DNA from: Candidatus Synechococcus calcipolaris G9
Lineage (GTDB): Bacteria > Cyanobacteriota > Cyanobacteriia > Thermosynechococcales > Thermosynechococcaceae
Length of the DNA: 64,000 bases
NCBI RefSeq assembly: GCF_029582805.1
Contig: NZ_JAKKUT010000001.1
Location: 303,068 to 367,067 of the forward strand
Direction of reading: 5' to 3'
The notes beneath the pieces are model-generated. The model was not told where the DNA came from, searched no databases, and worked only from the letters and a program-made list of their open reading frames with translations. The position numbers and the translations under genes are program-made. Shown piece by piece: positions 1 through 64,000 of the stretch (the stretch's first letter is position 1; each line of letters begins with the position of its first letter).

Positions 1-1281
1 TGGCTAGAACGACTCTATACCCATGAGTTTAGTGAGTATTTCCAGGAGATTTTTACCACCCCTGGCAGCAATACCCTAGTTAACCTGAGCATTAATAATG
101 TTCAATCCCTACTCATGGATATAGGGCAGCAAACAGGACAAACTCCGGCCCTACTCTATACCTTTATTCGACCGGGACAACTGGATATTTTAGTGGTTAC
201 TCCCTCTGGGGAACCCATCTATATTCCGGTGCGGGAGGCGAACCAAGAGGCCCTTCAACAGGTGATGAATGCCTTTAACCGCGAGGTGAAGGATCCCTCA
301 AAAACAAATACGAATAGTTACCTACCTGCGGCCCAACAACTCTATCAATGGATGATTGAACCCCTGAATGCAGAACTACAAGCACGGGGGATTGATACCC
401 TATTGCTCTCAATGGATGAAGGATTTCGTACCTTACCCATGGCAGCCTTGCACAGTGGCGGTTTTGATCTCATTTCCAGCGCGGTTTCCGATACGCCAAT
501 GATTGTGGCCACGGGCAATGGTCAATTCTTAATCGAGACCTATAATCTAGGGCTGATTCCCAGTATTAATTTAATTGATACCCAGTTTCAGTCAATTCAA
601 ACATCCCGTATTTTAGCGATGGGTGCGTCAGAGTTTACAACCCAAAGTCCTCTGCCCGCGGTTCCCGTTGAGCTTGAGGTGATTAGTCAGCAGTTGGGAG
701 GTGGCTCAGACTTTTTGAATCAAGCCTTTACGGTTTCCAATTTGGAAAGTCAGCGGCGGCGCGGCAGTTACAATGTGATTCATTTGGCTACCCATGGGGA
801 GTTTAATGCCGGTAGTCCCAGTAATTCCTACATCCAGTTTTGGAATAGCCAATTGAGTTTAAGTGAGTTGCGAGATATTCGCCTAAATCGTCCCCCCACA
901 GAGTTATTAACCCTCAGTGCCTGTCGGACGGCGGTGGGTAGCCGGGAAGCGGAGTTGGGCTTTGCCGGGTTGGCTCTACAAGCGGGGGTGAAAAGTGCGG
1001 CGGCGAGTCTCTGGTATGTGAGTGATGAGGGGACGTTGGCGCTGATGACGGAGTTTTATAATCAGTTGGAAACTGCCCCCATAAAAGCGGAAGCAATGCG
1101 TCAAGCCCAGTTAGCCATGGTACGGGGGGAAGTGACCATCGAGGGCGATCGCCTGCGGGGGAGTGGTGTGCGCGGTGGAGAAGGGATTGTCCTACCCCAA
1201 GAGTTAATGATTGAGGGTTCCCGGAATTTATCTCACCCCTATTTCTGGTCGGCCTTTACGTTGATCGGTAGTCCCTGGTAG
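1..1281 (+). CDS. CHAT-domain protein, 5'-truncated by window edge
   Basis: The frame is open from base 1 to the stop at 1279-1281 (426 residues visible), so the true start lies outside the window; the ATG at 115 is internal. The last 250 residues form a CHAT (caspase HetF associated with TPR) domain. The HLATHGEF motif carries the predicted catalytic His (residue 265 of the visible part) and LSACRTA carries the predicted Cys (residue 308), followed by the GFAGLALQAGVKSAAASLW segment typical of the family. Cyanobacterial CHAT proteins usually have N-terminal TPR repeats, which would lie upstream. The family is caspase-like; the substrate here is unknown. A second CHAT gene lies at 58679-61525. 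Family call is sure, role is not. Confidence 0.9.
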   Translation, partial: WLERLYTHEFSEYFQEIFTTPGSNTLVNLSINNVQSLLMDIGQQTGQTPALLYTFIRPGQLDILVVTPSGEPIYIPVREANQEALQQVMNAFNREVKDPSKTNTNSYLPAAQQLYQWMIEPLNAELQARGIDTLLLSMDEGFRTLPMAALHSGGFDLISSAVSDTPMIVATGNGQFLIETYNLGLIPSINLIDTQFQSIQTSRILAMGASEFTTQSPLPAVPVELEVISQQLGGGSDFLNQAFTVSNLESQRRRGSYNVIHLATHGEFNAGSPSNSYIQFWNSQLSLSELRDIRLNRPPTELLTLSACRTAVGSREAELGFAGLALQAGVKSAAASLWYVSDEGTLALMTEFYNQLETAPIKAEAMRQAQLAMVRGEVTIEGDRLRGSGVRGGEGIVLPQELMIEGSRNLSHPYFWSAFTLIGSPW

Positions 1282-1310
1282 GAAGAGGGGGATATTACGT
1301 TAGAAACGGA

Positions 1311-2648
1311 TTAGTCTTGGTTACTCTCCCGGGGCTTTTTACTGCGCCAAAGCAATCGAATGGGCGTTCCCTGAAAGCCTAACTGTTTCCGAACCTGTCG
1401 CTCAATATAACGACGATAGTTATCCTTGAAGAGCTTACTATCATTCACAAAAATGGCGATCGTTGGCGGTTGGGTGGAAACTTGGGTGGCGTAATAAATT
1501 TTTCCTTGGCGACCTTGACGGGTGGCGGGAGGGCTATGCCAATGGATAGCATCCTGGACAACTTCATTAATGACCGATGTACTCACGCGGCGACGGTGTT
1601 GCTCAACGGCAGCCTGGATGGGTTGGAATAGTTTATCGAGGCGTTGGCCGGTGAGGGCACTGACAAAAATAACATCGGCCCAGTCTAGAAAGTTTAACCG
1701 CTGGTAGAGGCGATCGCGGTATTCGTTCATGGTGTAGGTGTCTTTTTCAACCGCATCCCACTTGTTCATGACAAGGACACAGGCCCGCCCCTGATCAGCA
1801 ATGTGTCCCGCCAACCGTTGATCCTGCTCACTCACATCCTCTAGGGCATCCAGGACAAATAGAATCACATCGGCGCGATGAATGGCTTTGAAGGCGCGGT
1901 GAACCCCAAACATTTCCGGGCCATACTCCACACTTTTGCGACGGCGAATACCTGCTGTATCAATGAGCCGATAACGTTGGCCATCTCGCTCAATCAGGGT
2001 ATCAATACTGTCGCGGGTCGTACCAGAAATGGGACTCACAATGGCGCGATCGCTCCCCAGTAAGGCATTGAGAATACTGGACTTACCCACATTGGGACGA
2101 CCGGCAATGGCAATATTAATCTCCGCTTCAACCTCGGTGGCGATCGTCTCTGGCAAATAGGTAACCAGTTGATCCAGTAACTCGCCGGTACCACTGCCAT
2201 GAATACTGGAGATCGGGTAGGGTTCCCCCAGACCTAATTGCCAAAAGTCTGCGGCTTGGGCAAGACCCTGCTGGGGAGATTCACATTTATTGACCGCTAG
2301 CAAAACTGGCGTGGATTGTTGCCGTAACCAATGGGCAATATCTTCATCCAGAGGTGTGGGGCCGTTTTGTCCATCCACGACAAAAATCGCCGCCTGGGCC
2401 TCGCTCAAGGCTAGAAGAGCTTGTTGGCGGATCAGGGGTAAAAACTCCGTCTCATCATCAAAAACCAGGCCCCCCGTATCCACCACCAAAAATTCGCGAT
2501 CGTGCCAAAATGCAGGCCGATAGGTGCGATCGCGCGTCACCCCTGACGAGTCATGGACAATGGCATCCCGCTCACCGGTGAGGCGATTAACAAAGGTAGA
2601 CTTACCGACATTGGGACGACCAATGACTGCAACAATGGGTAGGGACAT
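1311..2648 (-). CDS. der: Ribosome biogenesis GTPase Der (EngA)
   Basis: Two tandem GTPase domains each carry a GRPNVGKS P-loop, one about 10 residues from the N-terminus and one near residue 183. The second domain has DTAGIRR and NKWD motifs, and a KH-like C-terminal domain follows. About 445 aa is the usual Der length. Der acts in the maturation of the 50S ribosomal subunit. The frame extends to a GTG at 2657, but the ATG at 2648 (protein start [10 protein letters not shown]) is preferred: it begins directly before the first G domain and has a GGGTGG purine run upstream. The gene is convergent with the CHAT gene, with a 29-bp gap. Confidence 0.96.
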
Positions 2649-2708
2649 TAGATCCACCCAAACCTAATGGGATTCGCAAAAATTGGCAGAAAGGCTAAAA
2701 ATAAAGCG

Positions 2709-2822
2709 TTAGGATTCAAGCTGGCTATCGCGTTTGTACTGTTGATAGGCGGCAAAAAACAACCCCGCGATCGTTACGGGAATCAGGCCGAGGACAATGC
2801 CGCAGAGTAGAGGTTCAATCAT
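2709..2822 (-). CDS. petG: Cytochrome b6f complex subunit 5 PetG
   Basis: A 37-residue reading frame with start ATG at 2820-2822 and stop TAA at 2709-2711. The protein begins [20 protein letters not shown] and ends [12 protein letters not shown]. The ...EPLL.GIVLGLI..T.AGLF.AAY.QYKR pattern is that of PetG, a single-span subunit of cytochrome b6f that helps hold the complex together in the thylakoid membrane. Length equals the family norm. One transmembrane helix covers about residues 5-26, followed by a basic stromal tail. It lies on the same strand as der, 60 bp upstream of it, and may be cotranscribed. It is easily missed because of its size. Confidence 0.94.
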
Positions 2823-2968
2823 AATGTTCTATGTTCTCGAAAGAAACGATGGCGAAAGGGTAAAGGGGATAATAACGTTAAAGGGTATAAAATCCCATGC
2901 AATCCTCAAGATACACTATTATCAAGGTTCTTGGGTAGTATATCCAGGATACTCAGGAGTTCAACAGG

Positions 2969-4342
2969 TTGGATCAAAACACCATACATTCCCCATGGCA
3001 ACAGGGGAGCATCCTAGACGTGGCGATCGCCAGCTTGAGCGTCACTGGGGACGGGGTGGGGCGTTGGCAGGATCGGGTTGTTTTTGTTCCCGATACGGTT
3101 CCCGGAGATCGGGTGCGGGTGCGCTTAATCCGGGTGAAACCCAGCTATGCCCAGGGCCAATCCCTCGAACTATTGGAATCCTCTCCCCAGCGAGTCCGGC
3201 CGCCCTGCATTGTCGCGGATAAATGTGGCGGCTGCCAATGGCAAACCGTGGCCTATGGGGAACAGTTGACGGCGAAGGAAGCCAATGTATGCCATGCCTT
3301 GGAGCGCATTGGTCAGTTTAATCCTGTGCCCCTAGATAACATTGTGCCGGCCCCAGACCCCCTGGGCTATCGCAATAAGGTGACCTATCCCTTGGCCGAA
3401 CACCAGGGCAGGGTTTTAGCGGGCTATTACCGCAAGGGCAGTCATCGCCTCGTGAATTTGAATCAATGTCCGGTTCAGGATGACCGCCTAAATCCACTCT
3501 TGGCCGGCATTAAAGGGGATATCCAAGATCACCGCTGGCCCATCTACCAGGAAAGAACCCATACAGGCAATCTCCGCCATTTGGGCTTACGGATTGGGCG
3601 GCGAACCGGGGAACAGTTAATTACCCTGGTGGGCCGCGATCGGGACTTACCCCAATTAGAGGCACAGGCCCAGACGTGGTTAGAGGACTATCCAGGGGCG
3701 GTGGGGGTCTGTTTTAATCACCATCCAGAGCCGGGAAATCGCATCTTTGGCGATCGCACCGAGGTGATTGCCGGCCAAGCCCATCTACGGGAAATTTTAG
3801 GGGGACTGGAATTTCAGATTGGCTCCACCACCTTTTTTCAGGTGAATACGGAGCAAGCCGAAAACCTGATTCATTGCCTTTTAGAGCACCTTGACCTTAG
3901 GGGTAACGAGGGAATTGTGGATGCCTATTGTGGTGTGGGAACCCTGAGTCTGCCCCTAGCCAAAAAAGGGGGGTGGGTTGTGGGCATTGAGCGTCATCGG
4001 GAATCGGTTGCTCAGGCCAGGATAAATGCCAAGAATAATCAAATTAACAATGCCGAGTTTATGGATGCCGCCGTGGAAGACTGGCTACCTCAGCACCAAG
4101 AAAAACCAGATATTGTGGTTCTGGATCCACCGCGAAAGGGGTGCGATCGCCGTGTATTGGCGGCCCTTTTGGCAACCAAACCAAGCCGAATTGTTTATGT
4201 GAGTTGTAACCCCGCCACCCTTGCCCGAGATTTGCGTGAGTTATGCCACCAGGGAGACTATAGACTAGAGCGAGTACAACCCTTTGATTTCTTTCCGCAA
4301 ACGGCCCATGTGGAAACCCTTGCCTTTCTTTGTACCAACTGA
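2969..4342 (+). CDS. rlmD: 23S rRNA (uracil-5-)-methyltransferase, RlmD/RumA type
   Basis: 457 aa with the TrmA/RlmC/RlmD architecture. An N-terminal TRAM-like beta domain (about residues 8-75) is followed by an iron-sulfur cysteine cluster region around CIVADKCGGCQW. A SAM-binding motif VDAYCGVGTLSLPLA lies near residue 312, and the catalytic YVSCNPATLARDL with the nucleophilic Cys is near residue 410. The family methylates C5 of a uridine in 23S rRNA (RlmD) or related sites; cyanobacteria usually have one such enzyme, so the exact uridine is not settled. No in-frame ATG precedes the TRAM domain; the start used is TTG at 2969. Confidence 0.9.
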   Translation: MDQNTIHSPWQQGSILDVAIASLSVTGDGVGRWQDRVVFVPDTVPGDRVRVRLIRVKPSYAQGQSLELLESSPQRVRPPCIVADKCGGCQWQTVAYGEQLTAKEANVCHALERIGQFNPVPLDNIVPAPDPLGYRNKVTYPLAEHQGRVLAGYYRKGSHRLVNLNQCPVQDDRLNPLLAGIKGDIQDHRWPIYQERTHTGNLRHLGLRIGRRTGEQLITLVGRDRDLPQLEAQAQTWLEDYPGAVGVCFNHHPEPGNRIFGDRTEVIAGQAHLREILGGLEFQIGSTTFFQVNTEQAENLIHCLLEHLDLRGNEGIVDAYCGVGTLSLPLAKKGGWVVGIERHRESVAQARINAKNNQINNAEFMDAAVEDWLPQHQEKPDIVVLDPPRKGCDRRVLAALLATKPSRIVYVSCNPATLARDLRELCHQGDYRLERVQPFDFFPQTAHVETLAFLCTN

Positions 4343-4356
4343 TCTAACTCAGCACC

Positions 4357-5340
4357 ATGACTAATGCACTCACCGCTAGTTCGCCCCTGGTGATTTGGAC
4401 AGGAATTGGCCTCCTCTTTTGCCGCTGGTTGCCGCCGATGATTCCCCGCTGGTTGGGGCGACTCCTCTACTGGGTGGGGGTACCGATACAGATTTTTACC
4501 CTGGTGCATCGAACGGATTTTTCCCAGTTAATTTGGTTCTCGCCGCTGTTAGCGTTTATTACGTTGGTGGTGGGGTTTGTGATTGCCCAGTTGTGTTACC
4601 CATTACAACGGCGGTGGTGTTTACCCCAATGGGTGTATTTTCGTCCCCCAGTAGTAGAGTTGGGCTTACCCCAGCAGGAGGAACGGCAGTATCAGGGAAG
4701 TTATTTACTCTCGTCTATTTTGGGGAATACGGGTTTTGTCGGCCTGGGTATTGCCACTCCCTTACTCTCTAGTAATGGTCTAGCCTGGGCCGTATTTTAT
4801 GCCATTACCCAAAATGCGGTGGGAACCTATGGCTTAGGAGCCTTTTTATCTAGCTATTACGGCCGTGATCAGAATAGTCCCTGGTGGCTAAAATTTCGGG
4901 ATGTCCTCACAGTCCCCACGATTTGGGCCTTTGGTTTGGGTTTGCTGAGTCGCTCCTGGGTGTTTGCACCGGTGGTCAGTCAGTCCCTAGATATGGAGGT
5001 GGCGATCGTGATTCCCACCGCCTTTATTTTGATTGGGATGCGCCTGAGTCAGTTACCCGGTTGGCAAAGTTTTCGCATGGCGGTTATTCCCACGGTAATC
5101 AAGGCCCTATTTTTACCTTTATTGATGACGATAGTGGTGTATCTCATGGGATTGCGGGGGGATCCAGCCCTAGCAGTGGTACTGATGGCCGGCACACCCA
5201 CCGCCTTTGCTGCCCTGATTTTAGCCGAAGAATATGAACTCAATAGTGATTTGCCCACCGCCAGTATTGCCCTGACGACGGTGGCATTGATCTTAGTTTT
5301 ACCCCTATGGATTTTTCTATTTCGGTCGGTGTTTGTTTAA
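4357..5340 (+). CDS. AEC family transporter (auxin efflux carrier-like permease)
   Basis: 327 aa, almost entirely hydrophobic, with about ten predicted membrane spans in two halves. It has the conserved AEC features: an early NTGFVGLGIATPLL segment and the late MAGTPTAFAALILAEEYELN segment, matching the P-TAF--A--Y motif of bacterial AEC permeases. These carriers export or import small organic acids or related anions; the substrate cannot be read from sequence. It starts 14 bp after the rRNA methyltransferase stop and is probably cotranscribed with it, without an obvious functional link. Confidence 0.85.
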   Translation: MTNALTASSPLVIWTGIGLLFCRWLPPMIPRWLGRLLYWVGVPIQIFTLVHRTDFSQLIWFSPLLAFITLVVGFVIAQLCYPLQRRWCLPQWVYFRPPVVELGLPQQEERQYQGSYLLSSILGNTGFVGLGIATPLLSSNGLAWAVFYAITQNAVGTYGLGAFLSSYYGRDQNSPWWLKFRDVLTVPTIWAFGLGLLSRSWVFAPVVSQSLDMEVAIVIPTAFILIGMRLSQLPGWQSFRMAVIPTVIKALFLPLLMTIVVYLMGLRGDPALAVVLMAGTPTAFAALILAEEYELNSDLPTASIALTTVALILVLPLWIFLFRSVFV

Positions 5341-5535
5341 TTAAGGTTTGATTTTCTTCACATCAGCAAGAAGAAAGATTAGGGCACTTCAAACCATAGG
5401 CTACGTCGACTCGCTCTGAGGATCCATTCCTTGATATTTTAGCGGGAAGGGAGTAATTGAGATGCCATTGAGCAAATACTGAAAAAAAGATGAAAAATGA
5501 GCTAAAATTTGTCATAACTTTTCCGAAAATAATCT

Positions 5536-6240
5536 ATGACAACTCCTAAGCCTAACAGTGTGGACAAAGCCTTTTCTGCCTTCATTAATTACCTACAGAC
5601 CAACAATCGAATCGCCAAGGCAGAGGCCAGTGATGATGCTGCAATGATTTCTTTCTTCAGCCTTGAAAATGCACTTGATGATACAGAATTAGCTGAAATT
5701 GCGGTTGCAGAAGCACGGAAAAATCCTGAAGTGAATGCCTTATTTGAAGAACGTTGGTTGCCGGGGAAACTTGATTTAAATGAATTGATCAAACTCCCAG
5801 AAGGAACTTTGGGACATGTATTTGCCGCTGATATGCTGGCCAAGGGCTTTGATCCGGATTTCTTTCATAAAGTTCCAGTTGAAAATGATATTGCCTATAT
5901 GAAAATGCTCTGGCGCAGTACCCATGACATCTATCATGTCGTTACCGGGTTTGATACCGATATTGTCGGTGAACTAGCTCTTCAGGCCTTTATGATTGCC
6001 CAGCATTCGATTCCCATCAGCATTATGGCCTATGGTGCAGGTTTGGTTGAAACTGCCCTGTACAGTCCCCAGGATTTAGATCGATTGATGCAGGAAACTA
6101 CTCGAGCCTGGGATATGGGAACCCAAACACCCGCTAAATTCTTGGCACAAAAATGGGATCAGTATTTAGATCAACCCTTAACGGCGGTTCGCGATCAGTT
6201 GGGGATTCCGAAATCCTTGCAATCTCAACACCATCATTAA
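5536..6240 (+). CDS. Coq4 family protein
   Basis: 234 aa. The Coq4 signature HDxxHx11E is intact: HDIYHVVTGFDTDIVGELAL near residues 130-150. In ubiquinone-making organisms Coq4 carries out oxidative decarboxylation of the quinone head-group and organises the Coq complex. Cyanobacteria make plastoquinone, so the substrate here is likely different and is unknown. The C-terminus ends in a short His run. A promoter should lie in the 195-bp gap upstream, where I see AT-rich sequence but no firm -35/-10. It reads toward the R-M island border and ends 206 bp before the left repeat of that island. Confidence 0.85.
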   Translation: MTTPKPNSVDKAFSAFINYLQTNNRIAKAEASDDAAMISFFSLENALDDTELAEIAVAEARKNPEVNALFEERWLPGKLDLNELIKLPEGTLGHVFAADMLAKGFDPDFFHKVPVENDIAYMKMLWRSTHDIYHVVTGFDTDIVGELALQAFMIAQHSIPISIMAYGAGLVETALYSPQDLDRLMQETTRAWDMGTQTPAKFLAQKWDQYLDQPLTAVRDQLGIPKSLQSQHHH

Positions 6241-6445
6241 ACCTGTCTCTGGAGGTGTGACCCGCGACAACTACTCCCTTGGAGCATGGGGCCCCAGTAA
6301 TATCGCTCTTCAATGACTCTAGGACAAATTAACAATTTTGACCTTGTATCGGGGCGATCATGGTCGGTTGCACTGGGCATAATAGCCACTCCTTGATTGA
6401 TTCAAGACCCGGCACATCAGGCTGATGGGAAAGTGTTCCTTCTGT

Positions 6446-6482
6446 ATCTTGGCTTCCGGTTTACCATAGACCGGCAATCACA
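6446..6482 (-). repeat. Left copy of 37-bp direct repeat (att-like), displaced 3' end of DUF1345
   Basis: This 37-bp sequence matches 12352-12388 at 34 of 37 positions in the same orientation. Read on the minus strand it encodes VIAGLW-stop, exactly the C-terminus of the DUF1345 gene at the other end of the island, followed by 17 untranslated bases. Two of the three differences are silent codon changes and the third follows the stop codon. This is the pattern expected when an element integrates at the 3' end of a gene and leaves a displaced copy of that end. Confidence 0.75.
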
Positions 6483-6583
6483 GTCCTGAATTAGAAAAAT
6501 TGCGCGATCGCTCGGATATTTACTTTGCTGATGGTCATTATTCTTGGGGAATTTTAGAAGCTCTACGCCACTATAATTTTTAG
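6473..6583 (+). pseudogene. Remnant of sucrose-phosphate synthase/phosphatase C-terminus
   Basis: A 36-codon stretch reads GNHSPELEKLRDR, then IYFADGHYSWGILEALRHYNF and a TAG stop. From memory this resembles the extreme C-terminus of HAD-type sucrose-phosphate phosphatase domains, in which a GN-x-x-PEL segment is followed by a G-ILE-HY-F ending. Upstream in this frame there is an immediate stop (TAG in the repeat), so only the tail survives. It contains a HIP1 site, so it looks native to the cyanobacterial genome. Its first codons overlap the 37-bp repeat, which may be coincidence. Confidence 0.45.
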
Positions 6584-6678
6584 TCTTAACTAAATTCTCC
6601 CTAAAAATAGATCGATTGAAAAAAAAATCGAAGAATGATCCACCTATGTAGTAGATAATACTGGGATGTAGAGTCTTT

Positions 6679-9369
6679 CTATATTTCCTTGTATTCCTTA
6701 AATCCGCTCAGGATATTAGCGAACGACTTTGGCTTATATTTTTCAAACCCTACATTGTCCACAAACGCAAAGTCATACACGATTTTTGTTTGGGCTTTAT
6801 TGACATCTGCACACCACTGCTTAAGGCGTTTCATCTTCAGGGGAACACCTAAGTCTTCTTGCCCCTTCGTTTCGACAATAACAACATAGCCATTCGTTAA
6901 GCGTACAATGAAATCTGGATAGTAATTTGAGATATTGCCATTAGCATTGACGTAATCCAGTTTGAAATGAACTGCCAGGTAGTTTTTGGCATAGGATACG
7001 ACATCCACACATTTTTCAAGAAAACTGGCAAACTCTAGTTCAAAGTGACTATCACCAATCAGACGGTTAAACACTGACTTTTTCGGGATCATATAACCTT
7101 GATCTTTAACCACAAACGGGCGTGTCTGACGTAATTTTATCCCGCTTTGTATCTCTGCATCTCCCTTGTCTCGAACCGTTAGATCGTTGATTGCTTTTTT
7201 GAATGTTTCGATGATGGTTTTTGTGGCTGCAAGTTCTGAGAGGTTGCGTATTGTGTTTGGCGATTCCAGTTCCACCGACATTCCAAACAGTAAATCTCGG
7301 ACAAATACTTTCACCTTGCCGTAGAGAACGTCATAGCCACTCACCAGTCGCAACTCTTTCATGATGGTCTGGGTGAAATAGCTCATCACACTTCGGTAGT
7401 CAGAAATTCCGGCGGTATCTAGCACTGTTGTATGGGTAATTTCGCCGGTTGTGATGTCCTTGAAAACAATTTCCCGCTGTTGTTCTTCACTGAACTGTTG
7501 ATAGGTAATAGCTTGGAAGGCAAAACCACTCGGATCAAGATTGCCTAAATTTTTGTATTCGCGATAGGCCCGTGGCGTTAAGACTGGAATTTCTATATCG
7601 AGGGCATGAATATCTTTGTCTGTATTTTCATGATCCACCTCGACGATCAGCGGTGTTTTTGGTTTTGTACCTATGCCCATTTCCCGGCGTTCTAACTGAA
7701 TCCCCTCAGCCTGAATTGACTCTACAAAATCCATAAAGGCATCCGTACCAATGACGCTGACATATTCCTCAATGTTGCCAGGATACATCTTACGCAAGCC
7801 TCGTCCTAGGGTTTGTTCAGGGAGAATGTTGCTCTTGGCAGAATAGGCCCGCAACCCGACGATGGTGGTTACATTCCGCACATCCCAACCTTCTTTAAGC
7901 ATCAGTACCGAAACAATGGCTTTATAAGGGCTTTCAGCCAAGTCAATTTCATTGGACTGTTTGCGTAAAAGCTCTAGTTCTTCCTTGGCTTTACCGGATG
8001 CTGCTTCGGAGATATCACCATTTTTCTTGGTATGGATGGTCAGTACTGCTCCGGCAAGTTCTGGATAAAAATTCTCTAAATACTCTGCTACTTCATCACA
8101 GTTGCGGGTGTCATCGGTCATCACAAACAGGATGGCTTTCTTGCCCATCTTGATATGTTCGCCATAAGCCTTGCGCCACTCGATCACCCCTAGGTCAAGG
8201 TAATCGGCATACTTTTCAGTAAATTTGGCACTTTGTTTTTCCGATAACTTATTCCGGCTTGGGACATCCGGTAGTACAGGGTGTTTGACGACATTTTGAT
8301 AGATCGCTTCTACTAAGGGGTAATCCGACACGGTTTGGACAAAGATCGCGCCGTTGTTGTGTTTCGGTGTTGCCGTCACATCTACTTGCAAACTAAGGCT
8401 GCTCCCTTTTTGCAAGAGGCGGTTATGGATGTCTTGAATGGACTTGAACCAGGCCAGTTTTGCGTCATGGATATGGTGGGCTTCGTCATTCAGTACCATC
8501 AGTTCGTTGATGTCCCGCACAATCATCCCTAAGTCCACTTTCGAGTCAGTTGTTTTACCGGTGGGACGTTTACCTAGAAAGTAATCCATCGTGTTGTCGT
8601 CATCTGGGGAGGGTATGACCTCATCATTGGAATAGACGCGGTGAATGTTGGTGAGGAAAATATTGCCTGTGTTCTGAGTTACGCTTACCTCGTCTTGGAC
8701 GTGCAGGGTGAGTTGAAAATCATCTCGCCAGTTGCGTCCGTCATAACCGTTGTCGGGTAATACGGGATCCTCAAAGAAGATACGGAGGCCTTGGAAGTCG
8801 TGATAGATACGATCCAAGACAATGATGTTGGGGGCAATGACGAGAAAGTTGCGGGATAGGTCGGAGTCGGGTTCATAGAGTTTGTGGTAGAAACTCCAGG
8901 CCAGGGCTAAACTCATGACTTTGGTTTTGCCGCTACCCGTGGCCATTTTGATCACATACCGTCGCCAGGTTTCATCAAACATACTGGCTGAAACTAAACC
9001 ACTGCTATCGAAGCGCATTAGGTCGTATTTATCTTTGGCTCCGGCAACATCGTAGAGATAGATAATGGTTTCGATGGCTTCTCTTTGGGCAAAGTAATAC
9101 TGAAAGCTACCCATAATCGTATCTTTGCCGGGTAATAGGTGTGGCTCGAAAAACCACCAATTCAAAAGGCTTTTGCTGGTATCACTTGCACCCACATAGC
9201 CGCCATCTCGAAACTCTTTGACCTTACGGCGTAACTGGGCAACTAGCGGCGGCATGAGTTTGTCCATCGTTATATCCCGCAAGGTCTCGTCTGCCGGAAA
9301 CCAGCGCACGTCTGGATCGAGGATGGCATGGGGTAAAGTCGGAAAATCAGGATGCAGTCCCATGATCAA
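6679..9369 (-). CDS. Type III restriction enzyme, Res (helicase-nuclease) subunit
   Basis: 896 aa. The SF2 helicase/translocase core begins with Walker A MATGSGKTKVMSLAL (about residue 141) and has a NDEAHH box (DEAD/DEAH motif II). A C-terminal helicase motif includes LKEGWDVRNV and EQTLGRGLRKMY. The last 120 residues hold a PD-(D/E)xK nuclease: YYPDFIVRL followed by VIVETKGQED. This is the Res layout of Type III R-M systems, which cut after ATP-dependent communication between recognition sites. The start overlaps the hepT stop by 4 bp (ATGA-type), so it is the last gene of the mod-mntA-hepT-res operon. All core motifs look intact. Confidence 0.9.
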   Translation of the reverse strand: MIMGLHPDFPTLPHAILDPDVRWFPADETLRDITMDKLMPPLVAQLRRKVKEFRDGGYVGASDTSKSLLNWWFFEPHLLPGKDTIMGSFQYYFAQREAIETIIYLYDVAGAKDKYDLMRFDSSGLVSASMFDETWRRYVIKMATGSGKTKVMSLALAWSFYHKLYEPDSDLSRNFLVIAPNIIVLDRIYHDFQGLRIFFEDPVLPDNGYDGRNWRDDFQLTLHVQDEVSVTQNTGNIFLTNIHRVYSNDEVIPSPDDDNTMDYFLGKRPTGKTTDSKVDLGMIVRDINELMVLNDEAHHIHDAKLAWFKSIQDIHNRLLQKGSSLSLQVDVTATPKHNNGAIFVQTVSDYPLVEAIYQNVVKHPVLPDVPSRNKLSEKQSAKFTEKYADYLDLGVIEWRKAYGEHIKMGKKAILFVMTDDTRNCDEVAEYLENFYPELAGAVLTIHTKKNGDISEAASGKAKEELELLRKQSNEIDLAESPYKAIVSVLMLKEGWDVRNVTTIVGLRAYSAKSNILPEQTLGRGLRKMYPGNIEEYVSVIGTDAFMDFVESIQAEGIQLERREMGIGTKPKTPLIVEVDHENTDKDIHALDIEIPVLTPRAYREYKNLGNLDPSGFAFQAITYQQFSEEQQREIVFKDITTGEITHTTVLDTAGISDYRSVMSYFTQTIMKELRLVSGYDVLYGKVKVFVRDLLFGMSVELESPNTIRNLSELAATKTIIETFKKAINDLTVRDKGDAEIQSGIKLRQTRPFVVKDQGYMIPKKSVFNRLIGDSHFELEFASFLEKCVDVVSYAKNYLAVHFKLDYVNANGNISNYYPDFIVRLTNGYVVIVETKGQEDLGVPLKMKRLKQWCADVNKAQTKIVYDFAFVDNVGFEKYKPKSFANILSGFKEYKEI

Positions 9370-9746
9370 CCCTCTTGATTTAGGTCAGTTAGCATTTGCT
9401 GGACAACAGCGATAAGGGGAGCGATGTTTTGGTTACAGGTGTTGAAGATCACTTCCTCATCCACATCAAAGTAGTGGTGAGCCAAGATGTTCCGCATTCC
9501 GATCACAAGCCGCCACGGAATCTCTGGATATTGCCCGAGAAACGCACCTTTGGTTCTATCGTCTATGTCCCGAAACGCTTCCCCCACGGACAACAAAACC
9601 ATACTGATCGAGTCGAGGTGTTCTCTGCCCGCTTCAGTGGTGAGGAAATCTTGCGGGGCTTTAATGCTGGCAAATCGTCCCGGTATTCGTTCCAACGCCG
9701 CCAAAATTTGGGTCAGTCGATCCCGTAACTGCTGCCGATCAGACAT
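9366..9746 (-). CDS. hepT: HepT-like HEPN-domain toxin (DUF86)
   Basis: 126 aa, helical, with the HEPN ribonuclease motif RNILAHHY near residue 82, matching the Rx4HxY form of HepT toxins. In characterised HepT/MntA pairs the HEPN protein is an RNase toxin and the Tyr of this motif is AMPylated by the nucleotidyltransferase antitoxin. The gene begins inside the 3' end of the adjacent MNT gene (8-bp overlap) and its stop overlaps the res start by 4 bp. Both overlaps imply translational coupling within the R-M operon. Toxicity is inferred from family, not shown. Confidence 0.85.
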   Translation of the reverse strand: MSDRQQLRDRLTQILAALERIPGRFASIKAPQDFLTTEAGREHLDSISMVLLSVGEAFRDIDDRTKGAFLGQYPEIPWRLVIGMRNILAHHYFDVDEEVIFNTCNQNIAPLIAVVQQMLTDLNQEG

Positions 9747-10053
9747 AAACAGCCTCTTGTCGTACCCTCTCCCTCAATCCCGCTGGCATCCGTTCCCGGA
9801 AATGGATCAAATCTACGGGCCGCCCTAGCCGTTCCATGAGTTCTTCCCGCAGTAGCACGACATCGAAAAGGGTTAATCGTGCCGATGGTAAGGGTTGATA
9901 AACAATATCCACATCGCTGTCGGGGTGGGCTTCATTGCGGGCATAGGAACCAAAGTAACCAAGGGCGGCTAAGGCAAATTGCTCGCCACGCTCTTGTAAA
10001 AATTGCTTTAACACCGCCTGCAAGTGTTCTTGGGTGAGGACAGCATCACTCAT
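9739..10053 (-). CDS. mntA: MntA-like minimal nucleotidyltransferase antitoxin
   Basis: 104 aa minimal nucleotidyltransferase. The GSx10DxD active-site motif is complete: [15 protein letters not shown] near residues 35-49. In known pairs MntA transfers AMP from ATP to the HEPN toxin to silence it. The start codon overlaps the mod stop by 4 bp and the stop overlaps hepT by 8 bp. With its partner intact, this is a complete toxin-antitoxin pair wedged between the methylase and the endonuclease of an R-M system. Confidence 0.86.
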
Positions 10054-12353
10054 ACATTCACCGCCAAGATCGTCATCGTGTCGTTGCCAAAAATATCTAC
10101 GACCTTCACCGCAATCTTACGTCGCCCCGCTGTGGCTTCATGGGCAACGCTCTTTAACTCCAGGGAACGATCTTTTTTGGTTCGGAAACTTTGCCATTCG
10201 TTCTCGAAGATGTAGTCCCCTGTCCATTGTTCACGGGTTTCGCCAGTATCAGGGTCTTGGATGCGGATGATCTCGCGCTTGTTCTCAAAGTCGAAATCTA
10301 CGCTCCAGTAGTCAATCCAGTCTGTCCATTGTTTCGTGAGTTGTTCTCGGTGGAGGATCCCTTTTTTGTCTTTGGTGAGTTTGATGATCTGCCCCTGTTC
10401 CACAACGACTTTGCTGCCTGTCCCACTTTTTTTGCCCAGTTCGGCTTCAGCGGTGGCGATGCTGTCCTGGGAGTAGAACACGGAGAAATCGGTTAATTCA
10501 ACTGCAATGGTGGCGGATTGTCCTTTTTTGCCGGGGATTATATGGGGCTTGACTTCAATATAGGAAACATCGTGAAAGACGACTTGATTTTTTTCTACGG
10601 CTCGTTTATCAAAGACTTCGGCGGGGATGTATTTGGGGGCGATGTCTATACCTTTGCTGCGGGCTTCATCGAGGACATTTGGAAACAGACCCATCTCGAA
10701 TTCAAAGCCAAGGATATCCACCTTTGTGATGTGTTTGCGGCGGCATTCGAGAATAATTTCTTCGACAAACAACCGTGTCACGGGTAAATTTACTGGCCCA
10801 ATCGCCACTAACCGCCCGGATCGTTTGCCGTGAAAGTGTTCAAACTGGGCCACAGGTTCGGCACGGTATGCCCGCAAAATTAACTCGATAAATGCGGCTT
10901 CTTTTTGTGCTAACTGCTGTTGTTGTTCCTGCTCCCGCAGACTGGGGTTAATACCGATGAAGTGTTGCCGCTCGTACTTACCAAGGTTGAGAATTTCAAA
11001 TGCCCGATAATCTTTACCCTCTTGTTTCAGTTGCCGTTGCACGCCGATCAGCCGCTTTCGGGTGGTGTGAATGGCAAACTTACCTAAATCCGTACAAATC
11101 CACTTACGCCCTAACTTCTCTGCTACTGCTGCGGTAGTGCCTGATCCACAAAAGAAGTCGGCAACTAGATCACCTTCATTGGATGAGGCTTTAATGATCC
11201 GTTCTAAGAGCGCTTCGGGCTTTTGAGTGGGGTAGTCAATCCTCTCGACAGCTTGCGAGTTGATTTCTGAAATATCCGTCCAAAGGTTTTGAATAGGCAT
11301 ACCTTTGAGTTCATCCGCAAAACTCTTCCGTCGAATTCTCGCATCTTTTTTTTCGGGAAAATGGAGACGTCCTTCACTATCCCATTGTTCCATCTTTTCT
11401 TTGGAGATCATCCAGCCATTCGGTGGGGATTTATAGCCTTTATAGTCGTAAATAAGATTTGGGCGATAGCCTGGATTGACTAAACTTGTGGGTTGATAGC
11501 GTCGCCCATTTTCATCAATGTATGTAAACCTCGTTTCAATGTACTCCTGATATTCGGGAGAGCCGAGATTATATTGAACATTGAGAGGTGTTTTTTGGGA
11601 CATTGCAAAATACAAGATGCTGTCGGTGCATATTCCAAAACGATTCGATTCATGAACAGCACTCGTAGTTCCGACACGACGTTTCCAAATAATCTCATTT
11701 CGGAAATTCACACTACTGAGTATTTCTTCAAGAATAGTCCGAATAAGATTACTTACTCGCCAATCGCAATGTATGTAAATACTGCCATCATCTGCCAATA
11801 AATCCCGCATCAAGATCAGCCGCTCATAGATCATCGAAATAAAGGAATCTGCACCCTTCCCCCAGGTGTCCCGATAGGCAATCTCTTCGAGAATGTTGGG
11901 CTTTTTGGTAAACGTATCGCCGCCGATCTCTATATCCATACTGAAATCTGCCCCCACATCAAAGGGCGGGTCAATATAGATCAGCTTTAATCCACCCTGG
12001 GCTTCAATCTCATCCCGCAGCGGCCCATTCTTCAAGGATGAAAGGATCAGCTTGTTGTCGCCCCAAATTAACTTGTTAGTCCATCCCCTCAGTTGCCGCC
12101 CCCGTGCATCCATTGAGAACAAATCCATCTGCATGGCAGTATCGGCTGGCTTTTCGGCTCGTGGTTCATCCACCTGCTCAATGGTTTGAAACGGCAAGAC
12201 TAAATTGCAGACCTCATTCGTTTTGCCATTCCAGACCAGTTCCACCTCCCGCTTGTCCCCAAACAGCAAGAAACGATACTTCTCCGGTAACTCCTTGTCT
12301 GCCTCCAGGTAGCGGATGATCTCCTGCTTTTCCTGATCCGTTACTTTCAACAT
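10050..12353 (-). CDS. Type III-like DNA methyltransferase, Mod subunit
   Basis: About 767 aa from the ATG at 12353. The amino-methyltransferase motifs run in beta-class order: catalytic DPPF ([13 protein letters not shown], about residue 130) first, then the SAM-binding [17 protein letters not shown] (about residue 410). A target-recognition segment lies between and after them. The protein methylates adenine or cytosine N; the recognition sequence is unknown. The frame extends to 12383, but those 10 extra codons come from the 37-bp repeat and overlap the DUF1345 gene. ATG 12353 sits right at the repeat edge with GGAAG upstream, so it is preferred. First gene of the four-gene operon. Confidence 0.9.
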
Positions 12354-12388
12354 CTTGGCTTCCGGCTTACCATAAACCGGCAATTACA
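12352..12388 (-). repeat. Right copy of 37-bp direct repeat (att-like), 3' end of DUF1345
   Basis: This copy forms the last codons (VIAGLW-stop) of the DUF1345 gene plus 15 bases up to the mod start codon. It matches 6446-6482 with three substitutions. It contains an imperfect palindrome, CCGG-TTTA/TAAA-CCGG around 12362-12380, which could be a recombinase site or a small terminator-like hairpin. Confidence 0.75.
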
Positions 12389-13044
12389 TTAATCACTAGC
12401 CCAACAATCACACTATAGAAAAAGAACGAAACCAGTTCATGGAATAACACAAGGCGACGAATCCGCTGGGCAACAATGCTCACATCCGAGGTTTGGGACG
12501 TGAGACTAATGGTAAAGGAAAAGTACATAAAATCAAGGTAGTCCGGCTCCTCTTCCATGGGAAAATCGAGGCCACCAGCATAGCCAGCATCATTGAGACG
12601 GTGGTGATTATCATCATAATAATAACGGGCATACTGAAGACCAAAACTGGTATGGGTCAGACTCCAGGCGGCCAATACTGCCCAAGTAGCTAAACTTACC
12701 TGAAAGGTTAACAAGGGATTGCTGCCATTTTTGCTATCCGCTAAGATGAGTCCTGTGGCAATGATACTCGCGATCGCCGTAAAGACAACCAAAATCATAA
12801 TGAACAGGGCATTGGGTTCCCCCCGCTGCGATCTCACCCGTGTTTGTTGGCCATTCAAACTCAGCATCATCTTTAATAAAAGTAAGAGATAGGCGGTTAC
12901 TCCAAAATCCCAAGCCAACATCAGCCGAATTGCTAAGGGGTAAGTATGGGCCGTTAGAACAAGAGTAAGGGCGGCTACCACCAAGGCAAGGACAATCCGT
13001 ATTTCTGTATGAATGTGATCTAGCGATCGCCACAACCGATTCAT
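12367..13044 (-). CDS. DUF1345 membrane protein
   Basis: 225 aa with five or six hydrophobic spans, two near the N-terminus (about residues 14-60) and two in the last 80 residues. The [20 protein letters not shown] segment near residue 170 is the DUF1345 signature. Function is unknown. Its start overlaps the stop of the upstream gene by 4 bp, so the two are cotranscribed. Its 3' end is the integration target of the R-M island; the island copy restores the same amino acids, so the protein stays intact. Confidence 0.85.
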
Positions 13045-13850
13045 AATACCTCCACTTTTTGATAAGCTTGTCGCTGCTGTCGCCTTTGGCGTAAATTTCC
13101 CCGAGGGGAGATCGCCCAGGTTTGAACCTTAGCTGCTTTTTCTGCCCCGGCCCACTGGGCAAACAAACATTGACCAAATAGCTTTAGTTCAGGACGCACA
13201 TCTATCAGATATTGAGATGGAAAACCAGCTAGGCCATAACGGGCCCCAAAGAGACTACTCATCATCATGGCTAATAATTCTTGATGGGGACTAATCCCAT
13301 CTAAACCACTCATCGCTAAATGGAAATCTGGGCCGGCGATCGCCAAACGATAGACGGTTAAATCAATAAACAAATTAAAGGGAATATCTGACGGGTGAGT
13401 TTGGAACCATTGATCAACCTGTTCTAATAAAGCCGTCCAGTTCAAATCCGCAGATAAATTTCTATATTTTATCCAGTCCACTGGGCTAGGTTGGCTCAAA
13501 CTCATGTGTAGGATTTCCTTAAAGAGTGTGAGATCAGCCGTGGTCAAGGTTGCGATCGATGTCCCATGAATACCAGCCAGTGTAGTCTCTGTCACTTGCT
13601 CTAGATCAAACGTCAGCAGTGCGCTAGGAATGGCTTGCCCCAAAGATAAAGCGGACGGGGTTGAGAAATACTGCTGAAGAAGATTAGCCCACCATTCCTT
13701 AAGGTCTGAATCAGCTACATCGCCTTCATTGAGCCTAGGTTGAGAATATAACTCTTCTAGAACGTTATTTTGCCCGCCACTATCTGCTTTCGCCCCAAAG
13801 GTTCCAAGTAATGCCCCTTGAAATTGACTGAGTAGAGTGACCATCGCCAT
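13041..13850 (-). CDS. ADP-ribosylglycohydrolase-like protein, degenerate
   Basis: 269 aa, mostly helical. The N-terminus FQGALLGTFGA and the late MMMSSLFGARYGLAGFPSQY recall the start and the metal-site helix of the ADP-ribosylglycohydrolase fold. The acidic metal ligands expected in the active enzyme are not evident, so it may be a non-catalytic relative. The call is tentative. It sits directly upstream of and overlaps the DUF1345 gene. Confidence 0.5.
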   Translation of the reverse strand: MAMVTLLSQFQGALLGTFGAKADSGGQNNVLEELYSQPRLNEGDVADSDLKEWWANLLQQYFSTPSALSLGQAIPSALLTFDLEQVTETTLAGIHGTSIATLTTADLTLFKEILHMSLSQPSPVDWIKYRNLSADLNWTALLEQVDQWFQTHPSDIPFNLFIDLTVYRLAIAGPDFHLAMSGLDGISPHQELLAMMMSSLFGARYGLAGFPSQYLIDVRPELKLFGQCLFAQWAGAEKAAKVQTWAISPRGNLRQRRQQRQAYQKVEVL

Positions 13851-13936
13851 AGGCTACCACCTTAAGCAAAAAAGAGTGGCCCCGAAGAACCACCCTTTCA
13901 TTTAGTTAGAAATCAACAACTAGATTGATGAATCAA

Positions 13937-15790
13937 TTAGAAGCTGAAGGTTGTCCGAATAACACCTTGGATAATCGGCGAAGCAGAGGTGAATGCGGTG
14001 TTATTAGCAATATTGTTAGGATTCAAGATCGCCGTCACCATGGGAGTGATACTGATGTTGTCACTCAAGGGGAAGCGATAGAAGCCTTCAATATTGATTT
14101 GAGTACCGGTATTCGCGCCAAAGGTGGAGCTGGCACTGTTAATGAACGGTGCGCCAGCAGCAGCAGCTAGAACTGAACCGGGAACGAACAGGTCTTTATA
14201 GCCAACACCCGCCATGAAGGTATAGGCCATCATACCGGTGGGTGCGGCAGACAAAACACCAGGAAGGGTAGAACCAGCAGCCGTTGCATAGGGCAGAGGC
14301 GAGATGCTGTTGCTAGGAATACCAGCAATACCACCACGACCAAAGAGACCAAAGCGGCCCAGATTTAACTCGTAGTTAAGACCACCGGCAATGGCTTCAA
14401 CACCGTAGGTGCGAGAGTAGGTGGTTTGCAATTTAACAGCGTAGCTGTTGCGGCCACCACTGAAGGTATTGGCATACTCAAGTTCTACAGAACCTTGTTG
14501 GGGATCACCGGCAAAACCACCACGGTTAACGATATTGGCTCCAGCACCAGTTCCACTAATTGCCCGACCACCCTGACCAGCCATATAGAGAGCGCGGACA
14601 GTGAACGGGCCTTCGTTGGGGTTCCATTGCACCGCACCACCGGCACCACCACCAAAGTTCATAGCGTAGGGAACAATGAAGGGGTTATTGATGAAGAAGT
14701 AGGTACCGAAATCGTAGGCAGGAGAGTTAGCCCAGCTATTGGTGTCAATAATGTCACTGGGGTAGAACAACGGCCCGGCAGTAATGGTTAAATCCTGCAT
14801 GGGCATGAAGCTATAGGCTAAACGGTATAAGCCTACGCCAGTCCCAAAGCCCGACCAGTAGTATTGGCTAGGGCTGAAGTAAGGCTCCCCAGTTTGGCCA
14901 AAGCCACTGGCAGCAGATTGAACCGCACCACTGAGATCAGGGTTGCCACCAACACCGTAGGCAGAAATAGCATCAAAGCCAGCATTACCTGTAGATAGGG
15001 TGGTTTGCAGTAAGTCAGTTCCGCTAAAGCTGGTATTCAGGTTTAGCAAAACCGCAGCAATCACTGTGGGATTCAACTGTGTTGGGACTGCCAATGGAAG
15101 CCCACTACTAGTTGGAAGCAAGGGATTGAAATTATCGGCACTAGAAGGATTGAAGGTGGGCCCACTCAAGGCACCGCCATACTGGGCAGAAATAACCGCT
15201 AATCCTTGCAGTTTGGTGGTAGTGGAGAATTGGGTAGCTTCTAGGGCGGCGGTACGAGCTTCTAGGTTGTCAACCCGACCGCGGAGGGTGGCGAGTTCAG
15301 CGGCGAACTCATCCATTAATTTGCGAAGGGCTTCCAGTTCTTCTTTGGTGGCAAAGCGATCGCTAATGACATCCAAGCAAGCATTCAGAGCAGCAGCCAT
15401 TTCAAAACGAGTGGCGGCACGATTACCCCGGAAGGTTCCGTCAGGATAACCCGCAATACAACCATATTTCTCAACCAAGGATGCCAAGGCTTGATAGGCC
15501 CAGTCAGTGGGTTGGACATCGGACAGTTGCGATACCGAGGTCACTTGCCCCATGGACTCTTCGTTAGATAGAAGGTCGTCAACGGACATGATGGTGGTAG
15601 ACGCATCCGCTAGGGCGCCAGGAATAGGCAGAGCTTGGGCAGCTTCAGTATTCTCAGGCTGGGCAGCTAGAAGATTGTCGAATTTAGCAGTTTCAGTAGT
15701 TACCCCTAGTTCTGTGGCATGGGCAGGGTTAACGCCTGCAACAATACCCAGTAGGCTCAGGCTACCTGCCAAAAGGTAAGATTTTTTCAC
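13937..15790 (-). CDS. SLH-domain carbohydrate-selective/iron-uptake porin (OprB family)
   Basis: About 617 aa. The signal peptide starts VKKSYLLAGSLSLLGIVAG and ends at an AHA-type cleavage site. An SLH domain follows (SDVQPTDWAYQALASLVEKY through GYPDGTFRGNRAATRFEMAA), then a coiled coil of about 40 residues and an OprB-type beta-barrel ending in the typical aromatic TFSF. Proteins of this class anchor the cyanobacterial outer membrane to peptidoglycan and pass small solutes or inorganic ions. A longer frame starts at 15853, but the GTG at 15790 has AGGAG 8 bp upstream and begins directly at the signal peptide, so it is preferred. Confidence 0.88.
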   Translation of the reverse strand: MKKSYLLAGSLSLLGIVAGVNPAHATELGVTTETAKFDNLLAAQPENTEAAQALPIPGALADASTTIMSVDDLLSNEESMGQVTSVSQLSDVQPTDWAYQALASLVEKYGCIAGYPDGTFRGNRAATRFEMAAALNACLDVISDRFATKEELEALRKLMDEFAAELATLRGRVDNLEARTAALEATQFSTTTKLQGLAVISAQYGGALSGPTFNPSSADNFNPLLPTSSGLPLAVPTQLNPTVIAAVLLNLNTSFSGTDLLQTTLSTGNAGFDAISAYGVGGNPDLSGAVQSAASGFGQTGEPYFSPSQYYWSGFGTGVGLYRLAYSFMPMQDLTITAGPLFYPSDIIDTNSWANSPAYDFGTYFFINNPFIVPYAMNFGGGAGGAVQWNPNEGPFTVRALYMAGQGGRAISGTGAGANIVNRGGFAGDPQQGSVELEYANTFSGGRNSYAVKLQTTYSRTYGVEAIAGGLNYELNLGRFGLFGRGGIAGIPSNSISPLPYATAAGSTLPGVLSAAPTGMMAYTFMAGVGYKDLFVPGSVLAAAAGAPFINSASSTFGANTGTQINIEGFYRFPLSDNISITPMVTAILNPNNIANNTAFTSASPIIQGVIRTTFSF

Positions 15791-16004
15791 AATAGGACTC
15801 CTCACTCTCAAGAGCATTCTGGGATTTACAGGCCTACTAGTCAAGCACTGCAATTACCCCACACTGTATTTAGCATACACAATGAACTATGCCTTTGGGG
15901 CTAAGATTATGCACGCTTCTGATGATTTTAGAAGCAAGTTTAAGGAAACGTCAACTCCTAAATAAATATTTAACGGAGTATATTAATATGTTTTTTCCCT
16001 GGAA

Positions 16005-16709
16005 CTAAATTTGCTCTGGATCAATACCCTGGGAGCGAAGATAGTCCGCGAGGCGATCGGCTCGTTGGGTCTCTTGCTGTGCCCGTAGGGCTTCCTGCTC
16101 GGCCCGTTGTGCTTCTTGCTGTGCCCGCTGCTGGGCCTCCTCCATTCGTTGAGCCAATTCAACTGTTGTCAGAAATCGCCGTCCATCGGGATAATACACC
16201 TCTAGCTCGTCTTCCCCTAGGACAAATTGAATCCCTAGCCGAGGACTACGCCAGTGATCTATCATCTCAACGGTATCTAGCCCTTGGGGAGTTCTCACCA
16301 GTATGCTCAATTCCTGGCGTTCGGGATCGTAGATGTAATATTCCTCTACGCCGTGGCGATCGTAGAACTGTAGCTTTTTCACCATTTCCGTCAGCCGATT
16401 CCCAGGGGAAAGAATTTCAAACACTACCTGGGGGGCAATTCCTGCTTCTAGCCATTGTTGATAGGAGCCGCGATCGCCCTTGGGACGACCAAAAATCACC
16501 ATCACATCTGGGGCAACGCGAATATCGGGACGACCTTCTACCGGATACCAGAGTAAGTCTCCAGCGATAAAAACGTTAGGATCATTGGCAAAGAGGCATT
16601 CTAAATTTTCTTTGAGCAAGACGATCCAGCGAAACTGGCGGGTATTATCAGCCATGGGTTGACCATCACTGTCGGGATAGTGGATCGTGGGTTCAACAGA
16701 GAGTGTCAT
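16005..16709 (-). CDS. Uma2 family endonuclease-like protein (DUF820)
   Basis: 234 aa. The PD-(D/E)xK-like Uma2 core has PDIRVAPDVMVIFG, then QVVFEILSPGNR and YDRHGVEEYYIYDPE. The last 50 residues are a Gln/Glu/Ala/Arg-rich coiled coil with repeated QQ-AQRAEQEA units, common in cyanobacterial copies. The family is very abundant in cyanobacteria and its function is unknown. It is the first of four Uma2 genes in this window (also 23695, 37079 and 37660). Confidence 0.85.
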   Translation of the reverse strand: MTLSVEPTIHYPDSDGQPMADNTRQFRWIVLLKENLECLFANDPNVFIAGDLLWYPVEGRPDIRVAPDVMVIFGRPKGDRGSYQQWLEAGIAPQVVFEILSPGNRLTEMVKKLQFYDRHGVEEYYIYDPERQELSILVRTPQGLDTVEMIDHWRSPRLGIQFVLGEDELEVYYPDGRRFLTTVELAQRMEEAQQRAQQEAQRAEQEALRAQQETQRADRLADYLRSQGIDPEQI

Positions 16710-16802
16710 CCGCCTTTCTCCCTAGGTGCTATTGTTTTTTAGTTTACTGTTTATTTTCTAGTTGATTATTTCCTAATTTTCTACTTGCTGCGATGATTTA
16801 CC

Positions 16803-18251
16803 ATGGCTGAACCGGATATGACTCCTGATTTAACGCCTGATTTAACCATGTCCCAAGCATTGGAGGCCCTAGAGGCCTATCAGGGCCATTTAAGCTATGC
16901 GGCAGCCAAGCGATCCTTAGCTGAGATTCTGGTGAATTTAGATCTGAGCGATCGCGAGCGGGTGGGCCTAGAAACGGCGATCGCCGATCTGGAAGATATG
17001 CTAGACAAGCTGGAAAACGAAGTCATTCATATTGCTGTCTTTGGCATGGTAGGGCGGGGAAAATCCTCATTGCTCAATGCCCTCCTAGGAGAACCCTGGT
17101 TTGAAACGGGGCCCATCCATGGGGTCACTCGTACTGAAGCGTCCGCTGAATGGCAATTAATGGATGAAGAACTAGGTAGAGCCGATGGGGCTGAAGGTTC
17201 CTGGGCATCGGCTTCTATTCTCAGGCGATCGTCCATTGAGTTAATTGATACCCCCGGTATTGATGAAGTTGCCGGGGAGGATCGCCAGGCCCTAGCAGAG
17301 CAGGTGGCCCGCAAAGCCGATTTAATTCTATTTGTGATTGCTGGGGATATGACCCAGGTGGAGCATCGCGCCCTTACGGTTTTGCGCCAAGCCAGTAAAC
17401 CCATTCTGCTGGTATTTAATAAGGTGGATCAATATCCTGACACCGATCGCCAAGCCATTTATGCCAAAATCCGGGATGAACGGGTCAGGGAACTGTTATC
17501 CCCGGATGAAATTGTGATGGCGGCCGCCTCGCCCCTGATTCCCAAGGTATACCACGACCCAGATGGGACGGTTCGGGCCAAACTGGTGCCAGGGCCACCC
17601 CAAGTCACTGCCCTCAAGTTGAAAATACTTGAGATTTTAGAACGGGAAGGCAAGGCCCTTGTGGCTCTCAATTCCTTACTCTATGCCAATGATATCCATG
17701 AAAAAATTACCCAACGGAAGATGGATATTCGTGAGACGGAGGCGAACCAGATTATCTGGAAAGGAGCGGTGACAAAAGCCCTAGCGATCGCCCTCAATCC
17801 CTTTGCAGTTGTGGATATTCTCAGTAGCTTGGCCATTGATGTAGCGACAATTCAAATTCTCTCCCGTTTGTATGGGATTGATATGACCCAGGAAGGCGCA
17901 ACGGAACTTCTCCAGAACATTGCCCTAGGAATGGGCAGTATTAGTGCCACGGAACTCGTGACCAATATGGGTTTAAGTTCCCTAAAGGGGCTGTTGGGTT
18001 TGACCGCACCGGTGACGGGGGGATTATCCTTGGTTCCCTACATTTCAGTGGCCATGACCCAGGGGGCGATCGCTGGGGTATCCTCCTACGGCATTGGTCA
18101 GGTGACAAAGGCCTATCTCGCCAATGGTGCAGCCTGGGGGCCGGCGGGGCCCAAGACCGTGGTTCGGAATATTCTCAATACAATGGATCAAACCTATGTT
18201 CTCAGTCGGCTGAAGCAGGAGCTACATGGTCGGCTGTATTCGGGAGCCTAG
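16803..18251 (+). CDS. GTPase with C-terminal DUF697 domain
   Basis: 482 aa. The P-loop is GMVGRGKSSLLNALL near residue 83, the switch region DTPGIDEV near residue 150 and FNKVDQYP near residue 205, so the G domain is complete. The C-terminal 170 residues are hydrophobic and glycine-rich (DUF697) and probably contact the membrane. The cellular role is unknown. It starts with ATG at 16803, preceded by an AT-rich gap of about 90 bp from the divergent Uma2 gene. Confidence 0.85.
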   Translation: MAEPDMTPDLTPDLTMSQALEALEAYQGHLSYAAAKRSLAEILVNLDLSDRERVGLETAIADLEDMLDKLENEVIHIAVFGMVGRGKSSLLNALLGEPWFETGPIHGVTRTEASAEWQLMDEELGRADGAEGSWASASILRRSSIELIDTPGIDEVAGEDRQALAEQVARKADLILFVIAGDMTQVEHRALTVLRQASKPILLVFNKVDQYPDTDRQAIYAKIRDERVRELLSPDEIVMAAASPLIPKVYHDPDGTVRAKLVPGPPQVTALKLKILEILEREGKALVALNSLLYANDIHEKITQRKMDIRETEANQIIWKGAVTKALAIALNPFAVVDILSSLAIDVATIQILSRLYGIDMTQEGATELLQNIALGMGSISATELVTNMGLSSLKGLLGLTAPVTGGLSLVPYISVAMTQGAIAGVSSYGIGQVTKAYLANGAAWGPAGPKTVVRNILNTMDQTYVLSRLKQELHGRLYSGA

Positions 18252-18364
18252 GGTTTGGCTGCGACAATTATTGCCATTCCTAACCAAACCATTGATGGTT
18301 ATAGTCGCTCAAAGATATGCCGATTAAGCTAAGGATAATGTTGAGTGGGTAAGGCCCAAATTCT

Positions 18365-18604
18365 ATGGATATTCAACGCCCCAATGCCCAACCTCTTTCC
18401 GAAGAGGAACAAGCAGAACTCGATCACTTAAAGAAAATCATTGAAGCAGCGATCGCCGATGGTGTGTTAACGGCCCCAGAGATGGAACGCATTAAACAGC
18501 AAATGGGCGCAGACGGGAAAGTATCCCTGGAAGAATTAGAACTTTACCGACTACTGGTGCAGGAAAAAATTTCCCAGGGCCTCCTCAATCGGGACATCGG
18601 TTAA
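18365..18604 (+). CDS. Small conserved cyanobacterial protein, unknown function
   Basis: 79 aa, acidic and helical: EEEQAELDHLKKIIEAAIAD, then TAPEMERIKQQM. The spacing of acidic residues in ADGKVSLEELELY recalls an EF-hand-like or TerB-like helix, but no full calcium loop can be claimed. It lies 113 bp after the DUF697 GTPase on the same strand and is convergent with the PBP gene, which ends 4 bp beyond its stop. Confidence 0.7.
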   Translation: MDIQRPNAQPLSEEEQAELDHLKKIIEAAIADGVLTAPEMERIKQQMGADGKVSLEELELYRLLVQEKISQGLLNRDIG

Positions 18605-18608
18605 TACT

Positions 18609-20864
18609 CTAGTTAAGGTTCTGAATTTTTGCCATATAGCGGCCCCATAGATCCGCCGCCAGGCCACTACTGCCGGAGGTGGGGGTATTATCGTCATTCC
18701 CTAGCCATACCCCCGTCAGGCGATCTCCCCCAGGCAAGTAGCCAATGAACCAGAGATCCCGAGCATCATCAGTGGTACCGGTTTTTCCCGCCACTGGCCG
18801 ACCCAGGGCCGCTGCCCGCCCCGTTCCCCGTTGCACCACCGCTTCTAAAATGCGAGTCATGGATTGGGCTACCCCGGTGGAAATAACTTGGGGGGCCGCT
18901 GGTTCGTCACTGGGGCGATCGTAAATGAGGCGGCAGGTTTGCCAGTCTTGACTATTCGTACAGTCCCCGGCATCGCGAATTTGGATAATGGCCTGGGGAG
19001 AATATTTCTGACCCTGGGCCGCAACTACAGAAAAAGCTCCACTCATGGCCAGGAGGGTGGTTTCACTTTGGCCTAGGGCTAATCCGGGAGCCGCTTGCAT
19101 CGGGGTGGTGATTCCCATCTGTTGGGCTAATTGAACGATATTGCTTAAGCCCACCTGTTCCGCTAGGCGTAGGGCAATGGGATTTTCTGAAAGGGCAAAC
19201 CCCTGCTCGAGATCCATCGCCCCCGTACTGGTTTTACAGGCGGCAAATTGTTGTCCTTGCCATTGGAAGGGGGTACAGGGGAAGGACTGATGGAGGGACA
19301 GGCCCCTTTGTAGGGCAGCGGTAAAGACAAAGAGCTTAAAGGTAGAACCGGGTTGGCGTAGGGCTTGGGTGGCGCGGTTAAATTGACTTTGGTTATAGTC
19401 CACCCCGCCGACAAGGGCACGAATAATACCCGTACTCGGCTCTAGGGTGACGATCGCCCCCTGGGAAAACCCATATATACTGCCCTGTTCGGCCACCGCC
19501 GATCGCAAACTGTCCTCCGCCGCGGCTTGCCAGTCTAAATCCAAGCCCGTGGACACAATAAAATTTCCTTCGCGGGCCAGGTCTTCGCCAAGAAGCCGAT
19601 CCAGTTCGCCATAGACCCGATCGGCGTAATAGGGGGCCCGCTGGGACTGGAGAATCTCCCGCGCCCTAGGACTCACCTCAATCCGCGATCGCCGGGCCCG
19701 ATCCGCCTCTTCCTTAGTGATCATGCCCCGTTGGGCCATGCGGGTAATCACCCGATTGCGGTAATCAATGGCTGCGTCGTAGTCCCGCACTGGATTAAAG
19801 CGATTGGGGGCGGGCAAAATGCCGACAAGAGTTGCCGCTTCGTTGAGGTCGATATCCCGGGCGGACTTCTCAAAATAAAACTGGGCCGCATCCTCAAAAC
19901 CACTGTTACCCACCCCTAAATAGACGCGATTGAGATAGGCCGTCAACAAAATATCTTTGCTGTAGTAGGTTTCTAGCTTCAGGGCCACCACCGCCTCCCG
20001 CCATTTTCGCCCTAGGGAATCTTCCGTGCCCACGTAGGGACGGTATAAACTGCGGGCCAACTGCTGGGTGATTGTACTTGCCCCCTCCCGCAAACTACCC
20101 CCGGTAACATTGGTGAGTACCGCTCGGACAATGCCCAGGGGATCCACGCCCAAATGCCAATAATAGCGGCTATCTTCCGAGGCAATCACTCCGTTTACCA
20201 AGTGGGGGGAAAACTCCCTTAAGTTGGCGAGTTCTTTGTGGGGACGGGTTTCCGTGGAACTGAGGGGTTCATCGTCCCGCGATAGGATTACAATCGGCCC
20301 TTGGTCAATACTGGGGAGGGGAACCACGGAAAATTTTTGCCATTCCAGGGCGATCGCCGCCACAACAAGGGCGAGTATCCCTAGACCGCCATAGAGGCCA
20401 TAGCGGAGGATCGTCACCCAGAGGGGGGGCGGATTCACAAATTTAAGATAGACCGCATCTTCTAAATCGGGGGGCCCCAAACTCACCACATCCCCATGGT
20501 GCAGGTCTTGGTAAAAGACACGGCGGCGGCCCTGAAACACCCCATTGGTGGAATTTTGATCGCGAATGACAAACACCCCCGTTAAGGTTAATCGCTCCAA
20601 GGAGGCATGGGTGCCACTGACAATGGGGCTATCAATGGGAATATCACTGGAACGGGGACTGCGGCCAATTAGGTAGCGATCGCCCAACAGGGGATAGATT
20701 TGGGACTGGGATTGGTGGGGCGTTTGTACCCATACCTCTGGAACGCGGGCATTGGGGCGCAAACCCAGTTTACTCAGGTCAACCTGGGATTGAATCGTTT
20801 GAACCGCCTGGGTTAGGGATTCGGCAACATTTTGGAATAGATTTTGACGGGGAGGATTTGACAT
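18609..20864 (-). CDS. Class A penicillin-binding protein with N-terminal FHA domain
   Basis: About 751 aa. An FHA phosphothreonine-binding domain occupies about residues 60-145 (LIGRSPRSSDIPI, SGTHASLER, DQNSTNGVF). One transmembrane helix follows near residue 155, then a GT51 glycosyltransferase domain (EDSRYYWHLGVDPLG, GASTITQQLARSLY). The transpeptidase domain has the SxxK box in RQPGSTFKLF and KTGTTDD. It polymerises and crosslinks peptidoglycan in the periplasm; the FHA domain faces the cytoplasm and could tie it to Ser/Thr kinase signalling. The frame extends to a TTG at 20888, but the ATG at 20864 (MSNPPRQN) is preferred. It is divergent from the flavodiiron gene with a gap of about 66 bp. 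Confidence 0.9.
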   Translation of the reverse strand: MSNPPRQNLFQNVAESLTQAVQTIQSQVDLSKLGLRPNARVPEVWVQTPHQSQSQIYPLLGDRYLIGRSPRSSDIPIDSPIVSGTHASLERLTLTGVFVIRDQNSTNGVFQGRRRVFYQDLHHGDVVSLGPPDLEDAVYLKFVNPPPLWVTILRYGLYGGLGILALVVAAIALEWQKFSVVPLPSIDQGPIVILSRDDEPLSSTETRPHKELANLREFSPHLVNGVIASEDSRYYWHLGVDPLGIVRAVLTNVTGGSLREGASTITQQLARSLYRPYVGTEDSLGRKWREAVVALKLETYYSKDILLTAYLNRVYLGVGNSGFEDAAQFYFEKSARDIDLNEAATLVGILPAPNRFNPVRDYDAAIDYRNRVITRMAQRGMITKEEADRARRSRIEVSPRAREILQSQRAPYYADRVYGELDRLLGEDLAREGNFIVSTGLDLDWQAAAEDSLRSAVAEQGSIYGFSQGAIVTLEPSTGIIRALVGGVDYNQSQFNRATQALRQPGSTFKLFVFTAALQRGLSLHQSFPCTPFQWQGQQFAACKTSTGAMDLEQGFALSENPIALRLAEQVGLSNIVQLAQQMGITTPMQAAPGLALGQSETTLLAMSGAFSVVAAQGQKYSPQAIIQIRDAGDCTNSQDWQTCRLIYDRPSDEPAAPQVISTGVAQSMTRILEAVVQRGTGRAAALGRPVAGKTGTTDDARDLWFIGYLPGGDRLTGVWLGNDDNTPTSGSSGLAADLWGRYMAKIQNLN

Positions 20865-20930
20865 AAACTGTAGGGTAGGATGTTCCAAGCCTAACGAAAC
20901 CTGCCTAACTAAGCCTGGAGGTATAGCGCG

Positions 20931-22670
20931 ATGCTAACAGAAATTAGACCCCGTGATGTCCAGGTCGCAGAAATTGCCAAGGGGGTTCTGGCCCTGAGAT
21001 CCCGCACTTGGGAGCGGCTCAAGTTTGAGGTTGAATATGCCCGGCAGCAGGGAACCACCTCTAACTCCTATGTAATTCAAGGAGACAAAACGGCTCTGAT
21101 TGATCCTCCTGGCGAATCCTTTACGGATCTTTACTTTGATGAGTTGATCAAACGCCTAGATTTGAGTCAGATTGACTATGTTATTTTAGGCCACGTCAAC
21201 TCCAATCGCCTCGTTACCCTCACGGCTCTCCAGGATGAAGCCCCCCAGATCACGTTTGTTTGCTCGAAAGCGGGGGCCGTGAGTCTGCGGGCTGCCTTTC
21301 CGGACGAAGAGATTCAGGTGTGGGTTCCCCGTGGGGATGGAACCCTAGATCTAGGGCAGAACCATATCCTAGAATTTATTACCGCTCCTACCCCCCGCTG
21401 GCCCGATGGTTTACTCACCTACGATCGCCCCGCCCGGATTTTATTTACCGATAAACTGTTTGGGGCCCATGTCTGTGGGGATGCCCTCTACGATGAGCAA
21501 TGGAAGCAACTGGATCAGGATCGCCATTATTATTTTGACTGTCTCCATGCGGCCCAAACCCGTCAAGTGGAAACCATTCTCGATCGCCTCGATACCCTCA
21601 CCCCCCGCATCTATGCTCCCGCCCATGGCCCGGTGGTGAAATTTAGCCTCAGTCGCATCCAGTACGATTACCGCGATTGGTGTCAGGCCCAAAAAGATCA
21701 AGATACAAAGGTGGCTCTCCTCTACGCCTCAGCCTATGGCAATACGACGACGCTGGCCGGGGCGATCGCCAAGGGATTAACAGCGGCAGGGTTGCAGGTG
21801 GAATCGGTCAACTGTGAAGCGGCCTCCCCGGAAGAGATTCAAGCCATTGTCAGTGATGCCGATGGTTTTGTGATCGGCTCTCCCACCCTGGGGGGCCATA
21901 TGCCCACCCAAGTGCAAACGGCCCTGGGTCTGGTGCTATCCCACAGCGCAAAAACCAAACTGGGGGGTGTTTTTGGTTCCTATGGTTGGAGTGGCGAAGC
22001 GATCGATGATATTGAAGCCAAACTCCTAGATGCGGGCTATGTCCTGGGGTTTGAAACCATTCGGGTGAAGTTTACCCCCACGGATGCTGATCTAGAGCAA
22101 TGCCAGGCGGCCGGGGCAGAATTTGCCCAGAATTTGAAAAAAGCTCGGAAAAGTCGCGAGGTTCGCCAGCCTAGTTTAGTGGATCAGGCGGATCGCACTG
22201 AGCAGGCGGTGGGGCGGGTGGTGGGTTCCGTCTGTGTTCTCACCACATTGCCAGAAGGCTGTACCCATGTCACCCAAGCGGAGGCAATTCTCGTCTCCTG
22301 GGTGTCCCAAGCCTCCTTTAATCCACCGGGGTTAAGTGTGGCCCTAGGAGCCTATTGGGCCGAGAATTTATGTCAGATCGGAGATCGCTTTGTCCTGAAT
22401 ATTCTCAAAGAGGGCAGTCAAATTCCCCGTCAGTTTCAACAGCCCCCCCGCTTTAACCAGCAACCCCTCGATTCCTTAGCCATTAAGGCCGCCAGTAACA
22501 ATTGCCCCGTCATTTTGGATGCCCTCGCCTACCTGGAATGTACCGTAGAATCCCGTATGAACTGTGGTGATCACTGGTTAATCTATGCCACCGTCAATAG
22601 TGGTGAACTCCTCCAAGAAAGTGGCCTCACGGCTATTGGCCATCGTAAGTCAGCCACAAAGACAGCTTAG
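20931..22670 (+). CDS. flv1: Flavodiiron protein, FlvA (Flv1) type
   Basis: 579 aa with three domains: metallo-beta-lactamase-like (1-250), flavodoxin-like (about 262-400, VALLYASAYGNTTTLAGAIA) and a C-terminal flavin reductase domain (about 425-570). The usual iron ligand motif HxExDH is replaced by HVNSNR near residue 86. The loss of canonical ligands marks the FlvA class (Flv1/Flv2), which works as a heteromer with a canonical FlvB partner. Together they reduce O2 to water with photosynthetic electrons, protecting PSI. No Flv3-like partner lies in the window. Flv1 rather than Flv2 is judged from overall similarity. Confidence 0.85.
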   Translation: MLTEIRPRDVQVAEIAKGVLALRSRTWERLKFEVEYARQQGTTSNSYVIQGDKTALIDPPGESFTDLYFDELIKRLDLSQIDYVILGHVNSNRLVTLTALQDEAPQITFVCSKAGAVSLRAAFPDEEIQVWVPRGDGTLDLGQNHILEFITAPTPRWPDGLLTYDRPARILFTDKLFGAHVCGDALYDEQWKQLDQDRHYYFDCLHAAQTRQVETILDRLDTLTPRIYAPAHGPVVKFSLSRIQYDYRDWCQAQKDQDTKVALLYASAYGNTTTLAGAIAKGLTAAGLQVESVNCEAASPEEIQAIVSDADGFVIGSPTLGGHMPTQVQTALGLVLSHSAKTKLGGVFGSYGWSGEAIDDIEAKLLDAGYVLGFETIRVKFTPTDADLEQCQAAGAEFAQNLKKARKSREVRQPSLVDQADRTEQAVGRVVGSVCVLTTLPEGCTHVTQAEAILVSWVSQASFNPPGLSVALGAYWAENLCQIGDRFVLNILKEGSQIPRQFQQPPRFNQQPLDSLAIKAASNNCPVILDALAYLECTVESRMNCGDHWLIYATVNSGELLQESGLTAIGHRKSATKTA

Positions 22671-22684
22671 ATAAATTTTCGATA

Positions 22685-23698
22685 ATGGAATACACCAACG
22701 CCACCATGACTCCCTCCATAACAGAACTTACCCAGGGTCAATTTTTTTATGATTCTTCCCATTGGGGACGGTTGCACATTTCTGGGGGCGATCGCCTCCG
22801 GTTTCTCCATAATCAAACCAGCAATAATATTCAAGCCCTTAAACCGGGCCAAGGTTGTGAGACGGTTTTCCTGACCTCCACGGCCCGTACCCTAGACCTA
22901 GCAACGGCTTGGATCCACGAGGATCATATTGATCTTTTGGTGTCTCCCCAACGGCGGGAATTGTTGCTGAATTGGCTGGATAAGTATATTTTCTTTGGGG
23001 ATGCCGTCCAGGTGGCGGATGTGACGGATCAGACGACGACCGTTCGGCTCCTTGGCAATGGCTGGGGAGAACTTGGCCACTGGGGGTCAACACCCGAAAA
23101 CCATGACCACCAATCCCTTGAAATTGCTGGAATGTCTGTCCAGGTAGCCCGCGGCACGGGTTTAGCCCTAACCGGATATACCTTGACCCATGCCTCAACA
23201 ACCCAGATCGCTACTACGGGCGATCGCCTATCTCTGATCCAATGGCTGGGGGAACAAGGTGGTCAAGCCCTTGGGGACGAGGATTGGGAACGGGTACGGA
23301 TTCTTCAGGGGCGACCAATGCCAGATGCCGAACTCACCGAGGAGTATAATCCCCTGGAGACACGACTCTGGCAGGCCATTTCCTTTGATAAGGGGTGTTA
23401 TATCGGCCAGGAAACCATTGCTCGGCTGAATACCTACCAGGGCGTGAAACAGGAACTTTGGGGCCTAGAGCTACCCACCCCACTGCCACCGGGAACACCC
23501 CTCACCCTAGAGGGAACAACCGTAGGCCGCATCACCAGTTGTATCCCTTTGACCGAGACCGCCTTTGGCCTAGGCTATGTGCGGAAAAAAGCCGGGGGTC
23601 TTGGCCTGATTCTAGAGGCAACCACTCCTGAGGGAGTCAACCTAAGGGTCAAGGTCGTCGATGTGCCCTTTTTAGAGCAAGGAGTAATGCCAGGATGA
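22685..23698 (+). CDS. ygfZ: YgfZ/GcvT-like folate-binding protein
   Basis: 337 aa. The YgfZ signature K-G-C-Y-x-G-Q-E is present as DKGCYIGQETIARLNTY near residue 238, with the conserved Cys intact. The N-terminal part matches the GcvT-like fold (LHISGGDRLRFLHNQTSN). YgfZ/IBA57 proteins help maintain or repair certain iron-sulfur enzymes using folate. An alternative ATG 21 bp downstream (MTPSITEL) is possible. It lies 14 bp after flv1, and its stop overlaps the start of the next gene by 4 bp, so flv1-ygfZ-uma2 may form a transcript. Confidence 0.87.
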   Translation: MEYTNATMTPSITELTQGQFFYDSSHWGRLHISGGDRLRFLHNQTSNNIQALKPGQGCETVFLTSTARTLDLATAWIHEDHIDLLVSPQRRELLLNWLDKYIFFGDAVQVADVTDQTTTVRLLGNGWGELGHWGSTPENHDHQSLEIAGMSVQVARGTGLALTGYTLTHASTTQIATTGDRLSLIQWLGEQGGQALGDEDWERVRILQGRPMPDAELTEEYNPLETRLWQAISFDKGCYIGQETIARLNTYQGVKQELWGLELPTPLPPGTPLTLEGTTVGRITSCIPLTETAFGLGYVRKKAGGLGLILEATTPEGVNLRVKVVDVPFLEQGVMPG

Positions 23699-24285
23699 CC
23701 CAAGCCCTCGAAGAAAAAATTTATACTCCCGATGAATACTTGGATCGGGAACGAACCTCGGCAACCCGTAGCGAATATCGAAATGGAGCCATTATTCCCA
23801 TGACAGGGGGAACCCCTGACCATAATGAGTTGGCGATTAACCTAGCCGTTCTACTCAAATCTGCCTTGCGGGGGAAACCCTACCGAATCTTTGGGGCCGA
23901 TCAGCGACTTTGGATTGATCAGCCCAAGCTTTACACCTATCCCGATATCATGGTGGTTGAAAAACCCCTGCAACTCCAAATGGGACGCAGTGACACGGTG
24001 ATCAATCCCTGCTTTATTGCTGAAGTGCTATCTAAGTCAACCCAAGATTACGATCGCGGGGAAAAATTCTCTGCCTATCGAACAATTGATAGTTTTTGCG
24101 AGTATTTGCTCATTGATCAGTACCGCATCCATGTTGAGCATTATGCCAAAACAGCCACTCATCAATGGCTCCTATCGGAATATGATGACCCCAATATCAC
24201 CCTATCATTGCAGTGGCTTGAAGCTGAACTGAAAATTTCTGACTTATACGACAATATCGATCTTGATCCTAAAAATCAACAATAG
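23695..24285 (+). CDS. Uma2 family endonuclease-like protein
   Basis: 196 aa. Uma2 core: a YTPDEYLDRE start, then YRNGAIIPMTGGTPDHNELA, YPDIMVVE, CFIAEVLSKSTQDYDRGEKF and FCEYLLIDQ. The PD-(D/E)xK-like residues look retained. It is translationally coupled to ygfZ by an ATGA overlap. The fold suggests nuclease; no function is established for the family. Confidence 0.86.
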   Translation: MTQALEEKIYTPDEYLDRERTSATRSEYRNGAIIPMTGGTPDHNELAINLAVLLKSALRGKPYRIFGADQRLWIDQPKLYTYPDIMVVEKPLQLQMGRSDTVINPCFIAEVLSKSTQDYDRGEKFSAYRTIDSFCEYLLIDQYRIHVEHYAKTATHQWLLSEYDDPNITLSLQWLEAELKISDLYDNIDLDPKNQQ

Positions 24286-24653
24286 ATCACAATCAATTAC
24301 AAAAGAAAACAATCGTCCCATGGACTGGCTGATAGATTGACTTAGGGGGCGATCGCAACGGCAAGGTTTCCAGTCAATTTTTAGTATCTTGGTGAAATTC
24401 TTTCATTTTTGATGGGGAATTCCCAGGATTATCGCTATCAAATGTCTATTAGAGTAACAACAATTGCTAAATCCATTGAGATTTTAGGTTAACTAGGGAT
24501 AGTAGCCATCCTATTTTGTGGGATTGCCATGTCTTACCTGAGAACCTGATCAAATACAAATAAAATATATTCTCAATAAGCTGGGCTTGTTGCAACTAAC
24601 TCCATTCCTCGGTTATGATTCTCAACAATACCGGCTATTTTGCGAGTCAGCCT
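24286..24653. other. Intergenic region upstream of furA
   Basis: About 370 bp, AT-rich, with one HIP1 octamer near 24351 and several A/T runs such as the ATAAAATATATTCTCAAT stretch near 24560. It should carry the furA promoter and possibly an autoregulatory Fur box, but no 19-bp Fur box stands out. No RNA gene or ORF was recognised here. Confidence 0.5.
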
Positions 24654-25187
24654 ATGCCAGCCTACACCGCATCAGCATTGAAGGCCGAACTAAACGATAA
24701 AGGATGGCGACTTACCCCCCAGCGGGAAACCATTCTCCATGTCTTCCAAAATCTGCCCCAAGGCAATCACCTCAGTGCTGAAGATCTCCATTACCAATTG
24801 AAAACCTCCGGTCATGCCATTAGCCTGTCCACGATTTATCGAACGGTTAAACTCATGTCTCGAATGGGCATTCTCCGAGAATTAGAATTGGCGGAGGGCC
24901 ATAAACACTATGAATTAAATACCGTTTCTCCCCACCATCACCATCACATGGTCTGTGTGCAATGCAACCGCACTACGGAATTCGACAATGATTCAATTTT
25001 GAAACAGTGCTTGAAACAAATTGAAAAGTCAGGACTTCAATTGATTGATTGCCAACTGACGATCTATACCATTTGTCCAGAGGCGTTGCGGCGGGGCTAT
25101 CCGGGGTTGCCGGAAAACTGGATGTGTAATAATGCCATTGCCCAATCCCAGCCCCCAGTACAAATTTCGCCGGGCCTATCCCAGTGA
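24654..25187 (+). CDS. fur: Ferric uptake regulator, FurA type
   Basis: 177 aa from ATG 24654 (MPAYTASALKAEL). The winged helix has GWRLTPQRETILHVFQNLPQ and SLSTIYRTVKLMSRMGILRE. The metal-binding part has HHHHHMVCVQCNRTTEFDND, including the CxxC pair. Cyanobacterial FurA begins with a closely similar SLKAELNERGWRLTPQR segment, so FurA is more likely than Zur or PerR. It represses iron-uptake genes when iron is bound. The frame runs 13 codons further upstream to 24615, but that extension does not match the family. The C-terminus is about 25 residues longer than usual and carries an extra Cys. Its stop overlaps the next gene. Confidence 0.85.
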   Translation: MPAYTASALKAELNDKGWRLTPQRETILHVFQNLPQGNHLSAEDLHYQLKTSGHAISLSTIYRTVKLMSRMGILRELELAEGHKHYELNTVSPHHHHHMVCVQCNRTTEFDNDSILKQCLKQIEKSGLQLIDCQLTIYTICPEALRRGYPGLPENWMCNNAIAQSQPPVQISPGLSQ

Positions 25188-25747
25188 GACGCACCAGTTG
25201 GGGGTGGTCGGTTCTGCTAGGGGTTGGTTTGGCCCTGTCTGGGGGCACGGATGTGCGTGCCAATCCAATGGCTGTCCGCTTCCCCGATGGTCGGGTTGCC
25301 TTTAACGTTCCCCCTACGTTTTATGAGGCAAATACCCCCTATCCCACAGTTTGGTATCCCCAGCCGATCTATCGATTCCTTCTGCGGGTTTCTGAAAACG
25401 CTGGGGAGCCGCTCCATCGGGTGATGATCCAACAGTTGCCATCCCAAGAAGCTCTCTTTTTTGAAGTGGGCCGCACCCGGGCCTTTTCTGGCGTTCGCGG
25501 CCGCCAGCCCCTAAGCATCAGTAATGTAGAGTTTAATCTAGATCAACAGGCAGTGATGATCACCTTTGACCCGCCTATTTCTCCAGGGACAACCCTGACC
25601 ATTGTCTTGGCTCCCCGCAGAAATCCAGCCTATGAGGGGGTTTATTTATTTGGGATAACGGCCTATCCCCCCGGTGGCGATCGCGCCATAGGTCAATTCA
25701 TTGGCACGGGCCGTTTGCAATTTTATCGAAACAGTGATTATTTCTGA
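25184..25747 (+). CDS. DUF2808 secreted protein
   Basis: 187 aa from a GTG start at 25184 that overlaps the furA stop. The signal peptide RRTSWGWSVLLGVGLALSGG is followed by an RAN cleavage region. The mature part matches DUF2808: VRFPDGRVAFNVPPTF near the N-terminus, VEFNLDQQAVMITFDPPISP and GTTLTIVLAPRRNP in the middle, then the LFGITAYPPGG ending. These are periplasmic or surface beta proteins of unknown role found mainly in cyanobacteria. Coupling to furA hints at a link to metal status, but this is inference. Confidence 0.8.
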   Translation: MRRTSWGWSVLLGVGLALSGGTDVRANPMAVRFPDGRVAFNVPPTFYEANTPYPTVWYPQPIYRFLLRVSENAGEPLHRVMIQQLPSQEALFFEVGRTRAFSGVRGRQPLSISNVEFNLDQQAVMITFDPPISPGTTLTIVLAPRRNPAYEGVYLFGITAYPPGGDRAIGQFIGTGRLQFYRNSDYF

Positions 25748-25793
25748 TTGAAGTAACTCCGGCATTGCAAAAACTTGCTACACTGGTAAGGCT

Positions 25794-25875
25794 GCGGACG
25801 TGGCGGAATTGGCAGACGCGCTAGATTTAGGTTCTAGTACCGCAAGGTGTGAAGGTTCAAGTCCTTTCGTCCGCA
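25794..25875 (+). tRNA. tRNA-Leu (anticodon UAG)
   Basis: The acceptor arms GCGGACG and CGTCCGC pair fully, with discriminator A. The D arm contains GGCGGAATTGGCAGACGCG. The anticodon arm is CTAGA-TTTAGGT-TCTAG with TAG at the anticodon position. A long variable arm is present as in type II tRNAs, and the T arm contains GGTTCAAGTCC. The 3' CCA is not encoded. It lies between the DUF2808 gene and aroA. Confidence 0.95.
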
Positions 25876-25953
25876 TTGCTTGATTGGTTCGGCTATATCT
25901 CTATCCTGGCAAAAGACTTTCTTTGAACTCGTCTAGGGTGGCAATGGATTTTC

Positions 25954-27288
25954 ATGGGACAACCAGTTTTTACACTTCAGCCGCCAGACACATGGTGTAT
26001 TCATCCCCAGTTCCAGCCCCTACGGGGTGTCATTGCCATACCAGGGGATAAGTCTATTTCCCATCGGGCCCTGATGCTGGGGGCCTTGGCAACGGGAACA
26101 ACCCATATTCGTGGACTTCTCATTGGTGAGGATACCTGTAGTACCGCCGCCTGTTTTCAGGCCCTAGGGGCAAGGATTTCCGAATTAAATTCCGATAGTG
26201 TTCAGGTGGACGGTATTGGTTTAGGGGCACTCCAGGAACCGGAGGATGTCTTAAACGCCGGTAATTCGGGGACGACGCTGCGTTTGATTTTGGGGGTGTT
26301 GGCAGCCCAATCCCAGGGTTTTTTTGCGATTACGGGGGATAGATCCCTGCGATCGCGGCCCATGGGGCGGGTGGTCACTCCCCTACAGCAAATGGGGGCA
26401 TTGATCTGGGGACGAAAAGGTGCAAGTCGAGCACCCCTAGCTATCCAGGGTCAGTCCCTTCGGCCCATTCATTACCATAGTCCGATCGCCTCGGCCCAGG
26501 TCAAATCCTCCATTTTATTGGCGGGCCTACAAAGCGAAGGGGCCACCACCATTACGGAACCCTTTTTATCTAGGGATCATAGTGAACGTATGTTAGCGGC
26601 CTTTGGGGCGGCGATCGCCACGAACCCTGAGACCTGTAGTGTGACGGTGACGGGCCCCAGTCAATTGCAGGGCCAAGATGTTTCCGTTCCCGGTGATATT
26701 AGTTCGGCGGCCTTTTGGTTGGTGGCCGCCTCCATCCTCCCAGACTCCGAGTTATTGCTGACCAATGTGGGGGTCAATCCCACCCGAACAGGTATTTTGG
26801 AGGTGCTATTAGCCATGGGGGCCGATATTCACCAGGAAAATGTCCGGGTTGTTACCGGGGAACCGGTGGCGGATTTGCGTGTACGCAGCGCCTCCTTAAC
26901 GTCAACAGATATTCAGGGGGAGATTATTCCCCGCCTTATTGATGAAATTCCCATTTTGGCCGTCGCCGCCACTGCAGCCCAAGGAATCACTCGAATTCGG
27001 GATGCGGCGGAATTGCGGGTCAAGGAAAGCGATCGCCTTGCGGCCGTTGCCCAGCAGTTAACTAAAATGGGGGCAAGCATTACCGAGTATGCCGATGGTT
27101 TGGACATTACTGGCGGATCCCAGTTACAGGGGACGGAGCTAGACAGTTATGGCGATCATCGTATGGCCATGGGGTTGGCGATCGCCGCCCTCAGTGCCCA
27201 GGGAACCAGTTACATTGGCCAGGGGAATGCGGCGGCAGTATCCTATCCTACCTTTATCCATACCCTGCAAACATTGGTTGGGGAATAA
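25954..27288 (+). CDS. aroA: 3-phosphoshikimate 1-carboxyvinyltransferase (EPSP synthase)
   Basis: 444 aa. Family signatures: [19 protein letters not shown] near residue 30, [14 protein letters not shown] near residue 100, [31 protein letters not shown] near residue 352 and [12 protein letters not shown] near residue 395. It catalyses the sixth step of the shikimate pathway, joining shikimate 3-phosphate and phosphoenolpyruvate. The extended N-terminus ([14 protein letters not shown]) is normal for cyanobacterial forms. The pgeF gene follows after 3 bp. Confidence 0.96.
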
Positions 27289-27291
27289 CCC

Positions 27292-28080
27292 ATGGTAGCT
27301 GCTCCCTTGGGCTGGCAATGGCAGACAACCTTAAAGGGTACCTATCTCACCTGCGATCGCTTGGCAGGAATGGCCCATGGTTTCTTTACCCGTGAATGGG
27401 TGGAGGCCGCCTTGGCAGATTTGACTGGCATCCTTCAGCCTGGAGCAATTCCCCTACGAACGAAGCAAGTCCATGGCAATCGAGTGGTTCTCGCTGGAGA
27501 TATTCTGGCCCAAGGGGAGACGGCGACCTATTTAGACGCAGATGCCCTCATCTCCACGGGCCCCAATCAAGCTCTTTGGGTGTGCAGTGCCGACTGTGTG
27601 CCCGTCCTCATTGGCGATCGCCAGACGGGCCGGGTGGCGGCCATTCATGCCGGTTGGCGCGGAACCTCCATGGAAGTTGTCCCCAAAACGATTCAAACCC
27701 TATGTCAATTGGGTAGTGCCCTGCCGGATTTAGCCATTGCCCTGGGCCCAGCCATTTCTGGAACCGTTTATCAGGTGGGCCTATCCGTGGCGATCGCCAT
27801 TGGTGAAACTCTTGTATCCCTCGATTCCCACCAATCCCCAGAGGAGCAAGTGGCCCATCTCCAGGCCCAAACCAGGGGTCTACTATTGCCAGACCCGGAG
27901 CCTGGACGAGTGCGTTTAGATGTGCGCCAAGCCAACGTACTCCAACTGTTGAAGATGGGCCTCGAACCAGATCAGATCAGTGTCTCCCCCCTCTGTACCT
28001 ATCGTGAACCGGAACAATTCTTTTCCTATCGCCGGGAGCGCCTTAAACAAGTGCAGTGGTCAGGAATTACCAGCTTCTAG
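27292..28080 (+). CDS. pgeF: Laccase-domain protein PgeF/YfiH
   Basis: 262 aa. The conserved metal-site motifs are VCSADCVPVLIGD near residue 100, AAIHAGWRGTSMEVVPKTI and the C-terminal CTYREPEQFFSYRRE. YfiH/LACC1 proteins act as purine nucleoside phosphorylase/adenosine deaminase and in Escherichia coli edit peptidoglycan precursors (PgeF). Older annotations call it polyphenol oxidase. It starts 3 bp after aroA and is cotranscribed. Confidence 0.9.
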   Translation: MVAAPLGWQWQTTLKGTYLTCDRLAGMAHGFFTREWVEAALADLTGILQPGAIPLRTKQVHGNRVVLAGDILAQGETATYLDADALISTGPNQALWVCSADCVPVLIGDRQTGRVAAIHAGWRGTSMEVVPKTIQTLCQLGSALPDLAIALGPAISGTVYQVGLSVAIAIGETLVSLDSHQSPEEQVAHLQAQTRGLLLPDPEPGRVRLDVRQANVLQLLKMGLEPDQISVSPLCTYREPEQFFSYRRERLKQVQWSGITSF

Positions 28081-28138
28081 GAACGGGATCAATTCTGACC
28101 CCAGCCATTTGTTGAGCCATGCCCGTGTTATTGACACG

Positions 28139-28158
28139 CCCCGATCCCGTGGACGGGG
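28139..28158 (+). terminator. Possible weak terminator after pgeF
   Basis: CCCCG and CGGGG arms enclose a 10-base loop and are followed by TTTC. The stem is short and the T tract poor, so it is only a candidate for ending the aroA-pgeF transcript before the downstream MFS gene. Confidence 0.3.
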
Positions 28159-28224
28159 TTTCAGACCCACAATTTCTGATAAGCTACCGAGGAACAAGTA
28201 TCCGCTTAGGACTAGGTTAAATAT

Positions 28225-29442
28225 ATGGCCCAGGGCCCCAAACAACAATTTTCCGCCATATCATTTATCTTTCTGACGATCTTCATCGACAGGTTTGGGG
28301 AAAGCTTAATTTTTCCCCTCCTACCTTTTCTCGTTGAACCCTTTGGCTTTGATGCCTTCTCCTTAGGATTGCTGGTCTCTAGTTTTGCGGCGGCCCAATT
28401 TTTTGCCGCTCCCATTCTCGGCTCCCTTTCCGATCACTATGGTCGTCGCCCCATTTTACTGATCTGTGTCTTTGGTACCGGGGTCGCCAATTTGATTTTT
28501 GCCGGAGCAACTCGGGGGGCATTCCTCTTTGGTGCGAGGGCCTTAGATGGGGCCACGGGTGGGGTTGCCTCCACGGCCCAGGCCTACATTTCCGATATTG
28601 CCGCCCCCCAGGATCGGGCCAAGCTCTTTGGGATTACGGGGGCCGCCTTTGGCCTCGGCTTTATTTTTGGCCCCGCCCTAGGGGGAGTCTTAGCAACGAT
28701 TTCCCTGACTTTGCCGGTTTTTGTAGCCGCAGGGGTAGCCTTTTTGAACTGTATCTTTGGCTATTTCACCCTGCCGGAGTCCTTGCCTAAGGATCAGCGC
28801 CGTACCCTAAAACTCCAGGATTTTAACCCCTTTCAATCCCTGACCTATCTCTGGGGTGGTCGGGGCATTCGCAGCTTGTTGGGGGCATTTTTTTCCTTTA
28901 GTCTGGCATTTTCAGCCTTTACCAGTGTGTATGTTCTTTTTCTCAATGCTCGGTTTGACTGGGGGCCGGGAGAAGCCGCCATCGTTTTTGTGATTATTGG
29001 CGTATTTAGTACCCTAGTTCAAGGCGGGTTAATTCGCATCCTGCTGCGGTATGTCAAGGAAATGCAGTTATGTCTATATGGTTTTCTTTGCCTGGGTTTA
29101 GGGTTAACCTTTGTGCTGATCACACCGACGGTGCATCCCTGGCCCTACATCGGCCTCTATAGCAGTGCGATCGCCATTGCCTTTGGGTTTGGCCTCGTTT
29201 TACCAGCCCTACGGGCATTAATCTGTAATCAAGTCTCCGATCAGGAGCAGGGGCAAGTGTTGGGTAGCTCCCAGGCCTTGCAAAGTATCGCAGCGGTACT
29301 CGGCCCCACCTGGGCGGGCTGGACCTTTGATAATGTGAATCCAAGTGCCCCCTTTAGTCAAAGTATCCTCTTATTCGGCCTCGCCGCCTTCCTGATTCTC
29401 TTCAATCGTCGCTATTATTTAGCAGCATCCAAAACACCCTAA
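28225..29442 (+). CDS. MFS transporter (TetA/drug-efflux like)
   Basis: 405 aa with twelve predicted spans. MFS motif A between TM2 and TM3 reads GSLSDHYGRRPILL, and a TM5 motif C-like stretch reads GITGAAFGLGFIFGPALGGV, typical of the drug:H+ antiporter-1 group. The substrate is unknown. Its stop codon overlaps that of the convergent Rieske oxygenase gene (29439-29442), so the two share no terminator space. Confidence 0.86.
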   Translation: MAQGPKQQFSAISFIFLTIFIDRFGESLIFPLLPFLVEPFGFDAFSLGLLVSSFAAAQFFAAPILGSLSDHYGRRPILLICVFGTGVANLIFAGATRGAFLFGARALDGATGGVASTAQAYISDIAAPQDRAKLFGITGAAFGLGFIFGPALGGVLATISLTLPVFVAAGVAFLNCIFGYFTLPESLPKDQRRTLKLQDFNPFQSLTYLWGGRGIRSLLGAFFSFSLAFSAFTSVYVLFLNARFDWGPGEAAIVFVIIGVFSTLVQGGLIRILLRYVKEMQLCLYGFLCLGLGLTFVLITPTVHPWPYIGLYSSAIAIAFGFGLVLPALRALICNQVSDQEQGQVLGSSQALQSIAAVLGPTWAGWTFDNVNPSAPFSQSILLFGLAAFLILFNRRYYLAASKTP

Positions 29443-30473
29443 CCGTTGTTGGTATCTAGAGTCACCAAGGGGGACGAGTCGGGCATTTCCTGCCACCAGC
29501 CCTTTTCATAGCATTTCTTGAGGAGCCGCCGATAACTGATCACCGTTGCATCAGAGGCCTGGAGAAGATCCTCACTGCTATTGAGAAAGGGAGAAATTAA
29601 CGGCTCCTGGGTTTTGACGGCCCGTTCATCCTCACTCAATAGACGTACCCCGGTTTTCCGAGTTTGCCCATCAATAAAGGGAAATTTCAGGAAATTCCGC
29701 ATCAAGGCCCATTTTGAAACCGTGACCGTTGGGCTAACGGGCACACTGGCAATAAACGTATCTAGGTAGAAATTATCAAACTTCAAACCAATAAAGGTAA
29801 TATTCGGCAGGCAAACCCGATACACCCGCTCCGTTTTTGCCTCCTTCCGGGAAATCCATTGCCATAACCCCGCCAGTCGTTTGATATTAATGGGCAACGT
29901 GGCTTCCGCTTCCCAATCTTGGTGGGTAACGGTATAGTCAGCAATCACCGCATCCGCCTGATCCCCCAAGGATTTACGATGCATGAACATGGTATGGGAG
30001 CAGTCAATGGTATTTTCCATCACCCGTGTAAAATGGGCATTCCAGGTATATTCGCCATAGACGCAACGCAGGCTAGGATCAGCAAACTGGGGAAATTCGG
30101 GAATGGGGGGGGCATCCGCCGGATCAATATCTCCCCAAAAGAGCCAAATAAAACCATATTTTTCCTGGACGGGATAGGTCTTGACTTGGCCACGTTTGGG
30201 AATGGCAATCCCTGGGCCATTGGCGGGAATATCCACACAGGCTCCCTCAGGATTATAGGTCCAGCCATGGTAGGGGCAACGAATACAGTCTCCTTCGACC
30301 CAGCCCAGGGAAAGGGCAGCACCACGATGAACACAGCGATCGCCTAGGGCAATAACCTCTCCGCCAAGGTTGCGGTAAAGAGCAATCTTTTCCCCCATTA
30401 GGGTGATGCCCAGGGGACGTTGCTTGAGGGCTTGACTCACCTCAACGGCATACCAAAAATTTTTAAGGGCCAT
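29439..30473 (-). CDS. Rieske-type ring-hydroxylating oxygenase, paralog 1
   Basis: 344 aa. The N-terminal Rieske 2Fe-2S site is CVHRGAALSLGW...CIRCPYHGW (CxH and CxxH ligands, about residues 45-70). The catalytic mononuclear iron site DCSHTMFMH is near residue 158 (D-x2-H-x4-H). It resembles the alpha subunits of PaO/VanA-like single-component oxygenases, which need a separate reductase, not seen here. The start MALKNFWYAVEVSQAL has the same pattern as its two upstream neighbours. The substrate is unknown: an aromatic compound or tetrapyrrole is possible. Last gene of the three-gene tandem. Confidence 0.87.
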   Translation of the reverse strand: MALKNFWYAVEVSQALKQRPLGITLMGEKIALYRNLGGEVIALGDRCVHRGAALSLGWVEGDCIRCPYHGWTYNPEGACVDIPANGPGIAIPKRGQVKTYPVQEKYGFIWLFWGDIDPADAPPIPEFPQFADPSLRCVYGEYTWNAHFTRVMENTIDCSHTMFMHRKSLGDQADAVIADYTVTHQDWEAEATLPINIKRLAGLWQWISRKEAKTERVYRVCLPNITFIGLKFDNFYLDTFIASVPVSPTVTVSKWALMRNFLKFPFIDGQTRKTGVRLLSEDERAVKTQEPLISPFLNSSEDLLQASDATVISYRRLLKKCYEKGWWQEMPDSSPLVTLDTNNG

Positions 30474-30489
30474 GGTAAAGTTTCCTATC

Positions 30490-31509
30490 CTAAAGGGTTT
30501 CAGTCACTAAGGGTTGGGGCAGTTCCCAGCCTTTTTCTTGGTAGGAACGCAAAAGTTTCCGGTAGGCAATAATCAACGCATCGGAAGCCACCAAAAGCTC
30601 TTGGTGAAAATCCGTGGGAGCCGCCAAGGGATAACAGGTTTGTACCACGTCTTGATCTTCCAGATAGGTTTTATAGGCATTTTCGTGGGAGTTACCATCG
30701 GCCCAGGGAAACTTGAGGAAATTGCGAAGCCCAATGTATTTAGCCAGGGTTGTTTTCCCATCTAGGGGAATACTAGTGGTGTAGTAAATGTATTTATAGC
30801 CCCGGAAGCCAAAGTCAATTTCAATGCGATTGATTGTGGGTAAGCACACTGTAATGGTTGTTAAGGAGTAGCGGTTTTCCTCTTTGAGTAAATACTTCAA
30901 AAAGGTGCGCCGTTTGGGGGCGGGAGCCTTGACCGTGGCCGTAGCAGAGTAGCCATTGGTGGTCACGTCATACTCATCCACTGTGGCGCGATCGCGGTTG
31001 CCAAAAAAGGGCGGATGGACAAAGGCCGCATGGGAAACATCTAGATTGCTTTCAATGACGCGGGTATAGTGGGCATTCCAGGTATATTCCCCATAGACGG
31101 CTCGCCACTGGGGATCCTCCAGTTCCGGCAATAGGTCTGGAATCGGGGCAGCCTCATTGATCGACCCATCGCCCACAAAGAGCCACACCATGCCATCCTT
31201 TTCTTGGACTGGATAGGTATCCACCCGCGCCCGCTTGGAAATGGGGACATCGGGTAAATCAGCGGGAATATCCACGCACTGCCCTTCGGCGTTGAATTTC
31301 CAGCCATGGTAGGGACAGCGCAAACACCCCTCCTCCAACCAACCGCGATGAAGAGCCGCACCACGATGGGCGCATTGATTATTAAGGGCAATCACCTGGC
31401 CCCGTGGATCTCGATATAAAACATACTGTTGCCCCATTAAGGTCACGGGGATGGGTTTATCTTTTACAGAACGGCTAAATTCCACCGCATACCAAAAGTT
31501 TTTTAGCAT
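30490..31509 (-). CDS. Rieske-type ring-hydroxylating oxygenase, paralog 2
   Basis: 339 aa. The Rieske site is CAHRGAALHRGWLEEGCLRC with PYHGW following, and the mononuclear iron site is DVSHAAFVH near residue 155. It starts MLKNFWYAVEFSRSV, like paralog 3. Its start overlaps the stop of paralog 3 by 7 bp (31503-31509) and paralog 1 follows 16 bp after its stop, so the tandem is one operon. All ligands are intact, arguing that each copy is active. Confidence 0.87.
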   Translation of the reverse strand: MLKNFWYAVEFSRSVKDKPIPVTLMGQQYVLYRDPRGQVIALNNQCAHRGAALHRGWLEEGCLRCPYHGWKFNAEGQCVDIPADLPDVPISKRARVDTYPVQEKDGMVWLFVGDGSINEAAPIPDLLPELEDPQWRAVYGEYTWNAHYTRVIESNLDVSHAAFVHPPFFGNRDRATVDEYDVTTNGYSATATVKAPAPKRRTFLKYLLKEENRYSLTTITVCLPTINRIEIDFGFRGYKYIYYTTSIPLDGKTTLAKYIGLRNFLKFPWADGNSHENAYKTYLEDQDVVQTCYPLAAPTDFHQELLVASDALIIAYRKLLRSYQEKGWELPQPLVTETL

Positions 31510-32552
31510 TGACCCATGACTCCTTCAGCAGAATCGGAACTGGTTTCTAAATCTTTGCCCTCGCTAATCCACCAACCACGATCGGCGTACTGGCGCAGGA
31601 GTTTGCGGTAGGCCACCTGGAGGGCATCGGAGGCTACCAAAACTTCGCTGCTTTGGTGAAAGGGCACAATGGCTGGCCGCATGGTAGCAATCACCTGACA
31701 ATCTTCCTCATAGGTTTGGATAATATTCTTGCGGGAATGGCCGTCTGCCCAGGAAAAGGGAAGAAAATTCCGCAGGCCAATCCATTGGGTGCGGGTAGTC
31801 GTGGCAGTGATCGGGGTATGGGCCCCAAAGTAAATGAAGCGATAGCCCCGGAATTTGAAATCCACATCAATTCGGTTCACTCCGGGCAAGTAAGCGGTTA
31901 ATTGGGCCGTGGTTAGGGGGCGATCGCGCTTGAGAATAAATTTAAGTAAGCCGACCCGCTTCGGGGGTTTTGAGACCGTTAATGCACTGACACTGCTAGG
32001 GGTAATATCTACGTCATAGCTGGGCACTACGGCATCATTTCGCAAACTAAAAAAAGATGAATGGACAAAGGGGGCATGGGAACTATCCATATTGCCTTCG
32101 GTGACGCGGCTAAAATGGGCAGGCCAAAGGGACTCACCATAGACGGCTCGCCAACCTGGAGTTGCATACTCGGGTAACGGGGGAATGGGCAATCCTTGGT
32201 CTGGAGGTAAATCCCCCCAATAGAGCCAAATCAGACCATATTTTTCTTGTACCGGATAGGTTTTTAGGTGGGCGCGTTTGGGAATCGTTGCATGATCATC
32301 GTTAGCTGGAATATGAACGCAGATACCCTCAGGGGTATAACGCCAACCATGGTAGGGGCAGGTGAGACAGCCCTGTTCAATCCAGCCCTGGGAGAGCTTA
32401 GCCCCCCGATGCAAGCAGTGATCCGCCATGGCCACCAATTCACCCTGGGGCGATCGCCAGAGGACAATATCCTGCCCTAGGACTTGCGTAGATTTGGGTT
32501 GTTGACCAACGGCAGTGGCCTGTTCAACTGCATACCAAGAATTTTTCAGCAT
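31503..32552 (-). CDS. Rieske-type ring-hydroxylating oxygenase, paralog 3
   Basis: 349 aa, first gene of the tandem. The Rieske site is CLHRGAKLSQGW...CLTCPYHGW and the iron site is DSSHAPFVH near residue 158. It begins MLKNSWYAVEQATAV. The C-terminal part with RFIYFGAHTPITATTTRTQW and NFLPFSWADG aligns well with paralogs 1 and 2, so the three arose by duplication and kept function. The operon promoter should lie in 32553-32690. Confidence 0.87.
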   Translation of the reverse strand: MLKNSWYAVEQATAVGQQPKSTQVLGQDIVLWRSPQGELVAMADHCLHRGAKLSQGWIEQGCLTCPYHGWRYTPEGICVHIPANDDHATIPKRAHLKTYPVQEKYGLIWLYWGDLPPDQGLPIPPLPEYATPGWRAVYGESLWPAHFSRVTEGNMDSSHAPFVHSSFFSLRNDAVVPSYDVDITPSSVSALTVSKPPKRVGLLKFILKRDRPLTTAQLTAYLPGVNRIDVDFKFRGYRFIYFGAHTPITATTTRTQWIGLRNFLPFSWADGHSRKNIIQTYEEDCQVIATMRPAIVPFHQSSEVLVASDALQVAYRKLLRQYADRGWWISEGKDLETSSDSAEGVMGQC

Positions 32553-32690
32553 GACTCGTGACCGTTTAACCCATGAATGTGATGATCATTGGGGGAGACC
32601 CCAAACATAAACAATCCAATCTAGAAATTTTATCCCCTATCGCTGTACACTAAAGTCTAAATTTTTTCTGCCCCAGGAACGGGAAACGTC

Positions 32691-32864
32691 ATGATTGAGC
32701 CAACTCCTTCCAAGGATGTCCCAGAAATTATTCAAAAATTTCGGGATGAGTTAAATGAAGAAATTGAAGAGGCGATCGAAGACCATGAGTTCAAGATGAC
32801 CAAAATTGGCATTATTACATTAATCGTATTTGTAGGATTTATTTTCCTATTCATCAAAATATAA
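32691..32864 (+). CDS. Small single-span membrane protein, unknown
   Basis: 57 aa from ATG 32691 to TAA 32862-32864. The N-terminal 35 residues are charged and helical (KFRDELNEEIEEAIEDHEFK), followed by one hydrophobic helix (IGIITLIVFVGFIFLFI) that ends the protein. No family recognised. It is divergent from the Rieske operon and its stop lies 18 bp from the end of the cNMP-binding gene. Size and composition are plausible for a real small protein, and one HIP1-like site lies inside. Coding status is inferred. Confidence 0.6.
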   Translation: MIEPTPSKDVPEIIQKFRDELNEEIEEAIEDHEFKMTKIGIITLIVFVGFIFLFIKI

Positions 32865-32882
32865 TTTAACCCTGAAGATGCC

Positions 32883-33395
32883 CTAGTGAAGTACGGTTTG
32901 TAAAACAATTCCAAGAATCACTAATGCCACCACCGGTAGGGCCATGGCCATCATGCCATTGTGGCTTTTGACCACCCGCGCTTCGTGATTGACCACTGCC
33001 TGTTTAATGGTTTGGTGCATTTCTAGGCGGAGTTTTGCCACCTCAGACTCTAGACTTTCACCACTGTAAAGATCACGGAGATGCTCGAAGATGGTACGGC
33101 TTAAAATCAAGCTATTTTCAGGGTGCTGAAATAAGGCATCCTTCAGTTCTGCTTGGGTAAAGCTGATCAGCTTGACGTGGCCGAGAGCTTGGGCAATACA
33201 GGTGCGAGGGCTACCATCAATCAATTCCATTTCGCCAAAAATTTTACCTGCCCCCAAGGTGGCACTGACGCATTTACCCGTTTCTGGGTAATCATCAATG
33301 AGTTGGACGCGCCCTGACTTAATGAAATACATCCGATCCGCAAAGTCACCCGTGCTGTAGATCACCTGTTCATTGTCAAACAAATGCTTGTCCAT
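32883..33395 (-). CDS. Cyclic nucleotide-binding domain protein with C-terminal membrane anchor
   Basis: 170 aa. The cNMP-binding beta barrel (residues about 8-110) has YSTGDFADRMYFIKSGRVQL and the phosphate-cassette region GKIFGEMELIDGSPRTCIA. No helix-turn-helix follows, so it is not a Crp-type regulator. Instead there is a short coiled coil (ESEVAKLRLEMHQTIKQ) and a C-terminal hydrophobic helix (MALPVVALVILGIVLQTVL) that should anchor it to a membrane. Role unknown; it could sense cAMP/cGMP at the membrane. Confidence 0.82.
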   Translation of the reverse strand: MDKHLFDNEQVIYSTGDFADRMYFIKSGRVQLIDDYPETGKCVSATLGAGKIFGEMELIDGSPRTCIAQALGHVKLISFTQAELKDALFQHPENSLILSRTIFEHLRDLYSGESLESEVAKLRLEMHQTIKQAVVNHEARVVKSHNGMMAMALPVVALVILGIVLQTVLH

Positions 33396-33555
33396 CGAAT
33401 CTTGGTCGTTCCTTAATAATTTTAGAGTTGCTGGACTAATAAAAGCCTATGTACCTAAGACTAAACCTAGCCTATGACAGAACTATGTCACAGCTATGGA
33501 GGGAATGCAACATTATTATATTTTTGGAAATTAATTATCCGAAAAACACGGCAAC

Positions 33556-33594
33556 AAAAACCCCTCGCCTAAGCTCTAACAACCCAGGCAAGGG
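33556..33594 (-). terminator. Rho-independent terminator of the F/SBPase gene
   Basis: On the minus strand CCCTTGCCT pairs with AGGCGAGGG across a 15-base loop (one G-U pair), followed by GTTTTTG. It lies 46 bp past the stop of the bisphosphatase gene, the correct place for its terminator. Confidence 0.75.
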
Positions 33595-33639
33595 AAAACA
33601 AACAATTAAATAGATTTAGTGATAAAAACCAGTCTCTAT

Positions 33640-34683
33640 CTAGACCAATTGCAGCGATCGCGGTTGTTTCTCGAACATATGAATGGTATCCACAAACCGA
33701 GCCGTTTTTGACTGGGTGGAAATAACCAGAGACTCGGTGCGCGCGCCCCCATTAAAGAAACGTACCCCTTTCATCAGCACCCCTGGGGTAATGCCACAGG
33801 CGGCAAAGAGAACGGTATTGCCCGAAGCTAGTTCGTGGGCATCATAAACTCGATCGGGGTCACTAATCCCAGCGGCTTTCAGTTGCTCTAGGTTCCCTTC
33901 TTTGGTTTTATTCGCCCATTCCTTCGTGACGACGATCGCCGGATCATAGACTAACTGACCCTGGAAGTGTCCTCCCAAGGCCCGCATGGCCGCCGCAGAA
34001 ATGACCCCTTCCGGTGCAGCACCAATTCCCATCAGGGCGTGGATATTGGTTCCCGAAAAGGCACAGGACAAGGCCGCTGAGACATCTCCATCGGAAATGA
34101 GTTGTACCCGTGCCCCGGCATCGCGGATCTCTTGAATGAGACCAGTATGGCGATCGCGCTTCATCACCACAATCACCAATTCATCGATCGCCCGCTCCAG
34201 GCACTCAGACAAAATTTTCAGGTTTTCAGTGGCGGATTTACGAATATCCACTTTACCTTTGGCGGCCGGCGGGGCTGCCAGTTTTTTCATATAAAAATCA
34301 GGGGCGGCAAATAGACCACCTTTTTCAGAAATTGCTAGGACGGCCATGGAGCCAGGCTGGCCATAGGCACAGAGATTGGTTCCTTCGCAGGGATCCACGG
34401 CAATGTCAATTTCAATAAGTTCATCAGGGTTACAGAAATCTTTAGCGTTTTCCTGGGTACAAATGCCCACATCTTCGCCAATATAGAGCATGGGGGCTTC
34501 ATCCCGTTCCCCTTCGCCAATAACGATTTTGCCACGCATATGGACTTCATTCATCCGTTTCCGCATGGCATCCACGGCTACCTGATCCGCCATATTTTTA
34601 TCGCCCTTTCCCATCCACCGGGCTGAGGCGATGGCGGCCTGCTCGACCACTTCAATAATTTCTAAGCCAATAACGTTGTCCAC
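33640..34683 (-). CDS. glpX: Class II fructose-1,6-/sedoheptulose-1,7-bisphosphatase
   Basis: 347 aa. GlpX signatures include [15 protein letters not shown] near residue 57 and [16 protein letters not shown] near residue 97, with the metal-binding Asp and Glu residues in place, and [20 protein letters not shown] near residue 222. In cyanobacteria this enzyme removes the C1 phosphate of both fructose-1,6- and sedoheptulose-1,7-bisphosphate in the Calvin cycle. It has its own terminator and an intergenic promoter region upstream. Confidence 0.95.
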
Positions 34684-35019
34684 ACTGCCCTCCTAAATGC
34701 GATGAATACCAGTCTAAAGTCTATTGAATGCTGGGTTTGATCTAGCCAATGGCCCACAAAGCTCTTTAGCGGGTGATTAGGTGTTTCCTCGCAGCATCCA
34801 GGGATGGATAGTCTGCATGGTGCGCTGTGCCACCCTTGCTGGTCGTTGTATCAAGTCTCTCACGCTTTGACCTCACTACACTAATTTGACGGGTTCAGTC
34901 AGGGCAAAACCATGAACTATCCGTCCTGGGGCGATCGCCAGGAACATCCCTTCAGCCTGTTATATTAGCCATACCCCTAGGTTTTAGAATGGAATCATAT
35001 ATTTTTCACCAAAAATTTT
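34684..35019. other. Divergent promoter region between F/SBPase gene and MFS gene
   Basis: 336 bp without an ORF. Near 34926-34943 CCTGG and CCAGG arms flank a HIP1 octamer. Otherwise it should hold the two divergent promoters; a TATATT-like -10 near 34960 would suit the MFS gene. No RNA gene recognised. Confidence 0.45.
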
Positions 35020-36270
35020 ATGACAAGTAGTAGCCCGGAACCTTCCCACAATGGGTTTTCTGCCCTCATGCATAACCCCAATTTTCTGAAACTTTGGGGA
35101 GGGCAAATTATTTCCCAACTTGGGGATAAAATTTTTCTGGTTCTATTGATTACCTTGGTGACGAACTACCATGCCCCCACGATTCTGGCGGGTTCCTTGG
35201 CTTCGGCAATCATGGTGGCGAATACATTGCCAGCAGTCTTTTTTGGCTCTACGGCGGGTATTTTCGTGGATCGCTACCCGAAGCGGGAAATCCTCAGCAT
35301 TACCAACATTTTGCGGGGATTACTGGTTTTCACGATCATTATCATGCCCAAATACTTTGTTCTTTTACTGTTGATTGCCTTTTTAGAATCCGTCTTGACC
35401 CAGTTTTTTGCCCCCGCAGAACAGGCGGCGATTCCCTTACTCGTCAAGGAAGAGAATTTACTCTCGGCCAATGCCCTATTTATTACGACAATGATGGGTT
35501 CCCTGGTGGTGGGATTTGCGGTGGGAGAACCCCTACTCAGTTGGGTGAGTTCCTGGGGAGGCGGCAATGCCCGGGAGTTTTTGGTGGGGGGGTTATACGT
35601 GGCGGCGGGACTTTTACTTAGTTTGATTCGTCATCGGGAAACCATCCATAAAAGTGATAAAAAGCTGGATGTCTGGGGAGACCTGAAGGACGGCTTTCAT
35701 TATCTGCGCCATCATCCTCGCCTGGGGAATGCCATGGTGCAATTAACGATTTTGTACTGTGTCTTTGCGGCATTAACGGTTTTGGCGGTGGGTTTAGCCC
35801 AGGATATTGGTTTGCGGGCGAATCAGTTTGGCTTTCTGTTGGCGGGGGCCGGTGTCGGGCTGATTTTCGGAGCAGGGATTTTGGGGCAATGGGGCGATCG
35901 CTTCCGGGGGAGGCCCTTACCGCTGTGTGGTTTTTTGGGGATGTCCGTTGTCCTATTTATTTTCGCCTTTGTCCATCATCTGTGGCTGGGGTTAAGTTTA
36001 AGCGTTGTCCTTGGAGTGGCTGCATCCTTAATTGGTGTGCCTATGCAAACCTTAATTCAAATCGAGACACCCGCCGAAATGCGGGGAAAAGTCTTTGGTT
36101 TCCAGAATAATATTGTCAATATTGCCCTGAGCTTACCCTTGGCCTTGGCAGGGATTCTCTCGGATTTAGTGGGACTACGAATTGTGCTGATGAGTATGGG
36201 GTTGATTGTGGCGATCGCTGGGATTTGGTCTTGGCGCAATACTCGTAAGGTTTTGATCGATATACTTTGA
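35020..36270 (+). CDS. MFS transporter (DUF894/macrolide-efflux like)
   Basis: 416 aa with about twelve spans. The N-terminus reads NPNFLKLWGGQIISQLGDKIF, typical of MFS_3/Bcr-like efflux proteins. FVDRYPKREILSITNILRG corresponds to motif A and LIGVPMQTLIQIETPAEMRGKVFG, shortened here, to the central second-half motif. The substrate is unknown. It is a single-gene unit with a promoter in the preceding gap. Confidence 0.84.
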   Translation: MTSSSPEPSHNGFSALMHNPNFLKLWGGQIISQLGDKIFLVLLITLVTNYHAPTILAGSLASAIMVANTLPAVFFGSTAGIFVDRYPKREILSITNILRGLLVFTIIIMPKYFVLLLLIAFLESVLTQFFAPAEQAAIPLLVKEENLLSANALFITTMMGSLVVGFAVGEPLLSWVSSWGGGNAREFLVGGLYVAAGLLLSLIRHRETIHKSDKKLDVWGDLKDGFHYLRHHPRLGNAMVQLTILYCVFAALTVLAVGLAQDIGLRANQFGFLLAGAGVGLIFGAGILGQWGDRFRGRPLPLCGFLGMSVVLFIFAFVHHLWLGLSLSVVLGVAASLIGVPMQTLIQIETPAEMRGKVFGFQNNIVNIALSLPLALAGILSDLVGLRIVLMSMGLIVAIAGIWSWRNTRKVLIDIL

Positions 36271-36418
36271 AGCTCTTCCCAGGTTGATGTCGTTTACTGG
36301 GGGAAATTTCGTGATTAGCAGACCAAAAATCGGTGTAAGCAGCGACATCCTGATTGTTCCTGTCATACTCTGCTAGTCTGTGCCATGTTAAGGTTAGGCA
36401 TGGCATCTGAGAAAAATT

Positions 36419-36694
36419 ATGGCTACCTCACCCATCGAAGTCCAAGTTGGAGCCAGTGGCCGTTTAGTCATTCCCGCCCCTTTACGACATGAGCTTGACC
36501 TAAAATCTGGCGATCGGTTGATTGGACGCATTGAAGATGGACGGCTGATTTTTGAAAAACGGGAAACGATTATCCAGCGACTTAAAGGTCAATTTGCTGA
36601 TCTCCGGGGACAAGAGGTGATTGATGACCTGATTGCCCAACGCCGTTTAGAAGCCGAACCAGAAGTGTTGAGTGTGTTAGTAAAATTCACATAA
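36419..36694 (+). CDS. AbrB/MazE-type antitoxin, apparently orphan
   Basis: 91 aa. The swapped-hairpin AbrB domain is clear: VQVGASGRLVIPAPLRHELDL then GDRLIGRIEDGRLI. A helical C-terminal toxin-binding tail ends DDLIAQRRLEAE. In intact modules the next gene is a VapC PIN toxin starting at about this point. Here the frame continues EPEVLSVLVKFT and stops, which looks like a fusion to the first codons of a lost PIN gene. No PIN-domain ORF follows. Confidence 0.72.
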   Translation: MATSPIEVQVGASGRLVIPAPLRHELDLKSGDRLIGRIEDGRLIFEKRETIIQRLKGQFADLRGQEVIDDLIAQRRLEAEPEVLSVLVKFT

Positions 36695-36865
36695 CAATTC
36701 AAAGAATATGAAGACAAAATAGTGACTTTGTTTGGGCATTTTCTTTTTACTCTGAACTTGTGTGTCAGCAGTTTTTCCCTACTCAGAATCTTGCAGCTTT
36801 CAAATATTATTGAATATAATCGAAAAATAATCACCACAACTAACCCATTCCCAATTTCCTAAAAA

Positions 36866-37003
36866 ATGGCTCAATCCGAAGCACAACTCGAACAAAGTCT
36901 GATCGAGCCTATAACTGGAATGAGTTACCAACCCATTACTGTCCGAAATGTCGAAGACCTCAAAGCCACTCTTGAAAACCAACTAGAAAAACTGTTTATG
37001 TAG
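36866..37003 (+). pseudogene. N-terminal remnant of Type I restriction subunit HsdR
   Basis: 45 codons from ATG to TAG: starts SEAQLEQSLIEPITGMSYQP after MAQ and continues VRNVEDLKATLENQLEKLF. This matches the usual opening of HsdR proteins, which read roughly SE-QLE--LI--L-GLGY--V-----DL-ANLK-QLEKHN. The nuclease and helicase domains that should follow are missing: the frame stops and a Uma2 gene begins 76 bp later. Either a deletion remnant or, less likely, a small ORF with another use. Confidence 0.6.
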
Positions 37004-37078
37004 ATTGTTAAGATCAAGCCAACTAACCCGAATCTACGCCTGTCCAACGCAACTGCAAATTACAAGAGTGAATGAATC

Positions 37079-37663
37079 ATGATCACAGCCAAAGAAGATT
37101 TCTCCACCCTAACCCCCGAAGAATATTTCATTTGGGAAGAAAAGCAACTTGAAAAACACGAACTGATCAACGGCCAAGCTTATGCTATGGGCGGCGGTAG
37201 CGTTAACCATGGCCGCATTGCCATCCGCATCACTACACTATTCTCCAATCATTTAGAAAATAGCCCCTGCGAAACGGGTAACTCCGACTTGCGGATCAAT
37301 ATTGTTGGCACAAATAACTATACCTACCCCGATGCCAGTGTCACCTGTGACGATCGCGATAAAATTACTACCCAATACATCACTTATCCCTGCCTAATCG
37401 TTGAAGTTCTATCTCCCAGCACCGAAGCCTACGATCGCGGCGGCAAATTCAGATTGTATCGCAACAACCCCGTCTTACAGGATTACCTATTGGTTAGCTC
37501 CACCAGCATCGAAATGGACTTGTATCATAAAAATGAGTCCGGCGACTGGATCATTATCAACTATCAAGCGGGCGATACCATTGAACTAAAAAGCATCAAT
37601 CTCAGCTTTCCCATTGAGCAAGCGTATCGTGGTCTTGACCTAACCCTAGACACCTCAACTTAA
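37079..37663 (+). CDS. Uma2 family endonuclease-like protein
   Basis: 194 aa. Core motifs: TPEEYFIWEEKQLEKHELIN, AMGGGSVNHGRIA, YPDASVTCDD, CLIVEVLSPSTEAYDRGGKF and YLLVSSTS. The PD-(D/E)xK-like residues are retained. Its last 4 bp overlap the end of a convergent Uma2 gene, so two members of the same family lie tail to tail. Confidence 0.86.
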   Translation: MITAKEDFSTLTPEEYFIWEEKQLEKHELINGQAYAMGGGSVNHGRIAIRITTLFSNHLENSPCETGNSDLRINIVGTNNYTYPDASVTCDDRDKITTQYITYPCLIVEVLSPSTEAYDRGGKFRLYRNNPVLQDYLLVSSTSIEMDLYHKNESGDWIIINYQAGDTIELKSINLSFPIEQAYRGLDLTLDTST

Positions 37664-38262
37664 ACATTCGGAAAAACTAAGGCAAGGTCAAAAACCTGTT
37701 CAGGGCATAGGGGAAATTCCACACATCCAGTCGTTGGGATGATTCGTCTATTGAGATAGCCAAACTGAGCCAGCGTAATTGGGGCGGGTTCGCTGTATAC
37801 CTCCAGAATGCGATCGCTCACATTAAACAACCAATAATGGGGAATCATTGCCTCGGCATAGAGGGAAAGCTTGACCGTGCGATCGTACTCCAAGGACGAA
37901 TCCGCCACTTCGATGACGAGGAGCGTTGCCGCAGGGGTTGGATGGGCAGATTCATAATCATCATCTTGGTTTTGGACGATCGCAAAATCCGGCTCTGGTT
38001 CTCCATCAAACCCAAGGGTGATCGGAGCTTGACATCGAAGGGTTGCCCGATCTCCAAGAATGGGGGGTAAGGCCCTAAGCAATCGAGTGATACAGGTTTC
38101 GTGGGCGGTTCCCTTCGCTGCCATTTGCATCAACTCTCCCCGAATCAGTTCAATGTGATCGTCCTCACTCAAAAAACCCAGATCTACTAAGCGATGATAA
38201 TCTTTCACCGTCAATCGCAGCTTCTGGGGCATTGGCATGGATGAGGTAGGGGCCGTCATCAT
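37660..38262 (-). CDS. Uma2 family endonuclease-like protein
   Basis: 200 aa. Uma2 core: LTVKDYHRLVDLGFLSEDDH, IELIRGELMQMAAKGTAHE, EPDFAIVQNQDDDY, LLVIEVADSSLEYDRTVKL and YWLFNVSDRILEVY. This is a different subgroup from its convergent neighbour (they do not look like recent duplicates). Function unknown for the family. Confidence 0.86.
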   Translation of the reverse strand: MMTAPTSSMPMPQKLRLTVKDYHRLVDLGFLSEDDHIELIRGELMQMAAKGTAHETCITRLLRALPPILGDRATLRCQAPITLGFDGEPEPDFAIVQNQDDDYESAHPTPAATLLVIEVADSSLEYDRTVKLSLYAEAMIPHYWLFNVSDRILEVYSEPAPITLAQFGYLNRRIIPTTGCVEFPLCPEQVFDLALVFPNV

Positions 38263-38471
38263 TGAATCTCTTTACCGGTATTCAGGTTTACGGGTATCCA
38301 GGATATGGGTCGTCGACATTGATCCTTTGTCAAAAATATAACCATAAATGCATTCAATATCTAATTCACGAAATTTTAATTAATAATTTGCAACATTTGT
38401 CCAAATAGGTATATATTCTTAATTAACACAACTTAATACTTGGCTGTTTCATCCCAAATGGGGGTTGATGA

Positions 38472-40070
38472 ATGGATACTCAATTTCCCTGGCTAACGCT
38501 GATTACCTTACTGCCCTTAGGGGCTGCGCTCTTCATTCCGTTATTGCCAGATCAGGACGGTCGCACGGTTCGCTGGTATGCCCTAGGGATTGGTTTACTG
38601 GACTTTGTGTTAGCGGCAGCGGTTTTTGCCCAGCACTACGATATGCAAACAGCCCAAGTACAACTGGCGGAGTCCTATGCCTGGATTCCCCAAATTGGCT
38701 TGAATTGGTCCTTGGCAGTGGATGGTCTATCCATGCCCCTCATCCTATTAACGGGTCTTATTAACACCGTGGCTATTTTTGCCGCCTGGCAAGTTAAGCA
38801 CAAGTCTCGCCTCTTTTACTTTTTAATGCTCGCTCTCTACAGCGCTCAAATTGGCGTATTTGCGGCCCAGGATTTACTACTATTCTTCCTTGTTTGGGAA
38901 ATTGAACTGGTTCCCGTCTATTTGCTCATCTCTATTTGGGGCGGGCCAAAACGGCAATATGCTGCCACTAAGTTCATTATCTACACCGCCGTTGGTTCTC
39001 TCTTTATTCTGTTGGCGGGCTTGGCAATGGCCTTCTACGGTGGCAATTTCACCCTAGACATGACGGCTTTGGGCTTGAAGGATTATCCCCTCACCTTGGA
39101 ACTGCTGGCCTACGCAGGATTTCTCCTCGCCTTTGGGGTAAAACTACCTATTTTCCCGCTCCATACCTGGCTACCGGATGCCCATGGCGAAGCATCTGCC
39201 CCTGTGTCGATGGTCTTGGCCGGTGTTCTTCTGAAAATGGGGGGCTATGGTCTGATTCGTTTCAATACCCAAATGTTGCCCGATGCCCATATCTACTTTG
39301 CACCGGTGATTATTGCCCTAGGGGTTGTGAATATTGTCTACGGTGCCCTAACTGCCTTTGGTCAAGACAACTTGAAGCGGCGGTTAGCCCATTCTTCAAT
39401 TTCCCATATGGGGTTTGTACTCCTAGGCATTGGCTCCCTAAATAGTGTTGGTTTGAACGGTGCGATGCTGCAAATGCTCTCCCATGGATTAATTGCAGCG
39501 GTTCTCTTCTTCTTAGCCGGTGTCACCTACGATCGCACCCATACCCTTGCCATGGAAAAAATGGGGGGCATGGCCCAAGTCATGCCGAAAACCTTTGCTC
39601 TCTTTACCGCCGGCTCCATGGCCTCCTTGGCCTTGCCGGGGATGAGTGGATTTGTGAGTGAGTTAACGGTATTTATCGGTCTTACCAGTAGTGATGCCTT
39701 TACCAGTAGTTTCAAAATGGGCGTTATCTTTTTAGGGGCGGTGGGCTTACTCCTAACACCCGTCTATCTGTTGTCCATGCTACGGCGAGTCTTCACGGGC
39801 AATCAACAGGGGGATATGTTTGATAAATACATGGCTGATGCCAATCCCCGCGAGGTGTTTATTGCGGTTTCCTTGCTCCTACCCATTTTAGCGGTGGGTT
39901 TATATCCCAAGCTGGCCACCCAAACCTACGATGTGACAACCACGGCCCTGGCAGCCCAGGTGCATCAAGCCCTGCCGGCGATCGCCCAGGAACAGGTTCC
40001 CCTCTATGCCCAACTCACCCATTCAGCTCCAGAGATTCCCCTCTCGGCAACGGCGATCGCCCGCTTCTAG
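38472..40070 (+). CDS. ndhD: NAD(P)H-quinone oxidoreductase (NDH-1) subunit D
   Basis: 532 aa with about fourteen membrane spans. NuoM/NdhD signatures include [17 protein letters not shown] near residue 140, [20 protein letters not shown] with the key Lys and the channel His, [17 protein letters not shown] and PGMSGFVSE near residue 392. It is a proton-pumping antiporter-like subunit of thylakoid NDH-1, used in respiration and cyclic electron flow. The canonical motifs suggest a D1/D2 rather than a CO2-uptake D3/D4 type, though this is not certain. The AT-rich 200-bp leader upstream should carry its promoter. Confidence 0.93.
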
Positions 40071-40227
40071 TCCCAGGATTCCCTGAGTGAGTAGCTGACG
40101 CAATTAATAGAGTGAATTAATTTCTGTTGTTCCCTGATTATTTTAGAATTGAGAAAACATAGTTGCCGTCACGCTGCCCTGACCTAATCTAGGGACTCTA
40201 TGCATTGGCGGATGATGAGGATAAGAC

Positions 40228-40641
40228 GTGGGATCGCACCATTCCCTAGAACTGATCAGTGATTTGGCACAGGTGGATCAACTCTTGGAATGGTTTAACT
40301 CCCTTTGTCCTGCAACCGTTCCCAGTAGTGATTGGTTAGGCCTGCAACTCGCCCTCGTGGAAGCCTTTACCAATGCAGTACGCCACGCCCACCGCGATCG
40401 CCCCCAGGAAACACCAATTCACATTGAGCTTTGGGTGAGCGATCAAGAGGTGGAACTCCACCTGTGGGACTGGGGACAGCCCTTTGACCTAGAAAGCCGA
40501 ATCCGTGCGTTACCCCACAAAATAGCTCCAGACTCCGAGGGGGGGCGGGGCTTAAAACTCCTTGCGAATATTGCCGATGAATTGCACTACGAACGGATGA
40601 CCGATGGGCGCAACCGCTTGACTTTGCGTAAAAACCTTTAG
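40228..40641 (+). CDS. RsbW-like anti-sigma factor ATPase/serine kinase
   Basis: 137 aa from a GTG start. GHKL ATPase boxes: N box LVEAFTNAVRHAH near residue 48, G1 DWGQPFD near residue 90 and G2 GGRGLKLL near residue 110. Such proteins bind or phosphorylate anti-anti-sigma factors in partner-switching circuits. No partner STAS protein or sigma factor gene lies next to it. It is a single-gene unit 157 bp after ndhD and 52 bp before chlG. Confidence 0.83.
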   Translation: MGSHHSLELISDLAQVDQLLEWFNSLCPATVPSSDWLGLQLALVEAFTNAVRHAHRDRPQETPIHIELWVSDQEVELHLWDWGQPFDLESRIRALPHKIAPDSEGGRGLKLLANIADELHYERMTDGRNRLTLRKNL

Positions 40642-40693
40642 GATAGTTAGGGATCGGAACTTTTTCTATCGCCCTCTGGAATCATCAATCCTT

Positions 40694-41686
40694 ATGTCTG
40701 AACTAAACGACATTCAACCCACCCCTGAAGAAGCCTCTAAAAACGGAACTGGAGCCGCCCGCCAACTCTTGGGCATGAAAGGAGCCAAAGCGGGTGAAAC
40801 CAATCTCTGGAAGATCCGTTTGCAGCTCATGAAGCCGATCACCTGGATTCCCCTAATCTGGGGGGTAGTCTGTGGGGCCGCCTCCTCCGGTGGATTTAGT
40901 TGGACCCTGGAAGATATTCTCAAATCCGCCACCTGTATGCTCCTGTCTGGGCCCCTGATGGCCGGTTATACCCAAACCCTCAATGATTACTACGATCGCG
41001 AGATTGATGCCATTAACGAACCCTATCGGCCCATTCCCTCCGGGGCGATTCCCCTAGGGCAAGTCCAGGCCCAGATCATTATTTTGGTCGTAGCTGGTCT
41101 GGGAGTGGCAGTTCTGTTGGATCTGTGGGCAGGCCATCCCCATTTTCCCGTCACCTTAACGGCCCTATTTGGTGGATTCTTGGCATTTATTTATTCGGCG
41201 CCACCCCTGAAACTAAAGAAAAATGGCTGGTTAGGCAACTATGCCCTAGGGGCCAGTTATATTGCATTGCCTTGGTGGGCGGGCCATGCCCTCTTTGGAG
41301 AATTGACCCCAACCATTATGGTTTTGACGCTGATCTATAGTTTGGCGGGTTTGGGCATTGCCATTGTTAATGATTTCAAAAGTGTGGAGGGCGATCGCCA
41401 ATTGGGGCTAGACTCGCTGCCGGTGATGTTTGGGGTGGGAACCGCTGCTTGGATATGTGTCCTGATGATTGATATTTTCCAGGGGGCGATCGCCGCCTAT
41501 TTAATCAGTATTGAGGCGAATCTCTATGCCGTGATTCTGATTTTGCTGATCATTCCCCAAATTGTTTTTCAGGATATGTACTTTCTCCGCAATCCCCTGG
41601 AAAATGACGTGAAGTATCAAGCCAGTGCCCAACCCTTTTTAGTCCTAGGAATGCTGGTTGTGGGTCTGGCCCTGGGGCATCAGTAA
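40694..41686 (+). CDS. chlG: Chlorophyll synthase ChlG
   Basis: 330 aa membrane prenyltransferase of the UbiA family. The Mg/prenyl-diphosphate motif NDYYDREIDAINEPYRPIPS is near residue 98 and the second Asp-rich motif NDFKSVEGDRQLGLDSLPV is near residue 228. It attaches phytyl or geranylgeranyl to chlorophyllide, the last step of chlorophyll synthesis. Its stop codon is followed after 3 bp by the first attC site of the integron array, so the array abuts this essential gene without destroying it. Confidence 0.95.
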   Translation: MSELNDIQPTPEEASKNGTGAARQLLGMKGAKAGETNLWKIRLQLMKPITWIPLIWGVVCGAASSGGFSWTLEDILKSATCMLLSGPLMAGYTQTLNDYYDREIDAINEPYRPIPSGAIPLGQVQAQIIILVVAGLGVAVLLDLWAGHPHFPVTLTALFGGFLAFIYSAPPLKLKKNGWLGNYALGASYIALPWWAGHALFGELTPTIMVLTLIYSLAGLGIAIVNDFKSVEGDRQLGLDSLPVMFGVGTAAWICVLMIDIFQGAIAAYLISIEANLYAVILILLIIPQIVFQDMYFLRNPLENDVKYQASAQPFLVLGMLVVGLALGHQ

Positions 41687-41689
41687 GAG

Positions 41690-41776
41690 TCCTAACGGCT
41701 TGGTTTTCAGCGGTGGCAAAGATTTTTAAGCCAGCACCAGAGTGTTGAGGCCATCCGCTGCAAAACCTGGTTAGGC
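41690..41776 (-). other. attC site of the higBA cassette
   Basis: 87 bp. The left core TCCTAAC and right core GTTAGGC are inverted. The inner arms TTTTCAGCGG and CCGCTGCAAAA pair with one extra base. The higA stop codon (TAA, 41771-41773 on the reverse strand) lies inside the right core. It is the terminal site of the array, 3 bp from chlG. Confidence 0.8.
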
Positions 41777-42058
41777 AACTGATAAACGTTTAACTTCTAT
41801 GTTGCCAACAGCTTGCTCAGCTTGCCATAAATCGTACTGCATTTGCTGATTGAGCCAACTTTCTGGAGATGTATCAAAGGCTTTTCCCAAGCGAATTGCC
41901 ATTTCGGGGCTAATACCTGCCCTACAATTCAAGATAGCAGATAGAGTTTTTCGACTTACACCCAGTGCCTCAGCAGCGTCTGTAACAGTCAGATTCAAAG
42001 GTTCGAGACACAGTTCTTTAAGAACTTCACCTGGATGTGGTGGATTATGCATTTTCAT
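41771..42058 (-). CDS. higA: HigA-type XRE antitoxin
   Basis: 95 aa. The N-terminus [17 protein letters not shown] leads into a helix-turn-helix with [20 protein letters not shown], then [20 protein letters not shown], which is the HigA/VapI pattern. It neutralises HigB and represses the operon. Its start overlaps the higB stop by 1 bp, and its stop lies within the attC core. It follows the toxin gene, the usual higBA order. Confidence 0.92.
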
Positions 42059-42336
42059 TAGTGGTAGTCCTCAAGATCGACATCACAAGCATCAACACCG
42101 TCAAAGGTGAACGTGATCCGCCAGTTTCCAGATACCCTCACCGCCCAGGTTCCTTTACGTTGCCCTGCAAGTTCATGAAGTATCAATCCGGGCAAGTTCA
42201 TGTCTTGCGGTGAAGTCGCAGCACTGAGACGAGCCAGAATCAGCCGAATTCGTTTGGCATGATTTGCCTGAATGCCTCGGGTGGTTCCCGACTCAAAGAA
42301 CTGCTCTAGTCCTCGATGCTTGAAACTGACTATCAT
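42058..42336 (-). CDS. higB: HigB-type RelE-superfamily mRNA interferase toxin
   Basis: 92 aa. Typical Hig[21 protein letters not shown] near the start and [20 protein letters not shown] then RITFTF near the end, carrying the conserved Arg and His residues. HigB cleaves ribosome-bound mRNA. It pairs with HigA in a complete cassette; such pairs are common in sedentary integrons and are thought to stabilise arrays. Confidence 0.92.
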
Positions 42337-42398
42337 TCATCAAGCGTAACCCATAACGTTACTAGTTACATTTCAATGATAGACAAATTTAGAAGCGC

Positions 42399-42485
42399 GC
42401 CTAACGTTCCCCTTCAGCGGCGGCTAATAACCTTTGCATCTCTACTGAGATATTCCAACCGTCCGCGGCAAGGGGGTTGTTAGAC
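42399..42485 (-). other. attC site of the GIY-YIG cassette
   Basis: 87 bp from GCCTAAC to GTTAGAC. The arms GTTCCCCTTCAGCGG and CCGCGGCAAGGGGG pair with an extra G on one strand, and the inner segment TAACCTTTGCAT is shared with two other sites. It lies 4 bp beyond the stop of the 68-aa ORF. Confidence 0.85.
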
Positions 42486-42489
42486 CGCG

Positions 42490-42696
42490 CTATTGCCCCC
42501 GTCCTGGTTTGCAATCTGCAAAACCCAACGCCTCTGTATCTAGAAAACTTGCGATCGCCATCTCTATCACTGCTTCAATGGGATATTCAATCTCAGCAGC
42601 ACGCTCAATCAGTGCCGTCCGAATTATCTCAGGCAATCGCCCTAAAATGACTTCAGCATCAGCCGGAGAAAGTTGCTCTTGAAGTTTGGCTTGCAT
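42490..42696 (-). CDS. Small cassette protein, unknown
   Basis: 68 aa, largely helical: LSPADAEVILGRLPEIIRTA then LIERAAEIEYPIEAVIEMAI and a Gly/Arg end. No family recognised. It starts 4 bp after the GIY-YIG gene stop and shares the same cassette, so the two are cotranscribed and may act together. It contains one HIP1 octamer. Confidence 0.65.
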   Translation of the reverse strand: MQAKLQEQLSPADAEVILGRLPEIIRTALIERAAEIEYPIEAVIEMAIASFLDTEALGFADCKPGRGQ

Positions 42697-42700
42697 AGCA

Positions 42701-43078
42701 TCACCTTTCAGTGGGAATCTGAGCGTTGTAAGGGGGTTCAGTGGCTCTTAGAATAATAGCTTCTAGCTCCAATAGTAGCGCGGGGTTTCCCCAATGCGAA
42801 ATGACCTGTACTGCAATCCTTACATCTTCATCGTTGTACTTGTCAAGCCATGCCCACAAAAAGGCTTTATGCCCACCACCAAAGCGACCGCGTAAACTCT
42901 TTGTTTTACCGATATAGAGTAATCCATCGGTCTTATGCCGAATTGCATAAATGCCAGGACGCGCAGGAATACTACTAAACTCACGGCTTAATAGTTGACA
43001 CTGTTCAAAGGATGTGAATGCGATCTCATCCAGAATATTTCGAGCCTGAACTTGCAACTCAGAATCATTCAATGGCAT
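42701..43078 (-). CDS. GIY-YIG nuclease-domain protein
   Basis: 125 aa. The domain begins PARPGIYAIRHKTDGLLYIG near residue 35, with GIY and YIG both present, followed by RGRFGGGHKAFLWAW supplying the catalytic Arg and a later Glu in LELEAIILRA. It is a single-domain nuclease of the size seen in homing-like or defence contexts. First of two genes in its cassette. Confidence 0.85.
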   Translation of the reverse strand: MPLNDSELQVQARNILDEIAFTSFEQCQLLSREFSSIPARPGIYAIRHKTDGLLYIGKTKSLRGRFGGGHKAFLWAWLDKYNDEDVRIAVQVISHWGNPALLLELEAIILRATEPPYNAQIPTER

Positions 43079-43307
43079 AGGAATCAGAAATCTGGCTGCC
43101 CAGAATTATATCCCCCTATGTACTCAAAGCAGGCAAACTGCTGGAGTTCCTACCCGTTGAATTTGGGACGCTGATTGTAGCCAAGCCTAGGATCATTCGA
43201 TCCGAACAAGAGAATATACTCTATTTCTTTCTTGTTAACTTCTTCATTTCCGTTGCATCGCTTGGTTCGCCGACGGGGGAAGCGCAGGTCGGCTGGCGTA
43301 GGTGGCA
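43079..43307. other. Cassette junction without recognisable attC
   Basis: 229 bp between the GIY-YIG and DUF1810 cassettes. An attC is expected next to the DUF1810 stop but no GTTRRRY/RYYYAAC pair at the right spacing is visible. Instead there is a GC-rich imperfect hairpin near 43268-43298 (CGCCGAC and GTCGGCTGGCG). A plus-strand frame stays open across it but lacks a start codon, so it is not called as a gene. Confidence 0.5.
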
Positions 43308-43751
43308 TCAGTGATGATCCAGCAACTGTATAGTTCGTTGATCACCCCTTCCATTAAAGTACTTGTCGATGATCTTGTGGAACACGGAATTGGCATTTGA
43401 GACATGCGCAAATAGTGTCGCACAGGATCGGAGCTTTAGGTCATCCGGTTTACCAAATATCTCAGTCGCAGATCTTCCCTCGATGGCCAACGCGGCCTCG
43501 CAAATTGTAATCAGGCGTGGCCCCAGAACACCATGTGTGAGATACGCGTAGGCCTCATCTGAACCCGTTATTCCGTATTTCTGGGCCGTCGAGCTGTTAC
43601 CTAGGCCGCGAAGTTGTGGGAAGACGTACCACATCCAGTGTGATTTTTTATGCCCGTTCTTGACCTCGGACAATGCGATATCGAATGTACCGTCCTGGGC
43701 TAGAACGAAGCGACCGAGGTCGAAATGGTCGTCAGTGTAGGTATCTTGCAT
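43308..43751 (-). CDS. DUF1810 family protein
   Basis: 147 aa from ATG 43751 (MQDTYTDDHFDLGRFVLAQD). DUF1810 signatures HWMWYVFPQLRGLGNSSTAQ and SYLT-like AYLTHGVLGPRL are clear. Function is unknown; the fold is distantly related to calpastatin/NADAR-like proteins. A longer frame begins with a GTG at 43781, but that lies inside the neighbouring attC site, so the internal ATG is preferred. Confidence 0.87.
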   Translation of the reverse strand: MQDTYTDDHFDLGRFVLAQDGTFDIALSEVKNGHKKSHWMWYVFPQLRGLGNSSTAQKYGITGSDEAYAYLTHGVLGPRLITICEAALAIEGRSATEIFGKPDDLKLRSCATLFAHVSNANSVFHKIIDKYFNGRGDQRTIQLLDHH

Positions 43752-43763
43752 CACGATTCTTCG

Positions 43764-43850
43764 GCGAACGGTTCCGCTCACCGGACGTAGACAACCTTTG
43801 CAGCTTAACCAACCAAACTCAACCGTTCCGGTGCAGCGGGATTGTTATAC
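43764..43850 (-). other. attC site of the peroxiredoxin cassette
   Basis: 87 bp. The left core GCGAAC is degenerate and the right core GTTATAC contains the peroxiredoxin stop codon. The arms CCGCTCACCGG and CCGGTGCAGCGG pair with one extra G, the typical extrahelical base, and the inner CAACCTTTGCAG is shared with other sites. Confidence 0.85.
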
Positions 43851-44405
43851 GGCGTGTTCTTGCAGCCAATTTATTACCTCATTGGCATTTCTATCAGGTG
43901 GAAAGACTGGATAGAAAACTTTCATAATCTTACCTTCTTCAATGATCAGCGTAACTCGCTTGATGAGATGCTTGCCTCCCACTTCAAACGTTGGCAACTT
44001 TAGCGTATTGGTAAGGTTCAATTCACGATCACTCAAAAGCTCGAAAGGTAAATGCAGCCGTGCCTTTACTTCTAACTGATAGTCAGTGCTTTGAGTGCTA
44101 AGACCGAAAACACTTGCACCCAATTCGTTTAGCTCTTGGTAATGATCTCGAAAGGTGCAGGACTGTGGCGTACATCCTCTGGCTCCGGGTATTGCATCCC
44201 ATCCATCAGGAAGAGAAATCCCAGGTTGCCCTGTCATGGGATAGCAATAAACCACGATACGACCTGCGATCGCTGATAAATCAACGCATTCACCATGAGT
44301 TGAAGGTAACGAGATCGACGGCAAAGCTATCCCCAGCAAATGATCGCAAGCACCATCATCTATTGGAATGGGCAGATCTTGCGGCAACGCTGTCAGCTTA
44401 TTCAT
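43845..44405 (-). CDS. Peroxiredoxin (AhpC/TSA-like)
   Basis: 186 aa from ATG 44405 (MNKLTALPQDL). The active-site region reads YPMTGQPGISLPDGWDAIPG then ARGCTPQSCTFRDHY, with two Cys residues 5 apart as in PrxQ-like enzymes. It reduces peroxides using thiol donors. The frame extends to 44528, but the first 41 codons run into the upstream attC site and match nothing in the family. It carries one HIP1 octamer. Confidence 0.87.
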   Translation of the reverse strand: MNKLTALPQDLPIPIDDGACDHLLGIALPSISLPSTHGECVDLSAIAGRIVVYCYPMTGQPGISLPDGWDAIPGARGCTPQSCTFRDHYQELNELGASVFGLSTQSTDYQLEVKARLHLPFELLSDRELNLTNTLKLPTFEVGGKHLIKRVTLIIEEGKIMKVFYPVFPPDRNANEVINWLQEHAV

Positions 44406-44482
44406 ATGGCTTTTTATGTCTGCGACATCCCTAATGCTAACAGATTGATTTGCAATCACTTCCTCAACCTGCAATCGAAGCC

Positions 44483-44568
44483 GTATAACGTTCGGGTTGA
44501 GCCGCTGCCAGCAACCTTTGCACAGCACCGACCAACTGTGTCAGTCCGCTCCAAGCGAATTGTTATGC
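44483..44568 (-). other. attC site of the first GNAT cassette (44563-45036)
   Basis: 86 bp from GTATAAC to GTTATGC. The arms GTTCGGGTTGAGC and GCTCCAAGCGAAT pair imperfectly, and the inner CAACCTTTGCAC matches the family. The stop codon of the GNAT gene lies in the right core. Confidence 0.83.
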
Positions 44569-45036
44569 CGCCTTATACAGCGACTTCTCCATTACGTAAT
44601 TGATGAATATTTCGCCCCGACAAGTTACCTTCTGCTCGTTAACGATTGAAAACCCCATACGTTGAAAAAATGGTTTTGCCGTGATGCTAGCTTCAGTGAT
44701 TAGATGGCTCACCCCCAAGCCTAACGCCTTTGCTTCAATCGCTTGATAAATTTGACTACCCACTCCACAACGTTGATAGTTTTTGCGGCAGTAAAAGCAG
44801 TCGATATGACCATTAGACTCTAGCTCTCCGAATCCAGCAATCACACCTTCATCGTCAGCAACATAGGTGAATCGATTTGAGCAGATCTTTTCCCAATCTC
44901 TGAAGTAAATATTGTTAGGTGCCCATGCCTCAACTTGATTACTTGAGTAATCGCGGATGTTTATTTCGCGTACTGTTTCATGAAACAACTGTGCTACTTT
45001 TTCTGCGTCTTGTTTTTCAAACAACCTTATTTTCAT
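44563..45036 (-). CDS. GNAT family N-acetyltransferase
   Basis: 157 aa. The acetyl-CoA motif A is CFYCRKNYQRCGVGSQIYQA, and LITEASITAKPFFQRMGFSI forms motif B. It resembles YafP-type acetyltransferases. The substrate is unknown; GNATs are among the most common integron cargo. Confidence 0.88.
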   Translation of the reverse strand: MKIRLFEKQDAEKVAQLFHETVREINIRDYSSNQVEAWAPNNIYFRDWEKICSNRFTYVADDEGVIAGFGELESNGHIDCFYCRKNYQRCGVGSQIYQAIEAKALGLGVSHLITEASITAKPFFQRMGFSIVNEQKVTCRGEIFINYVMEKSLYKAA

Positions 45037-45149
45037 AGGATCGCCTCATCGACAATCTAAAAACTGCCTCTTTTCCAGTAACCTCGCGCTAGTTCAACTC
45101 TAAACACTGACAGATAACTTCTAGCTACTTCCACCACCAAGAACTTGCG

Positions 45150-45237
45150 GCATAACGTTGCCCATCACCCGCCGCAGATAACTTCTGAGTTCTTACAGAC
45201 AGGCTCTCAACGGTCGGGTGCATGGGCGTTGTTAGGC
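45150..45237 (-). other. attC site of the two-gene cassette
   Basis: 88 bp from GCATAAC to GTTAGGC. The arms GTTGCCCATCACCCGCCG and CGGTCGGGTGCATGGGC pair with one extra G. It lies 41 bp downstream of the 301-aa ORF stop, the only attC here whose core does not hold or nearly touch its gene's stop codon. Confidence 0.86.
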
Positions 45238-45277
45238 GGCATTATATTATAAGGGAATAATAAAGACTTAATTATTC

Positions 45278-46183
45278 TCAACTTTCTGAGATAGAATCAG
45301 CACCCAACTGATTAGAAGTAATGCCATCGGCTTTAACAGCATTAATAAATTTATCAAGCTTAGATTTTGGTAGATTACGAGCTTCCCAATTAGGATAATT
45401 AAAAGTCAGCCAATCTCTACAGTAACTTTGCTGTAAAAGTTCTCGCATAACCCTCTTAACAGCTTCGCGAACACCTCTCTTTTTTTCAGTCGATAAATAA
45501 GCCCATATTCCAATCATTGCATCACAAATATCTTCAACTGAAAATTCATATCTTTTCCTAATAAGAAAAGCTACAACTTGTTGAATCACACCATCTGTAA
45601 ATCTTTGATCTCTCAAATTTTCAATTGGAATAGGAAGATAACCTTCAGGGATTCTCTTGAACTTCATGTTTTCTGTAAGAATCAATGATAGTTCAGTGTC
45701 ACGGATATTACCTGAATGAAACTCAATACAATATTCGCCTGTAGGTACTCGGCAAAAAGAGCATAAGAGTAACCTGTCACTATTTGTACTGTCAATAATA
45801 TCTTTAAATGTCTGTAATGAAGTGGGCAAAACAGTTACCCAAAGACTACAAAGTCTACAAGCGTCTAACGCAACACGAGCACTATTTATTAAGTCGTTTG
45901 CGTCTACAAGAAGGTAACGCCGAATCTGCTCTCCTTTTTCGTAGCTTAATGAGTTTGCAGCAGTCCATTCTGTTAAGAGAGTGTGTTTTCTAGCAGGCGA
46001 ATAAACAATTGCTTCTGGATTGACAGTATTGCCTTGCGATGTGAAGGAAGGCTCAATGCTATGGATACTGTAACCAAGTTTATGAATGGATACAGAATGA
46101 GGTCTTAGTAAAGGATGCTTACTAAATAAACCAATGAAAAGATTGGTCATTTGCAAGTTAAAAAAACTGATTTCCAGAGTCAT
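45278..46183 (-). CDS. Unknown cassette protein A (301 aa), possible nuclease fold
   Basis: 301 aa, AT-rich and without HIP1 sites, unlike the host chromosome. No family recognised. Residues 57-90 read PEAIVYSPARKHTLLTEWTA then a KGEQIRRY end. A short acidic-then-Lys pattern before a Q-I-R-R-Y helix recalls some PD-(D/E)xK nucleases, but the expected ExK is not intact. The C-terminal half is helical, with RGVREAVKRVMRELLQQSYC. It overlaps the upstream ORF by 26 bp, implying coupled translation. An internal Met at residue 12 is an alternative start. Confidence 0.7.
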   Translation of the reverse strand: MTLEISFFNLQMTNLFIGLFSKHPLLRPHSVSIHKLGYSIHSIEPSFTSQGNTVNPEAIVYSPARKHTLLTEWTAANSLSYEKGEQIRRYLLVDANDLINSARVALDACRLCSLWVTVLPTSLQTFKDIIDSTNSDRLLLCSFCRVPTGEYCIEFHSGNIRDTELSLILTENMKFKRIPEGYLPIPIENLRDQRFTDGVIQQVVAFLIRKRYEFSVEDICDAMIGIWAYLSTEKKRGVREAVKRVMRELLQQSYCRDWLTFNYPNWEARNLPKSKLDKFINAVKADGITSNQLGADSISES

Positions 46184-47360
46184 CCTGTACGTCCACTAAT
46201 CGACTAAAAGTCCTTTGGAGGTTTGTGTAAAAACGAATTGCCGTATTACCACAAGCTCCCATTGAGAGATACATACAAATAATTTCTGGATATATTTCAA
46301 AAAAGAGTTTCGCTCCATTGTGTAAATCTACAGCAAGAACGCTGCGACCTTCCCCGCTAGAGGTTGGTCTAGGTGTTCCCCAAAGCTTAAAAGGCATTTT
46401 CCCTGAGAACACTACCTCACAAAAAAGATCAACATCTTCGATTTGACTTTCAGATAGATCAAAAACGATAGGATTTCCCGTAACATGCCATTTTGTTTCA
46501 TCAGCAGTAGTCAGAATAATGTAATCGCTTTCAATTTGATAAACTTTATTTGCATAAGCATTTTGAACCTTATTAATTAAAGCTTGATGTGCAGCAAAGG
46601 AAGTTCCATTGGTAGTAAACTTTCCATTAAAATAAAGCGTTTCAATTGTGAATTCTTCTCTGGCGTGAGGTCTAGAGTATTTCATCCTCACATTCGCAAG
46701 AGAAGTCTGAGTCGCTAATTCCTTGTCTCGATTCATTAAATCCCACAACAGCCTAGATTCTCGCTGACTGCCAGAAAATTTTAGACTAAATGGTTCAGAA
46801 TTTACATATTCATTATTTTCTTTTTTAAAGAAGGAGCGGTCATGCTCAAATCGAAACCCTCTAGGTTCACTTTCTTTCTGAGTTGATTCAAGCAAGCCCG
46901 ACCATAGCCAGGTTCTGTCTAAATAGGTTTTTGAATCAACAAGTCTATTAAGTATGTCATCTAGATATTGGGCACTAGACACAGAATATGCTCGCCAAAA
47001 CCTCCGATTTGAGTCACTAATAGTATCTAGATAAAGAGTGATTGTCTCCTTGTTCCACGCCCAAGCAACTGTATAGAAACCTGCTTCGTTCGTTTCAACA
47101 ACATGAGCGTCGCTACTCTTTCTTTTTTTGCCTTCAGCTTGCACGCTTAAAAGGTCACAAAGATAGTTTCCCTCATCCCTTCTTTCTAGTTGTTGAGGTT
47201 TCCAGTCACATTCTAATAGAAAGGATTTAACAAATGAGGTGCCCCTTTCAACTTCTCCTTTGTCACGGAGTTGCTCGTATGAGTGCTGCATCTTTCTCTC
47301 TAGATATAAATACAGCTCCTCACGATTCTCTACATCTTGTCTCCCTTGCTGACGCGCCAT
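46158..47360 (-). CDS. Unknown cassette protein B (400 aa)
   Basis: 400 aa, AT-rich, no HIP1 sites. No family recognised. The N-terminus is charged and helical (NREELYLYLERKMQHSYEQL). The middle part is beta-rich and the C-terminus holds SYLS-like MYLSMGACGNTAIRFYTNLQ. No ATPase, nuclease or helix-turn-helix motif is visible, and no signal peptide or membrane span. It is the first gene of a two-gene cassette and overlaps protein A, so the pair is likely a functional unit. Confidence 0.7.
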   Translation of the reverse strand: MARQQGRQDVENREELYLYLERKMQHSYEQLRDKGEVERGTSFVKSFLLECDWKPQQLERRDEGNYLCDLLSVQAEGKKRKSSDAHVVETNEAGFYTVAWAWNKETITLYLDTISDSNRRFWRAYSVSSAQYLDDILNRLVDSKTYLDRTWLWSGLLESTQKESEPRGFRFEHDRSFFKKENNEYVNSEPFSLKFSGSQRESRLLWDLMNRDKELATQTSLANVRMKYSRPHAREEFTIETLYFNGKFTTNGTSFAAHQALINKVQNAYANKVYQIESDYIILTTADETKWHVTGNPIVFDLSESQIEDVDLFCEVVFSGKMPFKLWGTPRPTSSGEGRSVLAVDLHNGAKLFFEIYPEIICMYLSMGACGNTAIRFYTNLQRTFSRLVDVQDDSGNQFF

Positions 47361-47577
47361 AGAACGACCTATGTGTTATTGATTCCTTCGAGAAGGCTGA
47401 CTCTAGCGAGACAACCCTCAACTGTATCAATGAAACTCACACCTCATAACTAGAGTAACCGAATATAAACCATCTTCACGGAGAAAAATGTCTCTTCCAC
47501 GACATTGAAACGCTTTGAATTTTAATCATCTGAGAAAAACAGAGGAAACAAAGGGGATCTCTTGCCAAGACTAAGCA
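47361..47577. other. Non-coding leader of the two-gene cassette
   Basis: 217 bp between the first attC site and the 400-aa ORF, longer than in the other cassettes. It is AT-rich and could contain a cassette-borne promoter. No ORF or RNA gene recognised. Confidence 0.5.
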
Positions 47578-47664
47578 GCCTAACGTTCCCGCTCACCGGA
47601 CGCAGAGCGCTCCACATCCCCACCGATAACTCAAATTCGTTCCGGTGCAGCGGGATTGTTATGC
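47578..47664 (-). other. attC site of the first cassette (GNAT at 47659)
   Basis: 87 bp from GCCTAAC to GTTATGC. The arms GTTCCCGCTCACCGG and CCGGTGCAGCGGGAT pair nearly perfectly with one extra G. The GNAT stop codon lies inside the right core. This is the clearest attC in the array. Confidence 0.9.
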
Positions 47665-48138
47665 GGCAGCAATTCCCAGTGCCTTACGGAAAATAATTTT
47701 GTCGTCTCCAGCCTTGTAAAATTCTCGAATTCTCGCTTCCTCGTCATAACCACTCTTTCGATAAAATGCACGAACGTATTCAAAGTCTTTCAGTCCGGAC
47801 GTTTCTACCAGTAGCACACGCTCACCATGCTTAGTCAGCATTTGCTCAATATGGCGCAACAAAGCGGCTCCGCGTCCCTGTCTTTGGTGGTTGGGATGAA
47901 TAGCGATTAGATAGAGATTCCACGTCCCCTCTGTCATTCGTTCTGGCGCAACGTAGGCAATGCCCACTAGCTCATTATCGTGGTCGCTAAACCACATACC
48001 CTGACTGTCTGTTTTGTCACTGAAATGCTGATTTAGCATTTGGGCGAGTTCTTCAATTTGATTTGACTCAAAAAGTCCTGTCGCTTCCGCCAAAGCAAGT
48101 AATGCATTCGTGTCATTGGGCGTGGTCAATCGAATCAT
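47659..48138 (-). CDS. GNAT family N-acetyltransferase
   Basis: 159 aa. Acetyl-CoA motif A is IAIHPNHQRQGRGAALLRHI and motif B has YVRAFYRKSGYDEEARIREF. The substrate is unknown. It is the cassette closest to the integrase remnant, i.e. the most recently acquired position in an active integron. Confidence 0.89.
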   Translation of the reverse strand: MIRLTTPNDTNALLALAEATGLFESNQIEELAQMLNQHFSDKTDSQGMWFSDHDNELVGIAYVAPERMTEGTWNLYLIAIHPNHQRQGRGAALLRHIEQMLTKHGERVLLVETSGLKDFEYVRAFYRKSGYDEEARIREFYKAGDDKIIFRKALGIAAA

Positions 48139-48436
48139 AACGAGTTTTAGTCAAAGCCTTCACTTTTGCTTCCATTATTCAAGCGCCAACATTAAAATTC
48201 CCCACTACCTCAATGAGAAATTCCTGAGACGTTTGCAATTAACAGACAACCTTTCAACTACTGCCCCAACCGTTGGTTTAAGCCGCATAACTACTGATTA
48301 GGCAGCGATTAGCAGCCCAACATACCTAAGATTTAGGAAACTGCATCCTCCATAACCAAACATCGCCAGAATTGTAGCACATCAATATTGAGGTATCAAA
48401 AATTGCTAAATCTAGCATATACAAAACTTCATGGTT
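48139..48436. other. attI-like region upstream of the first cassette
   Basis: About 300 bp without an ORF. On the minus strand a GTTATGCGGC core (48282-48291) matches the junction sequence seen at the cassette borders and lies where the attI insertion point is expected. The full attI with its integrase-binding sites cannot be confirmed. An ACAACCTTTCAA segment near 48247 resembles the inner segment shared by attC sites, hinting at a decayed attC. Confidence 0.45.
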
Positions 48437-48470
48437 CACTAAAACCCTTAACTGGTAAGGGTTTTTAGTC
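48437..48470. terminator. Strong bidirectional hairpin terminator
   Basis: AAAACCCTTA and TAAGGGTTTT form a perfect 10-bp stem with a 5-base loop, extended by ACT/AGT and followed by T-rich sequence on both strands. It lies between the attI-like region and the integrase remnant. Confidence 0.75.
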
Positions 48471-48479
48471 TTTAAAAAG

Positions 48480-48770
48480 GTGAATGTTATACGGAATCAA
48501 GCAGATATGCACCTTAGCCTTAAAGGACTACAAGCCTTTGCTGCCAAGAGTTATGCTGCTAAAGTAAGAGAATATTATGCTGCATCTGTTTCCATGGAAT
48601 CCTTGCCCCCAGATACTCCCAAGCGGAAACTATTAGATCAAGTCCGCGATGCCATCAGACTAAAACACTATAGCTACCGCACTGAACAAAGTGAGGCTGC
48701 CTCAAAAATACGAGCAACCTCAGCATTAACGCGGATTGTAATCGTTTTAGTTTCCATAGCAGTTATTTAG
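48480..48770 (+). pseudogene. Truncated integron integrase (IntI) remnant
   Basis: A 96-codon frame. From an internal ATG at 48594 it reads MESLPPDTPKRK, then LLDQVRDAIRLKHYSYRTEQ, which matches the opening of IntI integrases (LDQ-R--IR--HYS-RTEQ in IntI1). After RTEQ the match ends and the frame reads a different hydrophobic sequence before TAG. The core-binding remainder and the catalytic R-H-R-Y domain are absent, so it cannot recombine DNA. Orientation is opposite to the cassettes, as expected for intI. Confidence 0.75.
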
Positions 48771-48892
48771 TCTATAAACGAGGTAATCTATTTTTTTTTG
48801 TAAATAATAGAGAGAAACAAGCGACTCATGCCATTGCCATACCCAAATGCAATGTTTCGTTGTAGTGCTGAATAAAGTTCCAAATCGCTTCC

Positions 48893-49279
48893 TCATGAAG
48901 TGGAGTGAGACAGATAATGGCGAAGTCGCATCAATGCCAGGGTTTGACCCAATTCTAGGGGCAGCAGGGATACCCCCTCCAAACTAGATTGAATCCAGTT
49001 CTCTCCCCAAAGCCATTCTTGCCAGCCGTCGATTCCTTGCCCCAGGATTAAAACCAGGCGATCGCCACTGATGGATTTCACTTGATGGTCAATGGTCAGG
49101 GGGCCCAATTTACTTTGGAAGACCAGTCCGGTTTCTAGGCGATCCGGTAGGGGGTGGCTCAATTGCTGGGGCCAGAGCCAGGCTTGGATCTCCTCGGGCC
49201 GGGTGAGGCAATCCCGCAGTTGACTGGCAGAGGCGGGAATTTCAATCCGAATTTGACTACGTTGGAATTGACCGAGCAT
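48893..49279 (-). CDS. SRPBCC/START-like protein
   Basis: 128 aa. The layout fits a small polyketide-cyclase/START-like fold: RIEIPASASQLRDCLTRPEE then IQAWLWPQ, GPLTIDHQVKSISGDRLVLI, and a C-terminal helix LELGQTLALMRLRHYL. Ligand unknown. It is conserved in form with other cyanobacterial hypotheticals and is divergent from hemC. Confidence 0.6.
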   Translation of the reverse strand: MLGQFQRSQIRIEIPASASQLRDCLTRPEEIQAWLWPQQLSHPLPDRLETGLVFQSKLGPLTIDHQVKSISGDRLVLILGQGIDGWQEWLWGENWIQSSLEGVSLLPLELGQTLALMRLRHYLSHSTS

Positions 49280-49396
49280 GTTCTCAATATCCTCATTTGC
49301 TTCAAGAGACCAAAAGAACTAAAATTGCTGAATGCCTCTATTTAACTAGGGTTTGTCCGTTCTACTCCCATTCTCGCAAACACTGCCGAAAAATTT

Positions 49397-50365
49397 ATGA
49401 TCGCCTCCTCTCCCACTCCGATTCGTATTGGTTCTCGCAAAAGTCAATTGGCCTTAGTCCAAACGGAATGGGTACAGGCAGAACTTCAGGCCCGGCACAG
49501 CGATCGCCAGTTTGAAGTCCTAACCATGACCACCCAGGGAGACAACATTTTAGATGTGGCCCTGGCAAAAATTGGCGACAAGGGTTTGTTTACCAAAGAG
49601 CTTGAACTCTCCATGCTGCGGCGGGATACGGATTTAGCGGTGCATTCCCTCAAGGATCTGCCCACCCATCTACCGGACGGTTTAATGTTGGGCGCGATTA
49701 CAGAACGGGAAGACCCCGCCGATGCCCTTGTTCTCAGTGCCAAACATCTCGATAGTGGCCTGCAACTGGATACCTTACCGGCGGGATCGGTGATTGGTAC
49801 ATCCTCCCTGCGGCGGTTAGCCCAATTACGGCATCATTTTCCCCATCTAGAATTTAAGGATGTACGGGGAAATCTGAATACGCGCCTGCAAAAACTAGAT
49901 GCCGATGAGTACGATGCGCTGATTTTAGCGGTAGCGGGGATGAAGCGTTTGGGGTTTGGCGATCGCATCAGTCAGGTGATCCCCACAGAACTGTCCCTCT
50001 ATGCAGTAGGGCAGGGGGCCCTAGGCATTGAATGTCGCACCAATGATCCCGATATCTTAGAAATTATTAAAACCCTAGAACATCCGGGGACTGCGGCCCG
50101 CTGCTTGGCGGAACGGGCCTTTCTGCGTCAACTAGAAGGGGGGTGCCAAGTTCCCATTGGGGTGCACACGGTGATCTCAGGGGATGAACTCACCTTGATG
50201 GGACTGGTGGCGAGTCTAGATGGTAAAACCTTGATTAAGGATAGCGTGAGTGGGCCGAGCAGTGATGCAGAAACCCTCGGGTTTACTTTGGCGGAATGCC
50301 TACGGGATCAAGGAGCCAGTGCTATCCTCGAAGATATCTTTGCGACAATGCGCCCCGAACGTTAA
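49397..50365 (+). CDS. hemC: Porphobilinogen deaminase (hydroxymethylbilane synthase)
   Basis: 322 aa. Signatures: [20 protein letters not shown] at the start, [19 protein letters not shown] near residue 78, [11 protein letters not shown] near residue 132 and [10 protein letters not shown] near residue 245 with the Cys that holds the dipyrromethane cofactor. It joins four porphobilinogens in heme and chlorophyll synthesis. Confidence 0.96.
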
Positions 50366-50407
50366 TCCCTTTCCCATTTAACTAACTAACTCCACCTAGC
50401 TAAAATT

Positions 50408-51514
50408 ATGCCTCCTAGACCGCCCAGACCCGGCATTCGTAAAGATGGCCGTAAGGATTTTCGCCGCAGCGATCGCCCCAACCGAGATGGCCCACGGGAC
50501 AAACCAAGTCGTCCCATTAAAACCAATAGCCGTGCTGCTTCGCCGGGCCCTGCCCCCATTAAACGTCAAGGCCCAGATGCCCCTAAACGCAGCGATCGTC
50601 CTGAGCGTAATCCTCGTGACAGTAGTGGCGATCGCGAGAACCGAGATTATCGTGATCGGACCTACCGGGGCGATCGGCCCGGGCGATCGGATCAACGTCC
50701 TCCCCGCAGTACCACCGATGAATCCACCAATCCCGATCTCATCTACGGCCGCCATACCGTACTCACGGCCATTGAAAGCGGCCGTCCCTGTAACCGCATC
50801 TGGGTGATTGAGGCCCTCCGCTACGACCCTCGCTTTTTAAGTGCCCTGAATCATGCCAAGGCAGAAGGGGCTGTCATTGATGTGGTTCCCTCCCAGCGGC
50901 TGGATCATCTCTGTCAGCGGGGTCGCCACCAAGGTATTGCCGCCCAGGTTGCGGCTCATCCCTATTTGGAAATGAATGAACTGATTAATCAGGCGGCCAA
51001 GGTCAGTCAAAACCCCATTCTATTAGCCGCCGATGGTATTAATGATCCCCATAATCTAGGGGCAATCATCCGTAGTGCCGAAGCCCTGGGAGTACAAGGT
51101 CTGATAATTCCCCAACGCCGCGCCGTGGGAGTGACTGCCACCGTTGCCAAGGTCGCCTCCGGGGCGATCGATCACTTACCTGTGGCACGAGTGATTAACT
51201 TCAACCAAGGCCTAGAAACCCTAAAAGCCGCCGGATATTGGATCTATGGCCTTGCCCCTGGCGGGTCTGATTCCCTCACCCAAACCACCTTTGAAGGGCC
51301 TATTGTTTTGGTAGTGGGCAGTGAAGAAAGTGGCCTGGGTCTACAAACCCAAAAACACTGCGATCATATCCTTTCCATCCCCTTACCGGGACGCACCAAT
51401 AGCCTCAACGCTTCCGTTGCCGCTGGAATTGCCCTCTACGAGGTCTGTCGTCAACGACCTGTGGCGGTACGGCTCAACTTTGATCCCCCAGACACCGCTA
51501 CCACGATTGATTGA
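50408..51514 (+). CDS. rlmB: TrmH/RlmB-type rRNA 2'-O-methyltransferase
   Basis: 368 aa. The SPOUT domain has ADGINDPHNLGAIIRSAEAL (motif 1), VVGSEESGLGL (motif 2) and IPLPGRTNSLNASVAAGIAL (motif 3, knot). A substrate-binding L30e-like domain precedes it (YGRHTVLTAIESGRPC). The first about 110 residues are a low-complexity Arg/Pro/Asp/Gly-rich extension (SDRPERNPRDSSGDRENRDY), common in cyanobacterial forms and likely RNA-binding. It methylates a ribose in 23S rRNA, G2251 in Escherichia coli. Confidence 0.9.
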   Translation: MPPRPPRPGIRKDGRKDFRRSDRPNRDGPRDKPSRPIKTNSRAASPGPAPIKRQGPDAPKRSDRPERNPRDSSGDRENRDYRDRTYRGDRPGRSDQRPPRSTTDESTNPDLIYGRHTVLTAIESGRPCNRIWVIEALRYDPRFLSALNHAKAEGAVIDVVPSQRLDHLCQRGRHQGIAAQVAAHPYLEMNELINQAAKVSQNPILLAADGINDPHNLGAIIRSAEALGVQGLIIPQRRAVGVTATVAKVASGAIDHLPVARVINFNQGLETLKAAGYWIYGLAPGGSDSLTQTTFEGPIVLVVGSEESGLGLQTQKHCDHILSIPLPGRTNSLNASVAAGIALYEVCRQRPVAVRLNFDPPDTATTID

Positions 51515-51647
51515 TACCAATACTTTGGCTAGAGATAACTAAATATAACAATTCTCGTTTCCGAGGTGCTTTCTTACACATTTTGAATGGGATCAGTTAT
51601 ACCCAAGATAGAGTGTTTTATAAGTTTTGGGGCAACGTTTGGAGGAT

Positions 51648-51941
51648 ATGTTTGTGAAACCAGATAGTAACACCAGTTTTTTGGGCTGGTTAGCAGATCG
51701 TACCAATGAAATAGGTTTAGCCTGGTGGGTAAAGGTTCTGACGCGCTCCCCCCAATGTACCTACTATTTTGGTCCATTTCTGACCGCCGCAGAGGCTGAC
51801 AAAGAAAAGGCGGGCTATATTGACGACCTACGCTCTGAGGGAGCCGAGGGAATAGAAGCGATTGTACAGCGGTGCCGTCCAGAGAATCTCACCATCGATG
51901 AAGACTCGCCAAAAAAGTATCTGACCGCCCTTAGCGTTTAA
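51648..51941 (+). CDS. DUF1816 domain protein
   Basis: About 97 aa. The DUF1816 core WWVKVLTRSPQCTYYFGPF, then EADKEKAGYIDDLRSEGAEG, is clear; this family is confined mainly to cyanobacteria and its function is unknown. A GGAGG lies 2 bp before the ATG at 51648 and 8 bp before a GTG at 51654, so the GTG may be the real start. A TTG 21 bp upstream extends the frame but has no support. Confidence 0.8.
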   Translation: MFVKPDSNTSFLGWLADRTNEIGLAWWVKVLTRSPQCTYYFGPFLTAAEADKEKAGYIDDLRSEGAEGIEAIVQRCRPENLTIDEDSPKKYLTALSV

Positions 51942-52077
51942 TCTGATTGATGCTGCTAACGGGTGGAAAAATTTCTTCACTGAGCAACCCATCACTCCTT
52001 AAAATTCAGAATCCATTCACCCCATTGATGTTATATAGCTGTTAAGGAGCAGCCACAGATGTGTTGAGACAAGTGGT

Positions 52078-54858
52078 CTAAAAACGGTCTAACGTTAGAT
52101 CACCCTGAGGCTCCCTAGGGGCATGCTCAAAAATCACAGGTAATGTCATCCAAAAGGTTGCCCCTGCCCCCGGCGTACTCATCACCCCAATCTTGCCATG
52201 GTGGGCATTAATGATCTGGCGACAGAGGTACAGCCCCAAGCCAATACCCGATCGCTGGCGAGATTGTTTTCCCCGATAGTACAAATCAAACAGATGCTCT
52301 AGTTGCTCTGGCAAAATTCCGATGCCATCATCTTCAACGGTACAGAGAAGGGCCTGATCCTGGGTGCGGGCAGTAAAGGTCAATGTCAAACCAGGGCGGT
52401 TATGTTTAAGGGCATTGGTAATCAGGTTTTCAAAGACCCGCCGCAGTTGGGAACCATCGGCTAACACCATGGGTAAGTCATCCGGGATTTCATTATTGAT
52501 ATAGGCTTGGTTCTTGGCTAGAAGGGGGTCTAAATCCATTAAAATCCCATCTAGGAATTCACTAAAATTGAGGGGAGCCAGGTCTAGCTCCATGGTTTGT
52601 TCATCATCAAAATGAATATCCAATAAGGATTCAATCAAGGTCAACTGCCGTTCATGGCTTTGGACCATCCGCTGAAGAACTCGCACTGGCACGGAAATAT
52701 CGGTTTCGTCTGTTTTTTCCGGCATTAAATTATTCAATACCATCAGAGTTCCGAGAACCGGTGTGCGTAAATCGTGGGATACGGCATGGAGAAACACATC
52801 CTTGAGGCGATTGAGTTCCTCTAGTTCCGTCATTTTTTGCCGGAGTTGGGCGGTGCGCTCTTCCACCTGGTATTCCAGATTGGCATTGAGAGCCGCTAAT
52901 TTTTGATAGAGGGCGGCCTGTTGCAGGGCGATCGCCACTTGGTTGGCTAACTGTTCCAGGAGTTGTAATTCAAAGGGTTGCCAGATTCGGGGAACCGCAC
53001 ATTGCTGAATCACCAGTACCACTTGATCACCGCAATGATCCTGGGGAATGGGAATCACTAAACTGGATTGAATGTGATGGTCTTGATAAATGGCTTGAAG
53101 ATCAGCGTTTAATTCGCCAAGGCTAAAATCTTGAATTTTAGGTGCGGACTGGCCGCTAGGGGTGGCAATGTCCAGGAGACTTTCCAGATAAACCGGTTGA
53201 TTGAGTAATTGCTCTAAATCTGTTTCCCAGGTCTGATGGCTGGCAGCGGCGACAATTTTGACGCGGCAGGGGTGGGGAGCTAAATAGGCAATAAAGACCC
53301 GATCGGCATGGAGACAGTGGCGGACTTCAACCACGGTGGTATTGAGAATATCCTGTAATTCCAGCGATCGCCGGATACGCAGGGCAATTTCCGCCAAGAG
53401 TTGCTCCCGTTGGGCCGCCAACCGCAGATCTGTTTCCGCCTGCTTGCGTTGGGTAATGTCCCGAATGCCCACCACCCGTGCCGGCCGTCCCTGATAGAAA
53501 ATAGATTTGCCCTGGATTTCCCCCACAAAGGTACTGCCATTTTTCCGCTGTCCCACGGCCTCTAGGGGTTGATCCGAAGGCTGTTGAATCCGGCTAATAA
53601 TCAGTTCCCGGGATGAGGGATCCGTCACCATCAAGACCGATTGGCCAATCATCTCCCCAGGGGTGTAGCCAAATAGATCTTCTGCTGACTCATTAATATC
53701 AATAATCCGCCCCTGATCATGGATGATCACCGCTTCGGAGGTGGCCTGGAAAAAACTTTTTAATCGATCCTCACTGGCCTGTAATTCCGCAAGGGCTTTG
53801 TGGCGATCGCTCGCTTCAATGGCCAAGGATACTAAATCCGCAATCGAAGCAGCAAACTGCTGTTCCGCAACCGTCCAACGCCGTTGGGAGACTAAATGTT
53901 CATGGCAAACCACACCAATCATCGTCCCCTCAGCCCAGATGGGGGCATCCAGCATGGCCGTAATCCCCAAAGGAATTAAATAACCCTGGGCAAACTCATG
54001 GGTGCGGGAATCTGTCACCGCATCATGGGCAGCGATTACCCGCTCCTGTTCCAAGGCCTGGAAATAATCTGGATAATCCGCCGCTGCCAACTCTTGACCA
54101 CTACTATAGCGATCCTCTAGGCGTTCATAGAGCGTGATACAGCGAATCTTGATCCGATCCTTGGTGTAGAGCCAAACACTGGTGCGGGCAACTCCCAGAG
54201 TTGTTGCGGCCGTCGCCACAATTTCCTGAAGAGACTGATGCAAATCCCCTTGATGCAAACTTTTCCGTCGAGACAGTTGGACTAAAATTTCATCCTGTTC
54301 TTGCAGTTGTTTTTCATTGGCATTGATGGGACAACTACTGCGACGTAACCCCAAAACTCCCCCCAAGGGTTCCGTAAAGGTTTGGATCGTCAAAATCTCC
54401 TCTTCCGGCCAGTGGTACATCGCTTGGGCATATTCCACCGTAAAAATACCCCAGAGTTGCCCCTCCACCGTAATGGGTAAGGCTAAGACCGACATAATAC
54501 CGAGGGATTCTAGCCATTGTTGCTCAACCCCTGGGAACTCTCCCACCCACGTCTGAAGGCTATGGCCGGCCCTAAGACGACTGAACCAATAGTTAAAACT
54601 CGGCAGGGGGGTAATTTGGGCTGGACTGGGAATTGCTTTTTCATCCCGTCCCCAATCCGCGTAGGGAGATAGCCAAAGGTCTTGGCTCGGTAGGGGTTGG
54701 TGTACTTGCCACAGCCGTAGGCGATCGCAGGCCAATGCTGTCCCCAACTCCGGCAGAGCTAACAGTAAGGGTTCTGGCCAGGGTAATGCCGTCAATAACT
54801 GCCGCACCGCACCGGTGATCGTTTGCAGTTGAAGCTGAGGAGTCACAATAGGGGACAT
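52078..54858 (-). CDS. GAF-GAF-PAS-GAF sensor histidine kinase
   Basis: 926 aa, no membrane span. Domain order: GAF (about 20-175), GAF (200-350), PAS (365-480, with IIHDQGRIIDINESAEDLFG), GAF (490-665), a coiled coil, HisKA with His695 in AVSHDLRTPVLGTLMVL, and an ATPase domain with N box NLITNALKHNR, G1 DDGIGI and G2 GIGLGLYL. No Cys-His chromophore site is evident in the GAF domains, so bilin binding is unlikely. The ligand is unknown. No response regulator gene is adjacent; rpaB lies 2.2 kb away on the other strand. Confidence 0.9.
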   Translation of the reverse strand: MSPIVTPQLQLQTITGAVRQLLTALPWPEPLLLALPELGTALACDRLRLWQVHQPLPSQDLWLSPYADWGRDEKAIPSPAQITPLPSFNYWFSRLRAGHSLQTWVGEFPGVEQQWLESLGIMSVLALPITVEGQLWGIFTVEYAQAMYHWPEEEILTIQTFTEPLGGVLGLRRSSCPINANEKQLQEQDEILVQLSRRKSLHQGDLHQSLQEIVATAATTLGVARTSVWLYTKDRIKIRCITLYERLEDRYSSGQELAAADYPDYFQALEQERVIAAHDAVTDSRTHEFAQGYLIPLGITAMLDAPIWAEGTMIGVVCHEHLVSQRRWTVAEQQFAASIADLVSLAIEASDRHKALAELQASEDRLKSFFQATSEAVIIHDQGRIIDINESAEDLFGYTPGEMIGQSVLMVTDPSSRELIISRIQQPSDQPLEAVGQRKNGSTFVGEIQGKSIFYQGRPARVVGIRDITQRKQAETDLRLAAQREQLLAEIALRIRRSLELQDILNTTVVEVRHCLHADRVFIAYLAPHPCRVKIVAAASHQTWETDLEQLLNQPVYLESLLDIATPSGQSAPKIQDFSLGELNADLQAIYQDHHIQSSLVIPIPQDHCGDQVVLVIQQCAVPRIWQPFELQLLEQLANQVAIALQQAALYQKLAALNANLEYQVEERTAQLRQKMTELEELNRLKDVFLHAVSHDLRTPVLGTLMVLNNLMPEKTDETDISVPVRVLQRMVQSHERQLTLIESLLDIHFDDEQTMELDLAPLNFSEFLDGILMDLDPLLAKNQAYINNEIPDDLPMVLADGSQLRRVFENLITNALKHNRPGLTLTFTARTQDQALLCTVEDDGIGILPEQLEHLFDLYYRGKQSRQRSGIGLGLYLCRQIINAHHGKIGVMSTPGAGATFWMTLPVIFEHAPREPQGDLTLDRF

Positions 54859-54984
54859 ACAATCAATCCGAGTCTGTCGTAAGAGTTCAACACAAATAAG
54901 GTCAAGATAAAAGCAAAGCTAGATCGATCCTACTGGCCAGACTCTCATCCGTGGCTCACCCGATCAGGGGATTCCCAAAGGAAA

Positions 54985-55016
54985 CGAGGGCCCGACTGAA
55001 TCAGTCCAAGCCCTCG
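54985..55016 (-). terminator. Terminator-like hairpin after the GH5 gene
   Basis: On the minus strand CGAGGGC pairs with GGCCCTCG, with an inner GACTGA/TCAGTC pairing, followed by TTTCC. It lies 54 bp beyond the stop of the cellulase gene, so it probably ends that transcript. Confidence 0.6.
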
Positions 55017-55069
55017 CATAGGAGTGAATTTAATGAATCCCATGAAACCATGGGAGACCTAGGAACAGC

Positions 55070-56674
55070 CTAGGGAGTCATCACCCGAGCTTGGGACGGT
55101 CGATAGTCCGTACCCTGCTTATTGGCACAGAAACCAATATCAACGGTTTGATTCGGATGCATCCGCTGCCCCCAGGAGGCGGGGGTTACGGTATATTGAG
55201 AACCCTGTCGCTGAAACGTGCCATTCCAACTGTTTTGAATACTGGCTTGGTTCATTTGAAAGCCAAGTCGCCATGGCTCACTCACCTGATTGCCCTGATT
55301 GGTCACCATAAAGCGCGCACAGAACCCCGTTTGCCAATCGGAATCAATGGTACTGCGAACGGACAGTTGACTACTCCCTGCCGGAGGGGGAGGCGGAGGA
55401 GGTGCAGGCGTGGGAGTTGGCGTTGGAGTAGGTACTGGGGTGGGTTCAGGGCTGGGCGTAGGAGTAGGAGTTGGCGTAGGTGCGGGGGGCGGAGCCGAGC
55501 CACCGAGGAGGGTACTTAGGAGTTGCTGCTTATCAGCATGGACGGTTTGCCAGTTATCCTGCAAAATACCTCCCGTATCCCCACTATTGGGGTTCCAACT
55601 CCAATAGGTGAAGTGGAGATTTTTGTCCCCAATATATTTGACAAAGGTGCGCTGCCAAATCCCTTCCTTGGAGGTGGCATCCACTTGACGACCGCCAAAC
55701 TCACCAATCAAGATCGGCGCAATATTGCTATCGGCAATGTACTGGAAGCCAATTTGCCAACGGTTGGCCATATTGTTGGGGAAACTGGAGTCATGGAACC
55801 AGGTTTGGTTATACACACCTTGCCCATATTCGTGGGGAGAGTAGACCAATTTATTCGGCACATTCAGACGGACGGGATAGTTTCGCACCCCCTCCAGATT
55901 GCCACCCCACCAATGGGTTAGTTGTTGGCCAGGGACGTTTTTCTCCACCCCTTCTACCACAATTAACCAGTTGGGATTCACCGCCAGGATAGCATTGCCA
56001 CACCGTTCTGCGGCTAGTCGCCAATCCGTTGCCATGTTGCCCGTTCCCCAACTGGCGTTACCATGGGGTTCATTTTTTAGGTCGGCCCCAATCACGTTCG
56101 ATTGATGCCGGTAGCGATCGGCCAGCATTGTCCAGGTGGAAATCCAATCCTGTTCGCTGAAACCATCGCCGTACCAAAGTTCAGGGATTCGGTGCTGATT
56201 CAAACGGTGATTGTCCAACAGAATGTACAGGCCTTGCCGCTGGGCTTCTTGGATCACTAAATCCATCACTTGCAGCGGTGTCTTGCCCTGTAAATCACTG
56301 TTGCTGCCAATACCAAAATTCACCGCACTGAAGGTACTGGCCCGCAATCCTTCAATGGAAAACGGTAAGCGAATGACGTTGTATCCCAAGTCTTTGATTT
56401 GCTTGAGCATACTCTTGTAATCACGGGCCCACAAACCATGGGGAGAGCGGGTATCGGTTTCTAAACCAAACCAGTTCACCCCCCGCAGCAAGATGGCTCG
56501 GCCTTGGGCATCCACAATTCGGTTACCAACGGTAGACAGGGGTGTGGGCGGCAAAGAGGCACTAAAGACCGGTAGCGGCCACAGATTAATACTCAGGATT
56601 AATCCCAGCCCACATAGAAAACAGAGGAGAGGTTTGATTAGAAATTTGTAAGGTTTCCAATGGTGATCGTGCAT
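55070..56674 (-). CDS. Secreted GH5 endoglucanase with C-terminal CBM2
   Basis: 534 aa. A hydrophobic signal anchor (LLCFLCGLGLILSINLWPLP) is followed by a GH5 catalytic domain (about 40-385). The acid/base is in DLKNEPHG near residue 198 and the nucleophile in LIGEFGGR near residue 320. A Pro/Thr linker of about 45 residues (PTPTPTPSPEPTP) leads to a CBM2 cellulose-binding module with its typical WNG and FCAN motifs. It hydrolyses beta-1,4-glucan outside the cell. In a cyanobacterium the likely target is self-made or matrix cellulose, but this is inference. Confidence 0.9.
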   Translation of the reverse strand: MHDHHWKPYKFLIKPLLCFLCGLGLILSINLWPLPVFSASLPPTPLSTVGNRIVDAQGRAILLRGVNWFGLETDTRSPHGLWARDYKSMLKQIKDLGYNVIRLPFSIEGLRASTFSAVNFGIGSNSDLQGKTPLQVMDLVIQEAQRQGLYILLDNHRLNQHRIPELWYGDGFSEQDWISTWTMLADRYRHQSNVIGADLKNEPHGNASWGTGNMATDWRLAAERCGNAILAVNPNWLIVVEGVEKNVPGQQLTHWWGGNLEGVRNYPVRLNVPNKLVYSPHEYGQGVYNQTWFHDSSFPNNMANRWQIGFQYIADSNIAPILIGEFGGRQVDATSKEGIWQRTFVKYIGDKNLHFTYWSWNPNSGDTGGILQDNWQTVHADKQQLLSTLLGGSAPPPAPTPTPTPTPSPEPTPVPTPTPTPTPAPPPPPPPAGSSQLSVRSTIDSDWQTGFCARFMVTNQGNQVSEPWRLGFQMNQASIQNSWNGTFQRQGSQYTVTPASWGQRMHPNQTVDIGFCANKQGTDYRPSQARVMTP

Positions 56675-57046
56675 TGATTCGCAAAATAAAGGATACCCTC
56701 TATGACGTGGAGACCAGGAGGCATAGACTGTAACCCTAGTCCAGAAAAAAAATTGGTTACTCTATACCCGAAAATAACTTTCACGCTCTATAATTTAATG
56801 AATCTACACAATTTTTAGGGTTTAGACATCCCTATACGGGGTTCAGACAGGTTTTAATCAGGTATTGCCCTGGGTGTACTGGAAGCGGGATGTGTAGTAC
56901 GGTAAGGTTGATGGGCAGAGAACCTCTCAGGAATGTCCAGATGGTTGTGCTGAGGACTTGAGTATCGGCAGGATGTCAGGTTAATGATAGGGTACAAAAA
57001 ACTAAAAAAAATAACGTTATTCATCAATTAGGGAGTATCAATCGCC
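56675..57046. other. Divergent promoter region between GH5 gene and rpaB
   Basis: 372 bp, AT-rich, no ORF of note. It should hold both promoters. I looked for the HLR1 direct repeat bound by RpaB and found no convincing copy. A GGGAG purine run at 57030-57034 precedes the rpaB TTG start by about 12 bp and is its likely ribosome-binding site. Confidence 0.45.
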
Positions 57047-57787
57047 TTGGAAAATCACAAAGAGAAAATTCTTGTGGTTGACGATGAAGCCAGTATCCGT
57101 CGCATTCTGGAAACTCGTCTTTCAATGATTGGCTATGTTGTTGTCACTGCTGCTGATGGCGAAGAAGCCCTATCGACGTTTCGGGATGAAGTGCCGGATT
57201 TGGTCGTCCTGGATGTGATGATGCCCAAGCTGGATGGGTACGGCGTATGCCAAGAATTACGAAAAGAGTCAGATGTGCCGATTATTATGCTCACAGCCCT
57301 AGGGGATGTGGCGGATCGGATTACGGGGTTAGAACTAGGGGCCGACGACTATGTGGTGAAACCGTTTTCTCCCAAAGAACTAGAGGCCCGAATTCGCTCG
57401 GTCCTACGACGGGTTGAGAAGACCTCCACCTCTGGCATTCCCAGTTCCGGCGTGATTCAAATTGCCAATATTCGCATTGATACCAATAAACGGCAAGTTT
57501 ATAAGGGGGATGAACGAATCCGCCTAACGGGTATGGAGTTTAGCCTCTTGGAATTGTTGGTCGGTAAGTCCGGGGAACCCTTTTCCCGAGGTGAAATTCT
57601 TGAAGAAGTGTGGGGCTATACACCGGAGCGTCATGTGGATACCCGTGTGGTCGATGTCCATATTTCTCGATTACGGGCTAAGTTAGAAGAAGATCCGAGT
57701 AACCCGGAGTTGATCCTCACGGCCCGGGGGACGGGGTATCTATTCCAGCGAATTATTGAGCCAGGAGAGTTGATCGGAAAGGTGTAG
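57047..57787 (+). CDS. rpaB: OmpR-family response regulator RpaB
   Basis: 246 aa from a TTG start. The receiver domain has the acidic pair VVDDEASIRRILETRLSMIG, the phosphoacceptor Asp56 in LVVLDVMMPKLDGYG and Lys in DDYVVKPFSPKE. The winged-helix output domain has TGMEFSLLELLVGKSGEPFS and HVDTRVVDVHISRLRAKLEE. Close match to RpaB (Ycf27), the essential regulator of high-light and photosystem genes in cyanobacteria, normally paired with the kinase NblS. NblS is not in the window. The next gene starts 3 bp after its stop. Confidence 0.93.
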   Translation: MENHKEKILVVDDEASIRRILETRLSMIGYVVVTAADGEEALSTFRDEVPDLVVLDVMMPKLDGYGVCQELRKESDVPIIMLTALGDVADRITGLELGADDYVVKPFSPKELEARIRSVLRRVEKTSTSGIPSSGVIQIANIRIDTNKRQVYKGDERIRLTGMEFSLLELLVGKSGEPFSRGEILEEVWGYTPERHVDTRVVDVHISRLRAKLEEDPSNPELILTARGTGYLFQRIIEPGELIGKV

Positions 57788-57790
57788 GCT

Positions 57791-58603
57791 ATGGCTGCTA
57801 ATTTCCTAAAAAAGCTGAACTGGACGCTTTCGGACTGGGTGGGATTGACCATTACGGCGATCGCCCTAGGGGTAATTGCCACGATGCAGCAAACGTCCCT
57901 TGAGGAATTAAAAGATAAAAGTCAACAGGTTTTGTCCAAGGAAGCCTATGAGCGTCAGGATGCCCAAACTGAAGCCCAGATCAATCTTTTAGCTAATATC
58001 CCCGCCTTTGGGTTTGAAAATCTGATTAGTGATTGGAGCTTTTTGCAGTTTTTGCAATACTTTGGCTACTGGCAGGCTCGGGAAAAAACTGGCTATGACC
58101 TATCCCCAGACTTTTTCAAGGTCATTATTAACAATGATCCTCGGTTTGTGAATAGTTACGTCTTTCTCTCCACGTCCTCTACTCTCTATGCCGGGCAACC
58201 CCAAGAAAGTGTTGCCTTGATGGATCAAGGATTAGCCAATATCTCCCCGAAAACCTTTCCCCAAGCCTATTTGATCTGGGTCTATCGGGCCATGGATGAA
58301 TTACTTTTTCTAGGGGATCCCCAAGCATCAGCGAAGTCCTATGAAATGGCCGCCCAATGGTCTGAAATTCAAAAAGACCCGGATATTTATGAGTCGGCTC
58401 CTTTTTATCGCCGCATGGCTGAGGGGTTAGTCCGTAATCCTAATAGCCGTCAAGTTCAGTTTAATTCTTGGATGTTAGTGTTATCTAATTCGGTGAGCGA
58501 TCGCACCCGTGAACTAGCCCTAAAAAATCTCAGGGAACTAGGGGCCGTCGTCACTATTTCCCCTGAGGGAACAATTAATGTACAGCCGCCACCAACGGAT
58601 TGA
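57791..58603 (+). CDS. Conserved cyanobacterial protein, TPR-like, N-terminal anchor
   Basis: 270 aa. One hydrophobic span near residues 18-34 (WVGLTITAIALGVIATM) suggests a membrane anchor. The rest is helical (SYVFLSTSSTLYAGQPQESV, LGDPQASAKSYEMAAQW) and TPR-like in spacing. Function unknown. It lies 3 bp after rpaB and is presumably cotranscribed with it, which makes a role in light or stress acclimation plausible but unproven. Confidence 0.75.
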   Translation: MAANFLKKLNWTLSDWVGLTITAIALGVIATMQQTSLEELKDKSQQVLSKEAYERQDAQTEAQINLLANIPAFGFENLISDWSFLQFLQYFGYWQAREKTGYDLSPDFFKVIINNDPRFVNSYVFLSTSSTLYAGQPQESVALMDQGLANISPKTFPQAYLIWVYRAMDELLFLGDPQASAKSYEMAAQWSEIQKDPDIYESAPFYRRMAEGLVRNPNSRQVQFNSWMLVLSNSVSDRTRELALKNLRELGAVVTISPEGTINVQPPPTD

Positions 58604-58678
58604 TATTACAATCAAGTCTAATGGCTTCAATCTTGATTGGTGTGTTTTTCTTCATTGGTATGTGTTTGTTCCCAAGAA

Positions 58679-61525
58679 TCAGGGTGACAGTGGCAACCAA
58701 TCTCCACTGGATACAAACGCAGCCCAATAGTAGGGTGTCTCCGTTTGGGGATTGTTCAACATTTCTAACTGCACCTGCCGCATGGCTTCTGTGCGTCCCA
58801 ACCCCCGGAGCAGATTCTCATAGTAGGCCACCATAATGTCCTTCGTGACCTGATCATCCACCTTCCAGAGTGTCCCCACCTGCGATCGCGCCCCCGCCAG
58901 CGTAAAGGCCCGCCGCAGACCGTAGACCCCATCCCCATTCGTCAAATCGCCGCGCCCCGTATCACAGGCCGATAGCACCACTAACTCCGTACCATCCAAA
59001 TTGATCGCCGTCACCTCCAAGGCAGTGAGAACCCCATCATCCCCCCCACTTTGACGTTGGTTAAATCCTGCCAGAGCCAACCCAGATCGCAACAGTGGAT
59101 TTTCGGCAGTAAAGGCTTGCGGTTCATTCAGATTTTGTAGGCTTTGCAGGTCTGAAGATTCCGTCGGCGGCGTATTTTCCAGGAAAAAGCCATGGGTCGC
59201 CAGGTGCAAAATCCGGGGACTCTGGACTGCCTTCACCGCACTTTCCGTCGCCTGGGGGCCCTTCAACACTTCCGCACTGGGTAATAGATCACGAATGGCA
59301 TTAGCTTCTGCGGCAGTACCCGGTAACTCCCCAAAGGCGAGGGTGCGTAAATCCCCAGAACGCTGCTGAGAGCTTCCACGGGTCGTTGTCGTAGCTACCA
59401 CCGTTGCCGCCCGCTCAAAATTGGGATTTGCCACCACCAAGGGCGATGATGCAGGGGATAGCGGTAATTGCAGCCGCAGTAAATCCCGCCCCGACGTGAG
59501 AACCGTTATCGTAAAGGATTCAAGTAAATAGCGATCCTGCTCATCCACCAGAGCTTGAAAGGGAATCAAATTGAGTTGGGCATCGGGAGCAATCAGTAAA
59601 TGGGAGACATTGCCCACCATTCGCCGCACCGGAGCCATAACCTTGGCATCCAGGGCTTGGGACGCTGATTTTACCGTCAGAGAAGGGAGCCGGGGATCAA
59701 CCATCTGTTGCCGTGCCGCTTTAATCAGGGCATCAATTTCAGCGGCATCACCGAGGTTTTGCCATTGGGGATTACCCCTCGGGGAAAGGACATAGACCGC
59801 ATAACGGGGAGCAAGGAATCTGTTGTTTTTTATGTCAAAGGGTCGATAGTGAATAAACTCAACTAACGCAGCATCATTGGGAATGGCGGCTTGAACGGCG
59901 TTTAGGGTGACTGGGGTTGTTGCCTGACGAAACGAAGCACTTTTGAGACTCAGTTCCCCTTCCAGTTGCTCGGCGGCTTGGGTGAGTTGGCGGAGTTGAT
60001 CCGGCGGTGGTGGCGTTCCTGGGGCAAACGTAAGACCCGCAATTTCGGTTCGCAATGCCACCAACTGCTCCAACTGGCGTTGCCCCGCCCCATCCAGTTG
60101 ATGGCGAAGATGATGATTGGTTTCCCCCAAGACATCCAGTAATCGCCCCTTGCGCCGCAAAATCGTGGTCAGGGCTAGTTCCGCTGCTGCCATAGTTTGA
60201 GGCGTACCCTGGAGGTGGAAAGAAATGGCTCGATTCGTTGAGCGTGAGAAGGTAGCCAAATAATTCCGTTTATACTCCTCGGAGCCAATCACCAGATTCA
60301 AACTCAGACTAGATTCTTCGCTTTCCATGGCACGTTGGAAAAAACCTAGAGCCTTAGGGAATTCTGCCGTGCGCCAATGAAAAATAGCCAGATTATTAAG
60401 GCTACTGGCAACATCGGGATGATTCTCTCCCAAGGTAGCTTCCCGAATCCTTAAACTGCGTTGATGCAGGGGCAAGGCTGCTTCATAATTTCCTTGACGA
60501 TAGTATAATTGAGCTAGATTATTCAGGCTTGTGGCAACATCGGGATGATTCTCTCCTAAGGTAGCTTCCAGAATCCTTAAACTGCGTTGATGCAGGGGCA
60601 AGGCTGCTTCATAATTTCCTTGAACAAAGTATAATTGAGCTAGATTATTCAGGCTTGTGGCAACATCGGGATGATTCTCTCCTAAGGTAGCTTCCAGAAT
60701 CCTTAAACTGCGTTGATGCAGGGGCAAGGCTGCTTCATAATTTCCTTGAACAGAGTATAAATTAGCCAGATTATTGAGACTTTGTGCAACATCGGGATGA
60801 TTCTCTCCTAAGGTAGCTTCCCGAATCCTTAAACTGCGTTGATGCAGGGGCAAGACTGCTTCATAATTCCCTTGACGATAGTATAATTCAGCCAGATTAT
60901 TGAGACTTTGTGCAACATAGGGATGACTCTCGCCCAATGCCGTTTCAAAAATCCTTAAACTGCGCTGATACAGGGGCAAGGCTGCTTCATAATTTCCTTG
61001 AACAAAGTATAATTGAGCTAGATTATTCAGGCTTGTGGCAACATCAGGATGATTCTCTCCTAAGGTAGCTTCCAGAATCCTTAAACTGCGTTGATGCAGG
61101 GGCAAGGCTGCTTCATAATTTCCTTGAACAAAGTATAAATTAGCTAGATTATTAAGGCTGGCGGCAACAGCGAGATGATTCTCGCCCAATGCAGTTTCAA
61201 CAATCCTTAAACTGCGCTGATACAGGGGCAAGGCTGCTTCATAATTCCCTTGTCGATGAAAAATTTGGGCTTGCTCATACAGTTCCTTGATTTCATTAAG
61301 TTGTTCCTGAGTCAACGAGGTGGTCTGTGTTGGAGAATTTTGCGGCTGTTGAAGTCTCTGCTCAACAACACCACTTCCTGAATATGTCTGATTGTCTTTT
61401 GAATATGTATAATTATCCTTTGAGTAATCTGCAACAACCGGGGAAGTTTGCTCCGCTGTGACAGACTCAAGAACTGAAAGCATCACTAAGGGAGCCATGA
61501 GAACCGATTGAACCCAAAATTTCAT
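58679..61525 (-). CDS. TPR-CHAT domain protein
   Basis: About 948 aa from ATG 61525 (MKFWVQSVLMAPLVM), which begins a signal peptide; the frame extends 28 codons further without support. Seven near-identical 42-residue TPR units (NYEAALPLHQRSLRILEATLGENHPDVA, shortened) plus one divergent unit span about residues 75-405. The C-terminal CHAT domain has ILHLATHGFFLE with the predicted His and LVVLSACDTGRGD with the Cys. This is a caspase-like protease architecture; substrates are unknown. The DNA repeats have an exact 126-bp period. Confidence 0.9.
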   Translation of the reverse strand: MKFWVQSVLMAPLVMLSVLESVTAEQTSPVVADYSKDNYTYSKDNQTYSGSGVVEQRLQQPQNSPTQTTSLTQEQLNEIKELYEQAQIFHRQGNYEAALPLYQRSLRIVETALGENHLAVAASLNNLANLYFVQGNYEAALPLHQRSLRILEATLGENHPDVATSLNNLAQLYFVQGNYEAALPLYQRSLRIFETALGESHPYVAQSLNNLAELYYRQGNYEAVLPLHQRSLRIREATLGENHPDVAQSLNNLANLYSVQGNYEAALPLHQRSLRILEATLGENHPDVATSLNNLAQLYFVQGNYEAALPLHQRSLRILEATLGENHPDVATSLNNLAQLYYRQGNYEAALPLHQRSLRIREATLGENHPDVASSLNNLAIFHWRTAEFPKALGFFQRAMESEESSLSLNLVIGSEEYKRNYLATFSRSTNRAISFHLQGTPQTMAAAELALTTILRRKGRLLDVLGETNHHLRHQLDGAGQRQLEQLVALRTEIAGLTFAPGTPPPPDQLRQLTQAAEQLEGELSLKSASFRQATTPVTLNAVQAAIPNDAALVEFIHYRPFDIKNNRFLAPRYAVYVLSPRGNPQWQNLGDAAEIDALIKAARQQMVDPRLPSLTVKSASQALDAKVMAPVRRMVGNVSHLLIAPDAQLNLIPFQALVDEQDRYLLESFTITVLTSGRDLLRLQLPLSPASSPLVVANPNFERAATVVATTTTRGSSQQRSGDLRTLAFGELPGTAAEANAIRDLLPSAEVLKGPQATESAVKAVQSPRILHLATHGFFLENTPPTESSDLQSLQNLNEPQAFTAENPLLRSGLALAGFNQRQSGGDDGVLTALEVTAINLDGTELVVLSACDTGRGDLTNGDGVYGLRRAFTLAGARSQVGTLWKVDDQVTKDIMVAYYENLLRGLGRTEAMRQVQLEMLNNPQTETPYYWAAFVSSGDWLPLSP
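60385..61275 (-). repeat. Seven-unit 126-bp tandem repeat inside the CHAT gene
   Basis: The string CTTCATAATT or its near copy recurs at 60481, 60607, 60733, 60859, 60985, 61111 and 61237, an exact 126-bp period equal to one 42-residue TPR. Some units differ at only a few bases, so they were probably copied or converted recently. Confidence 0.9.
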
Positions 61526-61673
61526 GGTTGTATTTTTCAGACAGTCTTTGATGCCCCATTGTAGGGGTTCATTGGCATAAAAACAATAGCAGTCCAGTTT
61601 GTCCGTCAATCAGCAAAATTCCCAAAACATTTGGGATGGACAGCCCTAGGCGAGCTCCCGATAAACTAGACAA

Positions 61674-62531
61674 ATGCGAGATAACCTGTGCAAATACCTA
61701 GCCGAAAAATATCCCACTGCCTTTACCCAGTGGCTTTTGCAGGATGCCTCAGAAAATGTATCAATCCTGAAAACCGAGCTTAACCTAGAGCCGATCCGGG
61801 CTGATTCCGTCACCTTGGTACAGACCCAAAACTGCATTCTCCATCTCGAATTTCAAGTCGAGCCAGAGCCGACATTACCTCTACGAATGCTGGACTATTG
61901 GCTGAGGCTCTATCGAAACTATCAGTGCGAGATTGTCCAGGTCTTGATCTTGCTGCGACGGACTCGGATCAATGTCCCCGATAGGTTTGAATTACCAACA
62001 ACGAGACATCACTATCGAGTAGTAAAACTCTGGGAAGAAGACCCTAACCAATTTTTTAGGATTCCCGCCCTCCTACCCTTTGCGGTTTTGGGAAAAGTTG
62101 ATAACGGAGAAGCCCTATTGCAAGCCGTTGCCGATCAAATTGGTCAGATAGAATCCGAGCAGACTCGCCAAGACCTGAGTACCGTCGTTCAACTATTGGC
62201 TGGGTTACAGTACAGTAAAGAGCTTATTCAAACCATTTTTCGGGAGGGAATGATGCGTGAATCAGTGATATATCAAGAGATTCTACAGGAAGGTGAACGC
62301 AAAGGACTGCAAAAAGGTCTTGAACGCGGACGACAAGAAGGGCAACGAGAGGGAGAATGTACCCTTGTCCTTCGCCAACTCCGTCGACGACTGGGGATTC
62401 TTCCTGATGAGGTTGTTCGCCAAATCCATGGATTATCCCTCGACCAATTGGAATCCTTGGGGGAAGCTCTCTTGGATTTTCAAGACTTCGATGCTCTAGA
62501 AACGTGGCTAGGATCACGAATAAAAGGTTAA
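61674..62531 (+). CDS. Rpn-like PD-(D/E)xK nuclease family protein (DUF4351 type)
   Basis: 285 aa. The N-terminal part has the Rpn/transposase-like nuclease pattern: ENVSILKTELNLEPIRADSV and CILHLEFQVEPE with the acidic LEFQ motif. The middle is helical and the C-terminus is a Glu/Arg-rich segment (KGLQKGLERGRQEGQREGE) followed by a DUF4351-like LGILPDEVVRQIHGLSLDQL domain. Such proteins are abundant in cyanobacteria and some promote recombination. No mobile element ends are visible. Confidence 0.8.
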   Translation: MRDNLCKYLAEKYPTAFTQWLLQDASENVSILKTELNLEPIRADSVTLVQTQNCILHLEFQVEPEPTLPLRMLDYWLRLYRNYQCEIVQVLILLRRTRINVPDRFELPTTRHHYRVVKLWEEDPNQFFRIPALLPFAVLGKVDNGEALLQAVADQIGQIESEQTRQDLSTVVQLLAGLQYSKELIQTIFREGMMRESVIYQEILQEGERKGLQKGLERGRQEGQREGECTLVLRQLRRRLGILPDEVVRQIHGLSLDQLESLGEALLDFQDFDALETWLGSRIKG

Positions 62532-62542
62532 AACCCTAATAG

Positions 62543-62773
62543 CTAGGCTATTTTCGTTAAGGCTTTCAACGTTAAAACCTTAAAATCTTGATTACAGCGA
62601 ACAAAAACTGATGGGCTTTGCTCTAGTTCAGGGCTTTCATAGATGTGATGGCTACTAGTAACTCTTCGCAAAACCCAACCGCTCTGTTCTAGAATCTTGC
62701 ACAACCACAACCGTTTCCCTAATTTATTCTTGAAAAGAAGAACAACCATCGGTGTGCATGATTTGTTGACCAT
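62543..62773 (-). CDS. HicA-like toxin, degenerate or fused
   Basis: 76 aa. Residues 26-60 resemble HicA mRNA interferases: ILEQSGWVLRRVTSSHHIYE with the catalytic His, then SPSVFVRCNQ and VLTLKALTKIA matching the family's end (TL--IL-QA). The N-terminal 25 residues do not fit a normal HicA start. No HicB antitoxin is adjacent. Its first bases overlap the stop of the RidA fragment. Confidence 0.5.
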   Translation of the reverse strand: MVNKSCTPMVVLLFKNKLGKRLWLCKILEQSGWVLRRVTSSHHIYESPELEQSPSVFVRCNQDFKVLTLKALTKIA

Positions 62774-62930
62774 TATCCGCTGATATAGGCATCAGCCTCA
62801 ATTTCCACGAGCAATTCAGGAGAGATAAGCTTACTGACTTCTGCCATGGTGGAAGCGGGACGAATTTTCCCAAAAAACTGCCCATGGGCCCGACCTACGT
62901 CTTCCCAGCGAGATATGTCCGTGACGTACA
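62773..62930 (-). pseudogene. 3' fragment of a RidA/YjgF family gene
   Basis: Reads RMYVTDISRWEDVGRAHGQF, then FGKIRPASTMAEVSKLISPE and LLVEIEADAYISG-stop, the typical second half of RidA-family enamine deaminases including the conserved Arg and Glu. The first half is absent: upstream the frame reads unrelated sequence (TISDPPKYLIRRALGICC). The gene is therefore broken by deletion or recombination. Confidence 0.75.
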
Positions 62931-63029
62931 TACGACACGGGAGTAACCCACAACAGATTCCCAAGGCACGCCGGATGAGATACTTTGGCGGGTCACTGAT
63001 GGTTTTCCATATTGAGATCTAATGTTTGT

Positions 63030-64000
63030 TTATAGGGAGGCAACTAATTTTGCTTCCTCTTCCTTCGACATTAAACGTCCTTGATCGGCAAAGTTCTCAA
63101 TCTGATCAAAATAGAGATAGCGATAGAGATCATTGGCAAAGGGATCAATTTTCTCGCTGACAATCTTTAAGTATTCTTCTGGACTGGGAATTTTTCCTAG
63201 GAGGGCACAAACCGCCGCCAGTTCCGCCGAACCTAAATAAACCTGCGCTCCCTTGCCCATCCGGTTATTAAAATTACGGGTTGAGGTGGAAAACACGGTG
63301 GTATTATCAGCCACTCGGGCCTGATTTCCCATACAAAGGGAGCAGCCAGGCATCTCCATCCGCGCCCCAGCCGCTGCAAAAATGCCGTAGTAGCCTTCTT
63401 CCCGTAGCTTTTCTTCATCCATCCGGGTGGGCGGGGCAATCCAAAGCCGTACTTTGACCGGGCCTTCTCCCTCTAGGACTTTAGCCGCTGCCCGGTAATG
63501 GCCAATATTGGTCATACAAGAACCAATAAAGACTTCCTGAATGGGATCCCCCACACAATCAGAAATGGTTTTAATATTGTCCGGATCATTGGGGGCTGCC
63601 ACGAGGGGTTCTTTGATTTGATCTAGATCCACAATAATGCGATCAGCGTAGTTCGCCTGTTCATCGGCAGAAAGCAGGTGGGGATGGGCTAACCAATCCT
63701 CCATTTTTTTGATCCGTCGCCAGATTGTGCGGGCATCACCATATCCCCGGGCCACCATATTTTTGAGAAGGGCAACATTGGATCGCAGGTACGTGGCAAC
63801 GGTTTCTTCACTGAGTTTGATCGTACAGCCCGCCGCCGATCGCTCCGCCGTCGCATCGGTCAATTCAAAGGCCTGCTCCAATTGCAGATCCGGTAGCCCC
63901 TCCATTTCAATAATCCGCCCGGAGTACACATTCTGTTTATTTTCTTTGCTAACTGTGAGTTTACCCTCTTGCATGGCAACGTAGGGAATGGCATTGACAA
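63030..64000 (-). CDS. acnB: Bifunctional aconitate hydratase 2 (AcnB), 3' part
   Basis: 323 residues visible; the frame is open to the right edge, so the 5' part lies outside the window. Motifs include VNAIPYVAMQEGKLTV at the edge, FIGSCMTNIGHYRAAAKVLE and MPGCSLCMGNQARV, supplying the three Cys ligands of the 4Fe-4S cluster, then FSTSTRNFNNRMGKGAQVYL. It converts citrate to isocitrate in the TCA pathway. AcnB is the usual cyanobacterial aconitase. Confidence 0.95.
   Translation of the reverse strand, partial: VNAIPYVAMQEGKLTVSKENKQNVYSGRIIEMEGLPDLQLEQAFELTDATAERSAAGCTIKLSEETVATYLRSNVALLKNMVARGYGDARTIWRRIKKMEDWLAHPHLLSADEQANYADRIIVDLDQIKEPLVAAPNDPDNIKTISDCVGDPIQEVFIGSCMTNIGHYRAAAKVLEGEGPVKVRLWIAPPTRMDEEKLREEGYYGIFAAAGARMEMPGCSLCMGNQARVADNTTVFSTSTRNFNNRMGKGAQVYLGSAELAAVCALLGKIPSPEEYLKIVSEKIDPFANDLYRYLYFDQIENFADQGRLMSKEEEAKLVASL

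Follow-up and report, generated by a model that had tools for sequence, protein, structure and literature searches.

A chromosomal integron remnant next to chlG in Candidatus Synechococcus calcipolaris, one of seven promoter-attI platforms without an intact integrase gene

The window analysed here is a stretch of 64,000 nucleotides of the Candidatus Synechococcus calcipolaris G9 genome. We consider, with a probability of around 90%, that its positions 41690-48770 are an integron that has kept a Pc-like promoter, an attI site and six cassettes bounded by attC sites but has lost its integrase gene intI except for about 40 N-terminal codons, that this integron is now frozen and that it is one of seven such platforms in the genome. 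The initial annotation was right in describing a chromosomal integron that has decayed and whose integrase is dead; the six attC sites, the putative attI, the Pc-like promoter and the intI remnant are all present.

The six attC sites lie on the minus strand: attC 1 at 47578-47664 (86.4 bits with the covariance model R1 and 71.6 bits with R3), attC 2 at 45150-45237 (87.8 and 74.4), attC 3 at 44483-44568 (77.5 and 62.5), attC 4 at 43764-43850 (79.6 and 61.4), attC 5 at 42399-42485 (94.2 and 91.2) and attC 6, the last one, at 41690-41776 (68.6 and 57.2). R1 was built from these six sites and returned exactly the six of them in the window at E<=1, all on the minus strand, one of them starting 1 base lower (43763 instead of 43764). 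Because our hand-drawn attC structure was derived from the same six sequences, R3 was built as a check from 12 training attCs of nine other genomes, with the training alignment fitted to R1. It recovered the six sites (57-91 bits, E values from 5e-28 to 1.9e-16), and its sole further match in the window at E<=1 was the opposite strand of the site at 43763 (E 0.5). The training sites had originally been found by R1, so the independence of R3 concerns the training sequence and not the discovery. A Rfam scan of the window gave one tRNA and nothing else.

The hand-drawn structure consists of 22 pairs, and 91.5% of the 130 cells are paired when the six window sites are aligned in gene sense; in 10 of the 22 stem pairs both partners have changed. 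The alignment scored 0.476 for covariation, whereas the mean of the shuffles was 0.138 and none of the 500 was as high, and pairing falls to 30-45% when the partner is shifted by 1-3 columns. The R3 training set, its alignment being fitted to R1, had 96.2% of its cells paired and both-side changes in 13 of the 22 pairs. Furthermore, two extrahelical bulges, a G in column 17 and an A in column 24, are invariant in the six window sites; on the gene-sense strand they always belong to the 5' arm. Such is the usual polarity of attC sites, and gene direction and attC polarity are thus concordant. The window sites therefore combine a covarying stem, two extrahelical bases and inverted R boxes, and the attC-like sites with paired arms first noticed in this region are genuine; the covariance-model search that had been suggested for them was run with our purpose-built models and all six score.

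The same sites were also folded as single strands. The folding z scores against shuffles ranged from -3.6 to -0.07 for the bottom strand, and the bottom-strand fold of the site at 44483 was at shuffle level (96 of 200 shuffles were as good). The top strand gave z scores from -3.5 to -1.1, so that folding indicates no clear strand preference. As evidence for attC sites, single-strand folds are weaker than covariation and model searches.

Insertion of a circular cassette splits its attC, and the second half becomes the left end of the cassette. We compared the first ten bases of 20 cassettes at the seven platforms with the complement of their own R'' box, and found a mean of 8.2 matches out of 10. 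Shuffled left ends gave a mean of 6.74 and none of 20,000 shuffles reached 8.2, whereas the same comparison with the R' box that now adjoins the same attC gave 6.45. Cassettes 1 to 6 of the window scored 10, 9, 10, 10, 5 and 7, respectively. Window cassette 5 (5/10) and two of the three cassettes of platform I5 (4 and 5) failed to match among the 20; overall, the cassettes are bounded by matching half-sites.

All the cassette genes of the window face the same direction, as the initial annotation had noted, and all six cassettes lie on the minus strand. Cassette 1 (47584-48290) carries a GNAT acetyltransferase (47659-48138), whose matches to rimI and other GNAT families were all below cut-off. 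Cassette 2 (45156-47583) carries two genes (46158-47360 and 45278-46183) whose proteins had no Pfam, NCBIfam or PADLOC match at E<=0.01. Cassette 3 (44489-45155) contains another GNAT acetyltransferase (44563-45036, Acetyltransf_10) and cassette 4 (43769-44488) a peroxiredoxin-like protein (43845-44405, Redoxin). Cassette 6 (41696-42404) holds the HigB toxin (42058-42336, PF05015) and the HigA antitoxin (41771-42058, TIGR02607). Cassette 5 (42405-43768) is a special case, because its 1.4 kb contain a DUF1810 gene (43308-43751), a GIY-YIG gene (42701-43078) and a gene for an unknown protein of 68 aa (42490-42696). Between DUF1810 and GIY-YIG we recognised by eye what is probably the left half of an attC since lost (43249-43271, minus strand), which the covariance models missed. 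Its GGCGAAC (43265-43271, minus strand), also found by eye, is complementary to the left end of the cassette, GTTCGCC. We therefore read cassette 5 as a fusion, in which a deletion has joined two cassettes.

The array is headed by a leader (48282-48425, minus strand; 106.6 bits with the model R2) that carries the Pc-like promoter and the putative attI; alignments show six further homologous copies of it elsewhere in the genome. R2 was built from six platform copies, the window copy among them, and the seventh platform was found by R2 itself. The Pc-like promoter (48371-48399, minus strand) has the hexamers TTGATA and TACAAT (the latter at 48376-48371) separated by 17 nt, with a TG ahead of the -10, and it points toward the cassettes. 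A consensus scan found one such promoter against 1.2 expected by chance, which is not significant alone, and the assignment therefore rests on conservation: hexamers and spacing are retained in the platform copies, and the seven copies have an identity of 0.852 over the promoter block, of 0.693 over the following stretch and of 0.899 over attI. The GTT crossover triplet of the putative attI is at 48289-48291 (minus strand), where the first 10 nt of cassette 1 are fully complementary to the R'' box of its attC; both its position at the head of the array and its conservation in the seven copies point to an attI. The initial annotation mentioned neither the crossover nor the promoter, and their presence means that the reading as a decayed integron is now better supported than it was. 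A 10-pair hairpin with a T-tail (48441-48465) is predicted in the stretch that separates Pc from the intI remnant.

The intI remnant (48576-48713, plus strand) is inside the ORF 48480-48770, the divergent ORF in which an N-terminal IntI motif had been seen. The motif is real and the match is limited to around 40 residues without the catalytic part: in a tblastn search of the fetched loci with intact cyanobacterial IntI, the remnant was 62.5% identical (E 3e-9). A profile search gave a match of this ORF to NCBIfam PRK15417 with E 8e-4, far under the cut-off of that family. We also searched the whole genome with the TIGR02249 profile and obtained three matches at E<=0.001, namely an N-terminal fragment at C2:1916359 (76.9 bits) and two matches of 22 bits each that span positions 234-297 and are of a type common to recombinases in general; in all 14 control genomes this profile gives matches below its cut-off as well. 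At E<=1e-60, TIGR02249 detected no intact intI anywhere in the genome, and the window lacks a functional intI. The integrase is thus dead, as had been claimed.

Regarding the border of the array, the stop codon of chlG is 3 bp from the last attC. The distance given by the initial annotation is correct, but its significance is low, because the genes after chlG vary between the genera of the family and because another attC of the same genome (C1:441849) is also 3 bp from a convergent ORF. In 25 loci of the family, examined over 1.2-1.5 kb past chlG, the next ORFs differ between genera and mostly agree within genus g5, and none of them matched the neighbours of the window. Likewise, the hemC, SRPBCC, RsbW-like and trmH-like neighbours had no match at E<=1e-8 around 80 named chlG loci with flanks from less than 1 kb to 10 kb. 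The nearest named chlG was that of Thermosynechococcus sp. M46_R2017_013 (89%), the window's own record having perhaps been left out. For I3 and I7, rbfA was not found within around 1.5 kb of DUF3370 in 29 loci of relatives, and znuB was not found around aroE in 28. Relative G005 has aroC beside DUF3370 in a different arrangement; in the genome under study, aroC is two genes before platform I7. Overall, the family loci, with around 1.5 kb of flank and some of them stopping at contig ends, contained no empty site corresponding to the window, to I3 or to I7.

The initial annotation described one integron only. We found instead seven Pc-attI platforms in the genome, none of them with an intact intI: I1 (the window), I2 (C2:685667), I3 (C2:1559537), I4 (C2:1044784), I5 (C2:1916888), I6 (C1:105581) and I7 (C2:1730297). 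In all seven the direction of the attC sites is that of the platform. By tblastn, intI remnants were detected at I1 (about 40 aa) and I5 (the N-terminal 75 aa and a short C-terminal piece), while I3, I4 and I7 had no IntI match adjoining Pc; I2 and I6 have leader DNA in common that reaches about the first codons of intI. R1 gave 44 matches in the genome at E<=1 (41 at E<=0.01), 20 of them at the seven platforms and 24 elsewhere. Among the genes in the first cassettes of the other platforms are those for an OLD-like ATPase, for a TIR-domain protein and for a NACHT ATPase, which fits the link between integrons and phage defence reported in PMC12444791.

Platforms I3 and I7 have common borders and different contents. 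Their left parts have 300 bp in common with 90.7% identity, made up of a repeat copy of 107 bp and of Pc-attI. After the last attC they are identical again for 42 bases, beginning exactly at the crossover GTT, and their right-hand repeats agree in 99% over 109 bp, with 73 bp extra in I3. This right flank is confined to these two places in the genome. The repeat, MITE-like and of 107-117 bp, has eight copies in the genome, and copies in direct orientation bound I3 and I7 at both ends. No clear target-site duplication was seen in the alignment of the eight copies, and Rfam had no match at six loci with the repeat or I6. The two platforms had no cassette protein in common (blastp, E<0.1): the first cassette encodes an OLD-like ATPase in I3 (HEC-04, E 3.6e-55) and a NACHT ATPase in I7 (E 2.6e-10).

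The simplest reading of these data, to which we give somewhat less than even odds, is that I3 and I7 are two copies of one platform without intI that would have been filled separately, and separate filling of two such copies requires an integrase acting in trans. A slightly less probable alternative is filling in cis, where every platform had its own intI and I3 and I7 lost it separately, up to the same left boundary, by recombination between flanking repeats. In its favour, the intI pieces kept at the window and at I5 mean that some platforms did carry the gene, and the repeat has eight copies, with I3 and I7 flanked by it in direct orientation. Nevertheless, filling in cis requires a repeat beyond intI in both copies as well as two losses, and there is no intI match left adjoining Pc in either I3 or I7.

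A further alternative concerns the attC-like sites themselves, which could be copies of a palindromic repeat dispersed in the genome, with no role in recombination. The many isolated sites, 24 of the 44 lying outside the platforms, would agree with it. However, we regard it as very improbable, because the cassette-end matching was not equalled in 20,000 shuffles, because the sequences are diverse and covarying and not copies of each other, and because 37 of the 44 attCs have an ORF of 60 aa or more that runs in the same sense and ends within 150 bp of their 5' end, while only 18 have one on the mirrored side. The distribution among genomes also speaks against it, as this attC type is present in 63 of 65 genomes with intI at E<=1e-60 and in 80 of 130 without. 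With the sites taken as attCs, the isolated ones might be cassettes for which IntI used attG-like GTT sites of the chromosome itself as targets, an explanation that we hold as possible and short of even odds. Such insertion was reportedly described in other bacteria by Loot et al. in 2024, and two isolated attCs (C2:582058 and C8:158030) have an upstream left end matching the R'' box over 10-11 nt. The other isolated attCs had no clear left end within 3 kb upstream in a search that covered 42 of the 44 attCs, the remaining two having no readable R'' box, and remains of older arrays would have the same appearance.

The survey of other genomes indicates that these elements are widespread in cyanobacteria. 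R1 matched at E<=0.01 in 44 of 57 relatives, the 13 without a match serving as a rough negative control. Of 195 genomes of the class, our genome included, 143 contained the attC type of R3 at E<=1e-4; 22 candidates were scored per genome, so the counts per genome are floors. TIGR02249 was over its cut-off in 62 of the 195 genomes and reached E<=1e-60 in 65, so genomes with attC are more than twice those with intI over the cut-off. Collating by hand with the latter threshold, we counted 63 genomes with both attC and intI, 80 with attC only, 2 with intI only and 50 with neither. Genome G036 has two full-length copies of intI. A hand count of intI fragments among the matches listed, leaving out contig-end pieces and split genes, gave 25 N-terminal against 5 C-terminal ones, which is no more than suggestive. 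In contrast to the opinion that integrons are seldom described in cyanobacteria, their attC sites have already been used to build a covariance model (PMC8352920), and the phylum is mentioned as having integrons in PMC2426708, PMC9668308 and PMC8618304. Among the matches listed in our literature search, which mostly did not extend to subscription journals, there was no work with the integrons of cyanobacteria, or with several attI platforms lacking an integrase, as its main subject.

Searching whole genomes for the platform leader with R2, we found 4 platforms in G018 and 13 in G036, single weak matches in four genomes (E 0.004-0.005) and none in 51 of 58; intI-bearing genomes without an R2 match probably have an attI of different sequence. 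The fetched stretches of G036 contain 15 distinct platform matches (R2, E up to 0.002), and its contig C7 has tandem units with Pc-attI ahead of one or two genes, five of them with a further common upstream repeat.

Several known systems resemble parts of this picture. The window has at least two attC sites without a functional intI nearby, as a CALIN does; unlike a CALIN it keeps a Pc-like promoter and a putative attI, and for this reason it is better described as an integron remnant than as a bare attC cluster. For cyanobacteria-type attC sites, which come from the same phylum, PMC8352920 gives a covariance model, and the window sites may belong to that type. In Xanthomonas, the sedentary chromosomal integrons described in PMC12444791 often have an inactivated intI and more stable arrays. 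They are similar to our case in being chromosomal and in the inactivation of intI; however, the intI locus described there is downstream of ilvD, whereas here seven related platforms have all lost intI. Regarding the repeats, PMC10969869 describes Acinetobacter class 1 integrons flanked by MITEs, that is, by two copies of a short repeat. I3 and I7 are also bounded by two short-repeat copies, but they are cyanobacterial, lack intI and occur as two copies with different cassettes in one genome, and the window array is not bounded in this way. Finally, Delta-attI-type cassettes of mobile integrons place attI sequence within arrays according to PMC12901181. The tandem units of G036 also place attI inside arrays, though each of these, as read from its sequence, is a promoter with an attI end ahead of one or two genes.

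A single integron with a lost integrase is thus of an already known kind, and what is new are the seven Pc-attI platforms without an intact intI and the common borders and different cargo of I3 and I7. In the past, circular cassettes would have been captured at attI by an integrase recombining folded attC strands. Some copies without intI, such as I3 and I7, would have been filled in trans before the last intI of the genome decayed; against this step, integrase-less platforms may have acquired their cassettes while they still had intI. The window array would now be frozen, a probable operon of acquired genes driven by Pc, if Pc is transcribed at present, with acetyltransferases, a peroxiredoxin-like protein, HigBA and unknowns as its cargo.

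In the usual description of integrons, each locus has one integrase, one attI and one array, and arrays lacking an integrase are dead ends. Our data lead us to suggest, as a conjecture, distributed integrons of cyanobacteria, in which many Pc-attI landing platforms without intI are copied around the genome, in the case of I3 and I7 between MITE-like repeats, and in which one or two integrases acting in trans both fill and empty them. If this is true, the unit of evolution would be the promoter with its landing site and the integrase would be expendable: the genome of the window would have lost its last integrase, while G036 keeps two intact intI for around 15 platform matches. If the integrase acts in trans, the platforms would be movable landing and expression sites and intI a shared helper. 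In any case, an attC type present in most of the sampled cyanobacterial genomes amounts to a large pool of captured genes.

In the genome to which the window belongs (G000), the first cassettes of three of the related Pc-attI platforms encode proteins that look like phage defence, namely a TIR protein at I5 (L132 4002-5075), an OLD-like AAA protein at I3 (L130 1716-3155) and a NACHT protein at I7 (L178 4392-7319). Both I3 and I7 are flanked by an interspersed repeat of 107-117 bp, which is also found within the I4 cassette region and whose inverted ends are weak (TAAGTGG...CCTACTTA). Copies of this repeat lie on contig C2 at 1559248, 1562824, 1730008, 1734554, 1845842, 1314677 and 1044262 and on C8 at 33393, and no Rfam match was found at the five repeat loci scanned.

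Regarding the leaders, that of I6 carries, as read by eye, a MITE-like insertion of about 105 bp directly 5' of the -35 box (L139, G000:C1:101800-110800, just upstream of position 3650), with perfect 11-bp inverted ends, CTATAGCCGTC. In the window, a terminator-like hairpin with a T-tail is located between Pc and the intI remnant (48441-48465).

In the related genome G036, Pc-attI units are arranged in tandem on the minus strand of contig C7 (L163, G036:C7:336000-355900, 2826-10273), each followed by one or two genes. Some of them adjoin an apparent half attC, and five share a separate upstream repeat that is also found alone.

Another relative, G002, has 18 matches to the integrase profile TIGR02249 (E<=0.001), numerous fragments among them; these are many integron copies or their remains. 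Among the matches listed for the relatives, a hand count, which excluded pieces at contig ends and split genes, gave 25 N-terminal-only intI fragments against 5 C-terminal-only ones. This N-terminal excess is no more than suggestive and may reflect retention of the neighbouring Pc-attI.

Follow-up and report, generated by a model that had tools for sequence, protein, structure and literature searches.

A strictly paired two-gene integron cassette of Candidatus Synechococcus calcipolaris G9, with relatives in Archaea and Bacteria, as a candidate defence module

The cassette and its two genes

The window, i.e., the whole stretch of 64,000 nucleotides that was analyzed, contains an integron cassette that is filled by two genes, here called A and B, and is located between two attC sites. 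The parts of the cassette and its boundaries are as follows.

47582-47667, minus strand: attC of the preceding (GNAT) cassette, which bounds the A-B cassette (repeat alignment and hairpin folding)
47361-47577, minus strand: cassette leader, 217 bp
46158-47360, minus strand: gene A, open reading frame of 400 aa
46158-46183, minus strand: overlap of the end of A with the start of B, 26 bp
45278-46183, minus strand: gene B, open reading frame of 301 aa, encoding a putative RecB-like PD-(D/E)xK-type protein
45153-45240, minus strand: attC at the 3' end of the A-B cassette (repeat alignment and hairpin folding)

Both genes are genuine, because their scores with hidden Markov models built from relatives (261 bits for A and 82 bits for B, window rows left out) are far above those of shuffled controls (999 each), the best of which reached 5.7 bits for A and 5.2 bits for B. 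Overlapping or nearly abutting starts are also found in the relatives, and the 26 bp overlap makes translational coupling of A and B likely. A sigma-70-like site was not found within the leader; the nearest match is located at 47693-47720, upstream of the attC.

A sequence-only reading of this DNA had described two overlapping genes of these lengths in an AT-rich cassette with a leader of its own, and this description was reproduced in full, the GC content of the A-B region being 37-38% vs. approximately 50%. The same reading had cited the lack of HIP1 sites. HIP1 occurs 63 times in the 64 kb and is indeed absent over the array as a whole (44274-49057), but for the 2.1 kb cassette alone the absence is not significant, because only about two copies are expected there, and it does not serve as evidence for the cassette.

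The integron array

Further elements of the array were recognized on both sides of the cassette.

42402-42488: attC-like repeat
43766-43853: attC-like repeat
44486-44571: attC-like repeat
48480-48770, plus strand: truncated N-terminus of an integron integrase (ESLPPDTPKRKLLDQVRDAIRLKHYSYRTEQS), divergent from the cassettes and adjoining the array, with no remaining Pfam domain

The five attC-like repeats align with one another. Those flanking A-B fold as long hairpins (z -3.3 to -3.6 for the first; weaker, z -1.9 to -2.4, for the second), and the unit thereby shows the bounding, hairpin-capable attC sites that define an integron cassette. The other cassettes encode two GNAT acetyltransferases, a redoxin and a DUF1810 protein, with a GIY-YIG protein at the far end. 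Just beyond this far end a HigBA-like toxin-antitoxin pair was noted by eye (41771-42336, minus strand). Three tandem genes for Rieske-type oxygenases of approximately 340 aa each, also noted by eye, are located elsewhere in the window (29439-32552, minus strand).

The peptide KRKLLDQVRDAIRLKHYSYRTEQS is common to the integrase remnant at 48480-48770 (plus strand) and to a second remnant at G000 C2:1916359-1916550 (L084), and both are truncated or internally deleted integron integrases. The peptide of the first is found in a partial TIGR02249 match elsewhere in the genome. An intact integron integrase was not found in the genome, which yielded fragments only, the best TIGR02249 match reaching 76.9 bits over 64 positions (cut-off 265).

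Pairing and distribution

At all 26 loci in which both families were detected, which span Halobacteria, a Methanocaldococcus jannaschii plasmid, Bacillaceae plasmids, one viral contig and the window, B directly follows A on the same strand, and the two genes mostly overlap or are a few bases apart. When the families were searched independently in 391 haloarchaeal genomes, A was found in 24, B in 21 and both in 20 (Fisher p ~1e-28); the sole B without an A (L083) is a remnant that is truncated at its N-terminus and adjoins a type IIG-like enzyme. Searches of plasmids with tblastn detected A in Halobacterium hubeiense, Methanocaldococcus jannaschii, Lysinibacillus irui and Metabacillus, and the gene directly after A was recognized by the B family profile in four of four cases. 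One pair is located on a Bacillota-like (pro)viral contig, and more were obtained from haloarchaea. The pair is sporadic, occurring in approximately 6% of the haloarchaeal genomes, and among the sampled genomes of the window's phylum, class and order no further pair was found beyond the window's own genome.

A second, distant archaeal subfamily of A (approximately 346 aa) was found when the same archaeal phylum was sampled more widely. A homolog of B is located directly downstream of A at eight of its 12 loci, and profile comparison supports the homology of both proteins (probability 99.9 for A and 97.7 for B).

Some individual loci depart from the general pattern. In L047 an internal stop is present inside A. 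In L103 (2906-6762) an A of the second subfamily is separated from a 98-aa fragment of B by transposase-looking genes, so that this pair was probably broken by insertion. L056 (8764-10938, genome G932) contains a highly divergent homolog of A, which scores 252 bits with a profile of which it is itself a member; the gene after it, of 304 aa, has a B-like start, lacks ExK and was missed by the B profile.

Gene B

The motif of B comprises the following stretch, as read from the sequence.

45914-46018, minus strand: active-site-like motif of B, P56-E57 ... E72-W73-T74 ... K83 ... Q86-xxx-Y90

The acidic/Lys/QxRRY pattern at residues 57-90, on which a loose likeness to PD-(D/E)xK nucleases had been proposed, is real (P56-E57...E72-W73-T74...K83...Q86-I-R-R-Y90). 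The likeness itself stands for the relatives, which carry the full motif, but is incomplete in window B, which is devoid of the canonical ExK lysine. The order P-D ... (D/E)-x-K ... Q-x-x-x-Y of RecB-like PD-(D/E)xK proteins (QxxxY branch) is found at 22 of 26 loci, and motif order and spacing are the same in most relatives of B. Regarding motif II, PD in most relatives corresponds to PE (P56-E57) in the window, which retains the acidic residue. Regarding motif III, (D/E)-x-K, the window has E72-W73-T74, in which Thr replaces the lysine. Q-x-x-x-Y is present in the window (Q86-IRR-Y90), its Q and Y being conserved in 23 of 26 sequences.

Window B and the second archaeal subfamily differ from the RecB-like layout in having ExT/S together with a lysine seven residues before the motif tyrosine (Y-7), not ExK. 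At the place of ExK, ELT (or DIS) is found in the second subfamily, whose lysine at Y-7 is invariant (8/8 sequences). K83 of the window is located at Y-7 as well, and a profile alignment pairs the lysines of the window and the second subfamily. Active-site lysines of the PD-(D/E)xK superfamily are known to move. It is therefore possible, judging from the aligned sequences, that window B is a shifted-lysine variant in which K83 substitutes for the ExK lysine. The proposal that window B is dead was dropped once the subfamily with ExT/S and a Y-7 lysine appeared; window B need not be dead, because its Y-7 lysine matches the invariant one of the archaeal ExT subfamily.

A structure model of B (5-row alignment) was weak (pLDDT 44.8, pTM 0.31), and its fold matches were assorted, with Z below 5. 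Because the model is poor (pLDDT 45), the nuclease fold proposed for B, with an alpha-beta3-alpha-beta core, rests on the motifs.

Three haloarchaeal Bs (L053-L055) lack the nuclease motif. In all three of these loci a gene for a pentapeptide-repeat protein with a C-terminal Ion_trans_2-like part is located within approximately 130 bp of A and divergent from it.

L053 7204-8808, minus strand: pentapeptide-channel gene
L054 10152-11684, plus strand: pentapeptide-channel gene
L055 10189-11733, plus strand: pentapeptide-channel gene, assigned by sequence likeness only

Among the three, the TLGYGD filter is kept in L053 only. No such neighbor with pentapeptide repeats and an ion-channel-like part was found at the other haloarchaeal loci scanned, which suggests a possible exchange of the effector at L053-L055.

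Gene A

Members of the A family measure approximately 345-440 aa. About fifteen residues, scored over 20-25 sequences, are invariant (K45, E50, R120, D148, W151, T249, H258, Y269, E277, G328, D345, H347, C370, N372 and R376); neither a Walker A nor any other recognizable catalytic motif was found in A. In the tree of A the branch of the window row is long and poorly supported, and no nearest relative is therefore claimed for window A. The structure model of A (5-row alignment) was weak overall (pLDDT 53), with one confidently modelled part.

46191-46472, minus strand: C-terminal domain of A, residues 297-390, beta-alpha-beta4-alpha, pLDDT ~65-83

The best fold matches of this domain were KA1, RocCOR, RnlA N-repeat and TBP-like domains (Z 5-7), a likeness between models and structures that may reflect a common arrangement or chance; fold searches with the models of A and B gave no match above Z 8. 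A stand-alone copy of the domain was observed on a Natronosalvus plasmid, and short proteins that consist of the domain alone are encoded on haloarchaeal plasmids with no recognized B (L008 5959-6399, L088 6001-6318).

Comparison with known families and systems

Pfam, PADLOC and NCBIfam yielded nothing for window A or B. No defence family of PADLOC-DB 2.0.0 matched them, the relatives giving one chance match (E 0.018), and a sequence-profile search of the PDB gave nothing credible for either protein. What the sequence-only reading had presented as a coupled pair of unrecognized proteins is borne out: homologs of A and B co-occur almost perfectly, and the outcomes that this reading had named as refuting it (homologs that never co-occur, or a housekeeping family) did not arise.

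Family matches of the pair are limited to two PHROGs, neither with an assigned function: phrog_22469 for A (E 1e-33) and phrog_27163 for haloarchaeal relatives of B (E down to 6e-16). Window B falls short of phrog_27163, and the match table does not present the two as a pair. Because PHROG families exist for both proteins, copies in viruses or proviruses have been recorded. When viral contigs were scanned, neither window B nor two relatives of A nor two alignments of A subgroups detected any relatives; one relative was found there, by the A1 alignment only. Window A, L006 A, L041 A and L041 B were all without a tblastn match in INPHARED phages. Open-licence papers were found to mention neither the pair nor its protein accessions or PHROGs, and the sole literature match to the MJECL tags was a paper that deals with histones of archaea.

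In its fold, the C-terminal domain of A weakly resembles the N-repeated domain of Escherichia coli RnlA, of the anti-T4 system RnlAB (Z 5.8, rmsd 4.0, 84 residues), both falling in a widespread alpha/beta fold group to which KA1 and TBP-like domains also belong. No sequence support was found for RnlA as a homolog of A (hhalign E 0.41, one RnlA sequence); RnlB compared with B gave an hhalign E of 0.27, and B is not an RnlB-type antitoxin.

Genomic context

The loci are located on plasmids, a (pro)viral contig, an integron cassette and haloarchaeal chromosomes. Haloarchaeal neighbors include PLD-SNF2 helicases (DISARM/PbeA type), type IIG and type I methyltransferases, OLD ATPases and phage integrases. 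At least one of PLD-SNF2 helicase, type IIG enzyme, type I methyltransferase or OLD ATPase was found near 10 of 25 loci (counting the near duplicates L045 and L046) vs. none of 17 control regions scanned with the same queries, a contrast that is biased upwards because the neighbor queries were drawn from the neighbors themselves. The control regions contained mostly housekeeping families and scattered PADLOC matches.

PLD-SNF2 helicases and methyltransferases of DISARM, BREX and Pbe (CxC-ABC-DndE) adjoin several A-B loci; PbeA is a fusion of an HKD DNase with an SF2 helicase (PMC10853773). However, A and B are not components of these systems, given that neither has a PADLOC match, and most A-B loci lack the genes in question. 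L045 (443-10149) and L046 (8838-18557), from two genomes, show the same block of A-B, PLD-SNF2 helicase and type IIG-like methyltransferase, oppositely oriented; A-B might be an accessory to a larger restriction system formed by this block. SbcCD-like genes were seen by eye to adjoin L109, a locus of the second subfamily.

Proposed function

A and B are strictly paired, the motif of B is conserved, and the loci are accessory in location. On balance we lean towards A-B being an unnamed module of two genes that moves horizontally and whose most likely role is to protect the replicon carrying it from foreign DNA, with B as the nuclease effector and A as the partner for recognition or control. B would act as a RecB-like PD-(D/E)xK-type nuclease, and A, co-produced from the coupled operon, would recognize a target or signal and control B, a sensor or targeting role. 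In the window copy, K83, seven residues before the motif Tyr, may stand in for the ExK lysine, which is Thr here. The defence or toxin module already proposed by the sequence-only reading is partly supported, by the unrecognized coupled pair, by the nuclease motif of the relatives and by the plasmid, provirus, restriction and DISARM-like surroundings, but not by a canonical ExK lysine in window B, nor by HIP1 as evidence for the cassette.

A wider form of this proposal is speculative, and we would rather doubt it than adopt it: A-B would be a new immune system of Bacteria and Archaea, with A as the common recognition partner of an exchangeable effector, which would be, in most lineages, a nuclease whose active site has one of two layouts and, where the motif has decayed (L053-L055), a pentapeptide-repeat/ion-channel-like protein.

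Overlapping genes that always occur together on plasmids, on proviruses and in an integron cassette would also be expected of a toxin-antitoxin-like or plasmid-addiction module, in which one protein is toxic, the other neutralizes it and the benefit is maintenance of the replicon. Chromosomal cassette arrays often carry toxin-antitoxin pairs, and the HigBA-like pair is located immediately beyond this array. However, A and B are large (~300-440 aa), neither resembles any toxin-antitoxin family, and several loci are chromosomal and adjoin restriction genes, which leaves addiction an unlikely explanation.

A decaying relic in the window, i.e., a module inactive here after loss of the catalytic lysine in a frozen integron with no working integrase, is improbable to a similar degree. 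The change from ExK to ExT in window B, the truncated integrase beside the array with no full one found in the genome, and the leader devoid of a sigma-70-like promoter are what a relic would show, but neither reading frame is shortened and nearly all other conserved positions are retained in both, ExT with the Y-7 lysine is conserved across a whole subfamily, and the change extends over adjacent residues, unlike a recent knock-out.

That the pair serves plasmids and proviruses as an accessory in DNA processing, i.e., in repair or recombination and not in immunity, is quite improbable: the RecB-like motif of B, the plasmid and provirus locations and the SbcCD-like genes beside L109 would fit, but the pair is sporadic among related genomes, is often near restriction systems and recurs as the same isolated pair on unrelated replicons.

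If protection against foreign DNA is indeed its role, A-B would be an unnamed defence module that is absent from the curated family libraries searched and frequent enough, at ~6% of the sampled haloarchaeal genomes, to concern archaeal virology. At 2 kb, the A-B cassette is small enough for transfer as a single integron cassette. The loci, the conserved residues and the natural active-site variant are ready material for testing a role in defence.
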